A stretch of 64,000 bases of DNA from Flavobacterium sp. LHD-80 (GTDB lineage Bacteria; Bacteroidota; Bacteroidia; Flavobacteriales; Flavobacteriaceae), in NCBI RefSeq assembly GCF_030929605.1, contig NZ_JAVFVS010000011.1, forward strand, positions 124,001 to 188,000, given 5' to 3'. Under the pieces are notes generated by a model. That model was not told the origin of the DNA, ran no database searches, and saw nothing but the letters and a program-made list of their open reading frames with translations. The number at the start of each line of letters is the position of its first letter. Position 1 is the stretch's first letter. Positions 1 through 64,000 of this stretch are shown here, in pieces. Made by a program: the position numbers and the translations under genes.

Positions 1-540
1 GCTATAACAAAATATGTGAATGAATTGTATGCTGATATTTTTAGTAGAACTTACGGTTTGGAAACTATAGGATTGCGCTATTTTAATGTTTTTGGAAAAC
101 GACAAGATCCGCAGGGAGCTTACGCTGCTGTAATTCCAAAATTCGTTATGCAATTAATGAAACATGAAAGTCCTGTTGTAAATGGAGACGGGAATTACTC
201 CAGGGATTTTACATATATAGAAAATGTAATTCAGATGAATGAATTGGCAATGAAAAGCCAAAATCCGGAAGCTGCAAATACAATTTACAATACCGCATTT
301 GGTGAACGAAATACACTAAATGACTTGGTAGGGTATTTGAAAAAATATCTTTCTGAGTTTGATCCAAAAATTGCAGACATCCAAATTATTTATGCTGATA
401 ATAGAGCAGGTGATATTCCACATTCATTGGCTAGTATTGATAAAGCAAAGAAAATGCTAGATTATAATCCAGAATATTCTTTGCAAGAAGGTTTGAAAGA
501 AGCTGTAAAATGGTATTGGAATAATTTAAAAGAAAAGTAG
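1..540 (+). CDS. NAD-dependent UDP-sugar 4-epimerase, 3' part (5' end outside window)
   Basis: This is the C-terminal part of an extended short-chain dehydrogenase/reductase. The reading frame is open from base 1, where it encodes [14 protein letters not shown]. In this family that segment follows the catalytic Tyr, so Lys4 is the K of YxxxK and the Tyr falls just before the window. The rest matches the substrate-binding half of WbpP/VipB/CapI-type UDP-GlcNAc(A) 4-epimerases, with [12 protein letters not shown], a GDGNYSRDF segment, and a C-terminal [19 protein letters not shown] helix typical of these enzymes. It likely supplies UDP-GalNAc or UDP-GalNAcA for the polysaccharide. A GTG at 16 is internal and not the true start. 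The next gene begins 20 bp downstream. The family is clear; the exact substrate is inferred. Confidence 0.88.
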
Positions 541-560
541 ACCAAGATAATAGTATAAAA

Positions 561-1952
561 ATGAAAATAACAAAAATTTGTTGCATAGGTGCAGGTTATG
601 TTGGAGGTCCAACAATGGCAGTTATAGCTCAAAAATGCCCCCATATTCAAGTCACTGTTGTTGATTTGAACGAACAAAGAATTAAGGATTGGAATGACCC
701 AAATACAGAGAATATTCCAATTTATGAGCCAGGCTTGTCTGAAATCGTTGCGGAGGCAAGAGGAAGAAATTTGTTTTTTTCTACAGATGTTGAAAAAGCA
801 ATAGACGAAGCTCAGGTTATTTTTATATCAGTTAATACGCCAACAAAAACCTATGGTAAAGGAAAAGGCATGGCAGCTGATTTAAAATATATTGAATTAT
901 GTGCAAGACAAATTGCAAAAGTTGCAAAACAAAATAAAATAGTTGTAGAAAAATCTACCCTGCCTGTAAGAACAGCAGAGGCTATAAAAAGCATTTTAGA
1001 TAATACAGGAAATGGAGTGCAATTTCAAATTTTATCTAATCCAGAATTTTTGGCAGAAGGAACAGCAGTAACAGATTTGCTGAATCCAGATAGAATCTTA
1101 ATTGGAGGAGACACCACCAAAGAAGGTCAAGAAGCTATAGATGCTTTAGTCGAGGTCTATGCGAACTGGGTTGATAAAGATAGAATTCTAACAACAAATG
1201 TTTGGTCTTCTGAACTTTCTAAACTTACTGCAAATGCATTTCTAGCGCAGCGTATATCTTCGATAAATGCAATGTCAGAATTATGTGAAAAAACCGGTGC
1301 AGACGTGAATGAAGTAGCAAAAGCAATCGGAATGGATAGCAGAATCGGATCAAAGTTTTTAAAGGCTTCGGTAGGTTTTGGAGGATCTTGTTTTCAAAAG
1401 GATATATTAAATCTGGTTTATATTGCCAAATCATATGGTTTGACTGAAGTGGCTGATTATTGGGAACAGGTAATTATTATGAATGATCATCAAAAAAGAA
1501 GATTTTCAAATAAGATAGTTCAGACGTTATACAATACTGTTGCTGATAAAAAGATAACATTTTTAGGATGGGCATTCAAAAAAGATACAAATGATACCAG
1601 GGAATCTGCGGCTATTTATGTAGCTGATGATTTGATTAATGAGCAAGCGAAAATTTCTGTGTATGATCCTAAAGTGTCAAGAAACAAAATGTTGAATGAC
1701 TTGGATTATTTGCAAACAAGATCAAGTGAAGAAAACAATAATGCACTTGCGATATTTGATAACCCTTATGAGGCTTGTAAAGGAGCACATGCAATTTCAA
1801 TTCTTACTGAATGGGATGAATTTGTTAACTATGATTGGCAAAAAATTTATGATTCGATGCATAAACCAGCTTTCTTATTCGATGGTCGAAACATATTGGA
1901 TGCGAAAGAACTTGAATCAATCGGATTTGTTTATAGAGGAATAGGTTCTTAA
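561..1952 (+). CDS. ugd: UDP-glucose 6-dehydrogenase, animal-like type
   Basis: This 463-residue enzyme should oxidise UDP-glucose to UDP-glucuronate with two NAD+. The Rossmann fingerprint GAGYVGGPT is near residue 11. The catalytic Cys is Cys277 in FGGSCFQKD, and the NAD-binding C-terminal domain carries [11 protein letters not shown]. Segments such as [45 protein letters not shown] and [14 protein letters not shown] follow the metazoan UGDH sequence closely rather than the shorter bacterial Ugd/TuaD type. It lies 20 bp after the epimerase, so the two are probably co-transcribed. Glucuronate from it could also be a xylose or galacturonate precursor. The function is secure; the eukaryote-like affiliation is by eye only. 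Confidence 0.93.
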
Positions 1953-2034
1953 TTACAATTGATATTGAAGTAAATTTAATATTAAGATAATAGTGGAGGT
2001 GGTGTTGCAAATTTTATTTCAATAAATTAGAGTT

Positions 2035-2499
2035 ATGAATTGGTATGTGGTTTATACAAAGCCCAAATGGGAAAAAAAAGTAGCAGAGAAACTAGCGCAA
2101 ATTGGTATCGAATGCTATTGTCCCTTGATTACTCAGGTCAAACAATGGTCTGATAGGAAGAAAAAAGTGGAAGTTCCTCTTTTTAATTCTTACGTATTTG
2201 TACAGCTTTCTGAAAATGATCGTAACTCAGTTTTTAATGTACCTGGAGTTGTGAGATATTTGTTTTGGCTGGGAAAGCCTGCTATTGTCCGTGACGAGGA
2301 AATCAATATAATAAAATCTAGTCTTAAGGCTACGGATGTAAGTGACATTACGGTTGCCTCTATTCAAGTGGGGGACAGAATAAAATTAGAGTCAGGAGCT
2401 TTTAGTAATCAAGATGCAATTGTGCAGGAAGTATCAAAAACCCATTATATTTTGGTTCTAGAATCGATGGGATGTGTGCTGAAGATTAAATATAAATAG
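2035..2499 (+). CDS. NusG/UpxY-family transcription antiterminator
   Basis: This 154-residue protein starts with a NusG N-terminal domain (about residues 1-100): MNWYVVYTKPKWEKKVAEKL, CYCPLITQVKQWSDRKKK, PLFNSYVFVQL and VPGVVRYLFWLGKPA. It ends with a short KOW-like domain (about 105-154, VGDRIKLESGAFSNQDAIV). In Bacteroidota, such specialised NusG paralogues (UpxY/LoaP/RfaH-like) sit at the start of capsule and exopolysaccharide operons and let RNA polymerase read through terminators. Here a strong intrinsic terminator follows 28 bp after the stop, and the long polysaccharide operon starts beyond it, which fits that role. Whether it acts on this operon is inferred. It is too short and too divergent for housekeeping NusG. 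Confidence 0.9.
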   Translation: MNWYVVYTKPKWEKKVAEKLAQIGIECYCPLITQVKQWSDRKKKVEVPLFNSYVFVQLSENDRNSVFNVPGVVRYLFWLGKPAIVRDEEINIIKSSLKATDVSDITVASIQVGDRIKLESGAFSNQDAIVQEVSKTHYILVLESMGCVLKIKYK

Positions 2500-2527
2500 T
2501 TATTGATGAAATAACTGGAGAAAGTAC

Positions 2528-2578
2528 AAACAGGGAATAAAATCGCAATTATTTTAGATTTTATTCCCTGTTTTTTTT
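2528..2578 (+). terminator. Strong intrinsic terminator after the antiterminator gene
   Basis: A perfect 17-bp inverted repeat, AAACAGGGAATAAAATC (2528-2544) and its complement (2557-2573), encloses a 12-nt loop and runs into eight consecutive T (2571-2578). This is the strongest hairpin I saw in the window. It separates the ugd/upxY-like unit from the main operon and is an obvious target for processive antitermination. Confidence 0.9.
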
Positions 2579-2657
2579 AATGTGTGAATTTTTACAGTCT
2601 GATTAGTAGTGTGTTGCTGTTCTTTAGTTTTTTTCTTATTTTTTTGTTATATAGTAT

Positions 2658-2671
2658 TACGGGAAACCGTA
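2658..2671. promoter_or_regulatory. Small palindrome/GNRA hairpin upstream of promoter
   Basis: TACGG (2658-2662) and CCGTA (2667-2671) form a 5-bp stem with a GAAA loop. It abuts the -33 TTG of the predicted promoter. As DNA it could be a half-site operator; as RNA, a GNRA tetraloop in read-through transcript from ugd/upxY. The role is unknown. Confidence 0.35.
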
Positions 2672-2702
2672 TTGAATAAATTGAGTTATTATGTTATATT
2701 TG
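2672..2702 (+). promoter_or_regulatory. Bacteroidota-type promoter for the main operon
   Basis: The -33 element TTG (2672-2674) is separated by 20 bp from TATATTTG (2695-2702), an exact match to the Bacteroidota -7 consensus TAnnTTTG. A start site is expected near 2708, giving a leader of about 90 nt before the dehydrogenase gene at 2798. The 298-bp gap 2500-2797 holds no other protein gene longer than the small leader ORF. Confidence 0.65.
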
Positions 2703-2739
2703 CCGAGAATATACTTTTTTAGTGGACCGAGCAAATAAA

Positions 2740-2805
2740 ATGGGACTTGGAATGGCGAAGCCGTGTGTTGTAATGAGTAAAGCTAATTTTTTTTTAAATG
2801 AATGA
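2740..2805 (+). CDS. Possible 21-codon leader ORF overlapping next start
   Basis: An ATG at 2740 opens a 21-codon frame (MGLGMAKPCVV... ending FFLNE) that stops with TGA at 2803-2805. It therefore overlaps the ATG of the dehydrogenase gene at 2798 by 8 bases in another frame. It lies fully within the leader transcribed from the predicted promoter. The arrangement would allow translational coupling or attenuation. It may be chance: there is no clear Shine-Dalgarno sequence, as is common in this phylum, and no homologue is known to me. Confidence 0.3.
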   Translation: MGLGMAKPCVVMSKANFFLNE

Positions 2806-4081
2806 AAGTATAAAAATAGCTGTTATAGGTTTAGGTTATGTTGGTCTTCCTTTAGCAAGATTGTTTGCTACAAAATACCCAGTTGTTGGATTTGATATTA
2901 ATGAACCTAGAGTTGCTAGTTTGAAATCTGGAATCGATTCGACATTAGAGGTTGGTCAACACGATTTGCAAAAAGTACTAGTTGATAGACCAACAGATGA
3001 AGTTGGATTGTTTTGCTCAAGTACTCTTGCTGATATGTCAAACTGTAATTATTTTATAATTACAGTGCCAACTCCTGTTGATAGAAATAACCGTCCTGAC
3101 TTAACGCCCTTGTATAAATCAAGTGAAACAGTCGGTAAGATGTTAAAAAAAGGCGATATTGTTATCTATGAATCAACAGTTTATCCAGGTGTTACAGAAG
3201 AGCAATGTGTTCCTGTTCTAGAAAAAATTTCAGGACTTAAATTAAATGTTGATTTTTATGCAGGGTATTCTCCTGAAAGAATTAATCCTGGTGATAAAGA
3301 ACACACAGTAGAAAAAATTTTAAAAGTAACTTCTGGTTCAACACCAGAAATTGGTTTAAAAGTAGATGCTTTATATAAATCTGTAATTACTGCTGGTACT
3401 CATTTAGCACCATCAATAAAAGTTGCTGAAGCAGCTAAAGTTATAGAAAATTCTCAAAGAGATATAAATATTGCTTTTGTTAATGAATTGGCAAAAATAT
3501 TCAATCTGATGAATATTGATACACAAGAAGTATTAGCAGCAGCTGCAACAAAGTGGAATTTTTTGCCTTTTAAACCTGGTTTAGTTGGCGGACATTGTAT
3601 TGGTGTTGATCCCTATTACCTAGCACAGAGAGCCCAAGAATTTGGTTATCATCCTGAAATAATTTTAGCAGGACGACGTTTAAATGATAGTATGGGTGAA
3701 TATATCGCTTCGCAAGTAGTAAAACTGATGATTAAAAAAGGCATTTCAGTGAATGGAGCTAATCTTTTAATGTTAGGTATAACATTTAAAGAAAATTGCC
3801 CAGATGTCAGGAACACCAAGATAGTTGATGTTGTTAAATCATTGACAGAATATGGAATATCAGTGACCATATATGATCCTTTAGCAAATACTGAAGAAGT
3901 GCAAAAAGAATATGAATTGAAAACTGTGAGTTCAATTCCAAAAGAAAAATTTGATGCTATTGTTTTAGGAGTTGCACATGCTGAATTTTTAAAATTAAAT
4001 TTTTCAGAGTTGCAAAAAGATAATAATTTATTATATGATGTCAAAGGAGTTTTAGGTACTATAGCAGATAATAGATTATAG
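2798..4081 (+). CDS. UDP-N-acetylhexosamine 6-dehydrogenase (TviB/WbpO type)
   Basis: This 427-residue nucleotide-sugar dehydrogenase has a Rossmann motif GLGYVGLPLA (about residues 11-20), the segment YESTVYPGVTEEQCVP, SPERINPGD, and the catalytic Cys267 in GGHCIGVDPYYL. These features are those of the WbpO/TviB/WecC branch, which oxidises UDP-GalNAc or UDP-GlcNAc to the uronic acid, rather than UDP-glucose enzymes. With the 4-epimerase at the left edge it could give UDP-GalNAcA. It is the first full gene after the promoter region. A second paralogue lies at 9780; which sugar each takes cannot be read from sequence. Confidence 0.88.
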   Translation: MNESIKIAVIGLGYVGLPLARLFATKYPVVGFDINEPRVASLKSGIDSTLEVGQHDLQKVLVDRPTDEVGLFCSSTLADMSNCNYFIITVPTPVDRNNRPDLTPLYKSSETVGKMLKKGDIVIYESTVYPGVTEEQCVPVLEKISGLKLNVDFYAGYSPERINPGDKEHTVEKILKVTSGSTPEIGLKVDALYKSVITAGTHLAPSIKVAEAAKVIENSQRDINIAFVNELAKIFNLMNIDTQEVLAAAATKWNFLPFKPGLVGGHCIGVDPYYLAQRAQEFGYHPEIILAGRRLNDSMGEYIASQVVKLMIKKGISVNGANLLMLGITFKENCPDVRNTKIVDVVKSLTEYGISVTIYDPLANTEEVQKEYELKTVSSIPKEKFDAIVLGVAHAEFLKLNFSELQKDNNLLYDVKGVLGTIADNRL

Positions 4082-4113
4082 TAACTGAAATTCTTTTTTT
4101 ATTTAGAAAAACA

Positions 4114-5121
4114 ATGAGTGCAAAAAAAACAATTACGCATGTAATTTTAACGGGAGGAGTAGGCAGCCGATTGTGGCCACTTTCTCGAAAAAGTCAACCA
4201 AAACAATATTTAGAGATTTTCGAAGGGAAATCCTTATTCGAGATGACAGTAGATCGTAATAGTCATTTAGCTGATAAAGTAATGGTTGTTGGGAATGTGG
4301 ATAATCATCATTTGAGCGGGAAAGTAATGACGAAAAAGTTAACTTCTTATATTAACATTGTTGAAGCTACGCCCCGTAACACTGCAGCAGCAATTGCATT
4401 TGCTGCATTTGCATCTGATCCAGAGGATATATTAATAGTTACTCCCTCAGATCATATTATAGATTTGATGGATAATTATAATAATGCCATTAATGAGGGA
4501 ATTGAAAAAGCAAATGATGGTTTTATAGTTACTTTTGGTGTTATTCCAACTAAACCTGAAACCGGATATGGTTATATTGAATCGAAAGGCGATAAAGTGA
4601 TGTCATTTCGTGAAAAACCAAACGAAACAACAGCCAAAGAGTTTATCGCTAGAGGGAATTTTTTATGGAATAGCGGTATGTTCTGTTTTAAAGCCGGAGT
4701 TCTTTTAGATGAATTAAAACAGTTTCAGCCTGATGTTTATGAAAAATCTAAAGCTGTTTGGGAATCAAGCAATGAAGGTTTTTTAGATTTAGATCAATCA
4801 TTAGAAATTCCATCAATCAGTATCGACTATGCTGTAATGGAGCGAAGCAAAAAAATTAAAGTTGTACCTGCATCTTTCTCATGGTCAGATTTAGGTTCAT
4901 TTGAATCAGTTTATGACTATTTGATTTCTAAAGGTCATCCAATTGATCAAAATGGAAATATGGTAATTGGCAGTGATAAACATACCACTTTTATTGGATT
5001 AAAAAATATTATTTTTGTGTATACTGATTCTGCTAATTTGATCTTACAAAAAGAAAATTCACAAGATGTAAAGGATGTTTACAGTGAGTTGGAAAAACAA
5101 AATTCTGAATTACTAAATTAA
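4114..5121 (+). CDS. manC: Mannose-1-phosphate guanylyltransferase
   Basis: This 335-residue nucleotidyltransferase should make GDP-mannose from mannose 1-phosphate and GTP. The N-terminal signature GGVGSRLWPLSRKSQPKQYL is characteristic of the type II ManC/AlgA family. ATPRNTAAA, TPSDHII, ETGYGYIE and the FREKP motif follow in order. Unlike many ManC proteins it lacks the C-terminal phosphomannose isomerase cupin, so it is the short, single-function form. No phosphomannomutase, gmd or fcl is in the window. It lies 32 bp after the dehydrogenase and 12 bp before rmlB. Confidence 0.92.
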   Translation: MSAKKTITHVILTGGVGSRLWPLSRKSQPKQYLEIFEGKSLFEMTVDRNSHLADKVMVVGNVDNHHLSGKVMTKKLTSYINIVEATPRNTAAAIAFAAFASDPEDILIVTPSDHIIDLMDNYNNAINEGIEKANDGFIVTFGVIPTKPETGYGYIESKGDKVMSFREKPNETTAKEFIARGNFLWNSGMFCFKAGVLLDELKQFQPDVYEKSKAVWESSNEGFLDLDQSLEIPSISIDYAVMERSKKIKVVPASFSWSDLGSFESVYDYLISKGHPIDQNGNMVIGSDKHTTFIGLKNIIFVYTDSANLILQKENSQDVKDVYSELEKQNSELLN

Positions 5122-5133
5122 TTTAAATTAAAA

Positions 5134-6180
5134 ATGAGAAAAATTCTTATCACCGGCGGTGCTGGTTTTATAGGCTCACATGTAGTAAGGCGTTTTGTAA
5201 ATAAATATTCAGATTATCAAATTTTTAACTTAGATGCATTAACATATGCTGGAAATCTTGAAAATATTAGAGACATAGAAGATCATCCAAATTATATGTT
5301 TATAAAAGGAGATATTGTTGATGAGTCTTTTATCAATGAGCTTTTTTCTATACATAAATTCGACGGGATTTTACACTTAGCGGCGGAGTCTCATGTTGAT
5401 CGATCTATAGAAGATCCTTTGGCATTTGTCAAAACTAATGTTATAGGAACTATGAATTTGCTAAATGCTGCAAAAAATCATTGGAAGAGTAATTTTGATG
5501 GAAAGAGGTTTTATCACATAAGCACTGATGAAGTCTATGGCTCTTTAGGAACTGAAGGATTGTTTACGGAAACCACTTCTTATGATCCAAATTCACCATA
5601 TTCTGCTTCAAAAGCAAGTTCGGATCATTTTGTAAGAGCTTATGGGGAAACTTATGGACTGCCTTATGTATTGACTAATTGCTCAAATAATTATGGATCC
5701 TATCATTTTCCTGAAAAGTTGATACCTCTCTTTATAAATAATATCATAAATAATAAACCTTTGCCTGTTTATGGCGATGGTAATTATACTCGTGATTGGT
5801 TATTTGTTGAGGATCATGCAATAGCTATAGATTTAGTTTTTCATGAAGGCAAAAATCATGAAACTTATAATATTGGAGGTTTTAATGAATGGAAGAATAT
5901 TGATTTAGTAAAATTGCTTTGCAAAATAATGGATAGCAAATTAGAAAGAGCAAATGGTACATCCGAAAAATTAATTACATACGTAAGAGATAGGCCAGGT
6001 CATGATTTACGTTATGCTATTGATGCCTCAAAAATTAACAGAGAATTGGGATGGAAACCTTTAGTTACTTTTGAAGAAGGACTAGAAAAAACTATTAATT
6101 GGTATTTAACCAACGAAGAATGGTTGAAAAATGTGACTTCGGGAGCATATAAAGATTATTATAAAAAACAGTATTCTTAA
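5134..6180 (+). CDS. rmlB: dTDP-glucose 4,6-dehydratase
   Basis: This 348-residue extended SDR converts dTDP-glucose to dTDP-4-keto-6-deoxyglucose. Visible motifs are GGAGFIGSHVV (NAD binding, about residues 7-17), HLAAESHVDRS, STDEVYGSLG with the catalytic Asp-Glu pair, YSASK (YxxxK), NCSNNYG and the GDGNYTRDWLFVEDH segment. All are diagnostic of RmlB/RfbB. Its product feeds both the rhamnose branch (rmlC/rmlD at 28.4-29.8 kb) and the FdtA/FdtB/acetyltransferase branch at 18.2-20.6 kb. It is physically separated from rmlCDA by more than 22 kb. Confidence 0.96.
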   Translation: MRKILITGGAGFIGSHVVRRFVNKYSDYQIFNLDALTYAGNLENIRDIEDHPNYMFIKGDIVDESFINELFSIHKFDGILHLAAESHVDRSIEDPLAFVKTNVIGTMNLLNAAKNHWKSNFDGKRFYHISTDEVYGSLGTEGLFTETTSYDPNSPYSASKASSDHFVRAYGETYGLPYVLTNCSNNYGSYHFPEKLIPLFINNIINNKPLPVYGDGNYTRDWLFVEDHAIAIDLVFHEGKNHETYNIGGFNEWKNIDLVKLLCKIMDSKLERANGTSEKLITYVRDRPGHDLRYAIDASKINRELGWKPLVTFEEGLEKTINWYLTNEEWLKNVTSGAYKDYYKKQYS

Positions 6181-6213
6181 ACTTTTTTAAACAAGTTTAA
6201 TTAAAAATTTAAT

Positions 6214-8658
6214 ATGAAAAAAATAACTTACGTTCTTACTCTGCTTTTTGTGGTGATGATTTCATTTAACGTACATGCACAAGATTTATTAAAATCTAAA
6301 GATTTAAGCACCGTGAAAGTTGATTATTTGTCTGATGATGATTTGGCAAAAATTAGTGCTCAATTAAAAAGTAATAATGCGACTCTTGATCAAGTTGAGT
6401 CAATGGCTTTATCCAAAGGAATGAGCTCAACAGAGTTTAATAAATTAAAAATTAAGCTTGCAGAATATGAAAAGAAAGCAAGTAAAGATTCTGATAAAAA
6501 TATAGATAAAGATAGCAAACTGAAAAAAAACGACAAAGATACTGAGTTTGGCAGAAAGCAAGACAAAATCAAAAATGATAAAGTTAAAGATTCAGTTAAC
6601 GCATTGATATTTGGCTCTGAATTATTTGATAATCCTACATTGAATTTTGAACCGGATTTAAAATTAGCCACACCAATGAACTATGTTTTAGGCCCTGGCG
6701 ACGAATTGCAAGTTAGTGTATATGGCGTTCAGGAATATAATGCAAGTATTCCAGTTAGTGTTGAAGGGAAAGTTACTATAGATTATGTGGGACAAATTGC
6801 AGTTTCAGGTATGTCAATTGAAGCTGCAACTCAAAAAATAAAAAGTGCAATCGCGCGTGTTTATAGTACGGTAAGGTCTGGACAATCTCAAGTTAGTGTT
6901 AGTTTAAGCCAAATTCGTACTATCAAAGTAACAATTGTTGGAGGAAAACAGCCCGGAAATTATTCTATATCATCTTTAGCGACAGTTTATAATGCATTGC
7001 ATTTAGCTGGAGGGCCAGGAAAGAATGGAAGTTATAGAAATATAGAATTAATTAGAAACAACAAGGTGTATCGAAATATCGATATCTATAGATTTTTGGT
7101 GAAAGGTGATCAATCAGATAATGTTAGTTTAAAGGATAATGATGTTATACGAATTCCGGCTTATAACCAAAGAGTTATTGTGGAAGGAGAAGTAAAACGT
7201 CCTGGTATTTTTGAAATGAAAAAAGGAGAGAAATTCTCTGATTTATTAAATTTTGCATCAGGATTTAATGAATTCGCCTACACTGCTTCTGTAAATGTTT
7301 TGCAAAAAACAGGAAAAGAATTCAAAGTTTATGATATCAATGAAAGCGAATATAATACATATTTACCTCAATCAGGAGATGTTTTTAAAGTAACTAAGAT
7401 TTTAAATCGTTTTGAAAACCGTATTAAAATTGAGGGTGCAGTATTTAGACCAGATTATTATTCTTATAGTGAAGGAATGCGAATTTCTGATCTTATAACA
7501 AGAGCAGAAGGATTGAAAGAAGATGCCTATACAAAAAGAGCACGAATTATTCGCTTAAAAACAGATTTAACTACTGAAATTGTAAACGTTGATTTATCAA
7601 GTGCTTTATCAGGTGATTTAAACGCCGATATCGAATTAAAAAGAGAAGATATTATAACTGTATATTCAGTTTTAGATTTTAGAGAAGAGTATAAAGTTAC
7701 CATCGATGGGGAAGTTAAAAATCCTGGAGAATATGAATATTTTGAAAATTTAACACTAAATGATCTGGTAGTTCAAGTAGGAGGGCTTACAGGTTCAGCA
7801 TCGAAAAGAGTTGAGATTGCGAGAATGGTAAAATCTGATGTTATTGATGATGCAGATCCAAAACGCATAGAGTTATTCGAACTTGAAATTACTTCAGATA
7901 ATAACGAACAAATCAAAAATTTTATTTTAAAGCCTTTTGATGTTATTAATATACGAAAAATGGCAGTTTATGAAAAGCCACAAATGGTAATTGTCAGCGG
8001 TGCAGTGGGATATCCTGGAAAATATGTCTTAGCTAATAAAAAAGAAACTGTTTATAATGTAGTTATGCGAGCTGGTGGATTGACATCAATAGCGAATTTA
8101 GATGGAATGAAAATTAAGAGACCTATTAAGCAAGAACAAATTGAAAAAATAGAAAGTATTGATTTGAACTTGACTAAAAATGATACTCTTAAAGAAAAAT
8201 TGTCTAAAAAGTTAAAAGAGGATTTAAAGTATGCTACTATTCCAGTTAATTGGGAGAAGATAGTCAAGGATAAAAATCATTATTCAAATGTTACATTATT
8301 CCCCGGTGATGAAATTGAAGTTGCTGTTTATAATGAGGGTGTTAAAGTGACAGGGAATGTACTTTTAACTTCTGAAATTCCTTTTAGAAGTGGTAAAGGG
8401 TTTAGATATTATATAGACGCCGTGGGTGGTGTAGATAGTAAAGGATGGAAGAAAAAAGCATATATAATTTATCCAAATGGTAAGGCATCTGTTACAAGTT
8501 CATTCTTGTTTTTTAGATCATATCCAAAAGTTGAGCCTGATTCTCAAATTGTAGTTCCAGAAAAACCAGAGGCAAGAAAAATGTCGGCAGGAGAGTGGAT
8601 AAGTATTGGAAGTGTTTTGACTAGTTTAGCAGTATTAATTGTAACCGCTTTTAAATAA
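6214..8658 (+). CDS. Wza-like SLBB polysaccharide export protein
   Basis: This 814-residue outer-membrane export protein starts with a signal peptide (about residues 1-23, MKKITYVLTLLFVVM then cleavage near HAQD). A charged, Lys/Asp-rich linker (about 85-130) precedes a polysaccharide-export domain (YVLGPGDELQVSVYG, about 153-240), followed by several SLBB repeats (VIVEGEVKRPGIF, IKIEGAVFRPDYY, VTIDGEVKNPGEY, VIVSGAVGYPGKY). It ends in a hydrophobic helix (about 793-813). It is much longer than E. coli Wza (about 380), as usual in Bacteroidota. It would form the outer-membrane channel and probably works with the Wzz-like protein 10 bp downstream. Confidence 0.93.
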   Translation: MKKITYVLTLLFVVMISFNVHAQDLLKSKDLSTVKVDYLSDDDLAKISAQLKSNNATLDQVESMALSKGMSSTEFNKLKIKLAEYEKKASKDSDKNIDKDSKLKKNDKDTEFGRKQDKIKNDKVKDSVNALIFGSELFDNPTLNFEPDLKLATPMNYVLGPGDELQVSVYGVQEYNASIPVSVEGKVTIDYVGQIAVSGMSIEAATQKIKSAIARVYSTVRSGQSQVSVSLSQIRTIKVTIVGGKQPGNYSISSLATVYNALHLAGGPGKNGSYRNIELIRNNKVYRNIDIYRFLVKGDQSDNVSLKDNDVIRIPAYNQRVIVEGEVKRPGIFEMKKGEKFSDLLNFASGFNEFAYTASVNVLQKTGKEFKVYDINESEYNTYLPQSGDVFKVTKILNRFENRIKIEGAVFRPDYYSYSEGMRISDLITRAEGLKEDAYTKRARIIRLKTDLTTEIVNVDLSSALSGDLNADIELKREDIITVYSVLDFREEYKVTIDGEVKNPGEYEYFENLTLNDLVVQVGGLTGSASKRVEIARMVKSDVIDDADPKRIELFELEITSDNNEQIKNFILKPFDVINIRKMAVYEKPQMVIVSGAVGYPGKYVLANKKETVYNVVMRAGGLTSIANLDGMKIKRPIKQEQIEKIESIDLNLTKNDTLKEKLSKKLKEDLKYATIPVNWEKIVKDKNHYSNVTLFPGDEIEVAVYNEGVKVTGNVLLTSEIPFRSGKGFRYYIDAVGGVDSKGWKKKAYIIYPNGKASVTSSFLFFRSYPKVEPDSQIVVPEKPEARKMSAGEWISIGSVLTSLAVLIVTAFK

Positions 8659-8667
8659 TTTTTTTAA

Positions 8668-9738
8668 ATGGAAAATAAAATTATAGAGAACGATGAAATT
8701 TCATTAAAAGAATTAATACAAAAAATAAAAGAATGGTATGAGGATTTATTAAGTCAATGGAAAATTATAATTCTATCGGCAATAATCGGAGCGATCTTCG
8801 GATTAGCTTACTCCTTCATTAAAAAACCTATTTATACCGCAACATTAACATTTGCATTAGAAGATGAAAAGTCTGGTGGAGGACTTGGAGGGGCTTTAGG
8901 GCTTGCAAGTTCTTTCGGTTTAGATGTAGGAACTAGTGGTGGTAGCATTTTTACTGGCCCTAATTTAACGGAATTATTCAAATCTCGAACTATGGTGGAG
9001 CAGACTTTACTGACTTCAATCACAATCAAGGGTAAAGAGATGTCGTTAGCCGAGTTGTACATTCAAAATAATGGTTGGAGAGAGAAGTGGAGTAATGAAC
9101 CTAAACTTAAAAACATACAATTTTTACCTGAGAAAAAACGTAAGGATTTTACTCGAGTGCAGGATAGTATATTGGGAGAGATTTATCAGGATTTATCAAA
9201 AAAATCTTTGACTGTCGCCCAAAAAGACAAAAAAATTTCGATTATATCTGTGGACATGATTTCCACTAACGAATTGTTTTCTCTTTATTTTTGTGAAGCA
9301 CTAGCCCGACAAGTCGGTAAATTTTATGTGAGTACGAAAAGTAAAAAAGCACGTATGAACATGGAAATTTTAGAGCATCAGGTTGACTCTGTGCGTGGTG
9401 AATTAAATGCTGCTATTACTGGCGTGGCTGTAGCAAATGATAATACATTTAATTTAAATCCTGCCCTCAATGTGCGTCGAGCACCTTCTGTCAGAAAACA
9501 GGTCGATGTTCAGGCTAACACTGCGATTTTAACCGAATTGGTTAAACAATCCGAATTAGCAAAAGTTACTTTGAGAAAAGAAACTCCTTTAATTCAGGTA
9601 ATAGATAGGCCAATTTTGCCTTTGAAGATGGAGAAATTCGGAAAAATAAAAGGTTTAGTTTTGGGAGGTTTTTTATCAGGGTTTCTAATGGCGTTGTTTT
9701 TAACAATAAGAAGATTCTTAAAAGGGTTAGAGGTTTAA
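8668..9738 (+). CDS. Wzz-like chain-length determinant / PCP protein
   Basis: This 356-residue inner-membrane protein has one transmembrane helix near residues 35-52 (WKIIILSAIIGAIFGLAY), a long periplasmic region and a second helix near 328-350. The glycine-rich stretch around residues 70-95 (GGGLGGALGLASSFG) is common in Bacteroidota members. No Walker A or tyrosine-rich tail follows, so it is a PCP-1-like protein without a fused BY-kinase. It probably sets polymer length and couples Wzy polymerisation to the Wza-like channel. The region near RAPSVRKQVDVQ just before the second helix fits the family. Confidence 0.88.
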   Translation: MENKIIENDEISLKELIQKIKEWYEDLLSQWKIIILSAIIGAIFGLAYSFIKKPIYTATLTFALEDEKSGGGLGGALGLASSFGLDVGTSGGSIFTGPNLTELFKSRTMVEQTLLTSITIKGKEMSLAELYIQNNGWREKWSNEPKLKNIQFLPEKKRKDFTRVQDSILGEIYQDLSKKSLTVAQKDKKISIISVDMISTNELFSLYFCEALARQVGKFYVSTKSKKARMNMEILEHQVDSVRGELNAAITGVAVANDNTFNLNPALNVRRAPSVRKQVDVQANTAILTELVKQSELAKVTLRKETPLIQVIDRPILPLKMEKFGKIKGLVLGGFLSGFLMALFLTIRRFLKGLEV

Positions 9739-9779
9739 ACTGCATTTAGAAATTAGTCATTTAATATTTTATAATAATT

Positions 9780-11075
9780 ATGTTTCCAATAATACAATCA
9801 TTTGCTAATAAAGAGAAAGTTATTTCTGTAACAGGCTTGGGCTATGTAGGTTTGCCTTTAGCTTTGGAATTTGCTAAACATTTTAAGGTGATAGGATTTG
9901 ATATCAATAAAGCACGAGTGGAATTAATGAAGAAAGGTGTTGATCCTTCTAAAGAATTAGATGATTCTGCATTTAAAGATTGCGACATTGAATTTACTTC
10001 AGATGTTGAGGATTTAAAAAAAGCTCATTTTCATATTATTGGTGTGCCAACTGATATTGATGAAAATAAAGTTCCAAATTTAAATCCTTTGTTAGGAGCT
10101 ACTAAAAGCGTCGCTTCTGCTCTTAAAAAAGGTGATTATGTAGTGTATGAATCAACAGTTTATCCAGGATGTACTGAAGAAGACTGTGTACCTATTTTAG
10201 AATCTTTATCAGGTCTTGAGAAAGGTACTGATTTTAAATTTGGTTACAGTCCAGAGAGAATTGTTCCTGGAGATAAAGTTAAAACATTGACGAATATACT
10301 TAAAATTGTTTCAGGTAATGACCAAGAAGCCTTAGAAGTCATTTCTGCAATATATGGAACAATTATCCAAGCAGGTTTACACAAAGCAGAATCTATAAAA
10401 GTTGCAGAGGCTGCAAAAGTTATTGAAAATACACAACGTGATATTAATATTTCTTTAATGAACGAATTGGCTATTATTTTTGATAAGATCGGTATAGATA
10501 CCAAAGCTGTAATTGAAGCTGCGGGAACCAAATGGAACTTTCATAAATACCAGCCTGGCTTAGTGGGAGGACATTGTATTAGCGTAGATCCTTTTTATTT
10601 GATGCATAAAGCTAAACAGTTAGGTGTAGATCCACAAGTAATTGCGGCTGGTAGACGTGTTAATGATTTTATACCTAGTTTTATTGCAAAAAGAGTCGTA
10701 CAAGCGCTTATTGAACAAGAGAAAAATCCTGGGAAATCTAAGGTTTTAGTGATGGGTATTACTTTTAAAGAAGATGTTTCAGATATTAGAAATTCAAAAG
10801 TAGTAGATTTAGTTAAAGAGTTAATGGACTATTCCATTGATGTCCATGTAATTGATCCGCACGGTTGTCCGAATGAATTGTCTCATGAATATGGCATTAC
10901 ATTGATGGAAGAACCAGTAGGTGAATACGATATTATTATATTGGCAGTTGGTCACAAAAAATATATTCAAATGACTGCAGAAGATTTTCAAAAATTATCC
11001 AAAGATGAAATTTTTATGTTCGATATTAAAGGATGTTTAAAGCCATCTGAGTTTAAAAATTATTGGAGATTATAG
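9780..11075 (+). CDS. UDP-N-acetylhexosamine 6-dehydrogenase, second copy
   Basis: This 431-residue paralogue of the enzyme at 2798 shares YESTVYPG, GYSPERI and the catalytic GGHC motif (Cys266 in GGHCISVDPFYL). The N-terminal extension MFPIIQSFANKEK before the Rossmann GLGYVGLPLA is typical of Vi-antigen TviB-like proteins. It probably forms a UDP-HexNAcA (GalNAcA or GlcNAcA). Two such enzymes in one locus suggest two uronic acids or two independently acquired cassettes. A 109-bp gap with no clear signal follows. Confidence 0.88.
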   Translation: MFPIIQSFANKEKVISVTGLGYVGLPLALEFAKHFKVIGFDINKARVELMKKGVDPSKELDDSAFKDCDIEFTSDVEDLKKAHFHIIGVPTDIDENKVPNLNPLLGATKSVASALKKGDYVVYESTVYPGCTEEDCVPILESLSGLEKGTDFKFGYSPERIVPGDKVKTLTNILKIVSGNDQEALEVISAIYGTIIQAGLHKAESIKVAEAAKVIENTQRDINISLMNELAIIFDKIGIDTKAVIEAAGTKWNFHKYQPGLVGGHCISVDPFYLMHKAKQLGVDPQVIAAGRRVNDFIPSFIAKRVVQALIEQEKNPGKSKVLVMGITFKEDVSDIRNSKVVDLVKELMDYSIDVHVIDPHGCPNELSHEYGITLMEEPVGEYDIIILAVGHKKYIQMTAEDFQKLSKDEIFMFDIKGCLKPSEFKNYWRL

Positions 11076-11184
11076 ATTAATTTAGAAAGAAAACAAAGTG
11101 TTTTTTAAGCATAATTTTTACAAAAGAAAATTTGTAGGTTATCTTGAATAACTTTAAAAAGATATTAAATAATATAAAGTAATT

Positions 11185-12201
11185 ATGTTTAAAGATAAAG
11201 TATTACTAATTACGGGTGGAACTGGCTCTTTCGGAAATGCGATGTTGAAAGGTTTTTTGAATTCTGATTTAAAAGAGATTCGAATTTTTTCAAGAGATGA
11301 AAAAAAGCAAGAGGACATGCGTATTGAATTTAAAAATGATAAATTGAATTTCGTAATTGGAGATATTCGAGATTTTAAGAGTATAAATTTAGCAATGCAG
11401 GGAGTTGATTTCGTATTTCATGCTGCAGCTTTAAAACAGGTACCCTCATGCGAATTTTTTCCAATGCAAGCGGTACAAACTAATATCCAAGGTGCTGAAA
11501 ATGTTTTAGAAGCGGCGGCAGTAAACAATGTCCAAAAAGTTGTTGTTTTAAGTACAGATAAAGCAGTTTATCCGATTAATGCCATGGGAATTTCTAAAGC
11601 TATGATGGAAAAATTAGCTGTTTCAAAAGCAAGAGATCCTAGAGTAAAAAAGATTGATGCTGTATACACAGCAACAAGATATGGAAATGTAATGTGTTCT
11701 AGAGGTTCTATCATTCCACTTTTTATTAAACAAATTAAAGAAGGTAAACCATTAACCATAACTAACCCTGAAATGACTCGATTTATGATGTCATTAGGGG
11801 ATTCTGTAGATTTGGTTATGTATGCATTTTTAAACGGTAATGCGGGCGATATTTTTGTACAAAAATCTCCTGGAGCTACTATTGAGGTTTTGGCTAAAGC
11901 ACTAATAGAATTGTTTGAAGCCAATAATGAAGTTAGTATTATTGGAGAGAGACATGCCGAAAAATTATATGAAACTTTATGCTCTAAGGAAGAAATGTCT
12001 AAAGCTGAAGATTTAGGGCTTTTTTATAGGATTCCAGCAGATTTTAGAGATTTAAATTACACTAAATATTTGCAAGAGGATGGTCCTAAATTAGTTAATG
12101 AGGAGTATAATTCTCATAACACAAAAAGATTGTCTGTGGGTGAGTTAAAAGAACTGTTACTCACTTTAGATTACGTTAAAGACGAACTCAAATCAATGTA
12201 A
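11185..12201 (+). CDS. CapE/FnlA/WbjB-type UDP-GlcNAc 4,6-dehydratase/5-epimerase
   Basis: This 338-residue soluble SDR matches the CapE/WbjB/FnlA family, which converts UDP-GlcNAc to 4-keto-6-deoxy-L-hexose intermediates. It shows GGTGSFGNAM (residues 11-20), IFSRDEKKQEDMR, HAAALKQVPSCE and LSTDKAVYPINAMGISK. The usual catalytic Tyr of YxxxK is Met134 with Lys138, the variant known for CapE-type dehydratases. A C-terminal CSKEEM region, typical of this family, is also present. It overlaps the RmlD-like reductase by one base, which suggests the two act in sequence to make a UDP-6-deoxy-L-HexNAc. Confidence 0.9.
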   Translation: MFKDKVLLITGGTGSFGNAMLKGFLNSDLKEIRIFSRDEKKQEDMRIEFKNDKLNFVIGDIRDFKSINLAMQGVDFVFHAAALKQVPSCEFFPMQAVQTNIQGAENVLEAAAVNNVQKVVVLSTDKAVYPINAMGISKAMMEKLAVSKARDPRVKKIDAVYTATRYGNVMCSRGSIIPLFIKQIKEGKPLTITNPEMTRFMMSLGDSVDLVMYAFLNGNAGDIFVQKSPGATIEVLAKALIELFEANNEVSIIGERHAEKLYETLCSKEEMSKAEDLGLFYRIPADFRDLNYTKYLQEDGPKLVNEEYNSHNTKRLSVGELKELLLTLDYVKDELKSM

Positions 12202-13061
12202 TGAAAAAAATATTAATACTTGGTATTTCAGGCATGGCTGGTCATGTTGTTTATACTTATTTGAATGAGTTAAACAAGTACGAATTGTTAGGTACAACAA
12301 ATAGTAATTCTTTCGGAAATAATTCTGTAAAACTAGATATCTTTAATATTGCAGAGCTTGATGATTTAATACATAATTTTAAACCAGATTTCATTATAAA
12401 TTGTATTGGAGTTCTAATTAGTAGCTCAAAAAAAACGCCTGAAAATGCTGTTTTAGCAAATTCTTACTTGCCTCATCATTTAGCTAGGTTAAGTTATGAT
12501 AATAATTTTAAGTTAATTCATATTTCTACTGATTGCGTTTTTTCTGGTAAAGAAGGAAGATATACAGAAAAGTCATTTAAAAATGCAACGGATCTTTATG
12601 GTATTTCGAAATCTCTTGGTGAGATAGATGATCAAAGAAATGTTACAATTAGAACATCCATAATAGGACCTGAAATTAAATCAATAGGAGAAGGATTGTT
12701 TCATTGGTTTATGTTTCAAGAAAAAGAAATTAATGGTTATAAACGTAATTTTTGGTCTGGTGTAACAACTTTGGAATTGGCATATTTTATTGAATGGATT
12801 TTAAATACAGAATTAACCGGATTAGTTCATTTAACAAATAACGAGAGCATTTCAAAATTTGATTTATTGACTTTAATATCCTCTGTTTTTAATAAAGAAA
12901 TCTTGATATCAAATGATAAGGAATATGTTTGTGATAAATCTTTTATTAATACAAATAATCTTGTAAGTTATAAAGTTTCTACATATCGAGAAATGTTAGA
13001 GAAAATGAAAAAATTTATGGAAAATCATTCTCAATTATACACACAATATAAAATTTCGTAA
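12201..13061 (+). CDS. RmlD-like UDP-sugar 4-ketoreductase (WbvR/QnlA-like)
   Basis: This 286-residue SDR resembles dTDP-4-dehydrorhamnose reductase: GxxGxxG at GISGMAGH (about residues 8-15), IINCIGVL, STDCVFSGKEG, and YGISK as YxxxK. It is coupled to the CapE/FnlA-like gene by a 1-base overlap. In L-RhaNAc/L-QuiNAc pathways (WbvB-WbvR-WbvD) an RmlD-like protein does this step, whereas FucNAc pathways use the larger FnlB/CapF with a cupin tail, which is absent here. The product is therefore more likely UDP-L-RhaNAc or a related 6-deoxy-L-HexNAc. A dedicated RmlD for rhamnose is present at 28989. Confidence 0.8.
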   Translation: MKKILILGISGMAGHVVYTYLNELNKYELLGTTNSNSFGNNSVKLDIFNIAELDDLIHNFKPDFIINCIGVLISSSKKTPENAVLANSYLPHHLARLSYDNNFKLIHISTDCVFSGKEGRYTEKSFKNATDLYGISKSLGEIDDQRNVTIRTSIIGPEIKSIGEGLFHWFMFQEKEINGYKRNFWSGVTTLELAYFIEWILNTELTGLVHLTNNESISKFDLLTLISSVFNKEILISNDKEYVCDKSFINTNNLVSYKVSTYREMLEKMKKFMENHSQLYTQYKIS

Positions 13062-13071
13062 ATGCTTAAAT

Positions 13072-14577
13072 ATGTTTAAAGATATTGCTGCTAACTTTAT
13101 TGGTAGGTTTTGGAGCATTTTATCAAACTTTTTGTTTATACCACTTTATATTAAATTTTTAGGTTTTGATAGTTATTCTATTATAAGCTTTTCGCTTGTT
13201 ATTGCTGGTTTAATGGCTATGTTGGACGCTGGTTTAACGGCCACATTATCGAGAGAGTTTGCTCGGTTAGATGTTACTGTTAACGAGAAAATAAATTTAT
13301 TTAAAACATTAGAAACAAGTTACTTTATTATTTGTGGTCTGTGTACCTTTTCAGTATTAATTTTTACAAGTAATATTGCAAGATCATGGTTAAATCTAAA
13401 TACAATAGAAGTAGAAAAGGTTTCTTTTTTTTTAAAAATTGTAATTGTTGACTTTGGTTTCCAGTTGATTATGCGTTTTTATTTAGGAGGTTTATTAGGT
13501 TTGCAAAAACAAGTTACCGCTAATATTTATCAAGTGATTTGGGGAGTTGTTCGTAATGGACTTGTTTTAATTGTTATTTTGATATTACCTAGTTTGAAAC
13601 TTTTTTTTATGTGGCAAGCTGTCTCAACAGTATTTTTTACAATCCTAATTAGATTTGCTCTTATGGGATCATTGACAGGATATTACAAATATTATTATAG
13701 ACCAACCATTGATATTTTGGTTTTTAAAAAAGTATGGCGTTTCACAGGAGGTATGTTATTAATCTCTCTGGTGGCTTGTTTAAATACACAAATGGATAAA
13801 ATTGTAATTAGTAAATTGCTTCCGATAAAGAGTTTGGGCTACTATACTTTGGGTATAACTTTATCTATGGGAATTATAACAATTGTCAATCCTATTTCTA
13901 CAGCTTTATTACCTAGATTTACAGCACTTTATTCTGAAAAAAAGAACTTTGAAGCCGCAAATCTCTACTCTAAAATTAGTTTATTCGTTTCGATATTAAT
14001 TTTTTCTATAATGTCTAACATGATTGTCTTTTCAAGGGAGTTATTATGGATTTGGACCGGAGATAAAGAATTATCTCAAATGGCAAGTGTTTATCTGCCA
14101 ATTATTGCTTTCGCAATGGGAATGCTATCATTACAAATAATGGCTTTTAATGTATGTGTAGCAAATGGTTATACTAAACTTAATAATTTACTTGGACTTT
14201 TAAGTTTATTTGTTACGATACCTGGTTATTGGTTTGCTACGAGATATTTTGGGGCTATAGGGACAGCCTATGTTTTTTGTTTTGTACAATCTTTAACAAC
14301 TTTATTCTATGTTTACTACGTCAATAAGAAGTTTTCTATAGCGCAAAGTTTATCAAGTTTATATTTTAATCAAATGCTTTTTCCATTAATACTATCACTT
14401 TTGGTTGCATTTTTATTTTCATTTATTTCGAATCAAATTCCAAATAATAGAATTATTACTTTATTCTTGATAGGATTATCAACATTTTTTGCCGCTGTAA
14501 TATCAGTTTTAGTATTGGTCGATAAAAATCAGAAAAAAAATATATATAGTTTCATATTAAATTTTAAAAAAAAATAG
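13072..14577 (+). CDS. wzx: Wzx-type O-antigen/polysaccharide flippase
   Basis: This 501-residue, strongly hydrophobic protein has about 12-14 predicted membrane helices and the N-terminal pattern of MOP-superfamily exporters (FKDIAANFIGRFWSILSNFLFIP). The loop TQMDKIVISKLLPIKSLGYYTLG, with its Asp-Lys pair in the middle, is typical of Wzx/RfbX. It would flip undecaprenyl-PP-linked repeat units across the inner membrane. It sits 10 bp after the reductase and 1 bp before a GT2 gene, within the Wzx/Wzy cassette. Confidence 0.9.
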   Translation: MFKDIAANFIGRFWSILSNFLFIPLYIKFLGFDSYSIISFSLVIAGLMAMLDAGLTATLSREFARLDVTVNEKINLFKTLETSYFIICGLCTFSVLIFTSNIARSWLNLNTIEVEKVSFFLKIVIVDFGFQLIMRFYLGGLLGLQKQVTANIYQVIWGVVRNGLVLIVILILPSLKLFFMWQAVSTVFFTILIRFALMGSLTGYYKYYYRPTIDILVFKKVWRFTGGMLLISLVACLNTQMDKIVISKLLPIKSLGYYTLGITLSMGIITIVNPISTALLPRFTALYSEKKNFEAANLYSKISLFVSILIFSIMSNMIVFSRELLWIWTGDKELSQMASVYLPIIAFAMGMLSLQIMAFNVCVANGYTKLNNLLGLLSLFVTIPGYWFATRYFGAIGTAYVFCFVQSLTTLFYVYYVNKKFSIAQSLSSLYFNQMLFPLILSLLVAFLFSFISNQIPNNRIITLFLIGLSTFFAAVISVLVLVDKNQKKNIYSFILNFKKK

Positions 14578-14578
14578 A

Positions 14579-15745
14579 ATGAATCCACTATTAAGTATAG
14601 TTATACCAACAAAAAATAGATATTTTTATTTAGAAAATTTTGTTAAATCATTTGTAGCATTTGAGTCCTCAGAAATTGAGCTAGTGATTCAGGATAATAG
14701 TGATATTCAATCTGTAGAGTTCTTAGATTATTTAGAATCTGTAAATGATAAAAGGATAAAGTATAATTATTCAAAGGACTCGCTATCCATGGTCGAAAAT
14801 TGTGACAGATCTATTGAATTAGCATTAGGTGAATATGTTTGTATGTTAGGAGATGATGATGGAGTATTATTCGAAATTTCAATGGATGTCGTAAAATTTT
14901 GTATAAACAACAAATACGAAGCGGCAATAGTTAATAAAGCAGAGTATTATTGGCCAGAGACTAGTCATGCCGTTTGGAAAGATTTGTTAGCAGGTAAAGT
15001 ATTTTACAAGGACTACAAGTTTCATACGAAAAAAATATCAGTTAACGATGAGTTGTCAAACGTATTAAGAGAAGGCTCAGCATGGTCACTCGGTCTATTA
15101 CCAAGAGTATATCATGGTTTTGTTAAAAAAGAAAAACTTGATGAATTAAGACAAATATCAGGATCTTATTTTCCTGGTCCTAGCCCAGATATGGCCAATG
15201 CTATTGGACTAGCAAAAGTTGTTAAACATTTAATAGAAATTGACGTTCCCGCAGTAATATCTGGACATAGCAAAAAAAGCGGAGGGGGAATGGGAGGTGA
15301 AAAAAAACATCATGGTAAAATTGAGGATCAGCCATTTTTACCCAAAGATACAATAAGACAATGGTCTAGTAATATTCCAAGATTTTGGTCAGGTGCAACT
15401 ATTTATGCTACTTCAGCAAGGGAAGCACTTAATAGAACTGATAATTCCAAGGATTACAAATTAAACTATACTTATCTTTGGGCCTTCTGTTTAGTTTTTG
15501 AACCTAGCTATATGAAGGAAGTTTTTTCTGTTATTTCGAAAAATCCTTTACAAATACCGCTTTTATCAGTATATGTTTTTAATTTGACCACATTTAGAGC
15601 ATTTAATTATATTAGCAATTATTTTAAATTTAATAACAAATCTAATTTATCTATTAGTGCTAAAGACATATTTGAATCTCAAAATGCTTTAAATAACTTG
15701 CTTCATAATAAAGTGATTTTTGTTTCTGGTACTAAAATTAAATAG
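14579..15745 (+). CDS. Family 2-like glycosyltransferase
   Basis: This 388-residue GT-A protein has the N-terminal pattern LLSIVIPTKNRYFYLENFVKSF, the nucleotide-binding Asp in QDNSD, and a GDDDG triad near residue 98 for metal/UDP-sugar binding. The C-terminal half is not one I recognise in detail; KKSGGGMGGEKKHHGKIEDQ near residues 230-250 is unusually Gly/Lys/His-rich. It lies between wzx and wzy, so it probably adds one sugar of the Wzy-dependent repeat unit. Donor and acceptor are unknown. Confidence 0.82.
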   Translation: MNPLLSIVIPTKNRYFYLENFVKSFVAFESSEIELVIQDNSDIQSVEFLDYLESVNDKRIKYNYSKDSLSMVENCDRSIELALGEYVCMLGDDDGVLFEISMDVVKFCINNKYEAAIVNKAEYYWPETSHAVWKDLLAGKVFYKDYKFHTKKISVNDELSNVLREGSAWSLGLLPRVYHGFVKKEKLDELRQISGSYFPGPSPDMANAIGLAKVVKHLIEIDVPAVISGHSKKSGGGMGGEKKHHGKIEDQPFLPKDTIRQWSSNIPRFWSGATIYATSAREALNRTDNSKDYKLNYTYLWAFCLVFEPSYMKEVFSVISKNPLQIPLLSVYVFNLTTFRAFNYISNYFKFNNKSNLSISAKDIFESQNALNNLLHNKVIFVSGTKIK

Positions 15746-15757
15746 ACTGAAATTTTA

Positions 15758-16996
15758 ATGTTAAAGAAAATCAAAATACTGATCTATTCGAATATTTTGC
15801 TTAGTCAAACACTTTTTTTTTCTGTATTTGCTATATTAGGATTGACATATCAAGGAAGTGGAGAAAGTAGTATATATACATTGTATTTAGTTGGTTCTGC
15901 ACTTCTAGCTTATTCTATTTTTTTCTTTGAATTAATCAAACGAGTTACTTTCAAACCTGTTTTAGCTATTATATTCGCATTTCCTGTAGTTTTTTTGTTT
16001 TTTAATTTTATAGCTCCAGAACATACTTTTGTAAAATCTCAAACAAATCTCTTTTTTGTACTAGTTTTACCAGCTGCTTTTGTTGGTTATATTGTTGCAA
16101 GGACCGACAAGCTTAGCTCAATTAATAGAAGCTTTATTATTACGGGGACAATTGTTTTTATTGGAGTTTTAAGAGTTTTGCCACGATTACTCAGTTCCTC
16201 TGTTATAGATTTAATGGATGTTTTTGGTGGAGGTCAATATCAAGCATTTTCATATTTTTGCGCATTTTCTTTTTTAGCCTTTTTTCGTTATTTTCTTTAT
16301 CAAGATAATTTGAAATTTTGGAAATACTTAATTTACATTTTTGTACTATTAGTATTGTGCGCTGGAGTAATTCTTTCAGGTGGCCGTGGTGGATTAATTG
16401 TTGTTTTTACCGGGTTGATAGTTTTTATAATTAGGAAAAAGGGTTTTTTAAAGTTTTTCAAGTATTTTTTTTTGAGTTCTATAACAATTTTTTTGTTACT
16501 ATTATTTGTAAGTAAATCTAACTTTTTCTTTTCCGAAAGGATAACAGAGAGTTTTGATAGATTATTTTCTTTTGTTTCATCAGATGGAATTAATATGGAA
16601 GGAACATCTAATAGAGATGATTTTTACGGTATTGCGCTTTCTAAAATTTCCAATAGCCTAATTTTTGGATACGGAATTTTTGGGTTAGTAGATTCACTAG
16701 GTGAATATTATCCTCATAATATATTTTTAGAAATTCTTTTACAAGGCGGAATAATTTATCTTATTATTTTTCTAGTAATTATGATAAGTTTTTTCTTGAA
16801 ATTATCCTTGCTAATTAGGCTTAAAAAAGATGAAGATGTTATTCTTATTCCAACAATATATTCGGTAGTTTTGCTTCTCTTTTCAAGTAGTTATTTACAG
16901 GAGCCATTTTTTTGGTTTTCTTTATCATACGTGTTTTCTTACCCCTTTAATAATTTAAAAAACAAAAAAAATGAAATTATTAGTGATAACTTCTGA
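15758..16996 (+). CDS. wzy: Wzy-type O-antigen polymerase
   Basis: This 412-residue integral membrane protein has about 10-12 hydrophobic segments and a larger loop near residues 255-320 carrying EGTSNRDDFYGIALSKI and GEYYPHNIFLEILLQGG. The PHNxxLE motif with a preceding arginine-containing loop is characteristic of the O-antigen ligase/Wzy polymerase (Wzy_C) family. A Gly-rich LSGGRGGLIV segment is also typical. Located directly after the flippase and a GT2, it is best called Wzy rather than WaaL, but the two are hard to separate by sequence. Its end overlaps the next gene by 26 bases. Confidence 0.85.
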   Translation: MLKKIKILIYSNILLSQTLFFSVFAILGLTYQGSGESSIYTLYLVGSALLAYSIFFFELIKRVTFKPVLAIIFAFPVVFLFFNFIAPEHTFVKSQTNLFFVLVLPAAFVGYIVARTDKLSSINRSFIITGTIVFIGVLRVLPRLLSSSVIDLMDVFGGGQYQAFSYFCAFSFLAFFRYFLYQDNLKFWKYLIYIFVLLVLCAGVILSGGRGGLIVVFTGLIVFIIRKKGFLKFFKYFFLSSITIFLLLLFVSKSNFFFSERITESFDRLFSFVSSDGINMEGTSNRDDFYGIALSKISNSLIFGYGIFGLVDSLGEYYPHNIFLEILLQGGIIYLIIFLVIMISFFLKLSLLIRLKKDEDVILIPTIYSVVLLLFSSSYLQEPFFWFSLSYVFSYPFNNLKNKKNEIISDNF

Positions 16997-18182
16997 ATAT
17001 CCTAATCCCAATAGTACTTTTGACACTCCCGTTGTACACTATTACGCAAAAGAATGGGTTCAACAAGGACATGAAGTTCGTGTTGTTCATTTTAGATCAG
17101 TTTTTCCTCGTTTTTTCTACTTTTTTGCAAAAATTTTCCAAACTCTTTTAAAAAAAATTTTCCAAACAGATTTTATACCCTTTGTAAGGCTAAATAAAAG
17201 GGTTGAATTTACTCATGAGGATATTAATATAATAAGCCAGCCTATCTTTAAAATATTCCCTCATTTTAAGTTTTTTAATAGTACAATTAGAAAACAAGCA
17301 AAGATTATTTATAATGACAATTTGAATAAAAAATTTCAGCCCGATGTAATTATTTCGCATTTTGTTAATCCACAATTACCCTTAATAACAGAGCTTAAAA
17401 AATATTATCCAAATGTAAAAACCTCATTAGTACTGCATGAAAATCCAAAAGTAATTTCTGATTTATTTGGTTCAAATGCAAAACAGTTGTTGAATAATTT
17501 AGATTATGTAGGGTTTCGTTTTGACGAGATGAAGAATAATTTTATAAGGTTGTTTGGGGAAAGAAAGAATGTTTTTATTTGCCCTTCTGGAATTCCTGAA
17601 AACTATATTTTATCAGAAACTCCAAAGACAAAGTTTAGAGGGAATAAAATTTCAATCTGCTTTGTAGGGATGTTAATCCCGCTTAAAAATATTGATATTC
17701 TACTTGAAGCTGTAAATTTGGCATTTCCAGATCGAAATTTTACATTGGAAATATTAGGAGAAGGAATGTTGCACGAAAAAATTTCACAAAAAATTGTAGA
17801 ACTTGGCCTAGGACAATGCGTTACCATGCTGGGTAAATTGTCAAGAGATGAAGTGCAAAAGAAAATGATTGAGAAAGATGTTTTTGTAATGGTAAGTAAG
17901 CCCGAAGCTTTTGGTTTAGTATATGTTGAAGCAATGAGTAAGGGATGTATTACTATCGGAACGATTGGGCAAGGAATAGATGGCGTTATAAAGCATGGAG
18001 AAAACGGGTTTCTTTGTGAGGCAAGAAATGTAGAAGAATTAAAAGACTTGTTTATAGAGATAAATGAAATGTCTTACGAGGATAAAATGCTTGTAGCGAA
18101 CAAGGCTATTGAAACTGCATCACATTTAACGGATAGTAAAGTTGCATTAAATTATTTAGAAAAGATAACTATTAATAATTAG
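16971..18182 (+). CDS. GT4 family glycosyltransferase
   Basis: This 403-residue GT-B enzyme starts MKLLVITSEYPNPNSTFDTP and has a donor-binding C-terminal half with CFVGMLIPLKNIDILLEA, LEILGEG, and the EX7E motif in EAFGLVYVEAMSKG. It is probably cytoplasmic or membrane-associated and retaining. Its start lies inside the 3' end of the polymerase gene (26-bp overlap), so translation is likely coupled. It belongs to the Wzx/Wzy cassette; the sugar is not inferable. Confidence 0.87.
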   Translation: MKLLVITSEYPNPNSTFDTPVVHYYAKEWVQQGHEVRVVHFRSVFPRFFYFFAKIFQTLLKKIFQTDFIPFVRLNKRVEFTHEDINIISQPIFKIFPHFKFFNSTIRKQAKIIYNDNLNKKFQPDVIISHFVNPQLPLITELKKYYPNVKTSLVLHENPKVISDLFGSNAKQLLNNLDYVGFRFDEMKNNFIRLFGERKNVFICPSGIPENYILSETPKTKFRGNKISICFVGMLIPLKNIDILLEAVNLAFPDRNFTLEILGEGMLHEKISQKIVELGLGQCVTMLGKLSRDEVQKKMIEKDVFVMVSKPEAFGLVYVEAMSKGCITIGTIGQGIDGVIKHGENGFLCEARNVEELKDLFIEINEMSYEDKMLVANKAIETASHLTDSKVALNYLEKITINN

Positions 18183-18188
18183 TTTTAT

Positions 18189-18596
18189 ATGCTTTTAGAA
18201 GACGTCAAAATAATTAATCTTCCAAAAATTGAAGATCAGAGAGGTAATTTGTCATTTTTGGAATCTAATAATCATATTCCTTTTAAAATTAAAAGGACAT
18301 ATTGGATTTATGATGTGCCTGGTGGTTTTGCAAGAGGTGGTCATGCATTTTTAGAACAACATGAATTTATAATTGCATTATCGGGTAGTTTTGATGTAAT
18401 TGTTGATGATGGAAAGGAAAAGAAAACTTTTACATTAAATAGATCATACTATGGTCTTTACATTCCTTCAACGCTTTGGAGGGAAATGAATAACTTTTCA
18501 ACCAATTCGCTGGCTATGGTTTCTAGTTCAACATTATTTTCTGATGATGATTATGTTAGAGATTATGATCAATTTTTAAAGTTAAAAGGAATTTAA
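18189..18596 (+). CDS. FdtA/QdtA-like cupin lacking the second active-site His
   Basis: This 135-residue protein belongs to the dTDP-4-keto-6-deoxyglucose 3,4-ketoisomerase (FdtA/QdtA/TylM) cupin family: DQRGNLSFLESNNHIPFKIKR, YDVPGGFARGGH, LSGSFDVIVDDG, YYGLYIPSTLWREMNNF. The active-site HxH pair known from FdtA is not intact: His52 is kept, but the second position is Phe54 (GGHAFLEQ). The paralogue just downstream keeps both. It may be catalytically altered, have a different substrate, or act as a non-catalytic partner. It starts 6 bp after the GT4 gene. Confidence 0.85.
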   Translation: MLLEDVKIINLPKIEDQRGNLSFLESNNHIPFKIKRTYWIYDVPGGFARGGHAFLEQHEFIIALSGSFDVIVDDGKEKKTFTLNRSYYGLYIPSTLWREMNNFSTNSLAMVSSSTLFSDDDYVRDYDQFLKLKGI

Positions 18597-18597
18597 T

Positions 18598-19011
18598 ATG
18601 AGAGAGAGTACTGTTTATGATTGTGGTTTAATTGAATTGAATAAAATACACAATAGAGCTGGTAACATAACTATTATCGAGGAGAACAAAAGTGTTCCGT
18701 TTTCGATTGAAAGGATATATTATTTATATGATATTCCAGGAAATGAGAGTAGAGGTGGTCATGGTCATAAAGAGTTACATCAATTGATTGTTGCAGCTAG
18801 TGGAAGTTTTAGCATTACACTAAATGATGGACATATTAAAAGAACTTTCTTTTTAAATAATCCAAATGTAGGTTTGTTAATTGTGCCAGGTATTTGGCGA
18901 GAACTTGATGATTTTTCTTCAGGTTCTGTGTGTTTGGTGCTAGCTTCGCATTTGTATAAAGAGTCTGATTATATCAGAGATTTGCAAGAATTTATAAATT
19001 ATAAAAAATAG
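18598..19011 (+). CDS. dTDP-4-keto-6-deoxyglucose 3,4-ketoisomerase (FdtA/QdtA-like)
   Basis: This 137-residue cupin is a tandem paralogue of the preceding gene but keeps the HxH pair (His55 and His57 in GGHGHKELHQ). It also has NRAGNITIIEENKSVPFSIER, ASGSFSITLNDG and PGIWRELDDFSSGS, which are standard for FdtA/QdtA. It would isomerise the RmlB product to the 3-keto-6-deoxy sugar (galacto or gluco form) for transamination by the DegT enzyme at 19469. One base separates it from its paralogue and none from the acetyltransferase. FdtA and QdtA specificity cannot be told apart by eye. Confidence 0.88.
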   Translation: MRESTVYDCGLIELNKIHNRAGNITIIEENKSVPFSIERIYYLYDIPGNESRGGHGHKELHQLIVAASGSFSITLNDGHIKRTFFLNNPNVGLLIVPGIWRELDDFSSGSVCLVLASHLYKESDYIRDLQEFINYKK

Positions 19012-19467
19012 ATGATACATAAATTAGCAGAGTGTATTAGTGAAAACGTACATGAAAGCACAAATATTTGGCAGTATGTCGTAGTGCTTAAAAATGCAAA
19101 AATTGGCAGCGATTGTAATATCTGTGCTCATTGTTTTATAGAAAATGATGTGGTAATAGGGAACAATGTAACGGTTAAAAATGGTGTTTATCTTTGGGAT
19201 GGGATAACAATTGAAGATAACGTTCAAATTGGTCCAAATGTAACTTTTACTAATGATAAATATCCACGTGCCAAAATGCCTTTTGAATTACAAAGAACAC
19301 TAATCAAGAGAAATGCTTCGATAGGTGCTGCCTCTACAATTTTAGGAGGAATAACCATTGGAGAAAATGCTATGATTGGTGCAGGAAGTTTGGTTACAAA
19401 AGATATTCCAGATAATGAACTATGGTTGGGAAGTCCTGCAAAATTTATAAGAAAAATTGAAAAATAA
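19012..19467 (+). CDS. Left-handed beta-helix sugar N-acetyltransferase
   Basis: This 151-residue hexapeptide-repeat protein has imperfect (LIV)GxxxX repeats: [67 protein letters not shown], and the family ending [13 protein letters not shown]. It resembles FdtC/QdtC and WbpD/WlbB N-acetyltransferases, which acetylate the 3-amino group of nucleotide sugars. Given its place between the ketoisomerases and the aminotransferase, dTDP-Fuc3N or dTDP-Qui3N is the probable substrate. It is shorter than typical FdtC/QdtC, so the match is by family and context. Confidence 0.85.
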
Positions 19468-19468
19468 T

Positions 19469-20572
19469 ATGATTCCATTCTTAAATCTAAAGAAAATAAA
19501 TGATGAATTTTCAAATGAAATTCAAGATGCTATAAACAAAGTAGTTTCTTCTGGATGGTATTTGCAAGGCGAGGCAAACAATACATTTGAAAAAAATTAT
19601 TCTAATTATATAGGCACAAAGCATGCAATTGGAGTTGCTAATGGTTTGGATGCTTTAAGACTTATTTTGAGAGCCTATATCGAACTTGGTGTATTAAATG
19701 AAGGAGATGAAGTAATAGTTCCAATAAATACTTATATAGCATCAGTATTGGCAATTACTGATAACAATTTGATTCCAGTTTTTGTAGAACCAGACCCTAT
19801 AACACTTCAGATTGATGATAGCAGAGTTGAAGAGATTATTTCAGATAAGACCAAAGCTATTATGATTGTACACCTTTATGGTAGATGTAGTTATACTGAT
19901 AAAATTGGAAGTTTATGTAAAAAATATAACTTAAAACTTATAGAAGATAATGCGCAGGCTCATGGTTGCTTATTTGGAAATGTTAAAACGGGTGCTATTG
20001 GTGATGCGTCAGGGCACAGTTTTTATCCAGGCAAAAATTTAGGAGCTTTAGGAGATGCAGGAGCAGTTACTACTAATGATGATGAACTAATGCAAACAAT
20101 TAGAGCCTTAGCTAATTATGGTTCAAGTGAAAAGTATGTAAGCAAGTATAAAGGATTGAATAGTAGATTAGACGAAATTCAAGCTGCTGTATTGGATGTG
20201 AAATTAAAATATCTTGATCGAGATGTCGAAGCAAGAAAGCATGTTGCTCGCAGGTATATGAATGAAATAAAAAATTCTTTAGTTGTTATACCAGCGCTTT
20301 CAGATTGGAATAGTCATGTTTTTCATTTATTTCCAATTTTTTCAAAAAACAGAAAAGAACTCCAGCAATATCTTACAGCTAATGAAGTGCAGACCTTGAT
20401 TCATTACCCGATTCCTCCTCATAAACAGTTATGTTATAAAGAGTATAATGAAATGTCATTTCCAATAACAGAACAAATTCATAACGAGGAATTAAGTTTG
20501 CCAATTAGTCCTGTTATGACAGAAGAAGAGATTACAAGTGTTGTTGCCGCAATTAATAACTGGAGTCTGTAG
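19469..20572 (+). CDS. dTDP-3-keto-sugar 3-aminotransferase (FdtB/QdtB-like)
   Basis: This 367-residue PLP enzyme is of the DegT/DnrJ/EryC1 family. The start chosen is ATG 19469 ([11 protein letters not shown]), one base after the previous stop; a TTG at 19457 in the same frame is less likely. [33 protein letters not shown] and [16 protein letters not shown] are diagnostic of the FdtB/QdtB/DesV branch, with Lys189 as the PLP Schiff-base residue. It should aminate C3 of the ketoisomerase product. Together with rmlA, rmlB and the acetyltransferase it completes a dTDP-3-acetamido-3,6-dideoxyhexose pathway. Confidence 0.9.
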
Positions 20573-21816
20573 TGAAAAAAGTTTGGTTAATTAATCCCGC
20601 TGCTATGCCTCCAAAGTATGAGGCAAGAATCCAGACTCTTAAGCGCGCACAATATTTACGCTTAAAAGGCTATGATGTAACAATTATAAGTGGGAGTTAT
20701 CTTCACAATACTGATATCAATTTGATTGATGATAAGGCATCATATAAATTTGCAGAATATGAAGATGGACAGAAGTTTATTCATATTAGAACATTTAATT
20801 ATAATTCTAATGGTTTAATTCGAATTTATAGCATTTTGCAGTTTTATTTTAGGCTATGGTGGTATGCATCACGTTTTGAAAAACCTGATTTTATTTCTCA
20901 TTTAGCTGCCGTTCCTTTTGGCAATATCACTTATTTTGTTGCTAAAAAAATTAAAGCCAAATTTATTGTCGATATTGTTGATTTATGGCCGGAATCTTTT
21001 GTTGCTTATGGTTTAGTATCTAAAAAAAATCCATTAGTTAAACTTGCATATTGGGCAGAATATTGGCTCTATAAAAAAGCAGACTTGCTTATTTTTTCAA
21101 TGGAAGGAGGAAAAGATTACATTAAAGAAAAAAAATGGGATATTGATCAAGGGGGTAAAATAGATATTAATAATGTACACTATATCAACAATGGCGTAGA
21201 TTTAAAAGACTTTGATTATAACAAAATAAATTATAAAATATCAGATGATGATTTAGAGAATGATCATATTTTTAAAGTCATTTATATAGGATCAATTCGA
21301 CTTGCCAATAATGTTATGCAATTAGTAGAAGCGGCTCAGCATTTAAAAGATGTGTCTGATATTAAATTTTTAATTTATGGAGATGGAGAAGATAGATCAA
21401 CCTTAGAACAATATTGTAAAGATAACAAAATTGAAAATGTTGTTTTCAAGCAAAAATGGGTAGAACTTAAATATGTGCCTTATATTTTGAGTAAAAGTTC
21501 TTTAAATATATTGAATTATAAACCAAGTTCAATTCTTCGTTATGGCGGTAGTCAGAGTAAATCTTTTCAATACATGGCAAGTGGAAAACCTATTTGTGCG
21601 AATGTAGAAATGAATTATTGCCCTATTAAAAAGTTTAACATTGGTATAGCCAAAGAATTTAAAAATTCTAAGGAATATGCAGATGCAATTTTGTCTTTTT
21701 ATAAAATGGATAGGAATGAATATAATGCAATTTGTATAAATGCGAGAAATGCTTCTGAGAATTACGATTACAAGTTACTAACGGAACGTTATGTTGAATT
21801 GATTAGCCAAATTTAG
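20572..21816 (+). CDS. GT4 glycosyltransferase, WbuB-like
   Basis: This 414-residue GT-B protein starts at a GTG that shares one base with the previous stop codon. The N-terminus KKVWLINPAAMPP and the segments VDLWPESFVAYG, YIGSIRLANNV and SQSKSFQYMASGKPI resemble WbuB/WcaI-type transferases, some of which transfer L-FucNAc or related 6-deoxy sugars. Its position directly before the WbuX/Y/Z-like amidation genes makes it a candidate for transferring the L-HexNAc or acetamidino sugar. This is contextual inference. Confidence 0.82.
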   Translation: MKKVWLINPAAMPPKYEARIQTLKRAQYLRLKGYDVTIISGSYLHNTDINLIDDKASYKFAEYEDGQKFIHIRTFNYNSNGLIRIYSILQFYFRLWWYASRFEKPDFISHLAAVPFGNITYFVAKKIKAKFIVDIVDLWPESFVAYGLVSKKNPLVKLAYWAEYWLYKKADLLIFSMEGGKDYIKEKKWDIDQGGKIDINNVHYINNGVDLKDFDYNKINYKISDDDLENDHIFKVIYIGSIRLANNVMQLVEAAQHLKDVSDIKFLIYGDGEDRSTLEQYCKDNKIENVVFKQKWVELKYVPYILSKSSLNILNYKPSSILRYGGSQSKSFQYMASGKPICANVEMNYCPIKKFNIGIAKEFKNSKEYADAILSFYKMDRNEYNAICINARNASENYDYKLLTERYVELISQI

Positions 21817-21827
21817 AAAATCATTTA

Positions 21828-22460
21828 ATGGAATATAAAAATCAAAAAGTTGTTATTATTGATTATGGTATGGGAAATATTGGTTCAATAGATAACATGT
21901 TAAAATATTTGGGCGTAAAAGCTATAATAAGCTCTGAACCGAATATTATATCTGATGCCGATAAAATTATTTTACCCGGAGTTGGTCATTTTGATCGCGC
22001 AATGACCAATATTGAAAATTTAGGTCTAATGGATGTCCTAAAAGAAATGGCTTTAGTTAAGAAAAAACCATTTTTAGGAATATGTTTAGGAATGCAAATT
22101 ATGTGTGAATCTAGTGAAGAAGGTAGTTTGCCAGGTCTTTCATTTATTAATGCAGAAGTTAAAAAATTTGATTTTGGAACAGATTCCAAACTTAAAGTTC
22201 CTCATATGGGATGGAATAAAATCCATGTTAATAAAGCATCAGATATTTTGGAAGGTTTAGATGATGATTCTAGGTTTTATTTTGTCCATTCCTACTTTGT
22301 AAAATGTCAAAATGAAATCGATATACTTACAAAAACAACATACGGATTTGATTTTGTTTCTTCTTTTCAAGTCGATAATTTGATAGGAGCACAATTTCAT
22401 CCAGAAAAAAGCCATCGTTTTGGGGTTACTTTATTTAAGAACTTTTTAGAAAAATATTAA
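21828..22460 (+). CDS. wbuY: HisH-like glutaminase of sugar amidation cassette (WbuY/HisH2)
   Basis: This 210-residue class I glutamine amidotransferase resembles the HisH subunit of imidazole-glycerol-phosphate synthase. The triad is intact: Cys86 in GICLGMQ, His191 and Glu193 in QFHPEKS. It would release ammonia from glutamine. It is followed by a HisF homologue (1-base overlap) and a WbpG-type N-acetyl-sugar amidotransferase, the same trio as hisH2-hisF2-wbpG in Pseudomonas and wbuX/Y/Z in E. coli O145. No other his gene is nearby, so a sugar acetamidino role is favoured over histidine synthesis. Confidence 0.9.
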   Translation: MEYKNQKVVIIDYGMGNIGSIDNMLKYLGVKAIISSEPNIISDADKIILPGVGHFDRAMTNIENLGLMDVLKEMALVKKKPFLGICLGMQIMCESSEEGSLPGLSFINAEVKKFDFGTDSKLKVPHMGWNKIHVNKASDILEGLDDDSRFYFVHSYFVKCQNEIDILTKTTYGFDFVSSFQVDNLIGAQFHPEKSHRFGVTLFKNFLEKY

Positions 22461-23221
22461 TGCTAAGGACTAGAATAATACCAATTCTATTGTTAAACGA
22501 TGGAGGACTGGTTAAGACAGTGAAATTTTCGAAAGACCGATACATTGGTGATCCAATAAATGCGGTTAAAATTTTTAATAAAAAAGAAGTTGACGAGTTA
22601 GTATTGTTGGATATTGGTGCTAGTAGAAATGGAACATCTCCAAATTTTATGGAGATTAAAGAAATTGTTTCCGAAGCATTTATGCCAGTTGGATATGGAG
22701 GTGGGATCTCAAAAATGGAACATATCGAACAATTATTTAATATAGGAGTTGAGAAAGTAATTTTGAATTCAGTTATTTTTGAGAACAAAGAACTAATTGA
22801 AGAGGCTATAAAAATTTATGGCAGCCAAAGTATTGTTGCATCGATAGATGTTAAAAAAGATATTTGGGGTAATTACAAAATTTTTTCAAATAGCGGAAAA
22901 AAGAAGCAAAATATAAGTCTGGATAGCTGTATTAAATTAATTCAAGAAATAGGTTTTGGCGAATTAGTAATTAATAATATAGACAAAGACGGAACAATGC
23001 AAGGATATGACTTGGATCTCGTAGGAAAAGTTACTGCAATGCTCGATATACCTGTTGTTTCTGCAGGGGGAGCTGGTACAATTAATGATTTTATTAAAGC
23101 TATAAAAGCAGGTGCTTCTGCCGTTGCAGCAGGATCAATGTTTGTTTTTCAAGGAGTGCATAGAGCTGTATTAATAAGTTACATCACTGCAGATCAACTT
23201 GAACAAGAATTAAAAGAATAA
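22460..23221 (+). CDS. wbuZ: HisF-like protein of sugar amidation cassette, catalytic Asp lost (WbuZ/HisF2)
   Basis: This 253-residue (beta/alpha)8 barrel is homologous to HisF. The N-terminus reads TRIIPILLLNDGGLVKT. The residue aligned with catalytic Asp11 of true HisF (ACLDVKDG) is Leu11, while the second catalytic Asp is kept (ASIDVKK). Phosphate-binding loops (GGGIS, SAGGAG) are present. Loss of the cyclase base fits the role of the WbuZ family, probably ammonia channelling with the HisH partner rather than imidazole ring formation. It overlaps wbuY by one base and precedes wbuX by 18 bp. Confidence 0.9.
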   Translation: MLRTRIIPILLLNDGGLVKTVKFSKDRYIGDPINAVKIFNKKEVDELVLLDIGASRNGTSPNFMEIKEIVSEAFMPVGYGGGISKMEHIEQLFNIGVEKVILNSVIFENKELIEEAIKIYGSQSIVASIDVKKDIWGNYKIFSNSGKKKQNISLDSCIKLIQEIGFGELVINNIDKDGTMQGYDLDLVGKVTAMLDIPVVSAGGAGTINDFIKAIKAGASAVAAGSMFVFQGVHRAVLISYITADQLEQELKE

Positions 23222-23239
23222 TCATATTAATCAAAAAAA

Positions 23240-24367
23240 ATGAATAAAGTAAAAGTTTGTAGCCGTTGTATAATGGATGAAACGGCAAAAGAAATAACAT
23301 TCGATAACGATGGAGTTTGTAATTTTTGCCATAATTATGATAATGTACTTGTTAATGATGTGCATACTGATAAAGGAGGTGAAGAGAAATTAGAGAAATT
23401 AATTGAAGAGATAAAGCGTAAAGGAAAAAATTCAAGATATGATTGTTTGATTGGATTAAGTGGTGGTGTAGATAGTTCTTATGTTGCTTATGTTATAAAA
23501 AAGAAATATGGTCTTCGAGCTTTTGCCATTCATCTTGACAATGGATGGAATACAGAATTAGCTGTTGCAAATGTTGAGCAAATTGTTAAGCGTTTGGATA
23601 TTGATCTTGATACTTATGTTTTAGACTGGAAAGAATTTAGAGATATTCAGACTTCATTTATAAAATCTTCTATTTCTAACATTGAAATCCCAACTGACCA
23701 TGCAATCTGGGCACTTTTAATTAAGACTGCCGCTAAAATGAAAATTCCATATATCATAGCAGGTAATAATGTTGTTACAGAATCGATCATGCCAGAATCA
23801 TGGTTATATGGATCTAAAGATTCAAAATTAATAAAATCTCTTCACAAACAGTTTGGAAAAGTTAAGATGAAAACTTATCCAAGTTTGTCAACATTGGATT
23901 ATGTTGATTATTTGTTGGTTAGAGGAATTAGATGGGTTCCTATTCTAAATTATATACCGTATAATAAAGCGGAAGCGAAACAAAAACTTATCGATGAACT
24001 TGGATGGCAGGATTATGGAGGAAAGCACTATGAGTCTATATTTACTAGATTTTTTCATGCTTTTTATTTACCAGTTAAATTTGGCTACGATTTGAGAAAA
24101 TCATATTTATCAGCATTGGTTTGTTCTGGTCAAATTTCTAGAGATGAAGCTCTAGAAGAAATAAGTAAACCGCCAGCCCCTAAAGAAATGTTAGATCAAG
24201 ATAGAGATTATGTAATTAAAAAGTTAGGTCTTACTGAAGATGAGTTTGACGTAATTATGAAATCACCAAATAAAACTTATGCAGATTATCCTAATAATGA
24301 AAGCTTGTGGAAAAGATTTCATAGTATAATTCGAGTTGCAAGAAATTATATTATCCGAGTTGGCTAA
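23240..24367 (+). CDS. wbuX: N-acetyl sugar amidotransferase (WbuX/WbpG/LfnA family)
   Basis: This 375-residue adenylating amidotransferase converts an N-acetyl group on a sugar to an acetamidino group using ammonia from the HisH/HisF pair. It has two CxxC pairs, Cys7/Cys10 and Cys27/Cys30 (a likely zinc site), and the PP-loop SGGVDSS at residues 74-80. PTDHAIWALLIK, GNNVVTES and the C-terminal NKTYADYPN region match the family. Homologues act on ManNAc3NAcA (WbpG) or L-FucNAc (LfnA, WbuX). Because a CapE-like dehydratase is in the same cassette, a 6-deoxy-L-HexNAc substrate is the better guess here. Confidence 0.93.
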   Translation: MNKVKVCSRCIMDETAKEITFDNDGVCNFCHNYDNVLVNDVHTDKGGEEKLEKLIEEIKRKGKNSRYDCLIGLSGGVDSSYVAYVIKKKYGLRAFAIHLDNGWNTELAVANVEQIVKRLDIDLDTYVLDWKEFRDIQTSFIKSSISNIEIPTDHAIWALLIKTAAKMKIPYIIAGNNVVTESIMPESWLYGSKDSKLIKSLHKQFGKVKMKTYPSLSTLDYVDYLLVRGIRWVPILNYIPYNKAEAKQKLIDELGWQDYGGKHYESIFTRFFHAFYLPVKFGYDLRKSYLSALVCSGQISRDEALEEISKPPAPKEMLDQDRDYVIKKLGLTEDEFDVIMKSPNKTYADYPNNESLWKRFHSIIRVARNYIIRVG

Positions 24368-24459
24368 TAGTAAAACACCTTTTTTAAGTTTATAAAACGA
24401 ATGAGAAGATTAACTGTCAGAAATACTGGAAAGTTAATTAATATTTTAAACTAAAAGAC

Positions 24460-25071
24460 ATGGAAATAAGAGATTTAAAAATCTCAGATGTGAAAAAAGT
24501 AGCAGAAGTTCATGAAAAATCTTTCAAAGATTTTTTCTTAACATCTTTAGGCAGACACTTTCTTGAAACATATTACGCAGCTTCTATTAATAACAATAAG
24601 AGCATTGGAATCGGTTTATTTGATAATGAAGAAAAGTTATACGGATTTGCTACAGGTACAAGTAAATCACTTGGATACCATAAAACACTACTGTTGCAAA
24701 ATAGCTTTCTTTTTTTTAAAAGTCTTTTACTTGTTTCATTAAATAGACCAAAAGTTATCTTTAGACTATTTAAAAATATAAATAAAAAATCGGATAAAAA
24801 AGATGACAAACAATATGCAGAGTTGTTGTCTATCGCTATTCTACCAGATCTTAAAGGTTCTGGTTATGGAAAAGTTCTATTAGATGAATTTGAGAAAAAA
24901 GCGAAATGTCATCAAGCATCAAAAATTGCTTTGACTACTGATTATAATAATAATGATAATGTTATAAAATTTTATAACAAATCAGGTTATGAAGTATATT
25001 ATGATTTCATAGCTTACCCAAATAGGCATATGTATAAATTGATAAAAAAGTTAGATGAAAAGGATAATTGA
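24460..25071 (+). CDS. GNAT-family acyltransferase, amino-sugar candidate
   Basis: This 203-residue GNAT protein has the acetyl-CoA-binding motif A LSIAILPDLKGSGYGKVLLDEF near residues 125-145 and motif B NNDNVIKFYNKSGYEV. It follows a 92-bp gap in which I see no clear promoter, and overlaps the initiating sugar-transferase gene by 17 bases. In pathways to 4-acylamino-4-deoxy sugars, GNAT enzymes such as WecD or PseH acylate the amino sugar, so acylation of UDP-QuiNAc4N made by the neighbouring aminotransferases is plausible. A protein substrate cannot be excluded. Confidence 0.8.
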   Translation: MEIRDLKISDVKKVAEVHEKSFKDFFLTSLGRHFLETYYAASINNNKSIGIGLFDNEEKLYGFATGTSKSLGYHKTLLLQNSFLFFKSLLLVSLNRPKVIFRLFKNINKKSDKKDDKQYAELLSIAILPDLKGSGYGKVLLDEFEKKAKCHQASKIALTTDYNNNDNVIKFYNKSGYEVYYDFIAYPNRHMYKLIKKLDEKDN

Positions 25072-25645
25072 TTTTTTATTTTCTTTAATCGGTCTAGTTA
25101 TTTTAATAATGCCTTTCATATTTATTGCACTGTTGATCAAAATTAAAATGCCTGGTCCTGTTTTTTTTGTTCAGTCTAGAGTAGGTAGAAATGGTAAGCT
25201 CTTTAAGCTCTTTAAGTTTAGAACAATGAGTGTGGCTTCGGGAAAAACAAGTGGTAGCTTTGATGCGGGAGATTCTTCACGTATTACCCCTCTGGGAAGT
25301 GTATTACGTAAAACTAAAATGGATGAATTACCACAATTAATAAATGTTTTAGTTGGTGATATGTCTATCGTAGGGCCGAGACCAGAAGTGCAACAATGGA
25401 CGCAAATTTATCCAGATCAATGGAAAATTGTTCATAGAATACGTCCAGGAATAACAGATAATGCTTCGATAATGTTTAGGAATGAAGAAGAAATATTAGC
25501 TAATTCTCAGGATCCAACACTAACATATAAAGAAGAAATTTTGCCTAAAAAACTTAGAATGTATATTGACTATGTCGAGAATCATTCTGTTTTCATGGAT
25601 GCGAAAATTATTTTAACAACAATCAAAGAAATAATCATAAAATGA
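25055..25645 (+). CDS. Initiating phosphoglycosyl transferase, PglC/WcaJ-core type
   Basis: This 196-residue monotopic membrane enzyme loads the first sugar phosphate onto undecaprenyl phosphate. A hydrophobic re-entrant helix (about residues 5-30) is broken near Pro33 (KMPGPVFFVQSRVG). The catalytic Asp-Glu dyad is Asp90-Glu91 in KMDELPQL, and IVGPRPE follows. The small size is that of PglC-like enzymes, which use UDP-diNAcBac-type donors, rather than of the larger WbaP/WcaJ. Nearby aminotransferases, a GNAT and the PglF-like dehydratase at 30890 fit that choice of first sugar. Confidence 0.92.
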   Translation: MKRIIDFLFSLIGLVILIMPFIFIALLIKIKMPGPVFFVQSRVGRNGKLFKLFKFRTMSVASGKTSGSFDAGDSSRITPLGSVLRKTKMDELPQLINVLVGDMSIVGPRPEVQQWTQIYPDQWKIVHRIRPGITDNASIMFRNEEEILANSQDPTLTYKEEILPKKLRMYIDYVENHSVFMDAKIILTTIKEIIIK

Positions 25646-26802
25646 GTACAATAACTAAAATTCCTTTTTCTAAAATTTTCATAGGAGATAGTGAAAGAAA
25701 ATATTTAAATGAGGTATTAGATTCTGGCTGGTTAACTACGGCAGGAAAAACACTTGAGTTTGAAAAAAAATTTGCTGATTTTATTGGAGCCAAATATGCT
25801 TGTGCTGTAAATTCTTGTACAGCCGCATTGCATCTCGGAATCGATGCATTAGGAATAAAAGCTGGAGATAAAGTACTTATACCAAGTATGACATTTGCAG
25901 CAACCGGAGAAGTTGTAAGGTATATTGGCGCAGAGATAATTCCAATCGATACAGAATATGGTACTAATTTGATTACACCAGAGATTTTAGAAAAAGCAAT
26001 AGAAAAACATAAAGACATTAAGTTGTTAATTGTTGTTCATTATGGTGGTCAAGCTGCTCAAATCAAAGAATTAATTGAGATTTGTAATCGTCATGGAATA
26101 AAAATTATGGAAGATGCAGCTCATGCATTTCCAACTCGAAAGGATGGGCAATTAGTAGGCACTTTTGGAGATATTACTTGTTTTAGTTTTTATGCAAATA
26201 AAACAATAACAACGGGAGAAGGAGGGATGCTAGTCACTAATGATGAAAGTGTGTATAAGAGGGTGAAAACTATGCGTTTGCATGGGATTAATAGAGATAT
26301 ATGGGATCGATTTACATCAAAAACTCCATCTTGGGAATATGATGTTATTGATGCTGGATACAAATATAATATGCCAGATTTAGCTGCTGCTATTGGATTA
26401 GGACAGTTAGAAAAAGCTGAATTGTTTAGATCTGAGAGACAAAAGGCAGTACAGTTTTATTATGAAAAATTGAAAGATTTATCTATGATAGATTTGCCAA
26501 TATGTCATGGTGAATTGGAAGATCATGCTTGGCATTTATTTCCAATCGTTTTAAACCAAAAAGCTTCAATCTCTAGAAATGAATTTATTGAAAAAATGTC
26601 GGAGCAAGGAGTTGGTACTTCTGTACACTACAAACCGATTCATCAATTAACCTATTATAAGGAACGATACAATTTGATTAAAGAAGATTATCCAAATGCC
26701 GAGTTAACTTGGTCAGGAAATGTTTCTTTGCCTTTATATCCTTATATGACTAGTGAAGAACTGCAATACATTGTTGATGCAGTTAAAAATATATTAGCTT
26801 AG
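25642..26802 (+). CDS. DegT-family nucleotide-sugar aminotransferase (A)
   Basis: This 386-residue PLP enzyme overlaps the initiating transferase by four bases (ATGA). CTAALHLGIDALGI, PSMTFAATGEVV, MEDAAHAFP and FYANKTITTGEGGML are the family blocks, with Lys187 forming the Schiff base. It is closest in pattern to UDP-4-keto-6-deoxy-sugar or UDP-L-Ara4O aminotransferases. Together with a PglF-like 4,6-dehydratase it could make UDP-4-amino-4,6-dideoxy-GlcNAc. The second DegT gene at 27289 competes for this assignment. Confidence 0.88.
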   Translation: MSTITKIPFSKIFIGDSERKYLNEVLDSGWLTTAGKTLEFEKKFADFIGAKYACAVNSCTAALHLGIDALGIKAGDKVLIPSMTFAATGEVVRYIGAEIIPIDTEYGTNLITPEILEKAIEKHKDIKLLIVVHYGGQAAQIKELIEICNRHGIKIMEDAAHAFPTRKDGQLVGTFGDITCFSFYANKTITTGEGGMLVTNDESVYKRVKTMRLHGINRDIWDRFTSKTPSWEYDVIDAGYKYNMPDLAAAIGLGQLEKAELFRSERQKAVQFYYEKLKDLSMIDLPICHGELEDHAWHLFPIVLNQKASISRNEFIEKMSEQGVGTSVHYKPIHQLTYYKERYNLIKEDYPNAELTWSGNVSLPLYPYMTSEELQYIVDAVKNILA

Positions 26803-26858
26803 TCTATATTTTAAGAATAGTATGTAAATAAAATTTGTTCTAAATAAACTATATTATA

Positions 26859-27296
26859 TTGAAACAAATTAAACTACCTCATTTAATAAAGGGAGGAATT
26901 CATACAGATCAACGAGGGCAGATTTCGTTTGTTAATGATTTTAAGTTTGATATTATTGAGCGATTTTATATAATTTGCAATTCAGATGAGTATCCATTAA
27001 GAGGCTGGCAAGGGCACAAAATAGATAATAAATTTTTTTATTGTGTCCATGGAAAAGTTAGGGTTCATTTTGTAAAAATAGACAAATGGGAATCTCCTTC
27101 GAAAGACTTACAGGTAGAAAGCATATTACTTACTTCAGGGGAAAGCAATATACTTCATATTCCAGAAGGTTATGCTAATGCCATTGAATTTTTGGAATCA
27201 AATTCAAAATTGATATCGTTTACAACATTACCTTTGAATAATGTAGGTGACGATAGTGTTCGTTATCCTTCGGATTATTGGCGTATTAATGAATGA
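26859..27296 (+). CDS. Small RmlC-like cupin, sugar-epimerase family
   Basis: This 145-residue cupin begins at a TTG (26859). No in-frame ATG lies near the conserved N-terminus KQIKLPHLIKGGIHTDQRG. The pattern DQRGQISFVNDF, RGWQGHKIDN, HGKVRVHFV and HIPEGYANAIEFL resembles dTDP-4-keto-rhamnose 3,5-epimerase-like and WxcM-like cupins. It sits between two aminotransferases and overlaps the second by 8 bases, so it probably acts in the same amino-sugar pathway. Its reaction is not known to me. Confidence 0.75.
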   Translation: MKQIKLPHLIKGGIHTDQRGQISFVNDFKFDIIERFYIICNSDEYPLRGWQGHKIDNKFFYCVHGKVRVHFVKIDKWESPSKDLQVESILLTSGESNILHIPEGYANAIEFLESNSKLISFTTLPLNNVGDDSVRYPSDYWRINE

Positions 27297-28422
27297 GAGA
27301 ATATATTTATCGGTATGTCAAGAAAGTGGATTTGAAAAAGAATACATTACAAGGGCTTTAACAACAAAATGGATTACTACTGGAGGTCCTAATGTTGATG
27401 AGTTCGAAAATGTATTGGAAAATTACTTAGGAGAAAAATCGTTTGTGTCGGCTTTAAACTCAGGAACTTCAGCGATACACCTTGCTTTAATTTTACTAGG
27501 CATTAATGAAAACGATGAGGTTATTTGTCAAAGTTTGACATTCTCGGCTTCTGCAAACCCTATTGTATATCAAAATGCTACTCCTGTATTTGTTGATAGT
27601 GAGGTGGATACTTGGAATATTTGTCCCGAGCAATTGGAAGTTGCAATTAAAGATCGAATTAGAAAAGGAAAGAAGCCAAAAGCGATTATTGCGGTTCATT
27701 TATATGGTGTTCCATATAAGGTTGATGAAATTCATGCAGTTGCATATAAATATTCTATTCCTGTGATAGAGGACAGTGCTGAAGCCTTAGGGAGCACATA
27801 TAAAGACAGAAAATGTGGTACTTTTGGTGATGTAAGTATATTTTCATTTAATGGAAATAAAATTATTACTACTTCAAGTGGCGGAGCTTTAGTTACTAGA
27901 AACCTTTCTCAAAAAAAGAAAGCTATTTTTTACTCAACTCAAGCTAAAGACCCAGCAGTACATTATCAGCACAGTGAAATTGGATATAATTACAGAATGA
28001 GTAATATTTGTGCAGGCGTAGGGTTGGGGCAAATAAAAGTACTAAATGAAAATATTCTTAGAAGAAAAGAAAATCATAAATTTTATAAAGAGATTTTTGA
28101 TCAGATAGAAGATGTAGAACTTTTGCAAGTTTTAAATCAGGACTATGAATCTATTCATTGGTTAAATGCAATCTTAATATTGCCACAAAGCGGAAAAAGA
28201 AGTGAAGATTTAAGAATTGCGTTAGATCAAGAAAATATTGAAAGTAGGCCTTTATGGAAGCCAATGCATTTACAGCCAGTTTTTGAAAAATATCCTTACT
28301 ATGGAGGAAAAGTTGCTGAGAGCTTATTTGAAATGGGATTATGTTTGCCTTCAGGATCAAATTTAACAATCGAAGAAATGAATAGAATAAAAAAAGTGAT
28401 TTTTAATTTTTTTAAAAAATAA
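27289..28422 (+). CDS. DegT-family nucleotide-sugar aminotransferase (B), EpsN/PglE-like
   Basis: This 377-residue PLP enzyme is best started at ATG 27289 (MNERIYLSVCQESG), overlapping the cupin stop by 8 bases; an upstream GTG at 27247 is less likely. It shows NSGTSAIHLALILLG, CQSLTFSASANPI, IEDSAEALG and FNGNKIITTSSGGAL with Lys191 as PLP lysine. This N-terminus and the SSGGAL block are typical of EpsN/PglE-like aminotransferases acting on UDP-2-acetamido-4-keto-2,6-dideoxyglucose. With the PglF-like dehydratase and the PglC-like transferase it makes a coherent bacillosamine-like route. Confidence 0.88.
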   Translation: MNERIYLSVCQESGFEKEYITRALTTKWITTGGPNVDEFENVLENYLGEKSFVSALNSGTSAIHLALILLGINENDEVICQSLTFSASANPIVYQNATPVFVDSEVDTWNICPEQLEVAIKDRIRKGKKPKAIIAVHLYGVPYKVDEIHAVAYKYSIPVIEDSAEALGSTYKDRKCGTFGDVSIFSFNGNKIITTSSGGALVTRNLSQKKKAIFYSTQAKDPAVHYQHSEIGYNYRMSNICAGVGLGQIKVLNENILRRKENHKFYKEIFDQIEDVELLQVLNQDYESIHWLNAILILPQSGKRSEDLRIALDQENIESRPLWKPMHLQPVFEKYPYYGGKVAESLFEMGLCLPSGSNLTIEEMNRIKKVIFNFFKK

Positions 28423-28440
28423 AAAAGAGTTTTAGTGTAC

Positions 28441-28989
28441 ATGAAAATTAAGGAAACATATATTAAAGATTTATTAATAGTCGAACCCAAAATTATCAAA
28501 GATGAAAGAGGCTATTTTTTTGAATCATATAATAAAGAAAAATTTTCTGATTTTGGAATTGATATAGAATACGTTCAGGATAATCAGTCTTTTTCAAAGA
28601 AAAATACTTTAAGGGGATTGCATTTTCAAAATCCACCTTTTGCGCAAACTAAATTATTAAGTGTATTACAGGGAGAGATTATTGATGTAGCTGTAGATTT
28701 GAGAAAAAATTCTGCTACTTATGGAAAAGCATTCAGCATACTATTATCTGAAGAGAATAAAAAACAATTATTTATTCCGCAAGGTTTTGCTCATGGTTTT
28801 TCTGTAATAAGCGAAACGGCTTGTGTAATGTACAAATGTGACCAATTTTATAACAAGGCTTCTGAAGGCGGAATAAAGTATAATGATCCTTCTTTAAATA
28901 TTAACTGGGGAATAGATATCAACGACGCAATTATATCTGAAAAAGATCAATTTCTTCCCTATATTGAAAATTGCAAAAGTTTGTTTTAA
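28441..28989 (+). CDS. rmlC: dTDP-4-dehydrorhamnose 3,5-epimerase
   Basis: This 182-residue cupin is RmlC. ATG 28441 is preferred over GTG 28435. DERGYFFESYNKEKF, VQDNQSFSKKNTLRGLHFQ (with the catalytic His), GEIIDVAVDLRKNS and FIPQGFAHGF are diagnostic. It acts on the RmlB product and hands it to RmlD, whose ATG overlaps this stop by one base. With rmlA downstream and rmlB at 5134, the dTDP-L-rhamnose pathway is complete in the window. Confidence 0.95.
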   Translation: MKIKETYIKDLLIVEPKIIKDERGYFFESYNKEKFSDFGIDIEYVQDNQSFSKKNTLRGLHFQNPPFAQTKLLSVLQGEIIDVAVDLRKNSATYGKAFSILLSEENKKQLFIPQGFAHGFSVISETACVMYKCDQFYNKASEGGIKYNDPSLNINWGIDINDAIISEKDQFLPYIENCKSLF

Positions 28990-29831
28990 TGAAAAAGATT
29001 TTGGTCACTGGTGCAAAAGGTCAATTAGGATCTGAGCTTTCAGTTTTGTCATCTTCATATCCACAATTTGAGTGGATATTTGCCGACAGAAAGAAAGTAA
29101 CATTAGATGATTTGGAATTTTTGGACTTTCAATTAAATGAAATTAATCCTGATATTATTTTTAATTGCGGTGCATATACTGCAGTTGATAAAGCTGAAGA
29201 AGAAATTGATCTAGCCTTCAGAATAAATTATTCAGCGGTAAATTTAATTGCAAAATATGCTTTTCAAAATAAAATTAAATTGATTCATATTTCAACAGAT
29301 TATGTTTTTGATGGGTCATCATCAATTGGTTTAAATGAAGAGGCAAAAACAAATCCAATAAATATATATGGAGAAAGTAAATTGTTTGGAGAGATTGCAT
29401 GTTTAAAAGAAAATCCAGATTCAATTATTATTAGGACTTCATGGGTTTATAGTAAGTTTGGTAATAATTTCGTTAAAACTATGCAGCGATTAATGCAGGA
29501 AAGAGAAACGATAAATGTAGTTAACGACCAAATTGGCTCACCAACTTATGCCAATGATTTGGCGAAAGTAATGATTGATATCGTTGAATCTCTAAACTGG
29601 ATTCCTGGAATTTATAATTATTCAAATGAAGGTGAAATAAGTTGGTACGACTTTGCGTTGAGCATTAAAGAATTAGGCGGGTACAATTGTAATGTAGTAG
29701 GCGTGCCATCATTATCTTATTTTACTCCTGCTAAACGCCCAAAATTTTCATTATTAGATAAGAAAAAAATTAAAGAGATTTACAATTTAGCTATTCCAGA
29801 TTACAAGGAAAGTTTAAAAAAAATGTTTTGA
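28989..29831 (+). CDS. rmlD: dTDP-4-dehydrorhamnose reductase
   Basis: This 280-residue SDR should reduce dTDP-4-keto-L-rhamnose with NADPH. The start at ATG 28989 (MKKILVTGAKGQLGSELS) fits; an in-frame TTG at 28971 lies within rmlC and is rejected. GAKGQLGSE, FNCGAYTAVDKAEE, HISTDYVFDG, YGESK (YxxxK) and RTSWVYSKFGNNFVKTM are diagnostic of RmlD. It is the true rhamnose reductase, in contrast to the more divergent RmlD-like protein at 12201. Confidence 0.95.
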   Translation: MKKILVTGAKGQLGSELSVLSSSYPQFEWIFADRKKVTLDDLEFLDFQLNEINPDIIFNCGAYTAVDKAEEEIDLAFRINYSAVNLIAKYAFQNKIKLIHISTDYVFDGSSSIGLNEEAKTNPINIYGESKLFGEIACLKENPDSIIIRTSWVYSKFGNNFVKTMQRLMQERETINVVNDQIGSPTYANDLAKVMIDIVESLNWIPGIYNYSNEGEISWYDFALSIKELGGYNCNVVGVPSLSYFTPAKRPKFSLLDKKKIKEIYNLAIPDYKESLKKMF

Positions 29832-29882
29832 GCAAATATGAAATGATTTAAAAGATTTAGGTATATAGTTTCAATTTAAGGG

Positions 29883-29916
29883 AAATCTAAAATCTAAAAT
29901 CTAAAAATCTAAAATC
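29883..29916. repeat. Short tandem repeat (AAAATCT units) before rmlA
   Basis: Four consecutive copies of an A3-5TCT unit plus a partial fifth fill 34 bp in the 91-bp gap between rmlD and rmlA, ending 6 bp before the rmlA ATG. Such short tandem repeats in the leader could vary by slippage and alter rmlA translation, or they may be neutral AT-rich sequence. Nothing else is evident in the gap. Confidence 0.6.
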
Positions 29917-29922
29917 AATTTT

Positions 29923-30801
29923 ATGAAAGGAATAATATTAGCTGGAGGTTCTGGTACCCGTTTACACCCATTGACATTAGCAATGAGTAAGCAAATGATG
30001 CCCATATATGATAAACCGATGATTTATTATCCATTATCGACTTTGATGATGGCGGGTATTAATGAGATTTTGATTATTTCAACTCCTCATGATTTGCCTA
30101 ATTTTAAAAAACTTTTAGGTAATGGAAATTCAATCGGTTGTAAGTTTAGTTATGCTGAACAATTAATACCTAATGGCTTAGCTCAAGCTTTCGTAATTGG
30201 GGAAGAGTTTATTGGTAATGATGATGTAGCTTTAATACTGGGAGATAATATATTTTTCGGTTCAAATATGCAAGAGCTTTTAAAATCAAATACAAAACCA
30301 AAAGGAGGGGTTGTTTTTGCTTATCATGTTTCAGATCCGGAGAGGTATGGAGTTGTTGAATTTGATGAAAATTTTAAAGCAGTTTCTATAGAAGAAAAGC
30401 CACTTGAACCAAAATCAAGTTACGCAGTTCCTGGATTGTATTTTTATGACAATTCTGTAGTGGAAATTGCAAAAAATATTGAACCAAGCGCCCGTGGTGA
30501 ATATGAAATTACAGATGTTAATAAAGTTTACTTAGAAAGAGACGCTTTAAAAGTTGGTATTTTAAGCAGAGGAACAGCTTGGTTGGATACAGGAACTTTT
30601 AATAGTTTAATGCAGGCTGGGCAATTTGTTCAAGTTTTGGAAGAAAGACAAGGATTGAAAGTAGGATGTATTGAGGAGATTGCTTGGAGGCAAGGTTTTA
30701 TTAATGACGATCAACTTCAAAAAATAGCCACACCTTTAGTTAAATCAGGATACGGAACATATTTGTTAGATTTTTTAAAAGTAAAAGAAAAAAGAGGATA
30801 A
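29923..30801 (+). CDS. rmlA: Glucose-1-phosphate thymidylyltransferase
   Basis: This 292-residue nucleotidyltransferase makes dTDP-glucose. [77 protein letters not shown] and AWLDTGT are all RmlA hallmarks. It feeds both dTDP-rhamnose and the dTDP-3-acylamino-sugar branch. A 91-bp gap with a short tandem repeat precedes it. Confidence 0.97.
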
Positions 30802-30843
30802 ATTTAATTTCTTTTATAAATAACGATTTAAGCCTTTAATTTG

Positions 30844-30851
30844 TATTTTTG
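30844..30851 (+). promoter_or_regulatory. Possible -7 promoter element before the PglF-like gene
   Basis: TATTTTTG (30844-30851) matches TAnnTTTG exactly and lies 38 bp before the TTG start of the dehydratase gene. No TTG is seen at the expected -33 distance, so it is only a candidate. Confidence 0.4.
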
Positions 30852-30889
30852 TAAGATATTATAAGTTTACAAAACTAAACTAAACCAAA

Positions 30890-32857
30890 TTGGATACCGA
30901 AAAATCAACAAAAATGTCGTCCTTGCTTTATACTTTTTTATCACCAAGGAATCTGAAAGCTAATATCAATAATCTAAGTTATCTACCTAGATGGATTATT
31001 GTTGCGATAGATGTAATGGTTTTGATTTTTTCTTTTACGTTTACCTATATGCTGTTTGAAGGAACGGCGTTGGGCTACATTATTACATCTCATGATTTTT
31101 ACTTTGTTTCTAGTTTAATAATAATTAATATATTTTTCTTCTGGCTGTTCAGAACTTACTCAGGAATTATTAGGCATTCCTCTTACATTGATGCAATAAA
31201 GCTGTTGTTCTCCCAAATGTCAGTCTTGGTGTTCTTTTTATTTTTCAATTTAGTTTTTGAATTATATACAGGGCATAAAGCATTTTTAAATACTGCCCTT
31301 TTCATCAATTTGGTTTTATCATTTTGTGGACTTTTTTTGTATCGTGTAATTGTTAAACAAACTTTTGAGTTATATTTTTCAGAAAAGGCAAATACAAAAC
31401 TGATTAGAACTGTAATTTACGGAACAGATGCCAATGCCATATCTGTTGCCAACGCCTTAAAATTTGAAACGCCTTCTCGATTTAAAATTGTTGGTTTTGT
31501 AGACAAAAACAATCAAAATGCATCCAAGAGAATGCTTGATTTGCCAATTTTGATTCTAAGAAAAAAATTACCGGCTTTAATGCGTTCTGTTGCTGCAGAA
31601 GGAGTGATTATTGCTGATAAAAGTTTGTCAAAAGATGAACAATTAATTATTGTAGATCAATGTCTGGAATTCAATTATAGAGTTTATACGGTTCCATTAA
31701 TTTCGGATTGGGAAAATCAAAAAGAAATTTCTCAGAAAGTTAAGAATATTCAGATTGAAGATTTATTAGAAAGAAAACCTATTGTGTTGGACAGTAAGTC
31801 AATTTCTAAGCAATTAAAAGACAAGACAATTTTAATTACTGGTGCAGCTGGTTCTATAGGAAGTGAGATCGTTAGACAAGTTCTTGGCTTCAACCCAAAA
31901 GTTGTAATCATTCTTGATCATGCTGAAACTCCCCTACATAATTTATGTTTAGAAACTTTCGCAACTAAAGCAGAAACTAAAATAGTTGCTGTAATTGCCG
32001 ATGTAAAAAGCAAAAAAGCTTTAGAGAAAGTCTTCAAAAATTATAATCCGCATGTCGTTTTTCACGCAGCAGCTTATAAACATGTTCCATTAATGGAAGA
32101 AAACCCATCACAGGCTATTTTGACAAATATTAAAGGAACAAAAAATTTAGCAGATTTGTCATGTAAGTACCATGTCAAGAAATTTGTTATGGTTTCAACA
32201 GACAAGGCTGTTAATCCTAGTAATGTCATGGGAGCGAGTAAGCGAATTGCAGAAAAATACGTACAATCTTTGTTTTTAAAGAATCAAAGAGAAAATATTG
32301 ATAGTAGCACAAAGTTCATCACAACACGTTTTGGAAATGTTTTAGGATCAAATGGATCAGTTGTTCCTTTATTTACGAAACAAATTGCAGAAGGAGGTCC
32401 AGTCACTATAACGCATCAAGATATTATTCGTTATTTTATGACTATTCCCGAAGCTTGCCAATTGGTTCTTGAAGCTGGAGCAATGGGTAATGGGGGTGAA
32501 ATTTATATTTTTGACATGGGCAAACCTGTTCGTATTATTGATTTGGCTAAAAAAATGATCAAATTAGCGGGTTTTATTCCAGATAAAGAAATAAAGATAA
32601 AGATTGTTGGTTTGCGCCCAGGAGAAAAACTTTATGAAGAATTATTAAATGATACTTCTAAAACGTTACCAACATATCATAATAAGATAATGATTGCTCA
32701 AGAAATTCAGGATGAATATGAAAGCCTGCATACCGATATTGATGAACTGATTGGTATTGCTGATTTCTATGATAATGATGACATCGTGGCAAAAATGAAA
32801 AAAATTGTTCCCGAGTTTAAAAGTATGAATTCTGCTTTTGAAGTTTTGGATAAATAA
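30890..32857 (+). CDS. PglF/CapD/WbpM-type membrane UDP-HexNAc 4,6-dehydratase
   Basis: This 655-residue protein has four N-terminal membrane helices (about residues 35-165), a linker Rossmann domain (RTVIYGTDANAISVAN), and a C-terminal SDR domain starting near ILITGAAGSIGSEIVRQ. The catalytic set is Thr437-Asp438-Lys439 and Met447/Lys451 (Met replaces Tyr, as in PglF). It would convert UDP-GlcNAc to UDP-2-acetamido-4-keto-2,6-dideoxyglucose, the substrate of the DegT enzymes upstream. The start is TTG 30890 or ATG 30914; numbering uses TTG. A hairpin terminator follows. Confidence 0.93.
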   Translation: MDTEKSTKMSSLLYTFLSPRNLKANINNLSYLPRWIIVAIDVMVLIFSFTFTYMLFEGTALGYIITSHDFYFVSSLIIINIFFFWLFRTYSGIIRHSSYIDAIKLLFSQMSVLVFFLFFNLVFELYTGHKAFLNTALFINLVLSFCGLFLYRVIVKQTFELYFSEKANTKLIRTVIYGTDANAISVANALKFETPSRFKIVGFVDKNNQNASKRMLDLPILILRKKLPALMRSVAAEGVIIADKSLSKDEQLIIVDQCLEFNYRVYTVPLISDWENQKEISQKVKNIQIEDLLERKPIVLDSKSISKQLKDKTILITGAAGSIGSEIVRQVLGFNPKVVIILDHAETPLHNLCLETFATKAETKIVAVIADVKSKKALEKVFKNYNPHVVFHAAAYKHVPLMEENPSQAILTNIKGTKNLADLSCKYHVKKFVMVSTDKAVNPSNVMGASKRIAEKYVQSLFLKNQRENIDSSTKFITTRFGNVLGSNGSVVPLFTKQIAEGGPVTITHQDIIRYFMTIPEACQLVLEAGAMGNGGEIYIFDMGKPVRIIDLAKKMIKLAGFIPDKEIKIKIVGLRPGEKLYEELLNDTSKTLPTYHNKIMIAQEIQDEYESLHTDIDELIGIADFYDNDDIVAKMKKIVPEFKSMNSAFEVLDK

Positions 32858-32885
32858 TTTTACATTTGAAGAAAATTTATAGTTA

Positions 32886-32920
32886 AAAGAGGTGTTTTTT
32901 ATAAACGCCTCTTTCTATTT
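32886..32920 (+). terminator. Probable intrinsic terminator after the PglF-like gene
   Basis: AAAGAGGTG (32886-32894) pairs with CGCCTCTTT (32906-32914): 9 bp including one G-T pair, loop of 11, followed by a weak T tract (CTATTTT). It lies in the 151-bp gap before the ABC exporter genes and suggests they form a separate transcription unit. Confidence 0.6.
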
Positions 32921-32943
32921 TAAGAAATTTTGTTAAAGGGTAA

Positions 32944-32967
32944 AAATCCTGTTAAAAGATAGGATTT
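32944..32967. repeat. Inverted repeat upstream of ABC exporter
   Basis: AAATCCT (32944-32950) and AGGATTT (32961-32967) form a 7-bp inverted repeat with a 10-bp spacer, 41 bp before the wzm start. It could be an operator or leader hairpin. No consensus promoter is visible beside it. Confidence 0.35.
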
Positions 32968-33008
32968 GGGCACTTTAATTCAATTAATAAACAGAACATA
33001 TAAGCAAA

Positions 33009-33875
33009 ATGAGTGATTCCCCAAATCCTAATGAATGGTTGTTTGAAATAACACCTAAAAATAAGTTCTTTTCTTTAAACCTTAAAGAAGTCTGGCAATA
33101 TAGAGACTTATTGTTTCTTTTTGTTAAACGTGATATAATTACGGTATACAAACAAACTGTCTTAGGGCCACTTTGGTATTTAATTCAGCCTTTATTTACT
33201 TCTATAACTTTTACAATAATCTTCAATAACGTAGCGGGGATTAATACAGGAACAGTTCCGCCATTTTTATTCAATCTAGCTGGAATTACTGTCTGGAATT
33301 ATTTTACGTCATGTTTAAATGGGACATCAAACACGTTTGCCGGTAATGCAGGGATTTTTGGGAAAGTATATTTCCCTAGGATTATAACGCCATTATCGGT
33401 TGTTATTTCTAATTTGATAAAATTTGGAATTCAGTTTCTAATTTTTATCGTGTTTTATATTTATTTTTTTTGGCAAGGTGCAGTTATTGGTATTAACGCA
33501 GCAGTTGTTTTTTTTCCTCTTTTAGTAGTATTAATGGGGGTTTTAGGACTAGGATTAGGAATGCTTATTTCCTCTGTAGTGACAAAATATCGAGATTTTA
33601 GTAATTTGGTGGGTTTTGGTGTTCAATTACTAATGTATCTTTCTGCGGTTATGTATCCAATGGAATTGATTAAACAAAAAATACCAAAATTTGGCTGGCT
33701 TGTAGCGTATAATCCATTAGCTTATATAATCGAAACCTCTCGTTATATGCTTTTAAATGTTGGTAAGATTTCGCCCTTAGGAATACTTTATACTTTTGTT
33801 TTCACTTGTTGCGTTTTTTTTATGGGAGTTTTAGCTTTCAATAAGACAGAAAAAACTTTTATCGATACAGTCTAA
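33009..33875 (+). CDS. wzm: ABC-type polysaccharide exporter permease
   Basis: This 288-residue membrane protein is an ABC-2-type permease of the Wzm/RfbA/KpsM class. After about 30 residues comes VWQYRDLLFLFVKRDIITVYKQTVLGPLWYLIQP, a hallmark amphipathic segment, then six hydrophobic helices ending near residue 280. YRDFSNLVGFGVQLLMYLSAVMYP is also typical. It pairs with the ATPase 42 bp downstream to export a finished lipid-linked glycan. It represents a second export route beside Wzx/Wzy. Confidence 0.93.
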   Translation: MSDSPNPNEWLFEITPKNKFFSLNLKEVWQYRDLLFLFVKRDIITVYKQTVLGPLWYLIQPLFTSITFTIIFNNVAGINTGTVPPFLFNLAGITVWNYFTSCLNGTSNTFAGNAGIFGKVYFPRIITPLSVVISNLIKFGIQFLIFIVFYIYFFWQGAVIGINAAVVFFPLLVVLMGVLGLGLGMLISSVVTKYRDFSNLVGFGVQLLMYLSAVMYPMELIKQKIPKFGWLVAYNPLAYIIETSRYMLLNVGKISPLGILYTFVFTCCVFFMGVLAFNKTEKTFIDTV

Positions 33876-33917
33876 ACATTTAGTCTTCGAAAATACTTCT
33901 TTAATTAAACTTCAAAA

Positions 33918-35207
33918 TTGGAAAAAGATATAATTTTAAAAGCTGAAAATATTTCTAAACAATATCGTTTAGGACAAGTAGGCACGGGAACTATTCGGCA
34001 TGATTTAAACCGTTGGTGGCATGAAATTCGTGGCAAGGAAAATCCCTATTTAAAGATCGGAGATGTAAATGATCGTTCCTCTAAAGGCACTTCAGAGTAT
34101 GTTTGGGCTTTGCAGGATATAAACTTTGAAGTTGAGCGTGGTGAAGTTTTAGGAATCATTGGTAAAAATGGTGCAGGAAAATCAACACTGTTAAAAATTT
34201 TATCTAAAGTTACAGCTCCCACGACTGGTAGTATAAAATCTCGTGGACGTATTGCATCACTTTTAGAAGTAGGGACTGGTTTTCATGGCGAAATGACAGG
34301 AAGAGAAAATATCTTTTTGAATGGCGCCATTCTTGGAATGACTAAAAAAGAAATTGCTTCGAAACTTGATGAAATTATTGAATTTTCAGGTTGTGAACGT
34401 TATATCGATACTCCAGTTAAAAGATATAGTTCAGGGATGACAGTTCGTTTGGCCTTTGCTGTGGCAGCATTTTTGGAGCCTGAAATTTTAGTCGTAGATG
34501 AGGTTTTAGCTGTTGGTGATGCTGAGTTTCAGAAAAAAGCAATTGGTAAAATGAAGGACATTTCTAAAGGTCAAGGACGCACTGTATTGTTTGTTAGTCA
34601 TAATATGGCAGCGGTGAAGCAGTTGTGCACAAAAGGAATAGTTATGGAGAATGGAAGGTTAGTTTTTCAGGGTGATATTGATGCAGCTTTAAATGCGTAT
34701 TTGATTAATTATGAAGGATATGATTCAACAAAGTTATTTGAGATTCAAAATAGAAGCGGTAATGGAAATGTTAGATTTCATGAATTTTTTATAGAAGATT
34801 TAGCTGGAAATCCTATAGATAAAATACTTACAGGAGATTCTGTTAATTTTGTTTTTATAATAAAAGTCAAAAAAAAGTCAAAAAAAATTAATCTTGGTTT
34901 TTCGTTGCATAATCAATATGAAGATGTATTAACTTATTTGTATAGTGATTTTCAGGATATTACTTTTAGTGGAGAAGAAACTGAATTGTTAAGTATTCGT
35001 TGTCAAATAAAACAATTTCCTTTTAATGATGGGAGAATTATTATTAAAGGGAGAATTGAAGTGGATGGTGTTGAATCAGACTGGTTAAAGGAACCATTAG
35101 CAATAATTGATGTTGAAAAAGGAAATTTTTATTCAACAGGAAAAATTAGTGAAATAAATACCCCGTTTTTAATCAAAGGCACATGGGAATCATCAAAAGA
35201 ATTGTAA
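33918..35207 (+). CDS. wzt: ABC-type polysaccharide exporter ATPase with C-terminal glycan domain
   Basis: This 429-residue ATPase starts at TTG 33918, since conserved sequence begins immediately. Walker A is GKNGAGKST (82-90), the signature is YSSGM (170-174), Walker B is ILVVDE (190-195), and the H-loop is in FVSHNM (225-230). Residues from about 270 form a beta-rich C-terminal domain like that of O9a-type Wzt, which reads the polymer's terminal cap. The insertion at residues 20-60 (RHDLNRWWHEIRGKENP) is common in Bacteroidota. Its 3' end overlaps the FkbM gene by 25 bases. Confidence 0.93.
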   Translation: MEKDIILKAENISKQYRLGQVGTGTIRHDLNRWWHEIRGKENPYLKIGDVNDRSSKGTSEYVWALQDINFEVERGEVLGIIGKNGAGKSTLLKILSKVTAPTTGSIKSRGRIASLLEVGTGFHGEMTGRENIFLNGAILGMTKKEIASKLDEIIEFSGCERYIDTPVKRYSSGMTVRLAFAVAAFLEPEILVVDEVLAVGDAEFQKKAIGKMKDISKGQGRTVLFVSHNMAAVKQLCTKGIVMENGRLVFQGDIDAALNAYLINYEGYDSTKLFEIQNRSGNGNVRFHEFFIEDLAGNPIDKILTGDSVNFVFIIKVKKKSKKINLGFSLHNQYEDVLTYLYSDFQDITFSGEETELLSIRCQIKQFPFNDGRIIIKGRIEVDGVESDWLKEPLAIIDVEKGNFYSTGKISEINTPFLIKGTWESSKEL

Positions 35208-35887
35208 AAAAAATTATTTTAGTAAAGAAACCTTCTTTAAAAGAAGAGTTTTTCAATAAGGCTTATTCCCAAGAAGGAGAAGATATACTTTTAAGTAGAA
35301 TCTTTGAAGAAAAAAAAGATGGTTTTTATTTGGATATTGGTGCACATCATCCACAAAGATTCTCAAACACTTATTTATTTTACTTAAAAGGGTGGAAAGG
35401 TATTAATATTGATCCAATGCCCGGGATAATGCAAGAATTTAATAAAGTTAGACCAAGGGATATTAACCTAGAAATTGGGATTTCTAAAGAAGAAGAGATG
35501 TTAACTTATTATATTTTTAATGAGCCAGCTTTAAATACTTTTAATACGGTTGAGGCTAATTTAAAGAACGGTATTAATAATGGCCAATTTTATATTACTG
35601 AAGAAAGGAAAATTAAAACTTTTCCCTTAGCTAAAATTTTAGATGAATATATCGAAAATTTCCAAAAAATTGATTTTTTAAGTATTGATGTAGAAGGACT
35701 TGATTTGGAAGTTTTACAATCAAATGATTGGTCTAAATATAAACCTAATTATATTTTAATAGAGGAATTAAGAACTTCAATTGAAAATATCTTAAATGAG
35801 GGAGAAATAAGCTTATATTTAAAACAATATGATTATTCCTTAGTGTGCAGAACATTTAATACCTCAATATATAAAAAGAATGAATAA
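35183..35887 (+). CDS. FkbM-family methyltransferase
   Basis: This 234-residue protein shows the FkbM-type SAM-binding segment DGFYLDIGAHHPQRFSNT, GINIDPMPGIMQEFN, and FLSIDVEGLDLEVLQ with the second acidic motif. Such enzymes O-methylate sugars in surface glycans. Because the adjacent Wzt has a C-terminal glycan-recognition domain, a role in capping the chain's terminus is conceivable, but it might equally modify an internal residue. It overlaps wzt by 25 bases and the next GT by 8. Confidence 0.87.
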   Translation: MGIIKRIVKKIILVKKPSLKEEFFNKAYSQEGEDILLSRIFEEKKDGFYLDIGAHHPQRFSNTYLFYLKGWKGINIDPMPGIMQEFNKVRPRDINLEIGISKEEEMLTYYIFNEPALNTFNTVEANLKNGINNGQFYITEERKIKTFPLAKILDEYIENFQKIDFLSIDVEGLDLEVLQSNDWSKYKPNYILIEELRTSIENILNEGEISLYLKQYDYSLVCRTFNTSIYKKNE

Positions 35888-36845
35888 TTATGCCCCCATA
35901 GTTCTTTTTACCTATAATCGTCCTTTCCATACCCAGCAAGTATTGAATTCTCTTGCTCAAAATGGAGAAGCTAAGCATAGTATTCTGTATGTTTTTTGTG
36001 ATGGCGCTAAAACAAGTGCAGTTGATGAAGATTTTTTGAAAATTGAGGCTGTTAGGGCATTAGTTGTTGCAGAAAATAGATTTAAGAAAGTAATAATTAA
36101 AATTCAACCAGAAAATAAAGGCCTAGCCAATTCTATAATTGAAGGGGTTACCGAAGTTTTAAATAATCATGGAAAGGTTATTGTTTTGGAGGATGATTTA
36201 GTTATATCTCCTGTTTTTTTGGCATACATGAATGATTCATTAGATAGGTATGAGAAGAATTTGAAAGTTGGTCAAATAGGAGCTTGCAATTTTTTTGCAT
36301 GTGGAAAAAAATACCCTAATTATTTTTTTGTACCATTGCCGGATTGCTGGGGTTGGGCAACTTGGAAAGACAGATGGCAATGTTTTAATCCAAATGTTGA
36401 TGATTTGATAAAACAATTAGAAGAAGATGAAGCTAAAAGGGATGTCTTTAATGCTTATGGTGCTTATGATTTTATGAATATGTTAAATTTGCAAAAACAA
36501 GGAAAAGTTGATTCATGGGCAATACGCTGGCAAGCAGTTTGTGTTTTAAAAGGCTGGTTGACACTTTATCCAAACCTTTCAATGACTAATCATAAAGAGT
36601 CTAATGAAGCAACTCATGCAAATGTGAATATCACTCCTCCGATGAATTTTTCATCTTCTAATTTTTACACAATTGAAGTAGAAGAAATTAATAAAGTAAT
36701 TACAGCATTTAAATTAGGTTATTCTGGAAAAGGAAATTATCACGGTAAAGAAAAAAAAGAATTAGTGATCAAAAAAATAAAAAGAATAATTAAATTATTT
36801 ATACCGCCAATTATTTTTGTTATATGGGAAAAAATTATAAAATGA
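35880..36845 (+). CDS. GNT-I/GT2-like glycosyltransferase
   Basis: This 321-residue GT-A protein has YAPIVLFTYNRPFHTQQVLNSL at the N-terminus, KGLANSIIEGV, and the acidic VLEDDLVISPVF as the metal-binding motif, followed by PLPDCWGWATWKDRW. This WGWATWxxRW block marks a common Bacteroidota/cyanobacterial group of sugar transferases. It carries a C-terminal basic, hydrophobic tail. Donor and acceptor are unknown. Confidence 0.85.
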   Translation: MNNYAPIVLFTYNRPFHTQQVLNSLAQNGEAKHSILYVFCDGAKTSAVDEDFLKIEAVRALVVAENRFKKVIIKIQPENKGLANSIIEGVTEVLNNHGKVIVLEDDLVISPVFLAYMNDSLDRYEKNLKVGQIGACNFFACGKKYPNYFFVPLPDCWGWATWKDRWQCFNPNVDDLIKQLEEDEAKRDVFNAYGAYDFMNMLNLQKQGKVDSWAIRWQAVCVLKGWLTLYPNLSMTNHKESNEATHANVNITPPMNFSSSNFYTIEVEEINKVITAFKLGYSGKGNYHGKEKKELVIKKIKRIIKLFIPPIIFVIWEKIIK

Positions 36846-37270
36846 TAGAAAATATTCAACATAATAATCTTTTACTTGCTATTATAATCCGATCGGATTT
36901 TAAAAAAGAAGGCATTGAGTTTTTTACTAATGATAATGATTCGCAACAGTTAGGATACATGAGCAGACCCGAAGGTTATGTTATAGAGCCTCACCGTCAT
37001 AATTTAGTGCCTCGTAAAGTGCATTTGACACAAGAGGTCCTATTGGTGAGAAGTGGGAAAATTCGAGTTGATTTTTATGACAATGAGCAAAACTACGTAC
37101 AAAGTGCTGTTTTAGAAAAAGGAGATGTAATCTTGCTTTCTGATGGTGGACATGGATTCAAAATGCTAGAAGAATCTGAATTGATTGAAGTTAAACAAGG
37201 CCCTTATTGTGGTGATAGGGATAAAGTGAGATTTACTCCAGTGGACGATTCTAATTTGAAAATAAGATAA
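36842..37270 (+). CDS. Metal-binding cupin protein, function unknown
   Basis: This 142-residue cupin is best started at ATG 36842 (MIENIQHNN), overlapping the previous stop by four bases; an earlier in-frame ATG lies at 36824. The motif EPHRHN (cupin motif 1 HxH), TQEVLLVRSGKIRVDFYD, EKGDVILLSDGGHGFKML and EVKQGPY are cupin features with several possible metal ligands. It directly precedes a methyltransferase and a DegT aminotransferase, so it may act in a modified amino-sugar pathway. I do not know a characterised homologue. Confidence 0.75.
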   Translation: MIENIQHNNLLLAIIIRSDFKKEGIEFFTNDNDSQQLGYMSRPEGYVIEPHRHNLVPRKVHLTQEVLLVRSGKIRVDFYDNEQNYVQSAVLEKGDVILLSDGGHGFKMLEESELIEVKQGPYCGDRDKVRFTPVDDSNLKIR

Positions 37271-37272
37271 AA

Positions 37273-38022
37273 ATGGCAAATTTTCAGAATTATAGTAAAT
37301 ATTACGACTTGCTTTATAAAGACAAAAATTATAAAGAGGAAGTAGACTATATAATACAGGTTTTAAAAGAATTTGATTCTTCTGCAAAAAATATATTAGA
37401 ATTGGGTTCAGGTAGCGGATCACATGCTTATTTTTTATCTCAAAACGGATTCAATATAACTGGGATAGAGCGAAGTCAAAGTATGGTGCAGGAATCATTG
37501 CAAAAGAAAATTCTTAATTTTAAACCAATTCAAGCTGATATAACTGATTTTGAGGTGAATCAAGAATTTGATGCAGTAATTTCTCTCTTTCATGTAATCA
37601 GTTATTTAACTCATAATGATTCCTTAATTAATTGTCTGAGATTGGTCCATAAGCATTTAAAACCACACGGAATATTTCTGTTCGATTTTTGGTACACACC
37701 CGCTGTCTATAGTTTAAAACCTGAAACTAGAATTAAAAGATTAGAAGATGAATCTATTTCGGTCGTGCGAATTGCAGAATCTACTGTTCATACACTAACC
37801 AATATTGTTGATGTGAATTTCGAAGTCCATATTCAGGATAAAAAGACATCTCAAACGGAAGTTTTGAAAGAACTACACCCAATGCGTCATTTTTCTATAC
37901 CAGAATTGGATTTACTAGCAAAAATTGCTGGTTTTGAGATTCTTAAATCAGAAGAATTTTTAACTAAAAACGAGCCTTCAGAAAATACGTGGGGAGTTTG
38001 TTTAATTTTAAGAAAAAAATAA
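37273..38022 (+). CDS. Class I SAM-dependent methyltransferase
   Basis: This 249-residue methyltransferase has KYYDLLYKDKNYKEE at the start, then SAM motif I ILELGSGSGSH (about residues 41-51), GIERSQSMVQES, DITDFEVNQEFDAVISLFHVISYL and a FDFWYTPAV region. The pattern matches methyltransferase_25-type enzymes, often found in amino-sugar loci as N-methyltransferases. It sits 2 bp after a cupin and 1 bp before a DegT aminotransferase, so N-methylation or N,N-dimethylation of an amino sugar is plausible. The substrate is inferred only. Confidence 0.85.
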   Translation: MANFQNYSKYYDLLYKDKNYKEEVDYIIQVLKEFDSSAKNILELGSGSGSHAYFLSQNGFNITGIERSQSMVQESLQKKILNFKPIQADITDFEVNQEFDAVISLFHVISYLTHNDSLINCLRLVHKHLKPHGIFLFDFWYTPAVYSLKPETRIKRLEDESISVVRIAESTVHTLTNIVDVNFEVHIQDKKTSQTEVLKELHPMRHFSIPELDLLAKIAGFEILKSEEFLTKNEPSENTWGVCLILRKK

Positions 38023-38023
38023 A

Positions 38024-39121
38024 ATGATACCAGTAAATACGCCCTTATTGTCTGGGAATGAGTTGAAATATGTAACTGAATGTATTGAATCCGGTTGGAT
38101 ATCTTCAGAAGGTGCTTTTGTTACAAGATTTGAAACAGAGTTTGCTCAATATGTAAATAGAAAACACGCAATGGCTGTTTCAAATGGTTCAGCAGCTTTA
38201 GATATAGCTGTAAAAGCATTAGGTATAGGTAAAGATGATGAGGTTATAATGCCAACTTTTACGATTATTTCTCCAGCGCAATCTGTTGTTACAACTGGAG
38301 CCACACCAGTTTTAGTCGATAGTGATCCAATTACATGGAATATGGATGTAAGTCAAATTGAAGCGAAAATTACTTCTAAAACCAAGGCAATACTTGTCGT
38401 TCATATTTATGGATTGCCAGTTGATATGGATCCCGTTTTGGCATTATGTGAAAAATACAATTTAAAACTGATTGAAGACGCAGCCGAAATGCACGGGCAA
38501 ACCTATAAAGGCAAAATGTGTGGCAGTTTTGGAGATATAAGTATTTTTAGTTTTTATCCCAATAAACACATTACAACAGGAGAAGGAGGAATGATTGTCT
38601 GTAACGATGAAGATATTGCTGAACAATGTAAAAAACTGAGAAATTTAGCTTTTGAAACAAAAGGAAGGCGTTTTGTGCATAATGAGATAGGTTGGAATTA
38701 TAGAATGACAAATCTGCAAGCCGCTTTAGGTGTTGCCCAATTAGAAAAAATAGATTATCATATTCAAAGGAAACGAGAAATTGGTAGTTTATATAATGAA
38801 GGACTAAAAGGGCTTACTGGGTTTCAATTTCCTTTAAAAAAGACAGATTATGCAGAAAATATTTATTGGGTTTTTGGACTGTTAGCTGATAGTGAAAAAC
38901 AACAAGAAGATCTGGTCAAAAAACTAAATAATGCACAAATAGGAACAAGACCATTTTTTTGGTGCATGCACGAGCAGCCAATTTTTAAAAAAATGGGGTT
39001 GTTTAAAAGCGAATCCTATCCTGTGGCAGAAAAATTAGCTCGAAATGGATTTTATATTCCAAGTGGTTTGGGGCTGTCTAATGAAGAAATAGCAACAGTT
39101 TGTGAATTGCTTTTAAGATGA
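38024..39121 (+). CDS. DegT-family aminotransferase (C), perosamine-synthase-like
   Basis: This 365-residue PLP enzyme starts MIPVNTPLLSGNELKYVTECIESGWISSEG, as in GDP-perosamine synthase/VioA-like enzymes. PTFTIISPAQSVV, IEDAAEMHG and FYPNKHITTGEGGM follow, with Lys181 as PLP lysine. No GDP-mannose 4,6-dehydratase is in the window, so its keto-sugar donor could be dTDP-4-keto-6-deoxyglucose from RmlB or come from outside. It overlaps the next GT by four bases and follows the methyltransferase by 1 bp. Confidence 0.87.
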   Translation: MIPVNTPLLSGNELKYVTECIESGWISSEGAFVTRFETEFAQYVNRKHAMAVSNGSAALDIAVKALGIGKDDEVIMPTFTIISPAQSVVTTGATPVLVDSDPITWNMDVSQIEAKITSKTKAILVVHIYGLPVDMDPVLALCEKYNLKLIEDAAEMHGQTYKGKMCGSFGDISIFSFYPNKHITTGEGGMIVCNDEDIAEQCKKLRNLAFETKGRRFVHNEIGWNYRMTNLQAALGVAQLEKIDYHIQRKREIGSLYNEGLKGLTGFQFPLKKTDYAENIYWVFGLLADSEKQQEDLVKKLNNAQIGTRPFFWCMHEQPIFKKMGLFKSESYPVAEKLARNGFYIPSGLGLSNEEIATVCELLLR

Positions 39122-40335
39122 GAAAATTACGAGTTGGAATTTGGGTTAATGAAGACTATCAACCAGAAAAAGGGGGTGGATTTGGTTATTATTCTCAACT
39201 AATTAATGCAATATATGATTATGCTTTTGCAGATGCTGAAATTATTTTTATTTCTAAAAAATTTTCCAGTCTCTGGGATAAAAAGGATAAAAGTTACGAA
39301 ATACAAACACTCGATTTTATCCCTCCGGTTTTGCCATTGCGCAACAGGATATTAAAAAAAGTAGCCGATAAATTTAGACTGCAAACTATAACAGTTGATT
39401 ATTCTAAAGAAAAAGAGAGGATCAATGAGTTGATTAAGGATGAAATGTATAAGGTCGTTGATTTGATATATTATCCTATACCGGGTTGTTTAATTGATAA
39501 TTTTCCATACATCTATACATTATGGGACATTGGTCACCTGTCTATGTATGCTTTTCCTGAGGTCAGCATGAATAAAGTTTACGAATCAAGGAAACAGCAT
39601 CATGATATCTTTCTGCAGAAAGCTTTAATGGTGTTTTCAGAATCTGAACATGGAAAACAAGAAGCGATAAAATATTTGAATTTAAATGAAAAAAGAATTA
39701 AAGTCGTTCCAATTTTTCCATCTGAAATAATCAATGAAAAAATTATTGCTTCAAAACCGGACAAATTAAGTAATGATTTATTTTTTATTCATTATCCTGC
39801 TCAGTTTTGGAGCCATAAAAATCATTACAACTTATTATTAGCATTTAAGATTGTTTTGTCAAACTTTCCAAATTTGAAGCTTATTTTTAGTGGTTCAGAT
39901 AAAGGCAATAAAGATTATATTTTAAAATTGATTGAAGAACTAAAATTATCCAATGAAGTTTTAGATTTAGGATTTGTTAAAATTGAAGAATTAAAATGGA
40001 TTTATATAAATTCTCAAGGGTTGGTAATGCCTACTTTTTTAGGCCCAACAAATATGCCATTACTGGAAGCAGCAGAATTAGGATGTTTTGTAGCTTGTTC
40101 AAATTTAGAGGGACATAAAGAGCAATTGGTTGATTATGCTTATTATTTTGACCCATTAAAACCAAAAGAAATGGCAGAAATGATAATTAAAATGATTGAG
40201 GATAAACAAAATGGAGAATCTCGTTTGTATAATTCTAAATTTAATATAAAAAACGCATTAAATCAAATAGATAGCGCATTTTCAGAAATCAAAAGCGTAC
40301 GATTTTGTTGGGGAACAAATGATAAAATTTTTTAA
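39118..40335 (+). CDS. GT4 family glycosyltransferase
   Basis: This 405-residue GT-B enzyme has a start typical of mannosyl/rhamnosyl transferases (RVGIWVNEDYQPEKGGGFGYYSQLI). FIHYPAQFWSHKNHYNLLLAF, LKLIFSGSDKGN and PTFLGPTNMPLLEAAELGC form the donor side; the last carries the conserved acidic residue. The pattern is like WfcD/WbdA-type GT4 proteins. It is the first of a long run of transferases downstream of the amino-sugar group. Confidence 0.87.
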   Translation: MRKLRVGIWVNEDYQPEKGGGFGYYSQLINAIYDYAFADAEIIFISKKFSSLWDKKDKSYEIQTLDFIPPVLPLRNRILKKVADKFRLQTITVDYSKEKERINELIKDEMYKVVDLIYYPIPGCLIDNFPYIYTLWDIGHLSMYAFPEVSMNKVYESRKQHHDIFLQKALMVFSESEHGKQEAIKYLNLNEKRIKVVPIFPSEIINEKIIASKPDKLSNDLFFIHYPAQFWSHKNHYNLLLAFKIVLSNFPNLKLIFSGSDKGNKDYILKLIEELKLSNEVLDLGFVKIEELKWIYINSQGLVMPTFLGPTNMPLLEAAELGCFVACSNLEGHKEQLVDYAYYFDPLKPKEMAEMIIKMIEDKQNGESRLYNSKFNIKNALNQIDSAFSEIKSVRFCWGTNDKIF

Positions 40336-40349
40336 AAGATTAAAAAAGA

Positions 40350-41129
40350 ATGTCAAAATTATCTATTATAACCATCAACTTTAACAATCTTGACGGATTA
40401 AAAAGAACAGTAGAAAGTATCATAAACCAAACTTGGCAAGAGTTTGAATACATTATTATTGACGGAGGTTCGACAGATGGAAGTGTGGCATATATAGAAT
40501 CGAAAAGTGATAAAATTGATTATTGGATCAACGAAAAAGATACTGGCGTTTATAACGCTATGAACAAAGGCGTTATAAAAGCAAAAGGTGAGTATCTATT
40601 ATTTTTGAATAGTGGAGATCATTTTTATAACAACGATGTTTTGCAAAAGTGTAATAAGTTTTTAGTCGAAAAAGATCTAATTTATTTTAATCTAAACATA
40701 GTAGATCAAACTGCATCTTGGATACGTACCTATACTGATAATTTGTTTTTTTCTTATTTAGCAAAAGATACGCTGCCACATCCTGCAACTTTTATAAAAA
40801 AGATTTTATTCCATAAAGTTGGTTTATTCGATGAGAATTTGAAAATTGTTTCTGATTGGAAATTTTTTATACAAAGTATTTGCAAGTTTAACAGCTCTTA
40901 TATTAGAATTGATCAAACTCTATCAACGTTTTATTTAGATGGTTTGAGCTCAGATCCCAAAAACCAAAAAATAATTTTTGATGAAAAACAATTGGTTTTA
41001 GAATCTGAATTTTCAGCTTTCTTAAATGATTTGGATGAGTCCAATAAGCAAAAGCAGCTAATTTCGAATTTAAAGAAGTCAAAAAAAATTCAATTATTAA
41101 TAAAATTAGGATTGCTGAATAAATTTTAA
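40350..41129 (+). CDS. GT2 family glycosyltransferase
   Basis: This 259-residue GT-A enzyme has the compact WcaA/colanic type pattern: KLSIITINFNNLDGLKRTVESI, YIIIDGGSTDGSVAYI, KDTGVYNAMNKGVIKAKGEYLLFLNSGD. The last block ends with the SGD motif in place of DxD, common in this subgroup. DENLKIVSDWKFF supplies the catalytic-base region. It is probably a cytoplasmic, membrane-peripheral inverting transferase. Confidence 0.9.
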   Translation: MSKLSIITINFNNLDGLKRTVESIINQTWQEFEYIIIDGGSTDGSVAYIESKSDKIDYWINEKDTGVYNAMNKGVIKAKGEYLLFLNSGDHFYNNDVLQKCNKFLVEKDLIYFNLNIVDQTASWIRTYTDNLFFSYLAKDTLPHPATFIKKILFHKVGLFDENLKIVSDWKFFIQSICKFNSSYIRIDQTLSTFYLDGLSSDPKNQKIIFDEKQLVLESEFSAFLNDLDESNKQKQLISNLKKSKKIQLLIKLGLLNKF

Positions 41130-41131
41130 AA

Positions 41132-41959
41132 ATGAAAAACACATTAATTTCGATTATCGTGCCATGTTATAACCAGGCACAATATCTGGATGAATGCCTT
41201 CAGTCAGTTTTACAGCAAACTTATATAGATTGGGAATGTATTATTGTTAATGATGGAAGTCCTGATGATGTAGGCATAATAGCAAAAAAATGGCAGGCAA
41301 AGGATCTTCGTTTTAAATATATTGAAAAAGAAAATGGTGGCGTAAGTAGTGCGCGAAATGTTGGTATAGGTGTTGCACAGGGAGTGTTTATTTTACCTCT
41401 AGACGCCGATGATAAAATAGGAATGAATTATATTGAAAAAGCAGTTATTGCTTTTGAGGAAAATAATTCATTAAAACTGGTGTATTGTAGAGCCGAAAAA
41501 TTTGGAGATGAAGTTGGCTCGTGGAATTTACCAAATTTTACACTTCAAGAACTTTCTTCTGATAATCTGATTTTTTGTTCTGCTTTATACAAAAAATCAG
41601 ATTGGGAACTTATTGGCGGTTATGATGAAAAGATGGTTACAGGTCTCGAAGATTGGGAGTTTTGGATTGCATTGTTAAAGAATTCCGGAGAAGTTTTTAA
41701 ACTTGAAGATGTGGGCTTTTACTATAGAATAAAAACAAATTCAAGACAGAAAGATTTAAAAAATAGCGAAAGAAAAGAATTGTTTGAATATTTAAGTATT
41801 AAACACGCCGATTTTTTTGTTGTGCAAAAAGGATCTTTTATCGCATTAGAGCAAGAAATCAAATTATTAAAAAAAGAGAGTTTTAAAAATATTTCTAATA
41901 AACGAATAGCTCTTAAAGTTTTTTTAAAAGCATTTTTTAAACTCGATTTTTTTAAATAG
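41132..41959 (+). CDS. GT2 family glycosyltransferase, member A1 of a duplicated pair
   Basis: This 275-residue GT-A enzyme shows LISIIVPCYNQAQYLDECLQ, IIVNDGSPDD, GGVSSARNVGIGVAQG and LPLDADD (DxD), then GLEDWEFWIAL as the base region. It is strikingly similar to the gene at 43946 over the whole catalytic domain, and the two are each associated with a second GT2 of another type (43021 and 44874). It is 2 bp after the preceding GT and 11 bp before an acyltransferase. Confidence 0.9.
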   Translation: MKNTLISIIVPCYNQAQYLDECLQSVLQQTYIDWECIIVNDGSPDDVGIIAKKWQAKDLRFKYIEKENGGVSSARNVGIGVAQGVFILPLDADDKIGMNYIEKAVIAFEENNSLKLVYCRAEKFGDEVGSWNLPNFTLQELSSDNLIFCSALYKKSDWELIGGYDEKMVTGLEDWEFWIALLKNSGEVFKLEDVGFYYRIKTNSRQKDLKNSERKELFEYLSIKHADFFVVQKGSFIALEQEIKLLKKESFKNISNKRIALKVFLKAFFKLDFFK

Positions 41960-41970
41960 CAGATTACTTT

Positions 41971-43020
41971 ATGAAGAATAATTTTGACTTTTTGCGTTTA
42001 ATTTTTGCTCTATTTGTTGTAATTGCTCATTCTTATCCATTGTCAGGGTCCAATATTTCAGAAAATTGGTTAGGTCATTTTACTAATGATCAAACCGAAT
42101 TTTCCAGTTTAGGCGTAAACGGATTTTTTATAATAAGTGGTTACTTGATTTTTCAAAGTTTAGATCGAAGTAAAACACTTACCATCTATTTTTGGAAAAG
42201 GGTATTGCGATTATTTCCTGCCCTTTTTGTAGTTTTATTATTAACATTGATTCTTGCTCCTTTTGTATATGAGGGTTCAATGTATTATTTACAAAACAAA
42301 AGTGTTTACTGGTACATGATAAGAAATTTATCTCTTTACAATTTAAAGTATGACATAAAAGGAGTTTTTGAAAATAATCCTTATCCAAGTGCCATTAATG
42401 GGTCTTTATGGACTATTTGTTATGAATTTACATTTTATATCTTACTTGCTTTCTTGTTTTTTATGAAAAACAAGAAAGCAAAACAAGGTCTAATTTTGGG
42501 TGCATTTTTAATAATGTTTGTTATAGAAGTTTTTTCATTAAAACTCTTTGAACCATTTAATTTTTATGGGTTATCTAGTTTTTACTTATTAGAATTCGGG
42601 ACATTTTTTATGGGTGGTGCGTTATTAGCAGTAGTTAAAATTGAAAAGATAAATAGAAAACCGCTTCTGATGGGTTTTTCAGTTTTAGCGCTGATCACAT
42701 CTTTTTATTTTGGCTTTTATAATAATGTGAAATATATATTTTTGACATTCACTGTTATTTTATTGGGAATCCAATCATTTAGACCTTTTAATGAAATGCA
42801 TAAAATTGGTGATTTTTCATATGGTGTTTATATTTATAGTTTCCCAATTCAGCAAACATTGATGTATTTCTTCAAGTTCGATACGTTGCACCTTATGTTT
42901 TGGTCAGTTTTAGCCTCATTATTATTTGGTTACTTATCATGGAATTTAGTGGAGAAAAAATTTTTAAAGTTAAAAGATTTTTTTTCAGGCTATTCTCCAA
43001 ATTTTCAATCGCTAAATTAG
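41971..43020 (+). CDS. Acyltransferase-3 family sugar O-acyltransferase
   Basis: This 349-residue integral membrane protein has about ten hydrophobic helices. FDFLRLIFALFVVIAHSYPLSG near the start carries the Arg and the catalytic His of the OafA/NodX/YrhL (acyltransferase-3) family, and NGSLWTICYEFTFYILL is the second signature. It would O-acylate, usually O-acetylate, a residue of the glycan. It is inserted between GT2 genes whose counterparts at 43946/44874 are adjacent. Confidence 0.92.
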   Translation: MKNNFDFLRLIFALFVVIAHSYPLSGSNISENWLGHFTNDQTEFSSLGVNGFFIISGYLIFQSLDRSKTLTIYFWKRVLRLFPALFVVLLLTLILAPFVYEGSMYYLQNKSVYWYMIRNLSLYNLKYDIKGVFENNPYPSAINGSLWTICYEFTFYILLAFLFFMKNKKAKQGLILGAFLIMFVIEVFSLKLFEPFNFYGLSSFYLLEFGTFFMGGALLAVVKIEKINRKPLLMGFSVLALITSFYFGFYNNVKYIFLTFTVILLGIQSFRPFNEMHKIGDFSYGVYIYSFPIQQTLMYFFKFDTLHLMFWSVLASLLFGYLSWNLVEKKFLKLKDFFSGYSPNFQSLN

Positions 43021-43935
43021 ATGCTTGCAATAGTCATCCCATATTTTAATCTTCTTTTTTTCGAAGAGACCTTAAAATCATTAGCTAATCAGACAGATAA
43101 GAGATTTAAAGTTTATATTGGCGATGATGCAAGTCCAGACAATCCGAAACAATTAATAGAAAAATATAAGGGCAGATTTAATCTTGATTATTTTCGATTT
43201 CAATCAAATTTAGGAAGTATTTCCCTTACTCGACAATGGGAACGGTGTATCGATTTAACTGAAAATGAAGAATGGATTATGATTTTGGGAGATGATGATG
43301 TTTTAGGTAAGAATGTTGTTGAAGAATTCTATAAAAAGAAAATAGAATTTGATGATAAATCTAATGTTGTCAGATTTGCAACTAAAATAATAAATGAAAA
43401 AAGCGGAACTGTATCAGAATCTTTTTTGCATCCCAAATGGGAAACGGCTTCTGATTCTTTTTGTAGAAAAGCTAATTTTCTAACACGGAGTTCTTTGTCT
43501 GAGTATTTATTTTCAAAGAAAATTTATACTAAATATAAATTTCGGACGTATCCGCTAGCTTGGCACAGCGACGATATGGCCTGGATTGATTTTTGTGAAC
43601 AGAAGCTAATTTTTACTATTAATGAAAGTCTTGTATTTATACGAGAATCAAATGTCAGTATTTCGGGCAAAAGAGACAATAAAATTTTAAAAAATAAGGC
43701 TTCAGTTCTATTTATGACTGATTTGATAACTGAAAAATTAGTTTTATTCACTAAAAATCAAACGTTGCATTTATTGTTGATTTTTGAAATTGAAATAAAA
43801 AAATATAGAAAAATTAGTTTTAAGGAATATTTATTTTTACTGAAATTTTATTTCAAGAATTTTAGCCTAATTCACTTATCTAAGTTGATAAGAAGAATTC
43901 TAATTCACAGAAGTAAAAAGAAAATCAAAAATTAG
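43021..43935 (+). CDS. GT2 family glycosyltransferase, member B1 of a duplicated pair
   Basis: This 304-residue GT-A enzyme starts directly after the acyltransferase stop. MLAIVIPYFNLLFFEETLKSLANQ, VYIGDDASPDNP, LTRQWERCIDL and MILGDDDVL (DxD) are visible, followed by PLAWHSDDMAW. It is a close paralogue of the protein at 44874 (38 of the first 50 residues identical by eye). The C-terminal 60 residues are very Lys- and aromatic-rich and may bind membrane. Confidence 0.9.
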   Translation: MLAIVIPYFNLLFFEETLKSLANQTDKRFKVYIGDDASPDNPKQLIEKYKGRFNLDYFRFQSNLGSISLTRQWERCIDLTENEEWIMILGDDDVLGKNVVEEFYKKKIEFDDKSNVVRFATKIINEKSGTVSESFLHPKWETASDSFCRKANFLTRSSLSEYLFSKKIYTKYKFRTYPLAWHSDDMAWIDFCEQKLIFTINESLVFIRESNVSISGKRDNKILKNKASVLFMTDLITEKLVLFTKNQTLHLLLIFEIEIKKYRKISFKEYLFLLKFYFKNFSLIHLSKLIRRILIHRSKKKIKN

Positions 43936-43945
43936 ATAATATTCT

Positions 43946-44857
43946 ATGACTAAAGATAAATTAATTTCTGTAATTATTCCCTGTTATAATCAGGCAATGT
44001 TTTTAGATGAGACATTAAACTCAGTTTTTATACAAACGTATGAAAATTGGGAATGTCTTGTTATAAATGACGAAAGTACCGATCTTTCTGCAGAAATAGC
44101 ACAAAAATGGGTTCAAAAAGATAGTCGATTCAAATATTTTTTTAAAAAAAATGGAGGTGTAAGTAGTGCACGAAATTTGGGGTTACAAAATGCAAAAGGC
44201 GACTACATACAATTTCTTGATTCAGATGACTTGATATCTAATAATAAATTAGAATTATCATTGAATGCTATTCTGAATAATAATTTAGAAATTGTTTTTA
44301 CGAACTTTAAAATGTTTACTAACAATGTTCAAAAGCCTATAGCTGCATTTTGTAAATTAAAAGAATCTTTATTTACCTATGATAATCTAATTTATGAATG
44401 GAATGAAAGTTTTTCAATTCCAATACAGACTGCTTTGATAGAAAAAAAACTTCTGGAAAATATTCGTTTTCCAGAGCATATGACCGCACAGGAAGATTGG
44501 GTTTTCTGGGTGAATGTGTTTAAAGAAAATCCGAAGATAAAATTTATTGATGAATCGCTTTCTTTTTATCGGATGAATTTATACAGCAGAACAATGAAAG
44601 ATACTCTTGATGATAACTTGAAAGCATACGACTATTTTAGAAATTTTTTAACTGAGAATGAATTCCAACAATTAACATTAGTATTAATTAAAAGGTATTT
44701 TAAGTCTAGTTCACAATCTAAAAAAAGAATCAAGGATTATAAAGAATCGAATACTTATCAAACTGGATTATTTGTAAAGAAAGGCTTAAAAATTTTTGGT
44801 CTATTGCCCTTATCGAGAAAAATTTTCCCTTTTATTTTGAAATTGAAATCTAAATAA
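43946..44857 (+). CDS. GT2 family glycosyltransferase, member A2 of a duplicated pair
   Basis: This 303-residue GT-A enzyme is a paralogue of that at 41132: LISVIIPCYNQAMFLDETLN, INDESTDLS, KNGGVSSARNLGLQNAKGDY and FLDSDD (DxD), with QEDWVFWVNVF as base region. Its C-terminus is longer than that of A1 and ends in a basic, hydrophobic stretch. It lies 10 bp after B1 and 16 bp before B2, so a pair of dissimilar GT2 genes occurs twice in tandem. Confidence 0.9.
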   Translation: MTKDKLISVIIPCYNQAMFLDETLNSVFIQTYENWECLVINDESTDLSAEIAQKWVQKDSRFKYFFKKNGGVSSARNLGLQNAKGDYIQFLDSDDLISNNKLELSLNAILNNNLEIVFTNFKMFTNNVQKPIAAFCKLKESLFTYDNLIYEWNESFSIPIQTALIEKKLLENIRFPEHMTAQEDWVFWVNVFKENPKIKFIDESLSFYRMNLYSRTMKDTLDDNLKAYDYFRNFLTENEFQQLTLVLIKRYFKSSSQSKKRIKDYKESNTYQTGLFVKKGLKIFGLLPLSRKIFPFILKLKSK

Positions 44858-44873
44858 CAATTTAGCTCAATCT

Positions 44874-45770
44874 ATGCTGGCTATAGTCATCCCTTATTAT
44901 AAAATCAATTTCTTTGAAGCTACCTTACAATCTTTAGCTAATCAAACCAGTAAGCAATTTAAAGTTTATATTGGAGATGATGCAAGTCCTAATGATCCAA
45001 AAAAAATAATAGAAAAATATAAAAATGAGTTCGATTTTATTTATCAACGATTCGAACAAAATTTAGGAGGTAAATCTTTAGTACAACAATGGAATAGATG
45101 TCTGAATCTTTGTAATGAAGAGGAATGGGTAATGATCCTAGGAGATGATGATGTTTTAGAAAGCAATTGTGTTGATTCATTTTATAATAATTTATCAGAA
45201 ATACAATATACTGATACTTCTGTAGTGCGATTTTCGACTCAAGTTATTGATGAAAATGGTTTGCCAATTTCAAAAGTGCATCAGCACCCTAAAGCAGAAA
45301 AAGCTGCGGATTTTTTAATAAGAAAATTTAAAGGAGGAACCAGAAGCTCTTTGAGTGAATATATTTTTAAAAAGGAATTGGTTGAAAGTATACAATTTAA
45401 AGATTTTCCTTTAGCGTGGCATAGTGATTTACTGGCAGTTTTAGAGTTCTCAAAATGGAGACAGATTTTTACTATTAATGATGCATTAGTTTATTTTAGA
45501 TTAAGCGGTCTAAATATTACAAGTAAAAAAGATGATGATGTAATTAAAAATTGCGCAACTTTTCAGTTTTATTATTATTTATTATATAATTATAGTACTC
45601 AATTTTCTTCATCGGAGATAAATTTACTTTTTGATAATATAGAAAAGACTCTCTTAAATAACAAAAGGAATACTAAGCATTGGCTTCAGCTTTTTTTATT
45701 ATATTTTAAGTTTTTTAGATATAAACGGTTTTTAGTTTTAAGTTTGAAAATAAAAAAAAGCATAGTATGA
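44874..45770 (+). CDS. GT2 family glycosyltransferase, member B2 of a duplicated pair
   Basis: This 298-residue GT-A enzyme parallels B1 at 43021: MLAIVIPYYKINFFEATLQSLANQ, VYIGDDASPNDPKK, VQQWNRCLNLC, MILGDDDVLESN, PLAWHSDLLAVLEF. The catalytic half is conserved and the tail diverges, which suggests changed acceptor specificity after duplication. The next gene overlaps it by four bases. Confidence 0.9.
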   Translation: MLAIVIPYYKINFFEATLQSLANQTSKQFKVYIGDDASPNDPKKIIEKYKNEFDFIYQRFEQNLGGKSLVQQWNRCLNLCNEEEWVMILGDDDVLESNCVDSFYNNLSEIQYTDTSVVRFSTQVIDENGLPISKVHQHPKAEKAADFLIRKFKGGTRSSLSEYIFKKELVESIQFKDFPLAWHSDLLAVLEFSKWRQIFTINDALVYFRLSGLNITSKKDDDVIKNCATFQFYYYLLYNYSTQFSSSEINLLFDNIEKTLLNNKRNTKHWLQLFLLYFKFFRYKRFLVLSLKIKKSIV

Positions 45771-46972
45771 AATTTTTGGTAATAGCGCAGGATTTAAGAA
45801 TTGTGGGAACTAGTGAAGGGATCGTTTCGCGTTCTTTTATAGCCAAGTTGCGAAGAATCTACCCAACAGCTATTATAGATGTAGTTTACATTATTCACAC
45901 TGATACTGATGATCAATTGCATTTATTGCCAGTTGATAAAATAGAAAAGTATATTGTAAATACAAAAATTCCATTTAATACTATTTTAATAAATCGTTTT
46001 TATTGGAGATTGTTTCACGTGTCATTAAATGAACGTTATGTTCAAAAGCAATATGCAAAGATAATTGCTGAAATTGATTATACTGCTTATGATCATATTT
46101 TTATAAGAAGTGCAGGAATAGATCACGAAATGATATTGGCCACACATAATTTGCCAATTTTGCAAAAAGCAAATATAATTTTTCATGATCCTTATCCTTT
46201 ATCTTGGTATGTTGGATCGAAAACTGATTTTTCAAATTTAGAATTGTTCAGACTTAAACGAATGATGGAAGTAGTTTCAGAAGCAAAAACTTGCTCAAGT
46301 TCTGCCCAGTATATGTCGCATGATCTACAACATTTGTACGCTTCGAAAAAGAAATTTTATACCTTGGCGCATCAATTTGATGCTTCAGTTTTTGATTTAT
46401 CGGACATTACTCAATCGCGAAAAAAAACTAAAAAAGTAGCAATTTCTTATCATGGAGCATTGATGTTTGGCCGAAATGTGGAAAATTTGTTATTAGCTTA
46501 TGAGAATTTAATTAATGAAAATCCTAAATATAAAGAACAGACTGAATTTGTTTTAAGGATCAAAGGCGACGGAGTAAAAAAGTTGAACGATCAATTTAAA
46601 AATATATCTAATATTAAAATTCTAGATATGTTTAATTTTTCAAATTCATCTCACGAACAAATTTACGAGAGCGATATTGTGATAATTTTAGAAAACGGGC
46701 CTTTGTATTGTAATATTTTAGTTGGTAAGGCCCCTTTTTTAGCGGCATACGAAAAACCTCTTTTATCTATATCACCAGAAAAAAGTGAATTAAAAGATAT
46801 TATTACCGATGAAAGATGTATTGCAAATATGCACGATGTCAAAGAAATCAAAGAAAAACTAAAATTATTAATTGATAATCGAATGATTTCGAATGAAAAA
46901 TTTCAGCCTTTTGGAGACTATTTTTCAGACAATAATTTTAAAAAGCAATTAGACCAAGTCTTGAAAGCTTAA
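45767..46972 (+). CDS. GT-B-fold glycosyltransferase, divergent
   Basis: This 401-residue protein begins MKFLVIAQDLRIVGTSEGIVSRSF and has a GT-B layout: an N-terminal half with HDPYPLSWYVGSK, then VAISYHGALMFGRNVENLLLAYE and RIKGDGVKKL, and a terminal donor region LAAYEKPLLSISPEKSELKDI. The EX7E motif of classical GT4 is not obvious. It overlaps the previous GT by four bases. An 82-bp gap follows in which I see no clear signal. Confidence 0.75.
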   Translation: MKFLVIAQDLRIVGTSEGIVSRSFIAKLRRIYPTAIIDVVYIIHTDTDDQLHLLPVDKIEKYIVNTKIPFNTILINRFYWRLFHVSLNERYVQKQYAKIIAEIDYTAYDHIFIRSAGIDHEMILATHNLPILQKANIIFHDPYPLSWYVGSKTDFSNLELFRLKRMMEVVSEAKTCSSSAQYMSHDLQHLYASKKKFYTLAHQFDASVFDLSDITQSRKKTKKVAISYHGALMFGRNVENLLLAYENLINENPKYKEQTEFVLRIKGDGVKKLNDQFKNISNIKILDMFNFSNSSHEQIYESDIVIILENGPLYCNILVGKAPFLAAYEKPLLSISPEKSELKDIITDERCIANMHDVKEIKEKLKLLIDNRMISNEKFQPFGDYFSDNNFKKQLDQVLKA

Positions 46973-47054
46973 ATATAATTGGTTTTAAAACATAAAAGAG
47001 TTTATCAGCTGTTAGATATAAGTATCTCTTGGGTTAAAAAAATAATAATAAATT

Positions 47055-48050
47055 ATGAGAATAGGAATGAATCCTCAAAAGGAGGAAAGAAAAGTGATAT
47101 TAAACACCAATCACAGAATTGTTATTGTGGTATATATTCCTAATGAAGAAGGATTCTACAAAGATTCATTAAGTGTTTTTAAGTTAAGCTTAGATTCTTT
47201 AATAGCGACTGTAAATTCTCATGTTGCAATTACAGTAATTAATAATGGTTCATATGAAAAAGTGTCAGATCTTTTAGGGCAATATTTTAAAGAAAAAAAG
47301 ATAGATACACTTATTTCACATAATTTAAATATCGGAAAAATTGATGCACAAATAGGAGCTGCTAGAGGGGCGAGAGAAAAACTTATTACCCTTACAGATG
47401 CGGATATTTTGTTCAGCAATGGATGGCAGGAGAAAGTAGAGGAAATTTTTTCTGTATTTCCAAACGTTGGTTCAGTATCTCCTATACCTGTTAGAACAGG
47501 CTTATATGCTGGAACAAGTTCTGTGTTAAAATATATTATTTTAAAGAAAATAAAAGTAAAATTTATTGAAATACCAGAAAATTTTAAAAATTTCAATAAA
47601 TTTTTATCAAGCATCAATTGGGATTTAGATACTGATAAAAACTTAAAATGGCCAGTAGTTGAGCATAATAAAATTAAGGCTATAATTGGTAGTGCGCATC
47701 AGGTGTTGACTATAGATCGTGATATTTTATTTACAACTTCTCCGTCAAATCCTTCCTTGACTCTTGTCGGAGGAAATTCAGAGCATAATTATGTAGATGT
47801 CCCTATTGATAAATCTGGAAAGCTTCGTCTAGCAACTTTTAATAATTATGCATTTCATATTGGCAATAAAGTCGAAGATTGGATGATTGATATACAGCAA
47901 AAAAATATAGAAAATACTCTAACTTCGAAAAGCAAATTTAATGTTCCCATATCATCAGATGATTTGTTTAATTCAAAATTAGATAATAAGGTATATGGTT
48001 TGAAAAAAAAGCTCTTGAAAAAACTATTTTCTTTTTTTTATGACAAATAG
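47055..48050 (+). CDS. GT2-like glycosyltransferase
   Basis: This 331-residue GT-A-like protein shows HRIVIVVYIPNEEGFYKDSL, ITVINNGS, NIGKIDAQIGAARGAREKLITLTDADILFSNGW (the DAD motif) and a region with GGNSEHNYVDVPID. It does not match the commonest GT2 subfamilies. ATG 47055 is used; ATG 47067 is also possible. Its 3' end overlaps the next gene by 11 bases. Confidence 0.78.
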   Translation: MRIGMNPQKEERKVILNTNHRIVIVVYIPNEEGFYKDSLSVFKLSLDSLIATVNSHVAITVINNGSYEKVSDLLGQYFKEKKIDTLISHNLNIGKIDAQIGAARGAREKLITLTDADILFSNGWQEKVEEIFSVFPNVGSVSPIPVRTGLYAGTSSVLKYIILKKIKVKFIEIPENFKNFNKFLSSINWDLDTDKNLKWPVVEHNKIKAIIGSAHQVLTIDRDILFTTSPSNPSLTLVGGNSEHNYVDVPIDKSGKLRLATFNNYAFHIGNKVEDWMIDIQQKNIENTLTSKSKFNVPISSDDLFNSKLDNKVYGLKKKLLKKLFSFFYDK

Positions 48051-48957
48051 TAAAATAGTTTTTTCTTTACAAATTACTACCAAAAATAGACTTTCGGATC
48101 TAAAATTTACTTTAGATAAAATTCAGTATTTTTTTGTTAGAAATGATTTAGAATGTATTGTTTTTGATGATGGTTCTACTGATGAAACAAGTGTATTTAT
48201 TGCAGAAAATTTTCCTAACATTATTTTATTAAGAAATGAGGTTTCTAAAGGATTGATTTATTGCCGTAATCAGATGTTAAATCTCACTAAAGCAAAATAC
48301 GCAATTTCATTAGATGATGATGCTCATTTTTTATCTGAGAATGTGCTTGAAAATATAGAAAATTATTTTGTTTCTAATCAAAAATGTGGTGTTATAACTT
48401 GTAGAATATTTTGGGGTTTAAACCCGCCAAATGAAATATTTGCAAATGAAAAACCTGAACGTTCGAGAAGTTTTGTTGGTTGTGGCCATATTTGGAATAT
48501 GAATGCTTGGATTGATGTTGCTGATTACCCTGAGTGGTTTGTTTTTTATGGGGAAGAAGATTTCGCAGCATTTCAATTGTTTAAAAAGAAATGGGAAATC
48601 CATTATTTGCCTGAAATTTTAGTAAATCACAGGGTTGATGTAAAATCAAGAAAGAAAAATGCTGATTATGGTATTCGATTGCGACGTTCTTTGCGCTCGG
48701 GCTGGTATTTGTATTTTTTGTTTTTTCCAATTCAATTAATTCCAAGAAAATTAGCTTTTTCAGTTTGGATGCAACTTAAATTGAAAGTTTTTAAAGGAGA
48801 CTTTAAAGCATTAAAGGCAATTTTATTAGCAATGTTTGATGTGCTGTTTTCAATTCCTAGAATTGTTAAAAATGCGAATCGTTTATCGATGAAGGAATAT
48901 AGGGAATATCAAAAAATTAATGAAACAAAAATATACTGGCAACCTAAAATAAAATAA
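48040..48957 (+). CDS. GT2 family glycosyltransferase
   Basis: This 305-residue GT-A enzyme has SLQITTKNRLSDLKFTLDKI, IVFDDGSTDET, SKGLIYCRNQMLNL and ISLDDDAHFL (DxD), then FYGEEDFAAFQLFKK as the ED base motif. The C-terminal part with RSLRSGWYLYFLFFPIQLIP is hydrophobic and is typical of rhamnosyltransferase-like GT2 enzymes. It likely adds a sugar of the second glycan. Confidence 0.87.
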   Translation: MTNSKIVFSLQITTKNRLSDLKFTLDKIQYFFVRNDLECIVFDDGSTDETSVFIAENFPNIILLRNEVSKGLIYCRNQMLNLTKAKYAISLDDDAHFLSENVLENIENYFVSNQKCGVITCRIFWGLNPPNEIFANEKPERSRSFVGCGHIWNMNAWIDVADYPEWFVFYGEEDFAAFQLFKKKWEIHYLPEILVNHRVDVKSRKKNADYGIRLRRSLRSGWYLYFLFFPIQLIPRKLAFSVWMQLKLKVFKGDFKALKAILLAMFDVLFSIPRIVKNANRLSMKEYREYQKINETKIYWQPKIK

Positions 48958-48992
48958 TTTTATACAAGAGTATATAAAAAAAAAATAAGACA

Positions 48993-49811
48993 ATGAAGAG
49001 TTCTAAAGTAGCAATATTATCTACAGTTAATAATTTTAAATTATACGCAAAAAGTTCCTCGTTATATCCTTCGAATATTGAATCATATGTTTTTGATGGA
49101 AGAAATGGGATGTTTGGGATTTTCAGCATCAAATTCATGATGAAGGTGTTCAAGAAGAAAGATATTGATTGGCTAGTTTTGATGGATGAGGACGCGCTAT
49201 TTGTAAAGCCAGATTTGATTTATCCATTGATAGATTATATGAAAACTAATGATTATATAATATCAGGAGTGAGAGATGGCGGTGCTTTACCCGAGCGTTC
49301 GGGCAATCCTTATGTAATGAATCCTTTTTTTTCAATCATTAATTTTAAAGAGTTGAAAAAAATATGGGATGAAAAAGAAATGCTTAAAAACCATTACATT
49401 ATAGAAAATGAATTCGATGATGATTTGTCTAATTTGAAGTACCCTTATGACAAAATGAGTATGAGCGAACCTTATTATTGTTTTTATCTTTGGTTAAAAA
49501 GGAAAAATAAAAAGATGTTGTTCTTAGATGTTGATTTGCCTTTTTCTGATGACCAAATAACAAATGTAGTTTATGATTTAAATCATCAGCCGTTGGTATA
49601 TCACACTTGGTTTTCACGCGAATATGGAGATTTGCGAGGTAGGCATACAGCTAGAATAGATAGAGTATTTGAAGAATTTGAGAATAAAAATTATGGATCA
49701 CAACCAGTTAAAATTTATAAAGATAAATTGTTTCCACTTAAAAATAGATTTAGAAGATTTAAAAAGAATACAAGACTTAGATTAGTTAAAATTGGATTGA
49801 TTTCAAATTAG
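48993..49811 (+). CDS. Putative glycosyltransferase, GT-A-like, unclassified
   Basis: This 272-residue protein has a short N-terminal strand SSKVAILSTVNNFKLYA, then DIDWLVLMDEDALFVKPDLI with an acidic MDEDA motif placed like the DxD of GT-A folds, DYIISGVRDGG, and VYHTWFSREYGD near the end. The C-terminus is Lys/Arg-rich. I do not recognise a characterised family. Its place among transferases and directly before neuA makes a sugar transfer role likely. Confidence 0.6.
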   Translation: MKSSKVAILSTVNNFKLYAKSSSLYPSNIESYVFDGRNGMFGIFSIKFMMKVFKKKDIDWLVLMDEDALFVKPDLIYPLIDYMKTNDYIISGVRDGGALPERSGNPYVMNPFFSIINFKELKKIWDEKEMLKNHYIIENEFDDDLSNLKYPYDKMSMSEPYYCFYLWLKRKNKKMLFLDVDLPFSDDQITNVVYDLNHQPLVYHTWFSREYGDLRGRHTARIDRVFEEFENKNYGSQPVKIYKDKLFPLKNRFRRFKKNTRLRLVKIGLISN

Positions 49812-49870
49812 GAATTAAAAAAAATCTTTGATCATAAAAATGAGAAATTTATCAAGTTTAAAATTTTGAT

Positions 49871-50539
49871 ATGAAAACGATTGCAATTATACCAGCTCGA
49901 GGTGGTTCAAAACGACTCCCTTTTAAAAATATTCTTCCATTGGCAGGAATTCCAATTGTTGCACATAGTATTTTATATGCTAAAGCAAATAGCGATATAA
50001 TTGATGAAATTTATGTTTCTACCGATGATGAAGAGATTAAAAAAATTGCGATAGAATTTGGAGCAAAAGTCATAAACAGACCCGAGAGCATTTCTGGAGA
50101 TTTAGAACCGACAATTTCTGCGTTGAAGAATGTTTTGGAACAAATTGAAGATGAGGTTGAAAATGTAATTTTACTGCAACCCACAAATCCTTTAAGACAG
50201 GAAGATTTGCTTAAAGAAGCATTTAATTTGTTTAAATCTCAAAATTGTGAAAGTTTATTTACAGTTTCACAGAACCATCAAAAATTTGGAAAAATAGAAA
50301 AGAATAAATTTATTCCATTTAATTATAAAGTTGGACAAAGAAGCCAAGATTTAGAGCCAATATTTTATGAAAACGGATTGCTTTATATCACTAAATCCAA
50401 ATTGATTTTTGATGATATAATTATTTCAGAAAATGCTTTTCCATTCGAGATTAATCATATTTTTGCCAGCGTAGATATCGATACTCAAGAAGATTTTGAG
50501 TATGCTGAATATTTATTCCAAAAACATATAAAACCCTAA
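49871..50539 (+). CDS. neuA: CMP-sialic acid synthetase
   Basis: This 222-residue enzyme activates a nonulosonic acid with CTP. TIAIIPARGGSKRLPFKNI is the P-loop-like motif of CMP-NeuAc synthetases; YVSTDDEEIKKIA, RPESISGDLEPTISAL, LLQPTNPLRQ, SLFTV and ENGLLYI follow. It is first in a neuA-neuB-neuC cluster with 15 bp to neuB. A CMP-legionaminic acid synthetase is an alternative, but the NeuB next door looks specific for Neu5Ac. Confidence 0.93.
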   Translation: MKTIAIIPARGGSKRLPFKNILPLAGIPIVAHSILYAKANSDIIDEIYVSTDDEEIKKIAIEFGAKVINRPESISGDLEPTISALKNVLEQIEDEVENVILLQPTNPLRQEDLLKEAFNLFKSQNCESLFTVSQNHQKFGKIEKNKFIPFNYKVGQRSQDLEPIFYENGLLYITKSKLIFDDIIISENAFPFEINHIFASVDIDTQEDFEYAEYLFQKHIKP

Positions 50540-50554
50540 TTCATAACCTACTTT

Positions 50555-51595
50555 ATGAACCCATATATAGAAATTGCAGGTCGAAAAATTGGACCAGATT
50601 TTCCGCCCTTAGTTATTGCCGAAATAGGAATTAATCACGAAGGCTCTTTAAAAGTAGCTAAAGAAATGGTTGATGCTGCAAAAAGAGCAGGCGTTGAGGT
50701 TGTCAAACACCAAACGCATATTGTGGAAGACGAAATGTCTGGCGCAGCCAAAAAAGTGATTCCAGGAAATGCAGATGTTTCTATATATGAAATTATGGAG
50801 CGCTGTTCCTTAAATGAAACTGAGGAATTAGACCTTAAAAATTATGTCGAAAGTCAAGGCATGATTTTTATTTCGACACCGTTTTCACGTGCAGCTGCTG
50901 AAAGACTAAAGAAATTTGATATTCCAGCTTATAAAATTGGCTCAGGTGAATGTAATAATTATCCTTTATTAGAACACATCGCTTCTTTTGGAAAACCTGT
51001 TATTTTAAGTACAGGAATGAATACAATCGAAAGTGTTCAAAAAGCAGTTGCTGTTTTTGACAAACATAATATTCCAGTAGCACTTTTGCATACTACAAAT
51101 TTATATCCTACTCCAATACATTTGGTGCGTTATGGCGCGATGACTGAATTGCACGAAGCTTTTCCTGATAAAGTTTTCGGATTAAGTGATCATACTTTAA
51201 ATAATAATGCTTGTCTAGGTGCTGTGGCTCTTGGGGCAAGTATTTTAGAAAGACATTTTACAGATCATATGCAACGAACAGGTCCAGATATCGTTTGCAG
51301 TATGGACGAAAAGGCATGTCAGGAATTAATTATTTCAAGTGCTGAAATTGCCTTAATGCGTGGCGGAACTAAAAAGCCAGCCTTAGAAGAACAAGTAACA
51401 ATTGATTTTGCTTTTGCTACCGTTTGTAGCATTGCTTCAATTAAAAAAGGCGAGGTTTTTACAAAAGAAAACATCTGGGTTAAACGCCCAGGGACGGGTA
51501 AAATTCTTGCCGAAAAATTTGAAGATATTTTAGGCAAAACTGCCACAAGAAATATTGAAAATGATGAGCAATTAGACTTTTCAGATTTTGAGTAA
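50555..51595 (+). CDS. neuB: N-acetylneuraminate synthase
   Basis: This 346-residue enzyme condenses ManNAc with phosphoenolpyruvate to Neu5Ac. The TIM barrel includes [77 protein letters not shown] and [19 protein letters not shown]. The C-terminal SAF antifreeze-like domain runs from about residue 285 ([28 protein letters not shown]). The barrel follows neisserial SiaC/NeuB so closely that Neu5Ac is preferred over legionaminic or pseudaminic acid. It overlaps neuC by 8 bases. Confidence 0.94.
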
Positions 51596-52727
51596 TTCAA
51601 CAAAAAAAATTCTTTTCCTAACCGGAACACGGGCTGATTTTGGAAAAATAAAATCATTAATTTCAATTTTGGAAAGTCAGCCAGAATTTGAAGTTTTTGT
51701 ATTTGTAACCGGAATGCATCTGCAGGAAATCTATGGATATACTTTAATAGAAATTGAGCGTTGTAATTTTAAAAATGTAATTACGTTTAAAAATCATACG
51801 CACGAAACAACAATGGATTTGACTTTGGCTAAAACCATTGAAGGATTATCAAATTATTGTAAAGAGATAAATCCCGATATGATTGTAGTGCATGGCGACC
51901 GAGTTGAAACGTTAGCAGGAGCAATTGTAGGTTCTTTAAATAACATTTTAGTATCACATATTGAGGGAGGCGAAATTTCGGGAACTGTTGATGAGCTAAT
52001 TCGTCATAGTGTGAGTAAATTGAGCCATATACATTTTGTGTCAAATAAACTGGCAGCAAAAAGGCTTATTCAAATGGGTGAAATAAAAGAATCTGTTTTT
52101 GAAATTGGATCGCCTGATATTGATATTATGTTTTCTGATCAATTGCCAGACTTGGCTACGGCAAAATCGTATTACAAAATAGATTTTGAAAAGTATGCAA
52201 TTGTTATGTTTCATCCTGTTACAACTGAAATTAAAAATATGAAGCAATTTGCTGAGGCTTTCGTTTCTTCACTATTGCGAGACAATCATAATTACATTGT
52301 TATTTTTCCAAATAATGATCTAGGAAGCCAATATATTATTGAAGCTTATGAGAAATTAAAAGGGAACTCAAGATTTAGAATTTTTCCTTCTCTTAGGTTT
52401 GAATATTTTCTGACTTTATTAAAAAATAGCCAGTTTATTATTGGAAACAGTAGTGCTGGAATAAGAGAAGCTCCTTATTATGGAATTCCGATTATCAATA
52501 TCGGAACGCGTCAGCAAAATAGAGCACTTCATGCTGATATTATAAACACAGATTATTCTGAAAAGGGAATTGATCGATCACTTTCCATAATTGATTCTCA
52601 TAAAGTACAAATTATTCAAGATGATTTTGGCGAAGGGAACAGTAATGACTTGTTTTTAAAATGTCTTCAAAAAGAGGCGATATGGAAGTTAAATCATCAA
52701 AAACAATTTAGAGATCTAGGAATTTGA
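51588..52727 (+). CDS. neuC: UDP-GlcNAc 2-epimerase (hydrolysing)
   Basis: This 379-residue enzyme should convert UDP-GlcNAc to ManNAc and UDP, supplying NeuB. The start is TTG 51588 inside the end of neuB, because the conserved [19 protein letters not shown] comes right after it and no ATG is nearby. [44 protein letters not shown] and [21 protein letters not shown] are NeuC/WecB-family blocks. LegG (acting on UDP-diNAcBac) is a related option, but NeuB suggests the sialic-acid route. Confidence 0.92.
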
Positions 52728-52745
52728 TTTCAACAAAAACTACTT

Positions 52746-53510
52746 ATGAAAAATTTGTTCAAAAAATATACAACTTATGAAACTCGTTTAAAAATCAGAT
52801 TTAAATGGAGAAGTATAAAAGCTTTTTTCTATATGTTTGATTTAGACAAATTAGCGACTATTCATAAAACAGATAAAAACAGATATCATTTTTATACACA
52901 GCATTATCAAAAACATTTTAGGCCATATAAATTTAAAAAAATCAAGTTTTTTGAAATTGGAGTAGGAGGTTATGAAAACCCTATTTTAGGAGGAGAATCA
53001 CTTCGAATGTGGAAGTCTTTTTTTCCTTTTGCTAAAATATTTTCATTAGACATTTTTGATAAATCATTTCTGCAGGAAAGCCGAATTCAGATTTTTAAAG
53101 GAAGTCAAGTCGATGAAAAAGTATTAGGCGCAATTTGTGAGCAAGTAGGTGAGTTTGATTTAATAATTGATGACGGAAGCCATATTAATGAGCATGTAAT
53201 TAAATCATTTGAATTTCTATTTCCTAAATTAAAAAAAGGAGGAATTTATGTAATTGAAGACACCCAGACTTCTTATTGGGAAGAATATGGAGGGAATTCT
53301 GAAGATTTTAATACAAAAGGAACAATTTATCATTATTTTAAATCGTTGATAGATTGCTTAAATAACGAAGAGTTTTTATTGCCAGGTTACAAAAAGTCGT
53401 ATTATGATAAGCATATAATTTCGATGCACTTTTATCACAATATGATATTTATTTATAAAGGAGATAATAATGAACCGTCTAATAAATTAAGAAACAATCA
53501 GTTTAAATAA
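52746..53510 (+). CDS. Class I methyltransferase, macrocin-O-methyltransferase-like
   Basis: This 254-residue protein resembles MycE/TylF- and CmcI-like SAM methyltransferases: DLDKLATIHKTDKNRYHFYTQHY, KIKFFEIGVGGYENPILGGESLRMW (SAM motif), IFSLDIFDKS, DLIIDDGSHINEHVIKSFEFLFP with the metal-binding Asp pair, and YVIEDTQTSYWEEYGG. These enzymes are Mg-dependent sugar O-methyltransferases. Its place between neuC and fucosyltransferase-like genes suggests methylation of a glycan residue. Confidence 0.85.
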   Translation: MKNLFKKYTTYETRLKIRFKWRSIKAFFYMFDLDKLATIHKTDKNRYHFYTQHYQKHFRPYKFKKIKFFEIGVGGYENPILGGESLRMWKSFFPFAKIFSLDIFDKSFLQESRIQIFKGSQVDEKVLGAICEQVGEFDLIIDDGSHINEHVIKSFEFLFPKLKKGGIYVIEDTQTSYWEEYGGNSEDFNTKGTIYHYFKSLIDCLNNEEFLLPGYKKSYYDKHIISMHFYHNMIFIYKGDNNEPSNKLRNNQFK

Positions 53511-53512
53511 GA

Positions 53513-54421
53513 ATGATTACGTTTTCTAATCTTGGTAAAAAAGGAAATTTAGGGAATCAATTGTTCCAAATTGCATCAACTATTGGAATTGCAGAAAACA
53601 ATAATCATGAATATTGTTTTCCAAAATGGCAATTCTCAGAATATTTTAAATTTAATTTTAATGCTTGTTCCGATATTGAAGATTGGATTCAAGTAAAAGA
53701 ATATAAGTTTAATTACTATGAATGGGAATTAATTGATGGGAATTATGATTTATTTGGGTGGTTGCAAAGTGAAAAATATTTTGTAGAATCTAAAATAAAG
53801 GAAGCATTTCAATTTAACAGTCAATTTGAAAATGATTTAATCGAAAAGTATAAATTTTTATTTTCCAAAAAGACCATTTTAGTTAGTGTCAGAAGAGGAG
53901 ATTTTGTAAATAATCCCAATTATTTTCAATTGTCTTATCATTTTTATTTGACAGCGTTGATTTATCATTTTGAAAATTTAGAAGAATACAATATTGTTTT
54001 TACAAGTGATAATATAAGTTACTGTAAAAAGCATTTTTCGTTTCTTCCTAATGTTTTTTTTCTTGAAAATTTGAATCCGCTAGAACAGCTTTGTTTAGGT
54101 TCTAAATTGGATAATTATGTAATAAGTAATTCGACTTTTTCTTGGTGGCTGGCTTGGTTAGGCGAAAAAAAAGAAACAAAAATAATTCGGCCAGTTCAAA
54201 TATTTGACAATGAATATTCAAAAAAATATGATGAATCTGATTATTTTCCAAATCGATGGATTTCACATGATGATACTAAATATGATTTGCCTAATAAATA
54301 TTTAAAATTAAAAATTTATGGTTTTTTATATAATGCAGTTCAAAGAGTAAAATACATTTATAAAAAAAATAAAAAGTCATTAAAAAAAAGAATCAAAAAG
54401 CTTATAAATTATAACAAATAG
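53513..54421 (+). CDS. GT11-family alpha-1,2-fucosyltransferase-like protein
   Basis: This 302-residue protein has the GT11 order of motifs: NLGNQLFQIASTIGIAENN at the N-terminus, VSVRRGDFVNNPNYFQLSYHFY (GDP-fucose-binding VxxRRGD-type motif), YNIVFTSDN with WCKK-like ISYCKKHF, and ISNSTFSWWLAWLGE. These are the conserved blocks of bacterial and animal alpha-1,2-fucosyltransferases. Some GT11 members move other GDP or dTDP deoxysugars. It begins 2 bp after the methyltransferase. The GDP-fucose genes gmd and fcl are not in the window. Confidence 0.9.
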   Translation: MITFSNLGKKGNLGNQLFQIASTIGIAENNNHEYCFPKWQFSEYFKFNFNACSDIEDWIQVKEYKFNYYEWELIDGNYDLFGWLQSEKYFVESKIKEAFQFNSQFENDLIEKYKFLFSKKTILVSVRRGDFVNNPNYFQLSYHFYLTALIYHFENLEEYNIVFTSDNISYCKKHFSFLPNVFFLENLNPLEQLCLGSKLDNYVISNSTFSWWLAWLGEKKETKIIRPVQIFDNEYSKKYDESDYFPNRWISHDDTKYDLPNKYLKLKIYGFLYNAVQRVKYIYKKNKKSLKKRIKKLINYNK

Positions 54422-54533
54422 ATTTATAAAAAGTAAAGACGGATAATAGTGATTTCAGACTTGAAAATTTTGAATGTTTTCGAAAATAGAATACCTTGAC
54501 CTTTAACCATCAGTAAGATTTTAAGAATATTAA

Positions 54534-55508
54534 ATGTTAGTAAAAATAGAACGATATTTTAATGCCCCAGACTATAAAAGACAGACACCAAATTGTTCTA
54601 TGAAATGGGGTGATATTATTTTTACAGAAGAGAAAATTGATGAATGCGATTATCTAGTAATTCTTGATTATCCAAAAGAAGATTTCACTATTAAGGTTAA
54701 TAAAAATAATATTTTACATCTTTGTTTAGAACCGCCAAATGAATTTTCCAAATACAGGCAATATGCTAATAAAAATGTAAAGTGGATTTTCAATCAATTG
54801 GATATTAAAAAAAATAATATTCTCTCCCATGGCGCATTACCATGGCATATTAACAAAGATTTCGATTTTTTAAGCGAACTAAATGTCGAAACCTTATGCA
54901 AAGAAAATAGTATAGCCTGGATTACAAGTAATCAAAGAACATCGAAAGGACATAAAGCCCGAATGAAATTTTTGGATGAAATTAAATTAGAGCCTTTTGT
55001 GCATTTATACGGGAGAGGAATTCAGCCAATTCAAGATAAATGGGATGTTTTAAGTAAATCCAAATATGCAATTGCTTATGAAAATTTTCAAAACGATTTT
55101 TATTGGACTGAAAAAATAGCAGATTGTTTTTTAAGTTATACAATGCCTTTGTACTTTGGATGCAATAAAATAGAAAATTTTTTCCCTGCAAATTCTTACA
55201 TTCAAATAGATCCTAATGACAAGCATATTAAATTATTTTTAAAAGAAATTACGAAGTCTAATAAATGGGAGGAAAATTTGGATGCAATTTCAAAAGCAAG
55301 ACAATTAATTTTAAATGAATATCAATTGTTTCCTTTTCTATGCAATCAGATAAAATCATTTGAATTAGCAAAAGGAAACAATTTATCTTCAGAAAAAGAA
55401 TTGATTTCTTTTAAAGGAGGAAATGCTTATTTTGATAATTATCCGCTTAGTGTCGCGATCCAAAAGCAAGCATTAAAGATAATGGATAAAGTAGGAAGTA
55501 AATTCTAA
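54534..55508 (+). CDS. GT10-family (alpha-1,3/4-fucosyltransferase-like) protein
   Basis: This 324-residue protein contains, in order, HLCLEPPNEFSKYRQYANKNVKW, AWITSNQRTSKGHKARMKFLDEI, VHLYGRGIQPIQDKWDVLSKSKYAIAYENFQNDFYWTEKIADCFLSYTMPLYFGC and FPANSYIQIDPND. The block around KYAIAYEN with WTEKIADCF is the donor site of GT10 fucosyltransferases. It follows GT11 after a 112-bp gap with nothing clear in it. The presence of GT10 and GT11 next to neuABC is notable. Confidence 0.87.
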   Translation: MLVKIERYFNAPDYKRQTPNCSMKWGDIIFTEEKIDECDYLVILDYPKEDFTIKVNKNNILHLCLEPPNEFSKYRQYANKNVKWIFNQLDIKKNNILSHGALPWHINKDFDFLSELNVETLCKENSIAWITSNQRTSKGHKARMKFLDEIKLEPFVHLYGRGIQPIQDKWDVLSKSKYAIAYENFQNDFYWTEKIADCFLSYTMPLYFGCNKIENFFPANSYIQIDPNDKHIKLFLKEITKSNKWEENLDAISKARQLILNEYQLFPFLCNQIKSFELAKGNNLSSEKELISFKGGNAYFDNYPLSVAIQKQALKIMDKVGSKF

Positions 55509-55574
55509 TAATAAGATTTTCAAAATTTGATAAATAGATTTATATCGAAACGAGATTATATAGTAGAAAATAAA

Positions 55575-56972
55575 ATGAAAAAATTAGGAATCGTAATAAC
55601 CGATGGTGTCGGATTTAGAAATTTTGTCATGAGTGATTTTCTTGCAGAAGCAGTAAGTCAGTTTGATAAAATTATTATCTATTCTGGCTTGTCTGAAAGT
55701 TGTTATCCAGATTTAAATAATCCAAAACTTGAAATTAAGGAACTTGCTGTTTTTAAAGAAGGAAAAGCAACTTGGGCCTTTAGAAAATGGAAAGAAATTG
55801 CTCATTTGCAAAAAAATAAAAAATTTTATGGAATGAATGATAATCTCGTTTCGGGTTATCCTAAAAACAATTCTCTTCGATCTTTATTAATAAAGGGAAT
55901 ATATCTTTTTACAAAATACATTAATGGTAATTCAAGTATGTTATTTGCCGAAAAGCTTCAGTTTTTATCTTTTTCCAAAAATAGAATTACAAAAGAATAT
56001 ATTGAATTATTAAAAACAGACACTCCTTCGCAATTATTTTTTACCCATCAACGACCTCCGTATTTGGCTCCTTTTTTATATGCTGCGATTAAATCAAAAA
56101 TTCCAACGAGTACTTTTATTTTTAGTTGGGATAATTTAGCTTCAAAAGGAAGAATGCTGGGTACTTTTGACAAGTTTTTGGTTTGGAGTAAATTAATGAA
56201 AGAAGAGTTGCTTTATTTTTATTCAAATACAAAAGAACAAGATGTACAAATTGTTGGGACGCCACAATTTGAGCCTTATGTTTTAGATGAATATAAATCT
56301 TCAAAAGAAAGTTTCTTAAGTAAATTTGGGTTAGATAAGAGTAAAAAAATAATTTGTTATAGTTGTGCCGATGTTTCTATTGGACCAAATGATCCTATAG
56401 TGATTAGAACTATTGCTGAGGCTATTCGAAATAATGAAATTAAATTTGATGTGCAGCTTTTGGTCAGAACTTCTCCTGCAGAGGATGACAGCAGGTTTAA
56501 AATACTACGTGACGAATTTCCAGAAATTATTTGGAATGTACCAAAATGGGTTTTAACAAGAGAAAATCATCAAGAAAGCTGGTCTCAGAGAATTCCAAGC
56601 CAAGAAGATATCATGGATTTGAGAGCACTGTTAGAAAATTCAGATCTTAGCATTAATATGTGTTCTACGATGAGTTTGGATTTCATGCTTTTTGATAAAC
56701 CTGTAATTAATACTGTTTTTGGAAATCTTGAAAATGGTTTATATAATGATCAGCGATTTTTAAATTATGATCATTATAAAAAAGTAATTGACGGAAATGC
56801 TGTTACAATTGCCAAAGATAAAAGGAAACTTGTTGATCAAATTAATAAGGCTTTGAATAATCCTGAGGAAAGAAAACAGGAAAGAATTGAAATGATTAAT
56901 TTGCAAATCGGACAAAGTCTTCAAGGAACAAGCAAAAGAATTGCTTCAACTCTAGCAAAATTCAATGAGTAA
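55575..56972 (+). CDS. GT-B superfamily glycosyltransferase, unclassified
   Basis: The ATG at 55575 (MKKLGIVITDGVGFRNF) is preferred over TTG 55527, giving 465 residues. The layout is GT-B-like: FIFSWDNLASKGRM and FDKFLVWSKLMKEELL at mid-protein, then ICYSCADVSIG and QLLVRTSPAEDDSRF, and a late INMCSTMSLDFMLFDKPVINT donor-like block similar to CDP-glycerol glycerophosphotransferase and sialyl/Kdo-type enzymes. I cannot name its donor. Since no recognised sialyltransferase family is otherwise seen here, it is one candidate. It overlaps the next gene by 8 bases. Confidence 0.7.
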   Translation: MKKLGIVITDGVGFRNFVMSDFLAEAVSQFDKIIIYSGLSESCYPDLNNPKLEIKELAVFKEGKATWAFRKWKEIAHLQKNKKFYGMNDNLVSGYPKNNSLRSLLIKGIYLFTKYINGNSSMLFAEKLQFLSFSKNRITKEYIELLKTDTPSQLFFTHQRPPYLAPFLYAAIKSKIPTSTFIFSWDNLASKGRMLGTFDKFLVWSKLMKEELLYFYSNTKEQDVQIVGTPQFEPYVLDEYKSSKESFLSKFGLDKSKKIICYSCADVSIGPNDPIVIRTIAEAIRNNEIKFDVQLLVRTSPAEDDSRFKILRDEFPEIIWNVPKWVLTRENHQESWSQRIPSQEDIMDLRALLENSDLSINMCSTMSLDFMLFDKPVINTVFGNLENGLYNDQRFLNYDHYKKVIDGNAVTIAKDKRKLVDQINKALNNPEERKQERIEMINLQIGQSLQGTSKRIASTLAKFNE

Positions 56973-58038
56973 GAAAATAGCAATTATCTGTAATTATGTA
57001 CTTCTTCCAGAACGAGTTGGAGGAATGGATCATTTTTTTTGGAGCTTTGATAAAAAATGTAAAGAAAATAATATTGAAATTGATTGGTTTTTCCCCAATA
57101 GGTCAAACCACGGGAATTATTCAGAGTTGAATATTTATGCCTCGGGACCGAATGTAGAAAACAATTTTCTAACTTTTCTCGAACAAAACAAACCTAAGTA
57201 CACCTATGTTATTACTCATTTTGTTGAGTTGTGTACGCCATTTTTTAAAAAAGTAAAGCAATTTTCAGAAGCAGAAATTATTACTGTTGATCATAATCCT
57301 AGGCCTTTAAATGGATATGCATTAAAGAAAAGAATAAATAAAAAACTAAAGGGATCACTTTTTTCAAAATATATAAATCTCTTTGTCGGTGTTTCTGATT
57401 ATACTGTAAATGAAATTTTAAAAGATTTTGGCTCACATTTAAAATCTAAAACTAAAACAATTTATAATGGAGTAATTATAGATAAAATTGTAGTTCGAGA
57501 GAATAGAAATGCTTTTAAACCAACTTTTTTAGTAGCCTCACACATTAGAGAATCAAAAGGAATACAAGATTTAATCGAATCTGTTTCGTTTCTTCCAGAT
57601 AAAATAAAAGAAGAAATTAAGATTGATATTTATGGAGATGGTCCTTATAAGAATGAACTGTTAGAAAAAATTGAACAACATTCACTTCAAAATTGCTTTG
57701 ATTTTAAAGGGAGCAAACCCAATTTGAATGAGATTTTTTTTCATTATGATTATATGGTGCAACCTACGCACATGGAATGTTTCAGTTTATCAATCTTAGA
57801 AAGCTTGGCAGCGAATGTTCCTGTAATAACTACTAATGTTGGAGGAAATGCAGAGGTTATAAAGAATGCCAAAAACGGATATATGTTTGAAGCAAAAGAT
57901 ACAAAGGCCTTGGCTCAAATTCTTGAAGATATTTATTTAGGAAACAAAAAGATATCGATTAATACGAGGGAATTAATTTGCAATTCCTTTTCTTTGCCGA
58001 AAATGGTAAAAGACCATTTTGAACTGCTTTACAAATAG
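56965..58038 (+). CDS. GT4 family glycosyltransferase
   Basis: This 357-residue GT-B enzyme has KIAIICNYVLLPERVGGMDHFFW, GVSDYTVNEILKDFG, IYNGVIIDKI, VASHIRESKGIQDLIE, IDIYGDGPYKNEL and QPTHMECFSLSILESLAANVPVI with the EX7E motif. It is a typical retaining GT4. It precedes the MBOAT acyltransferase by 28 bp. Confidence 0.88.
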   Translation: MSKKIAIICNYVLLPERVGGMDHFFWSFDKKCKENNIEIDWFFPNRSNHGNYSELNIYASGPNVENNFLTFLEQNKPKYTYVITHFVELCTPFFKKVKQFSEAEIITVDHNPRPLNGYALKKRINKKLKGSLFSKYINLFVGVSDYTVNEILKDFGSHLKSKTKTIYNGVIIDKIVVRENRNAFKPTFLVASHIRESKGIQDLIESVSFLPDKIKEEIKIDIYGDGPYKNELLEKIEQHSLQNCFDFKGSKPNLNEIFFHYDYMVQPTHMECFSLSILESLAANVPVITTNVGGNAEVIKNAKNGYMFEAKDTKALAQILEDIYLGNKKISINTRELICNSFSLPKMVKDHFELLYK

Positions 58039-58066
58039 ATAAGTTTACAATTTTACAAATACATAA

Positions 58067-59500
58067 ATGTTTTTTAACTCATTAGCATTTGCTATTTTCC
58101 TGCCAATCGTTTTTTTCTTGTATTGGTTTGTCTTTAATAAAACCAAAAGCACACAAAATGCTTTATTAATTATAGCCAGTTATTATTTTTATTCCTGCTG
58201 GGATTGGAGATTTTTGTTTTTGCTTGTTTTCTCAACATTTCTTGATTACTATACAGGAATCCAAATCGAAAAAGGGAAATCTGAAAACAGCCGTAAATTT
58301 TGGTTTTGGCTAAGTATCATAGTAAATCTCGGATTTTTAGGAATTTTTAAATACTATAACTTTTTTGCGGCTTCATTTTCAGATCTATTAAGTATAGTTG
58401 GGTTTAAGGCAAGTCCAATTTTATTAAAAGTTATTCTGCCAGTTGGAATTTCATTCTATACTTTTCACGGACTTTCATATGTTATAGATATTTATTACAA
58501 AAGAATTAAAGCCGAATATAATTTTGTCGATTATTCTTTGTTTGTCAGTTATTTTCCTCTTTTAGTAGCTGGTCCAATTGAAAGAGCTACACATTTGTTG
58601 CCTCAACTAAAAGTAAAGAGAGAATTCAATTTTCAAACTGCAAAAGAAGGTGTTTATCAAATTATTTGGGGTTTGGTGAAAAAAGTAGTTATTGCTGATA
58701 CTTGCGCAACTTATGCAAACGCTATTTTTGATAATTATACGTCGATGAATTCATTTTCATTAATTCTAGGTGCTGTTTATTTTGCATTTCAGATTTATGG
58801 AGATTTTTCAGGTTACTCCGATATCGCTTTAGGAGTTTCAAAACTCTTTGGTTTAGATTTATTGCGAAATTTCAATTATCCTTATTTTTCGAGAGATATT
58901 GCCGAGTTTTGGCGTCGCTGGCACATTTCACTTTCGTCTTGGTTTCGCGATTATTTATATATTCCACTGGGCGGAAGCAAAGGCGGACTTTGGATGAAAA
59001 TCAGAAATACATTTATCATTTTCCTTGTAAGTGGATTTTGGCATGGAGCAAATTGGACGTATGTAGTTTGGGGATTCATAAATGCAGTTTATTTTCTGCC
59101 TTTGCTTTTATCCAACAGCAACCGAAATAACATGGATGCTATTGAATTAAAATTTGATTTTGATTCTGTCAAAGTTGTAATGAGTATTTTATATACTTTT
59201 TTACTGACTTGTGCGGCTTGGATATTTTTTAGAGCTAAAACAATAACTGATGCCGTTTTGTATATAAAACGAATTTTTTCAAATAGAGATCTTAGCTTTC
59301 AATATTTAGAAAACGAACGATACAGTTATGAACTATTGGGATTGATTGGTTTGTTTTTACTCATCGAATGGAATAATCGAAATAAGGAAGAACCTCTTTC
59401 AGGGAAAAGAAGTTTATTGAAGATCGCTTTAGCAATAATAGCAATAATGGCTTTCGGAACCTTTTCAGATTACAAAGAATTTATATATTTTCAGTTTTAA
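58067..59500 (+). CDS. MBOAT-family membrane O-acyltransferase (AlgI-like)
   Basis: This 477-residue membrane protein starts MFFNSLAFAIFLPIVFFLYWFVF and has about ten helices. LPVGISFYTFHGLSYVIDIYYKRI, VAGPIERATHLLPQL, YGDFSGYSDIALGVSKLFG, RRWHISLSSWFRDYLYIPLGGS and SGFWHGANWTYVVWG (the catalytic His) are the AlgI/DltB/PatA signatures. It would bring an acyl group across the inner membrane for transfer to the glycan. It shares one base with the SGNH-like gene, its likely partner. Confidence 0.94.
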   Translation: MFFNSLAFAIFLPIVFFLYWFVFNKTKSTQNALLIIASYYFYSCWDWRFLFLLVFSTFLDYYTGIQIEKGKSENSRKFWFWLSIIVNLGFLGIFKYYNFFAASFSDLLSIVGFKASPILLKVILPVGISFYTFHGLSYVIDIYYKRIKAEYNFVDYSLFVSYFPLLVAGPIERATHLLPQLKVKREFNFQTAKEGVYQIIWGLVKKVVIADTCATYANAIFDNYTSMNSFSLILGAVYFAFQIYGDFSGYSDIALGVSKLFGLDLLRNFNYPYFSRDIAEFWRRWHISLSSWFRDYLYIPLGGSKGGLWMKIRNTFIIFLVSGFWHGANWTYVVWGFINAVYFLPLLLSNSNRNNMDAIELKFDFDSVKVVMSILYTFLLTCAAWIFFRAKTITDAVLYIKRIFSNRDLSFQYLENERYSYELLGLIGLFLLIEWNNRNKEEPLSGKRSLLKIALAIIAIMAFGTFSDYKEFIYFQF

Positions 59501-60381
59501 TGAAGAATTTTTTAATTTATATAGCAAAAATTTCAGCTTTAGTTATTCTCATTTCTGTAGCATTAGATGGACTTTATACGTATATCTTTCTCCAATCTAA
59601 AAATAGAGGGAAAATTGAAACTGTTTTTAATTCAAATGCACAAAAGTATGATGTTGTTATTTTAGGTTCTTCAAGAGCAAACAATCATTTTGTATCACAA
59701 ATGTTTGAAGATAAAGGATTAAAAACTTTCAATTACGGAATGAGTGGTGGACATTTATTTGAGGCGTCATTAATGTTGAAATTAATGATTGAAAGAAAAT
59801 ATACAATTAAAAATGTAATTCTTGAGGCCGATTTAAATTTGGCTAGCGAGCATATGGCTGATGGTATTTCAGCTCTTTTTCTGCCTTATATTCATAACTC
59901 GAATATCATTAAAGAGCATTTTTCAGGACAAGAAAATTTCAATCAATTATATTATATTCCATTTTATCGATATATTAAATATGAAACAAAAATTGGTGTT
60001 CGAGAGACGTTTTTCACAGTAATTCATAAAAAAACTAATAAACTAGATAATTTAGGATATTACCCTTTGCAAAAAAATAAAAATGGTAATATGAAAAATA
60101 ATATAATTAATTTAAATCTACTTCCTCAGAATAAGTATTACGAAGAAATAAAAAACATTTGCAAAGCAAATCACATTAATTTTATTGCTGTCATGACTCC
60201 AATGTGCGAAAACGTTGCAGGGATGGATTATTTTGAAAAGGTAAAAAAAGCATATCCGGAAATTCATAATTACGAAAATGTTGTTGTTGAGGATAAATAT
60301 TTTTCATCCTGTGGGCATATGACAGATACTGGAGCAAAATTATTTACAGCCAGAATTTTAAAAGATTTTTTCCAAAAATAA
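59500..60381 (+). CDS. SGNH-hydrolase-like partner of the MBOAT acyltransferase
   Basis: This 293-residue protein has an N-terminal membrane anchor (about residues 5-28) and then an extracytoplasmic domain. DVVILGSSRANNHF (Gly56-Ser57-Ser58) resembles SGNH block I with the nucleophile Ser, NYGMSGGHLFEA resembles block II, and FSSCGHMTDTGAK near the end supplies a block-V-like His273. This architecture matches DltD/AlgJ/PatB-type enzymes that pass an acyl group from the MBOAT to a polymer. The DxxH of classical SGNH is not perfect. Translational coupling to the MBOAT supports the pairing. Confidence 0.72.
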   Translation: MKNFLIYIAKISALVILISVALDGLYTYIFLQSKNRGKIETVFNSNAQKYDVVILGSSRANNHFVSQMFEDKGLKTFNYGMSGGHLFEASLMLKLMIERKYTIKNVILEADLNLASEHMADGISALFLPYIHNSNIIKEHFSGQENFNQLYYIPFYRYIKYETKIGVRETFFTVIHKKTNKLDNLGYYPLQKNKNGNMKNNIINLNLLPQNKYYEEIKNICKANHINFIAVMTPMCENVAGMDYFEKVKKAYPEIHNYENVVVEDKYFSSCGHMTDTGAKLFTARILKDFFQK

Positions 60382-60385
60382 AAAC

Positions 60386-61528
60386 ATGAAGATAGCTTTT
60401 TTGACGCCAGAATATCCACATGCCCAAACTGGTAATTCAGGGGGCATTGGCACAAGTATCAAAAATTTAGCAATTGGTCTTTTAGCTCAAGGAGTTTCAG
60501 TACGAGTTCTTGTTTATGGTCAAAAAGAAGATAATTTTTTTGATGATAATGGCATTTTAATTCAGCAGATTAAAAACATTAAAGTAAAAGGATTATCTTG
60601 GTGGTTTACCAGAAAAAAGCTTGAAAGAATAATTAATACATTATATCTTAATAAAGAAATTGATATAGTTGAAGCGCCTGATTGGACAGGAATTACCTCT
60701 TTTATTAAGCCTAATAAATGTCCATTAATAATTAGGTTAAATGGTTCTGATACTTATTTTTGTCATTTAGATAATCGTCCTGTAAAATGGATAAATAAGT
60801 TTCATGAAAAAAGGGCTTTGAAAAATGCAGACGCCTTACTATCTGTGAGTCAGTTTACAGCTGATGTAACAAATTCTATTTTTGGTTTCAATAAAAAATT
60901 TGAAATTATTCCAAATCCTATTGATTTTCAATTGTTTCGGAATAGCAAGTATAATGATAAATGCGAAAATATTCTATACTTTGGAAGCCTTATTCGGAAA
61001 AAAGGACTTTTAGAATTGCCTTTGATTTTTAATAAGGTTATCAAAAAAAAACCAGATGCAAAGTTGATTTTAGTAGGTAATGATGTTCCAGATATTATAT
61101 CTGGAAATGCATCAACATGGCAAATGATGCAAAAACTTTTTTCTGAACAAGCATTAAAAAATGTCGAATATCTTGGAAGTGTCCCATATCATGAAATAAA
61201 GCAAAAAATTCAAGAATCAAAAATATGTGTTTTTCCATCTTTTGCTGAGGCTTTTCCAGTTTCTTGGTTAGAAGCGATGGCAATGGAAAAGGCAATTGTC
61301 GCATCAAACATTGGCTGGGCTTCTGAAATGATTAGTGAAGGAGAAAATGGCTTTTTGGTTTATCCAAAAGATCATGATTTGTATGCTCAAAGAATAATGG
61401 AGTTTTTAAACAACAAGGAACTTTGTTTTGAAACAGGAAAAGCAGCAAGAAAAAAAGTTGAAGAAGCTTTTGATATTAATGTTTTGGCAAAGAGAAATAT
61501 AGAGTTTTATAAAAAAGTGAAAGTATAA
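60386..61528 (+). CDS. GT4 family glycosyltransferase
   Basis: This 380-residue GT-B enzyme begins MKIAFLTPEYPHAQTGNSGGIGTSIKNLAIGLL, a start common in GT4. PLIIRLNGSDTYF, SVSQFTADVTN, LYFGSLIRKKGLLELPLIF, KLILVGND and SFAEAFPVSWLEAMAMEKAIV (EX7E) follow. It lies 4 bp after the SGNH gene and 12 bp before a GT2, in the same unit. Confidence 0.9.
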   Translation: MKIAFLTPEYPHAQTGNSGGIGTSIKNLAIGLLAQGVSVRVLVYGQKEDNFFDDNGILIQQIKNIKVKGLSWWFTRKKLERIINTLYLNKEIDIVEAPDWTGITSFIKPNKCPLIIRLNGSDTYFCHLDNRPVKWINKFHEKRALKNADALLSVSQFTADVTNSIFGFNKKFEIIPNPIDFQLFRNSKYNDKCENILYFGSLIRKKGLLELPLIFNKVIKKKPDAKLILVGNDVPDIISGNASTWQMMQKLFSEQALKNVEYLGSVPYHEIKQKIQESKICVFPSFAEAFPVSWLEAMAMEKAIVASNIGWASEMISEGENGFLVYPKDHDLYAQRIMEFLNNKELCFETGKAARKKVEEAFDINVLAKRNIEFYKKVKV

Positions 61529-61540
61529 TTCATATTAAAA

Positions 61541-63079
61541 ATGATACTAAAGGAGTTTATTGCAAGTACCGGAGAAATTATACTTTACAACGGCAAGCCT
61601 AATTTTGAAAAATTAGATGCCTTGATTTTAGGAGCGGGAGATATTTGGCACAGTTCATTTGAGCAGGGATATAAAAATGCTTTTCCAGAATTAGTGTATC
61701 AGACTGCCATTTTTTTTATTTTTATTAATGATTTTGATAATCTTGATGAATGTGTAAGCTGGAGAGTCAATCCAAATCAATTTGCGGTTCGTAAATCTGT
61801 TTGGGAACAGCTACAAGGTTTTGATTCTGAATATCAAAATATTCAATTGCAAGCATTAGATTTTGGATATAATGCGTTACGAAATTCAGCTGCGGTACCT
61901 CTATATATAAAAGGGCTTTTTGATATTAATCAAAAAGAAGAAATTAATATATCAGCAAAAGATAGATACGTTTTCTTCAGGAAGAATTTCAAAATGGATC
62001 ATTCTGTTTTTATGTTATACAGAAAAGGATTTTGGAAATGGAAAGAATGGAATGCTCTATTTTATGCAAAGAAAAATTTCAATTTATCAGCTAAAAAGCC
62101 TTTGATTAAACCTCGTACGTTATTACCAATCGAGGGACAACCAACAGTAAGTTATATTATTCCTACGATGATGCGTCAGGAGTTTACTTTAAAATTATTA
62201 CAAGATTTAGCAGTCCAGACTTATCCACTTTCTCAAGTTGTTATTGTTGATGCAACTCCAGCAAATGCAAGAGATGAAAAGTTATATCAAAAGCAAGATT
62301 TTCCTTTTGAACTAATTGTTAAATGGCAGGAAACTAAAGGAAGCTGCAGAGCCAGAAATGAGGCTATTGAATTGTGTACAGGTGATTATATTGTGTTTGG
62401 AGATGATGATATTCGAGTATTTCCAAATTTTATAGAAAATCATATAAAAATTCTGCAGACTTATAAAGCGGGTGCATGCAATGGCTTAGATATACTTGCA
62501 GATAATCAGCAACAAAATTTGACAGATCTAAAGAAAAAACTGAAAAAAGTAGATAAAAGTAGATGGAAAGTTGGAGCCAGTGGTAATTTTAGCAATGCAA
62601 ATTCTTGTGCTAAATCAGAATATGTTAAAAAATTAATAGGTAATGATATTAATTTTGATGGAGGTTATGGAGAAGACAGCGATTTTGGGTTATCATTATT
62701 CAAGTTAGGGCAAATTGTTATTCATAACCCTTTCTCAGCTAACCTGCACTTAAAACCACCAGTAGGAGGTTATCGATTTTGGGGCAATCAAGCTAAAATT
62801 ATAGGTAAGAAAAGAAAAACGCAACCGTGGGAATTAGATAATCCTGTAAAGTTTATTCGTCCCGTGCCAAGTCCTACCGTTATGTATGGAATTGTTAAGC
62901 ATTTTGAAACGCAACAAGTAGTCGAATATAAACATAAACACTTTTTTCTTTATCTTTTCAAAGGTTCAAAAAAAGGCTTTTTATATCGATTTTTACGGCT
63001 TCCATATAAAAATCTGCAATTCAAGAAATCACTTTTTTATGCAAAAAAATTAAATAATCTAGGAATTAGATATAAATAA
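61541..63079 (+). CDS. GT2 glycosyltransferase with extra N-terminal half-domain
   Basis: This 512-residue protein has a full GT2 domain from about residue 200: TVSYIIPTMMRQEFTLKLLQDLA, VVIVDATPANARDE, KGSCRARNEAIELCTGDYIVFGDDDIRVFPNF (DDD), then GGYGEDSDFGLSLFKLGQIV. The first 180 residues contain SWRVNPNQFAVRKSVWEQLQGFDSEYQ and LDFGYNALRNSAAVPLYIKGL, which resemble the acceptor-side half of a GT2 without a DxD motif. It may be a fusion with a degenerate transferase. The gene is longer than usual for GT2. Confidence 0.82.
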   Translation: MILKEFIASTGEIILYNGKPNFEKLDALILGAGDIWHSSFEQGYKNAFPELVYQTAIFFIFINDFDNLDECVSWRVNPNQFAVRKSVWEQLQGFDSEYQNIQLQALDFGYNALRNSAAVPLYIKGLFDINQKEEINISAKDRYVFFRKNFKMDHSVFMLYRKGFWKWKEWNALFYAKKNFNLSAKKPLIKPRTLLPIEGQPTVSYIIPTMMRQEFTLKLLQDLAVQTYPLSQVVIVDATPANARDEKLYQKQDFPFELIVKWQETKGSCRARNEAIELCTGDYIVFGDDDIRVFPNFIENHIKILQTYKAGACNGLDILADNQQQNLTDLKKKLKKVDKSRWKVGASGNFSNANSCAKSEYVKKLIGNDINFDGGYGEDSDFGLSLFKLGQIVIHNPFSANLHLKPPVGGYRFWGNQAKIIGKKRKTQPWELDNPVKFIRPVPSPTVMYGIVKHFETQQVVEYKHKHFFLYLFKGSKKGFLYRFLRLPYKNLQFKKSLFYAKKLNNLGIRYK

Positions 63080-63082
63080 AAC

Positions 63083-64000
63083 ATGATTTTTTCATTAGTT
63101 ATATGTACCTATATGCGACCAGAATCGTTACTAGCATTACTGGAATCGGTTCAACAACAAAGTTTATATCCAAACGAGATTTTAATAATTGATGGATCGA
63201 AAGATTTGGAAACAGAAAATGTCTTAAAGCAAAAACATTTTCAAAATCTAAATTATTTTTTAGTCTCAGAGGAAAATCGTGGTTTGACCAGGCAACGAAA
63301 TTTCGGAATATCGAAATTAGATTCAAGTTCAGAAATTGTTTGTTTTTTAGATGATGATACTGTTTTAGAACAAAAATATTTTGAAGAAATTATAAAATCA
63401 TTTCAAGCTGATAGCAATGTTGTTGGTGTTGGAGGTGTTGCGATTAACGAAAATAAATGGAAGCTTCAAGACAAGAACAAATATTATAACAAAAAGAAAT
63501 TTTATTTGTTTGAAGAATACTTTTATCGTGAAAGCTTAAGAAATCTAGTGAGAAATTATCTAGGTTTGGGATCTAATCTAGAACCTGGAAGAATGCCACT
63601 TTACTCTCATGCTAAACCACCAGCATTTCCTCAAACAGGAAAAACTTATAATGTAGATTTGCTTATTGGCATGTCGATGTCTTTTAGAAAAGAAATAGTT
63701 GAAAAAATTAAATTTTCTAAGTTCTTTGACGGCTATAGTTTGTACGAAGATGCAGATTTTAGTTTAAGAGCCTTGCAATTTGGGAAAAATGTAATTAATA
63801 CAAATGTCAAGTTAAATCATTTTCATGCCCTTTCAGGAAGACCAAATAAATATAGTTATGGAAAAATGGTAGTGAAAAATGGTTGGTATGTTTGGCACGT
63901 AAAAAACGCACAACCAGTAGTAATAGATCGGTTAAAATGGCATTTAATAACTTTACTTTTGATATTCCTAAGATTTTGTAATGTCTTTACGAGTAAAAAG
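63083..64000 (+). CDS. GT2 family glycosyltransferase, 5' part (runs off window)
   Basis: An open frame from ATG 63083 (MIFSLVICTYMRPESLLALLESV) continues without a stop for 306 codons to the window edge, so the gene is truncated by the boundary. EILIIDGSKDLETENV, ENRGLTRQRNFGISKL, IVCFLDDDTVLEQKYFEEI (DDD), FPQTGKTYNVDLLIGMSMSF and YEDADFSLRALQFG mark a complete GT2 catalytic domain. Residues from about 285 turn hydrophobic (LITLLLIFLRF), as in GT2 enzymes with C-terminal membrane helices. It starts 3 bp after the previous stop. Confidence 0.88.
   Translation, partial: MIFSLVICTYMRPESLLALLESVQQQSLYPNEILIIDGSKDLETENVLKQKHFQNLNYFLVSEENRGLTRQRNFGISKLDSSSEIVCFLDDDTVLEQKYFEEIIKSFQADSNVVGVGGVAINENKWKLQDKNKYYNKKKFYLFEEYFYRESLRNLVRNYLGLGSNLEPGRMPLYSHAKPPAFPQTGKTYNVDLLIGMSMSFRKEIVEKIKFSKFFDGYSLYEDADFSLRALQFGKNVINTNVKLNHFHALSGRPNKYSYGKMVVKNGWYVWHVKNAQPVVIDRLKWHLITLLLIFLRFCNVFTSKK

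Follow-up and report, generated by a model that had tools for sequence, protein, structure and literature searches.

Gene content of the locus

The window, a stretch of 64,000 nucleotides from Flavobacterium sp. LHD-80, carries genes for nonulosonate synthesis next to putative fucosyltransferases, a candidate nonulosonate transferase and further glycosyltransferases, as follows:

47055-48050: GT2-like protein, rival transferase candidate
49871..50539, + strand: neuA, CMP-nonulosonate cytidylyltransferase, 222 aa (PF02348, 108.5 bits)
50555..51595, + strand: neuB, Neu5Ac-type synthase, 346 aa (TIGR03569, 1xuu, comparison with meningococcal NeuB)
51588..52727, + strand: neuC, hydrolysing UDP-sugar 2-epimerase, 379 aa, TTG start (TIGR03568)
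52746..53510, + strand: methyltransferase-like protein between neuC and the GT11 gene, 254 aa (PF13578, below cut-off)
53513..54421, + strand: GT11-family putative fucosyltransferase, 302 aa (PF01531)
54534..55508, + strand: GT10-family putative fucosyltransferase, 324 aa (PF00852)
55575..56972, + strand: candidate nonulosonate (sialic acid) transferase of GT-B fold, 465 aa (linkage, AF2, VIA-align, PF04464)
56965..58038, + strand: GT4-type glycosyltransferase, after the candidate transferase (PF00534, 105.8)
58067-59500, + strand: MBOAT O-acyltransferase (PF03062, 105.7)
59500-60381, + strand: protein without a Pfam match
60386-61528, + strand: GT4 glycosyltransferase (PF00534, 107.3)
61541-63079, + strand: GT2-type protein (PF00535, 58.6)
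63083 onward, + strand: GT2-like ORF, truncated at position 64000, where the window ends

The first-pass annotation had listed neuA, neuB, neuC and the GT11 and GT10 genes, all five of which are complete open reading frames (ORFs) at these coordinates, and its two glycosyltransferase family calls hold, PF01531 and PF00852 both scoring above their Pfam cut-offs. Its gene set missed the likely transferase immediately downstream (55575-56972), for which the mechanical ORF begins at TTG 55527 rather than at 55575. Conservation of the neighbouring genes was read from 80 named loci, the best of 518 relatives, which were picked by the candidate transferase itself, so that its own presence in them is no evidence. 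Among these best 80 of 518, homologues of the GT4 gene at 56965-58038 were found in 78, those of the genes at 60386, 61541 and 63083 in 74, 72 and 67, respectively (some below 35% identity), and those of the MBOAT gene and the 59500-60381 protein in 25 each. The methyltransferase-like gene (23.2 bits against a PF13578 cut-off of 26.3 in the Pfam scan) had homologues in 7 of the 80 and in 3 of 18 contexts.

Nonulosonate synthesis and fucose supply

NeuB matches PF03102 in Pfam (224.6 bits), passes TIGR03569 (401 against a cut-off of 399.65) and, among PDB sequences, aligns with the NeuB/SiaC entry 1xuu at 465.6 bits. It is 63% identical to NeuB (SiaC) of Neisseria meningitidis, agrees with it at 25 of the 26 compared active-site and loop sites, including Asn184, and shares the meningococcal loop besides the individual residues. 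According to PMC7371886, Neu-pathway enzymes share strictly conserved active residues, which are different in the enzymes of the legionaminic (Leg) and pseudaminic (Pse) acid pathways. Across homologues (hits kept if covering more than 70% of the window protein), Asn184 and Arg314 were present in 49 of 49 window-type NeuB proteins, and Thr184 and Lys314 in 36 of 36 proteins of a second, 'alt' type. Judged by residues and loop, NeuB is of the Neu5Ac type and not of the legionaminic or pseudaminic acid type, in agreement with the sialic acid pathway originally suggested for these genes.

NeuC (PF02350, 255 bits) scores 403.4 bits against a cut-off of 235.9 with TIGR03568, a model that does not separate NeuC types, one alt-module NeuC also passing it at 386 bits; its best PDB match, at 184.4 bits, is the epimerase part (4zht) of the enzyme that combines GlcNAc 2-epimerase and ManNAc kinase activities. 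For NeuA, no NCBIfam model reached its cut-off (TIGR03584, PseF: 159.9 bits against 205.7), and the protein matches CMP-sialate synthetases in the PDB (best E 9.3e-29).

The two fucosyltransferase-family proteins are both divergent, since their Pfam matches cover model positions 162-295 of 298 for GT11 (PF01531, 59.1 bits, cut-off 23.9) and 4-128 of 182 for GT10 (PF00852, 48 bits, cut-off 23.9). Within three aligned sequences each, the stretches SVRRGDF and NSTFSWW are invariant in GT11, and YENF and YWTEK are kept in GT10. Compared with solved structures, GT10 resembles FUT9 (8d0o, E 1.3e-11) over 126 residues only and the alpha-1,3-fucosyltransferase FucT of 2nzw (E 5.6e-6); GT11 had no match up to E 0.5. 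Fucosyltransferases of both families occur in Helicobacter and animals, with which the window proteins have the family assignment and conserved C-terminal stretches in common; unlike these, the window proteins are divergent and their transfer of L-fucose from GDP-Fuc is putative, which counts against the fucose step.

The absence of gmd and fcl from the window, noted earlier, was borne out as far as could be seen, and a genome search located gmd elsewhere, at C5:532137-533201 (567.5 bits, cut-off 415); some 75 bp separate it from an fcl-like ORF (NF047922, 482 bits, just below the cut-off of 500). These two genes support a genomic capacity to supply GDP-L-fucose, and this capacity is joined by two fucosyltransferase-family genes in one locus, in keeping with the fucosylation part of the first-pass reading. 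Among 149 same-family genomes, the present one counted, 5 carry PF00852 and 10 carry PF01531, with a NeuB-family gene within 15 kb in 4 of the 5 and 5 of the 10; because both families are found together in this genome alone of the 149, we regard their pairing as more than chance.

The GT-B candidate and the exchange of synthesis modules

Whole-genome searches with PF07922, PF11477, PF06002 and PF07388 gave no match, controls being silent for the first three and PF07388 matching 3 of 14 controls; likewise, the Pfam scan found no classical sialyltransferase among 20 window proteins. The earlier statement that no GT42, GT52, GT80 or GT38 enzyme is recognised thus stands for these proteins; of the genome searches, the one for GT38 (PF07388) alone had a working control. 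Classical sialyltransferase folds were also absent among the 50 matches listed in each of two fold lists, which excludes nothing. N. meningitidis differs in these respects, as here no member of the four searched families was found and the neuA-neuB-neuC order lies within a long mixed polysaccharide locus.

The best candidate for a sialic acid transferase would be the protein encoded at 55575-56972. Among 16 close neuB loci, 14 have a homologue of it in the vicinity of neuC, directly adjoining that gene in 10. The family is present once per genome in 62 of the 149 same-family genomes, of which 61 carry a NeuB-family gene (PF03102), within 15 kb in 57 (Fisher p 4e-20). The copy in one genome (G138) lies 11 kb from neuB and has a single in-frame stop, and another genome (G015, 84% complete) shows none. 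In addition, short synthases lie 66-1,710 bp from the GT-B family gene in 15 genomes.

The AF2 model of the window protein (pLDDT 93.4) has a GT-B fold by VIA-align, and the fold search is topped by UDP-GlcNAc 2-epimerases, which are general GT-B relatives. PF04464 is its only Pfam family (E up to 0.001), matching residues 334-441 in the C-terminal part at 26.3 bits against a cut-off of 22.1, and is matched at E 0.001 by 26 of 68 family members. PF04464 enzymes (glycerophosphotransferases), among them the CDP-glycerol/ribitol transferases TagF and TarL, use cytidine-nucleotide donors. By sequence, the sole match among solved structures was TarL (E 0.019); by structure, TarL 8va1 superposes with Z 20.4 at 16% identity over 323 residues. 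The GT-B family differs from TagF/TarL in that its neighbours are nonulosonate genes.

A remote relationship also extends to the BFO_1060 family (NF046086), whose model gives the window protein 39.2 bits, far under its cut-off of 200, and whose profile is homologous to the GT-B family with an hhalign probability of 97% and a pairwise E of 9e-11. Pse-type synthase genes lie alongside in each of the 4 BFO_1060-family loci, of 14, that were read at length. All 83 rows of the GT-B family (alignments A3 and A1, A3 being the window protein, which has S-P, plus 67 of the 80 named homologues) have S-P or C-P within a conserved stretch, at the place where all 10 BFO_1060-type rows (alignment A4, from 10 of the 14 NF046086 loci) have H-P. 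In other sialyltransferases from bacteria, H-P matters for the binding of CMP-Neu5Ac, as reported in PMC6388019. No description of such a transferase family appeared in the literature among the matches listed (titles and abstract openings), and a search for BFO_1060 by name returned no paper.

Three kinds of synthesis module stand beside the GT-B family, namely Neu5Ac-type, alt and KDN-like (short synthase). Along the tree of the transferase (a quick tree, LG+G4 with SH-aLRT and long-branch warnings), the module switches between Neu and alt 17 times, and the named loci (best 80 of 518) divide into 36 alt and 33 Neu with the same neighbours beside them, the 11 of 80 loci without a NeuB hit (4 with neuC only, 7 with neither) bearing no label. 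The F. resistens homologue (L104), for instance, adjoins an alt module. A related arrangement is described for Tannerella forsythia in PMC6120980 and PMC6388019, where a GT-B transferase gene adjoins nonulosonate genes and strains swap CMP-Pse and CMP-Leg modules. Compared by description, its GtfS (Tanf_01245) and TFUB4_00887 share this gene placement and module exchange, but they are reported as donor-stringent, whereas the GT-B family has no clear donor-following residue.

A closest-opposite-pair test raised a single column, position 94 of the window ORF (0 of 300 flips as high), which is Leu in 47 of 48 Neu rows and Leu in 20 and Met in 16 alt rows. Five neighbouring transferase families had no comparable column (p 0.17-0.80), and their top-ten-column sums were raised in four of the five (gt4a p 0.000, gt4b 0.003, g480 0.027, gt2M 0.030; gt2L 0.357). 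On phylogenetically independent pairs (76 of 84 labelled rows, 8 divergent transferase rows being left out), position 94 differed the same way in about 2.9 of 13 and the opposite way in none (median p 0.25), and the most one-sided of 943 column-residue tests showed a difference in one direction in about 4.3 of 13 pairs and in the opposite direction in 0.1, too few for a residue claim. Within alt loci, Met at position 94 had no link with AsnB presence (Fisher p 0.50). A module-following residue was thus rejected for the GT-B family, none being clear once relatedness is allowed for. Its lack argues against a strict CMP-Neu5Ac transferase, which should show one, and the GT-B protein may tolerate different nonulosonates. 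We tentatively propose, with rather less than even confidence, that it represents an undescribed CMP-nonulosonate transferase family, common across the Flavobacteriaceae and with BFO_1060 and PF04464 as remote relatives, whose members would accept Neu5Ac plus one or more further nonulosonates.

It is conceivable, if rather unlikely, that Neu5Ac is made here and transferred by another enzyme, such as the GT2-like one encoded at 47055-48050, with the GT-B protein adding an adjacent sugar. The 47055-type family is the transferase family most enriched beside Neu modules, being present in 30 of 50 Neu loci and in 6 of 36 alt loci (p 6e-5), and a GT-B protein that stays while the synthase module changes would be expected of an enzyme handling an unchanging neighbour sugar; however, 20 of the 50 Neu loci lack the 47055-type family, and the GT-B family tracks NeuB-family genes across three synthase types, short synthases included. 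No glycosyltransferase family among those listed is strictly tied to Neu5Ac modules.

Several observations speak against casting the GT-B protein as the transferase: genomic linkage is not activity; the G138 copy has its in-frame stop and G015 shows none; other conserved glycosyltransferases likewise lie beside the module in 67-78 of the 80 loci (best 80 of 518); the family sits by different synthase types with no clear type-following residue; 25 of 86 PF03102-bearing genomes lack it; S-P or C-P takes the place of H-P; and the fold matches are those of GT-B proteins in general.

Proposed surface glycan and its significance

Computation yields the gene content, a NeuB of the Neu5Ac type, gmd with an fcl-like gene, the linkage of the GT-B family to synthases and its predicted fold. 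The reading that we prefer, and to which we give an even chance, is that the locus makes CMP-Neu5Ac, that the GT-B enzyme transfers Neu5Ac and that GT11 and GT10 add fucose to a surface glycan. NeuC would convert UDP-GlcNAc to ManNAc, NeuB would form Neu5Ac from ManNAc and PEP, and NeuA would yield CMP-Neu5Ac, from which the GT-B enzyme would move Neu5Ac onto a surface glycan built by the neighbouring GT2/GT4 enzymes; GT11 and GT10 would attach fucose, probably to that same glycan, from GDP-L-fucose supplied by gmd/fcl elsewhere in the genome. A surface polysaccharide with a nonulosonate has a precedent in the Flavobacteriaceae in the O-antigen of Cellulophaga fucicola, which, in the structure given in PMC3210612, differs in holding Pse rather than Neu5Ac, inside the repeating unit, and in having no fucose.

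The first-pass annotation had pointed to a possible host-like sialylated and fucosylated glycan, and its ingredients are present: a Neu5Ac-type pathway, GDP-fucose capacity and two fucosyltransferase-family genes. Blood-group or Lewis-like mimicry, in which GT11 and GT10 would build H/Lewis determinants on Gal-GlcNAc and Neu5Ac would cap them, has a slim chance of being correct. The likeness of GT10 to FUT9 and the 2nzw enzyme speaks for it, as do gmd, the fcl-like gene, the Neu5Ac pathway and the meeting of both families in 1 of 149 genomes; against it, the FUT9 similarity is short, linkage is not readable from such divergent GT10 and GT11 proteins, no enzyme for a type 1/2 (Gal-GlcNAc) chain was identified (GT2/GT4 specificities not being readable from sequence), and the nearest transferase homologues are carried by Flavobacterium (e.g., F. 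resistens, F. hercynium and Flavobacterium sp. Root420). Moreover, close relatives carry a different module type in place of the Neu5Ac one. Such an exchange accords more with variation of surface antigens than with copying of a vertebrate sugar, and host mimicry was set aside as the leading reading.

Legionaminic acid or another nonulosonate as the product instead of Neu5Ac is similarly improbable: an alt NeuC passes TIGR03568 too, LegC-like aminotransferase and 4,6-dehydratase-like genes occur in the window (at 11185, 25642, 27247, 30890 and 38024), and the NeuB of locus L042 (58% identical) has Asn184 with a different loop and a dehydratase-like neighbour, so that Asn184 alone does not decide the product, but the window NeuB carries the meningococcal loop plus residues, which weakens legionaminic acid as the product, and the dehydratase- and aminotransferase-like genes are 11-38 kb off, none passing the LegC, PseB, PseC or FnlA cut-offs.

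Beyond a few families, little is known of nonulosonate transferases, and the GT-B family offers a direct, testable candidate for sialic acid attachment in Flavobacteriaceae. If the family accepts more than one nonulosonate, whole modules (Neu5Ac, Lys314 'alt' and KDN-like) would be exchangeable beside one transferase, leading to a varied surface sugar. Their repeated exchange would supply naturally occurring pairs with which to probe donor tolerance, of use in the production of sialylated compounds. Host mimicry does not necessarily follow when a bacterium carries genes for both sialic acid and fucose, and the locus provides a testable lead on surface decoration in such bacteria.

The locus and its neighbouring pathways

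The five genes behind the first-pass suggestion of possible blood-group/Lewis-like mimicry are all intact in this genome (4.96 Mb, 99.96% complete, 30.2% G+C; window at C11:124001-188000), on the plus strand with the surrounding genes, and are listed here together with the candidate transferase that follows them:

49871-50539, plus strand, neuA (PF02348)
50555-51595, plus strand, neuB (PF03102)
51588-52727, plus strand, neuC (PF02350)
53513-54421, plus strand, GT11-type gene
54534-55508, plus strand, GT10-type gene
55575-56972, plus strand, candidate nonulosonate transferase, 465 residues (open frame from TTG 55527)

NeuB, the product of the genome's one PF03102 gene, passes its NCBIfam equivalog cut-off by a narrow margin (401 against 399.65 bits), and NeuC passes clearly (403.4 against 235.9 bits). 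Two export systems lie within the one locus (6214-16996 and 33009-35207), one with a Poly_export/SLBB protein, a Wzz-type protein, a flippase and a Wzy_C protein, the other with an ABC-2 exporter pair inside the window whose ATPase bears a near-threshold Wzt_C domain. Past the window end come one methyltransferase-like and two GT4-type genes, together with genes for a Wzy_C protein and an initiating sugar transferase. At 18189-20572, two tandem FdtA-type genes (PF05523, 176 and 173 bits) precede genes for an acetyltransferase-like and an aminotransferase-like protein; the set probably serves a dTDP-3-acetamido-sugar pathway in which the isomerase is oddly duplicated. At 21828-24367 lie a HisH-type gene, an AglZ/HisF2 acetamidino-modification gene (339.7 bits against a cut-off of 310) and a gene for an N-acetyl sugar amidotransferase (298.4 bits against 203.2), which make a sugar bearing an acetamidino group likely.

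A candidate transferase family linked to nonulosonate genes

Among 149 Flavobacteriaceae genomes (own included), window-type NeuB occurs in 16 others at 78-86% identity and in two more at 59-60%. The surroundings of these genes were retrieved and the genes beside neuABC compared; a homologue of the 55527-56972 frame (25-54% identity) was found at 14 of the 16 close loci, directly adjoining neuC in 10. A profile search with the family alignment placed the candidate family in 62 of the 149 genomes, with a single match each; 61 of these also hold a PF03102 gene (Fisher p 4e-20 for co-occurrence), within 15 kb in 57 of the 62 (median 2.3 kb), and 25 of the 86 PF03102 genomes are without the family. 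This linkage test covers the candidate family alone. Named carriers among the best 80 of 518 relatives are mostly Flavobacteriaceae (e.g., Flavobacterium, Lutibacter, Polaribacter). One copy (55% identity) stands in a record labelled as a Bdellovibrio MAG, either as misbinned Flavobacteriaceae DNA or through transfer.

A structure model from 68 aligned sequences (pLDDT 93.4) has a GT-B fold; UDP-GlcNAc 2-epimerases lead its VIA-align list (Z 23.8, rmsd 3.4 over 322 residues, 12% identity), and TarL reaches Z 20.4, TagF Z 19.3. The sole Pfam family matched by the window protein is PF04464, a family of enzymes working with CDP-glycerol or CDP-ribitol, which are likewise cytidine-nucleotide donors. 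The protein's homology to NF046086 (the BFO_1060 family) is remote, with a score of 39.2 bits (cut-off 200) and a pairwise profile-profile E of 9e-11, and the BFO_1060 type has H-P where the candidate family has S-P or C-P. Of 395 genomes in the phylum, 12 score above the NF046086 cut-off; in the four of these loci examined at length, dehydratase- and aminotransferase-like genes are among the neighbours, as is a synthase bearing Pse-signature residues, and the short flanks of the remaining loci hold a dehydratase- or aminotransferase-like frame in part of the cases and otherwise nothing recognisable. In one congeneric genome (L199:9199-12974), the gene for a PseI-type synthase (507 bits against a cut-off of 340) is succeeded without a gap in the row by those for a BFO_1060-family protein and then a candidate-family member.

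Nonulosonate type and module exchange

NeuC is uninformative on product type, since an alternative-type NeuC also passes TIGR03568; NeuB, unlike NeuC, can separate nonulosonate types. A comparison of C. jejuni Neu, Leg and Pse enzymes reports strict conservation of the active residues within the Neu pathway and differences in the other two, above all around positions 70-85 and at a Gly/Phe position (133 in the PDB-chain numbering used here); position 184 is Asn or Tyr in Neu enzymes, Tyr in Leg enzymes and Ser in Pse enzymes (PMC7371886). Window NeuB shares 63% identity with meningococcal NeuB, has the same residue at 25 of 26 selected positions, and carries Asn184 and a nearly identical loop. 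Gly133, Asn184 and Arg314 occur in 49/49 window-type NeuB, and Gly133, Thr184 and Lys314 in 36/36 alternative NeuB, whose identity to meningococcal NeuB is 27-33%; among 29 other NeuB-family proteins from the same genome draw, Phe133 together with Ser184 (the Pse signature) appears in 10, and others combine Gly133, Thr184 and Arg314. One related NeuB (L042, 58% identical to the window's) counsels caution: it keeps Asn184, but its loop differs and a dehydratase-like gene lies beside it. To judge from these residues, the window product is most likely Neu5Ac.

Beside the transferase, the best 80 of 518 relatives carry a window-type module in 33 loci, the alternative in 36, neuC only in 4 and neither in 7. 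The label switches 17 times on the transferase tree, and again 17 times in a 76-row tree, and well-supported branches force at least 15 switches for the alternative group; among the closest relatives of the window transferase are those of F. resistens (83%, alternative) and of Flavobacterium sp. Root420 (83%, Neu). Of these 80 loci, 19/36 alternative and 0/33 window-type ones also hold an AsnB-like amidotransferase. Lys314 marks all 36 alternative loci (e.g., L104:4347-9945), and their NeuB loop resembles none of the Neu, Pse or further Thr184 enzymes in the comparison; the module possibly makes an undescribed nonulosonate. In a third arrangement (15 genomes), NeuB-family frames of 292-306 residues lie 66-1,710 bp from the transferase. 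In the one examined (L205:10629-12652), a 291-residue NeuB without the C-terminal part follows a 384-residue fusion of CMP-sugar synthetase-like and phosphatase halves (TIGR01670 133.6 bits, cut-off 106.95; KDN-9-phosphatase NF058599 126.4, below 180), which make up a KDN-like module placed just ahead of the transferase.

Strict handling of different donors by one enzyme should leave residues that track module type. One transferase column was so singled out; it failed on independent pairs, and no other stood out enough. This leaves two readings of the candidate: tolerance of several donors, or a role other than nonulosonate transfer. Among its rivals, a GT2-like protein (47055 type) is the most enriched beside Neu5Ac modules (30/50 Neu against 6/36 alternative loci). 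The candidate family merits testing. The general exchange pattern is already known from Tannerella forsythia, whose strains swap the genes for CMP-Pse and CMP-Leg next to a GT-B transferase gene that adjoins pseI; the transferases there were described as stringent for donor (PMC6120980, PMC6388019).

Fucose genes and surface antigens

The genome search proposed for gmd and fcl located gmd on another contig (C5:532137-533201, 567.5 bits, cut-off 415) and, about 75 bp away, an fcl-like frame that scores below the cut-off of the GDP-fucose synthase model (482 bits, cut-off 500); with both genes, the organism can probably make GDP-fucose. GT11 (59.1 bits) and GT10 (48 bits) exceed their Pfam cut-offs with partial model coverage. 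GT10 is similar to FUT9 (E 1.3e-11) and to the fucosyltransferase of 2nzw; GT11 matched no solved structure up to E 0.5. PF00852 occurs in 5 and PF01531 in 10 of the 149 genomes, together in this one only, with a NeuB-family gene within 15 kb of GT10 in 4/5 and of GT11 in 5/10 (own included). Among the best 80 of 518 loci, homologues of the window GT11 occur in three and of the window GT10 in two; the latter, at 73% in F. erciyesense and 75% in F. ajazii, each lie between neuC and the candidate transferase.

The first-pass reading holds in part: the locus is real and directed to Neu5Ac, with fucose probable, and this gene-level analysis gave no sign of a Gal-GlcNAc acceptor or a sialyl-Lewis linkage. 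A nonulosonate O-antigen is already known in the same family, that of Cellulophaga fucicola containing pseudaminic acid (PMC3210612). That close relatives carry another module in place of the Neu5Ac one is consistent with variable surface antigens.
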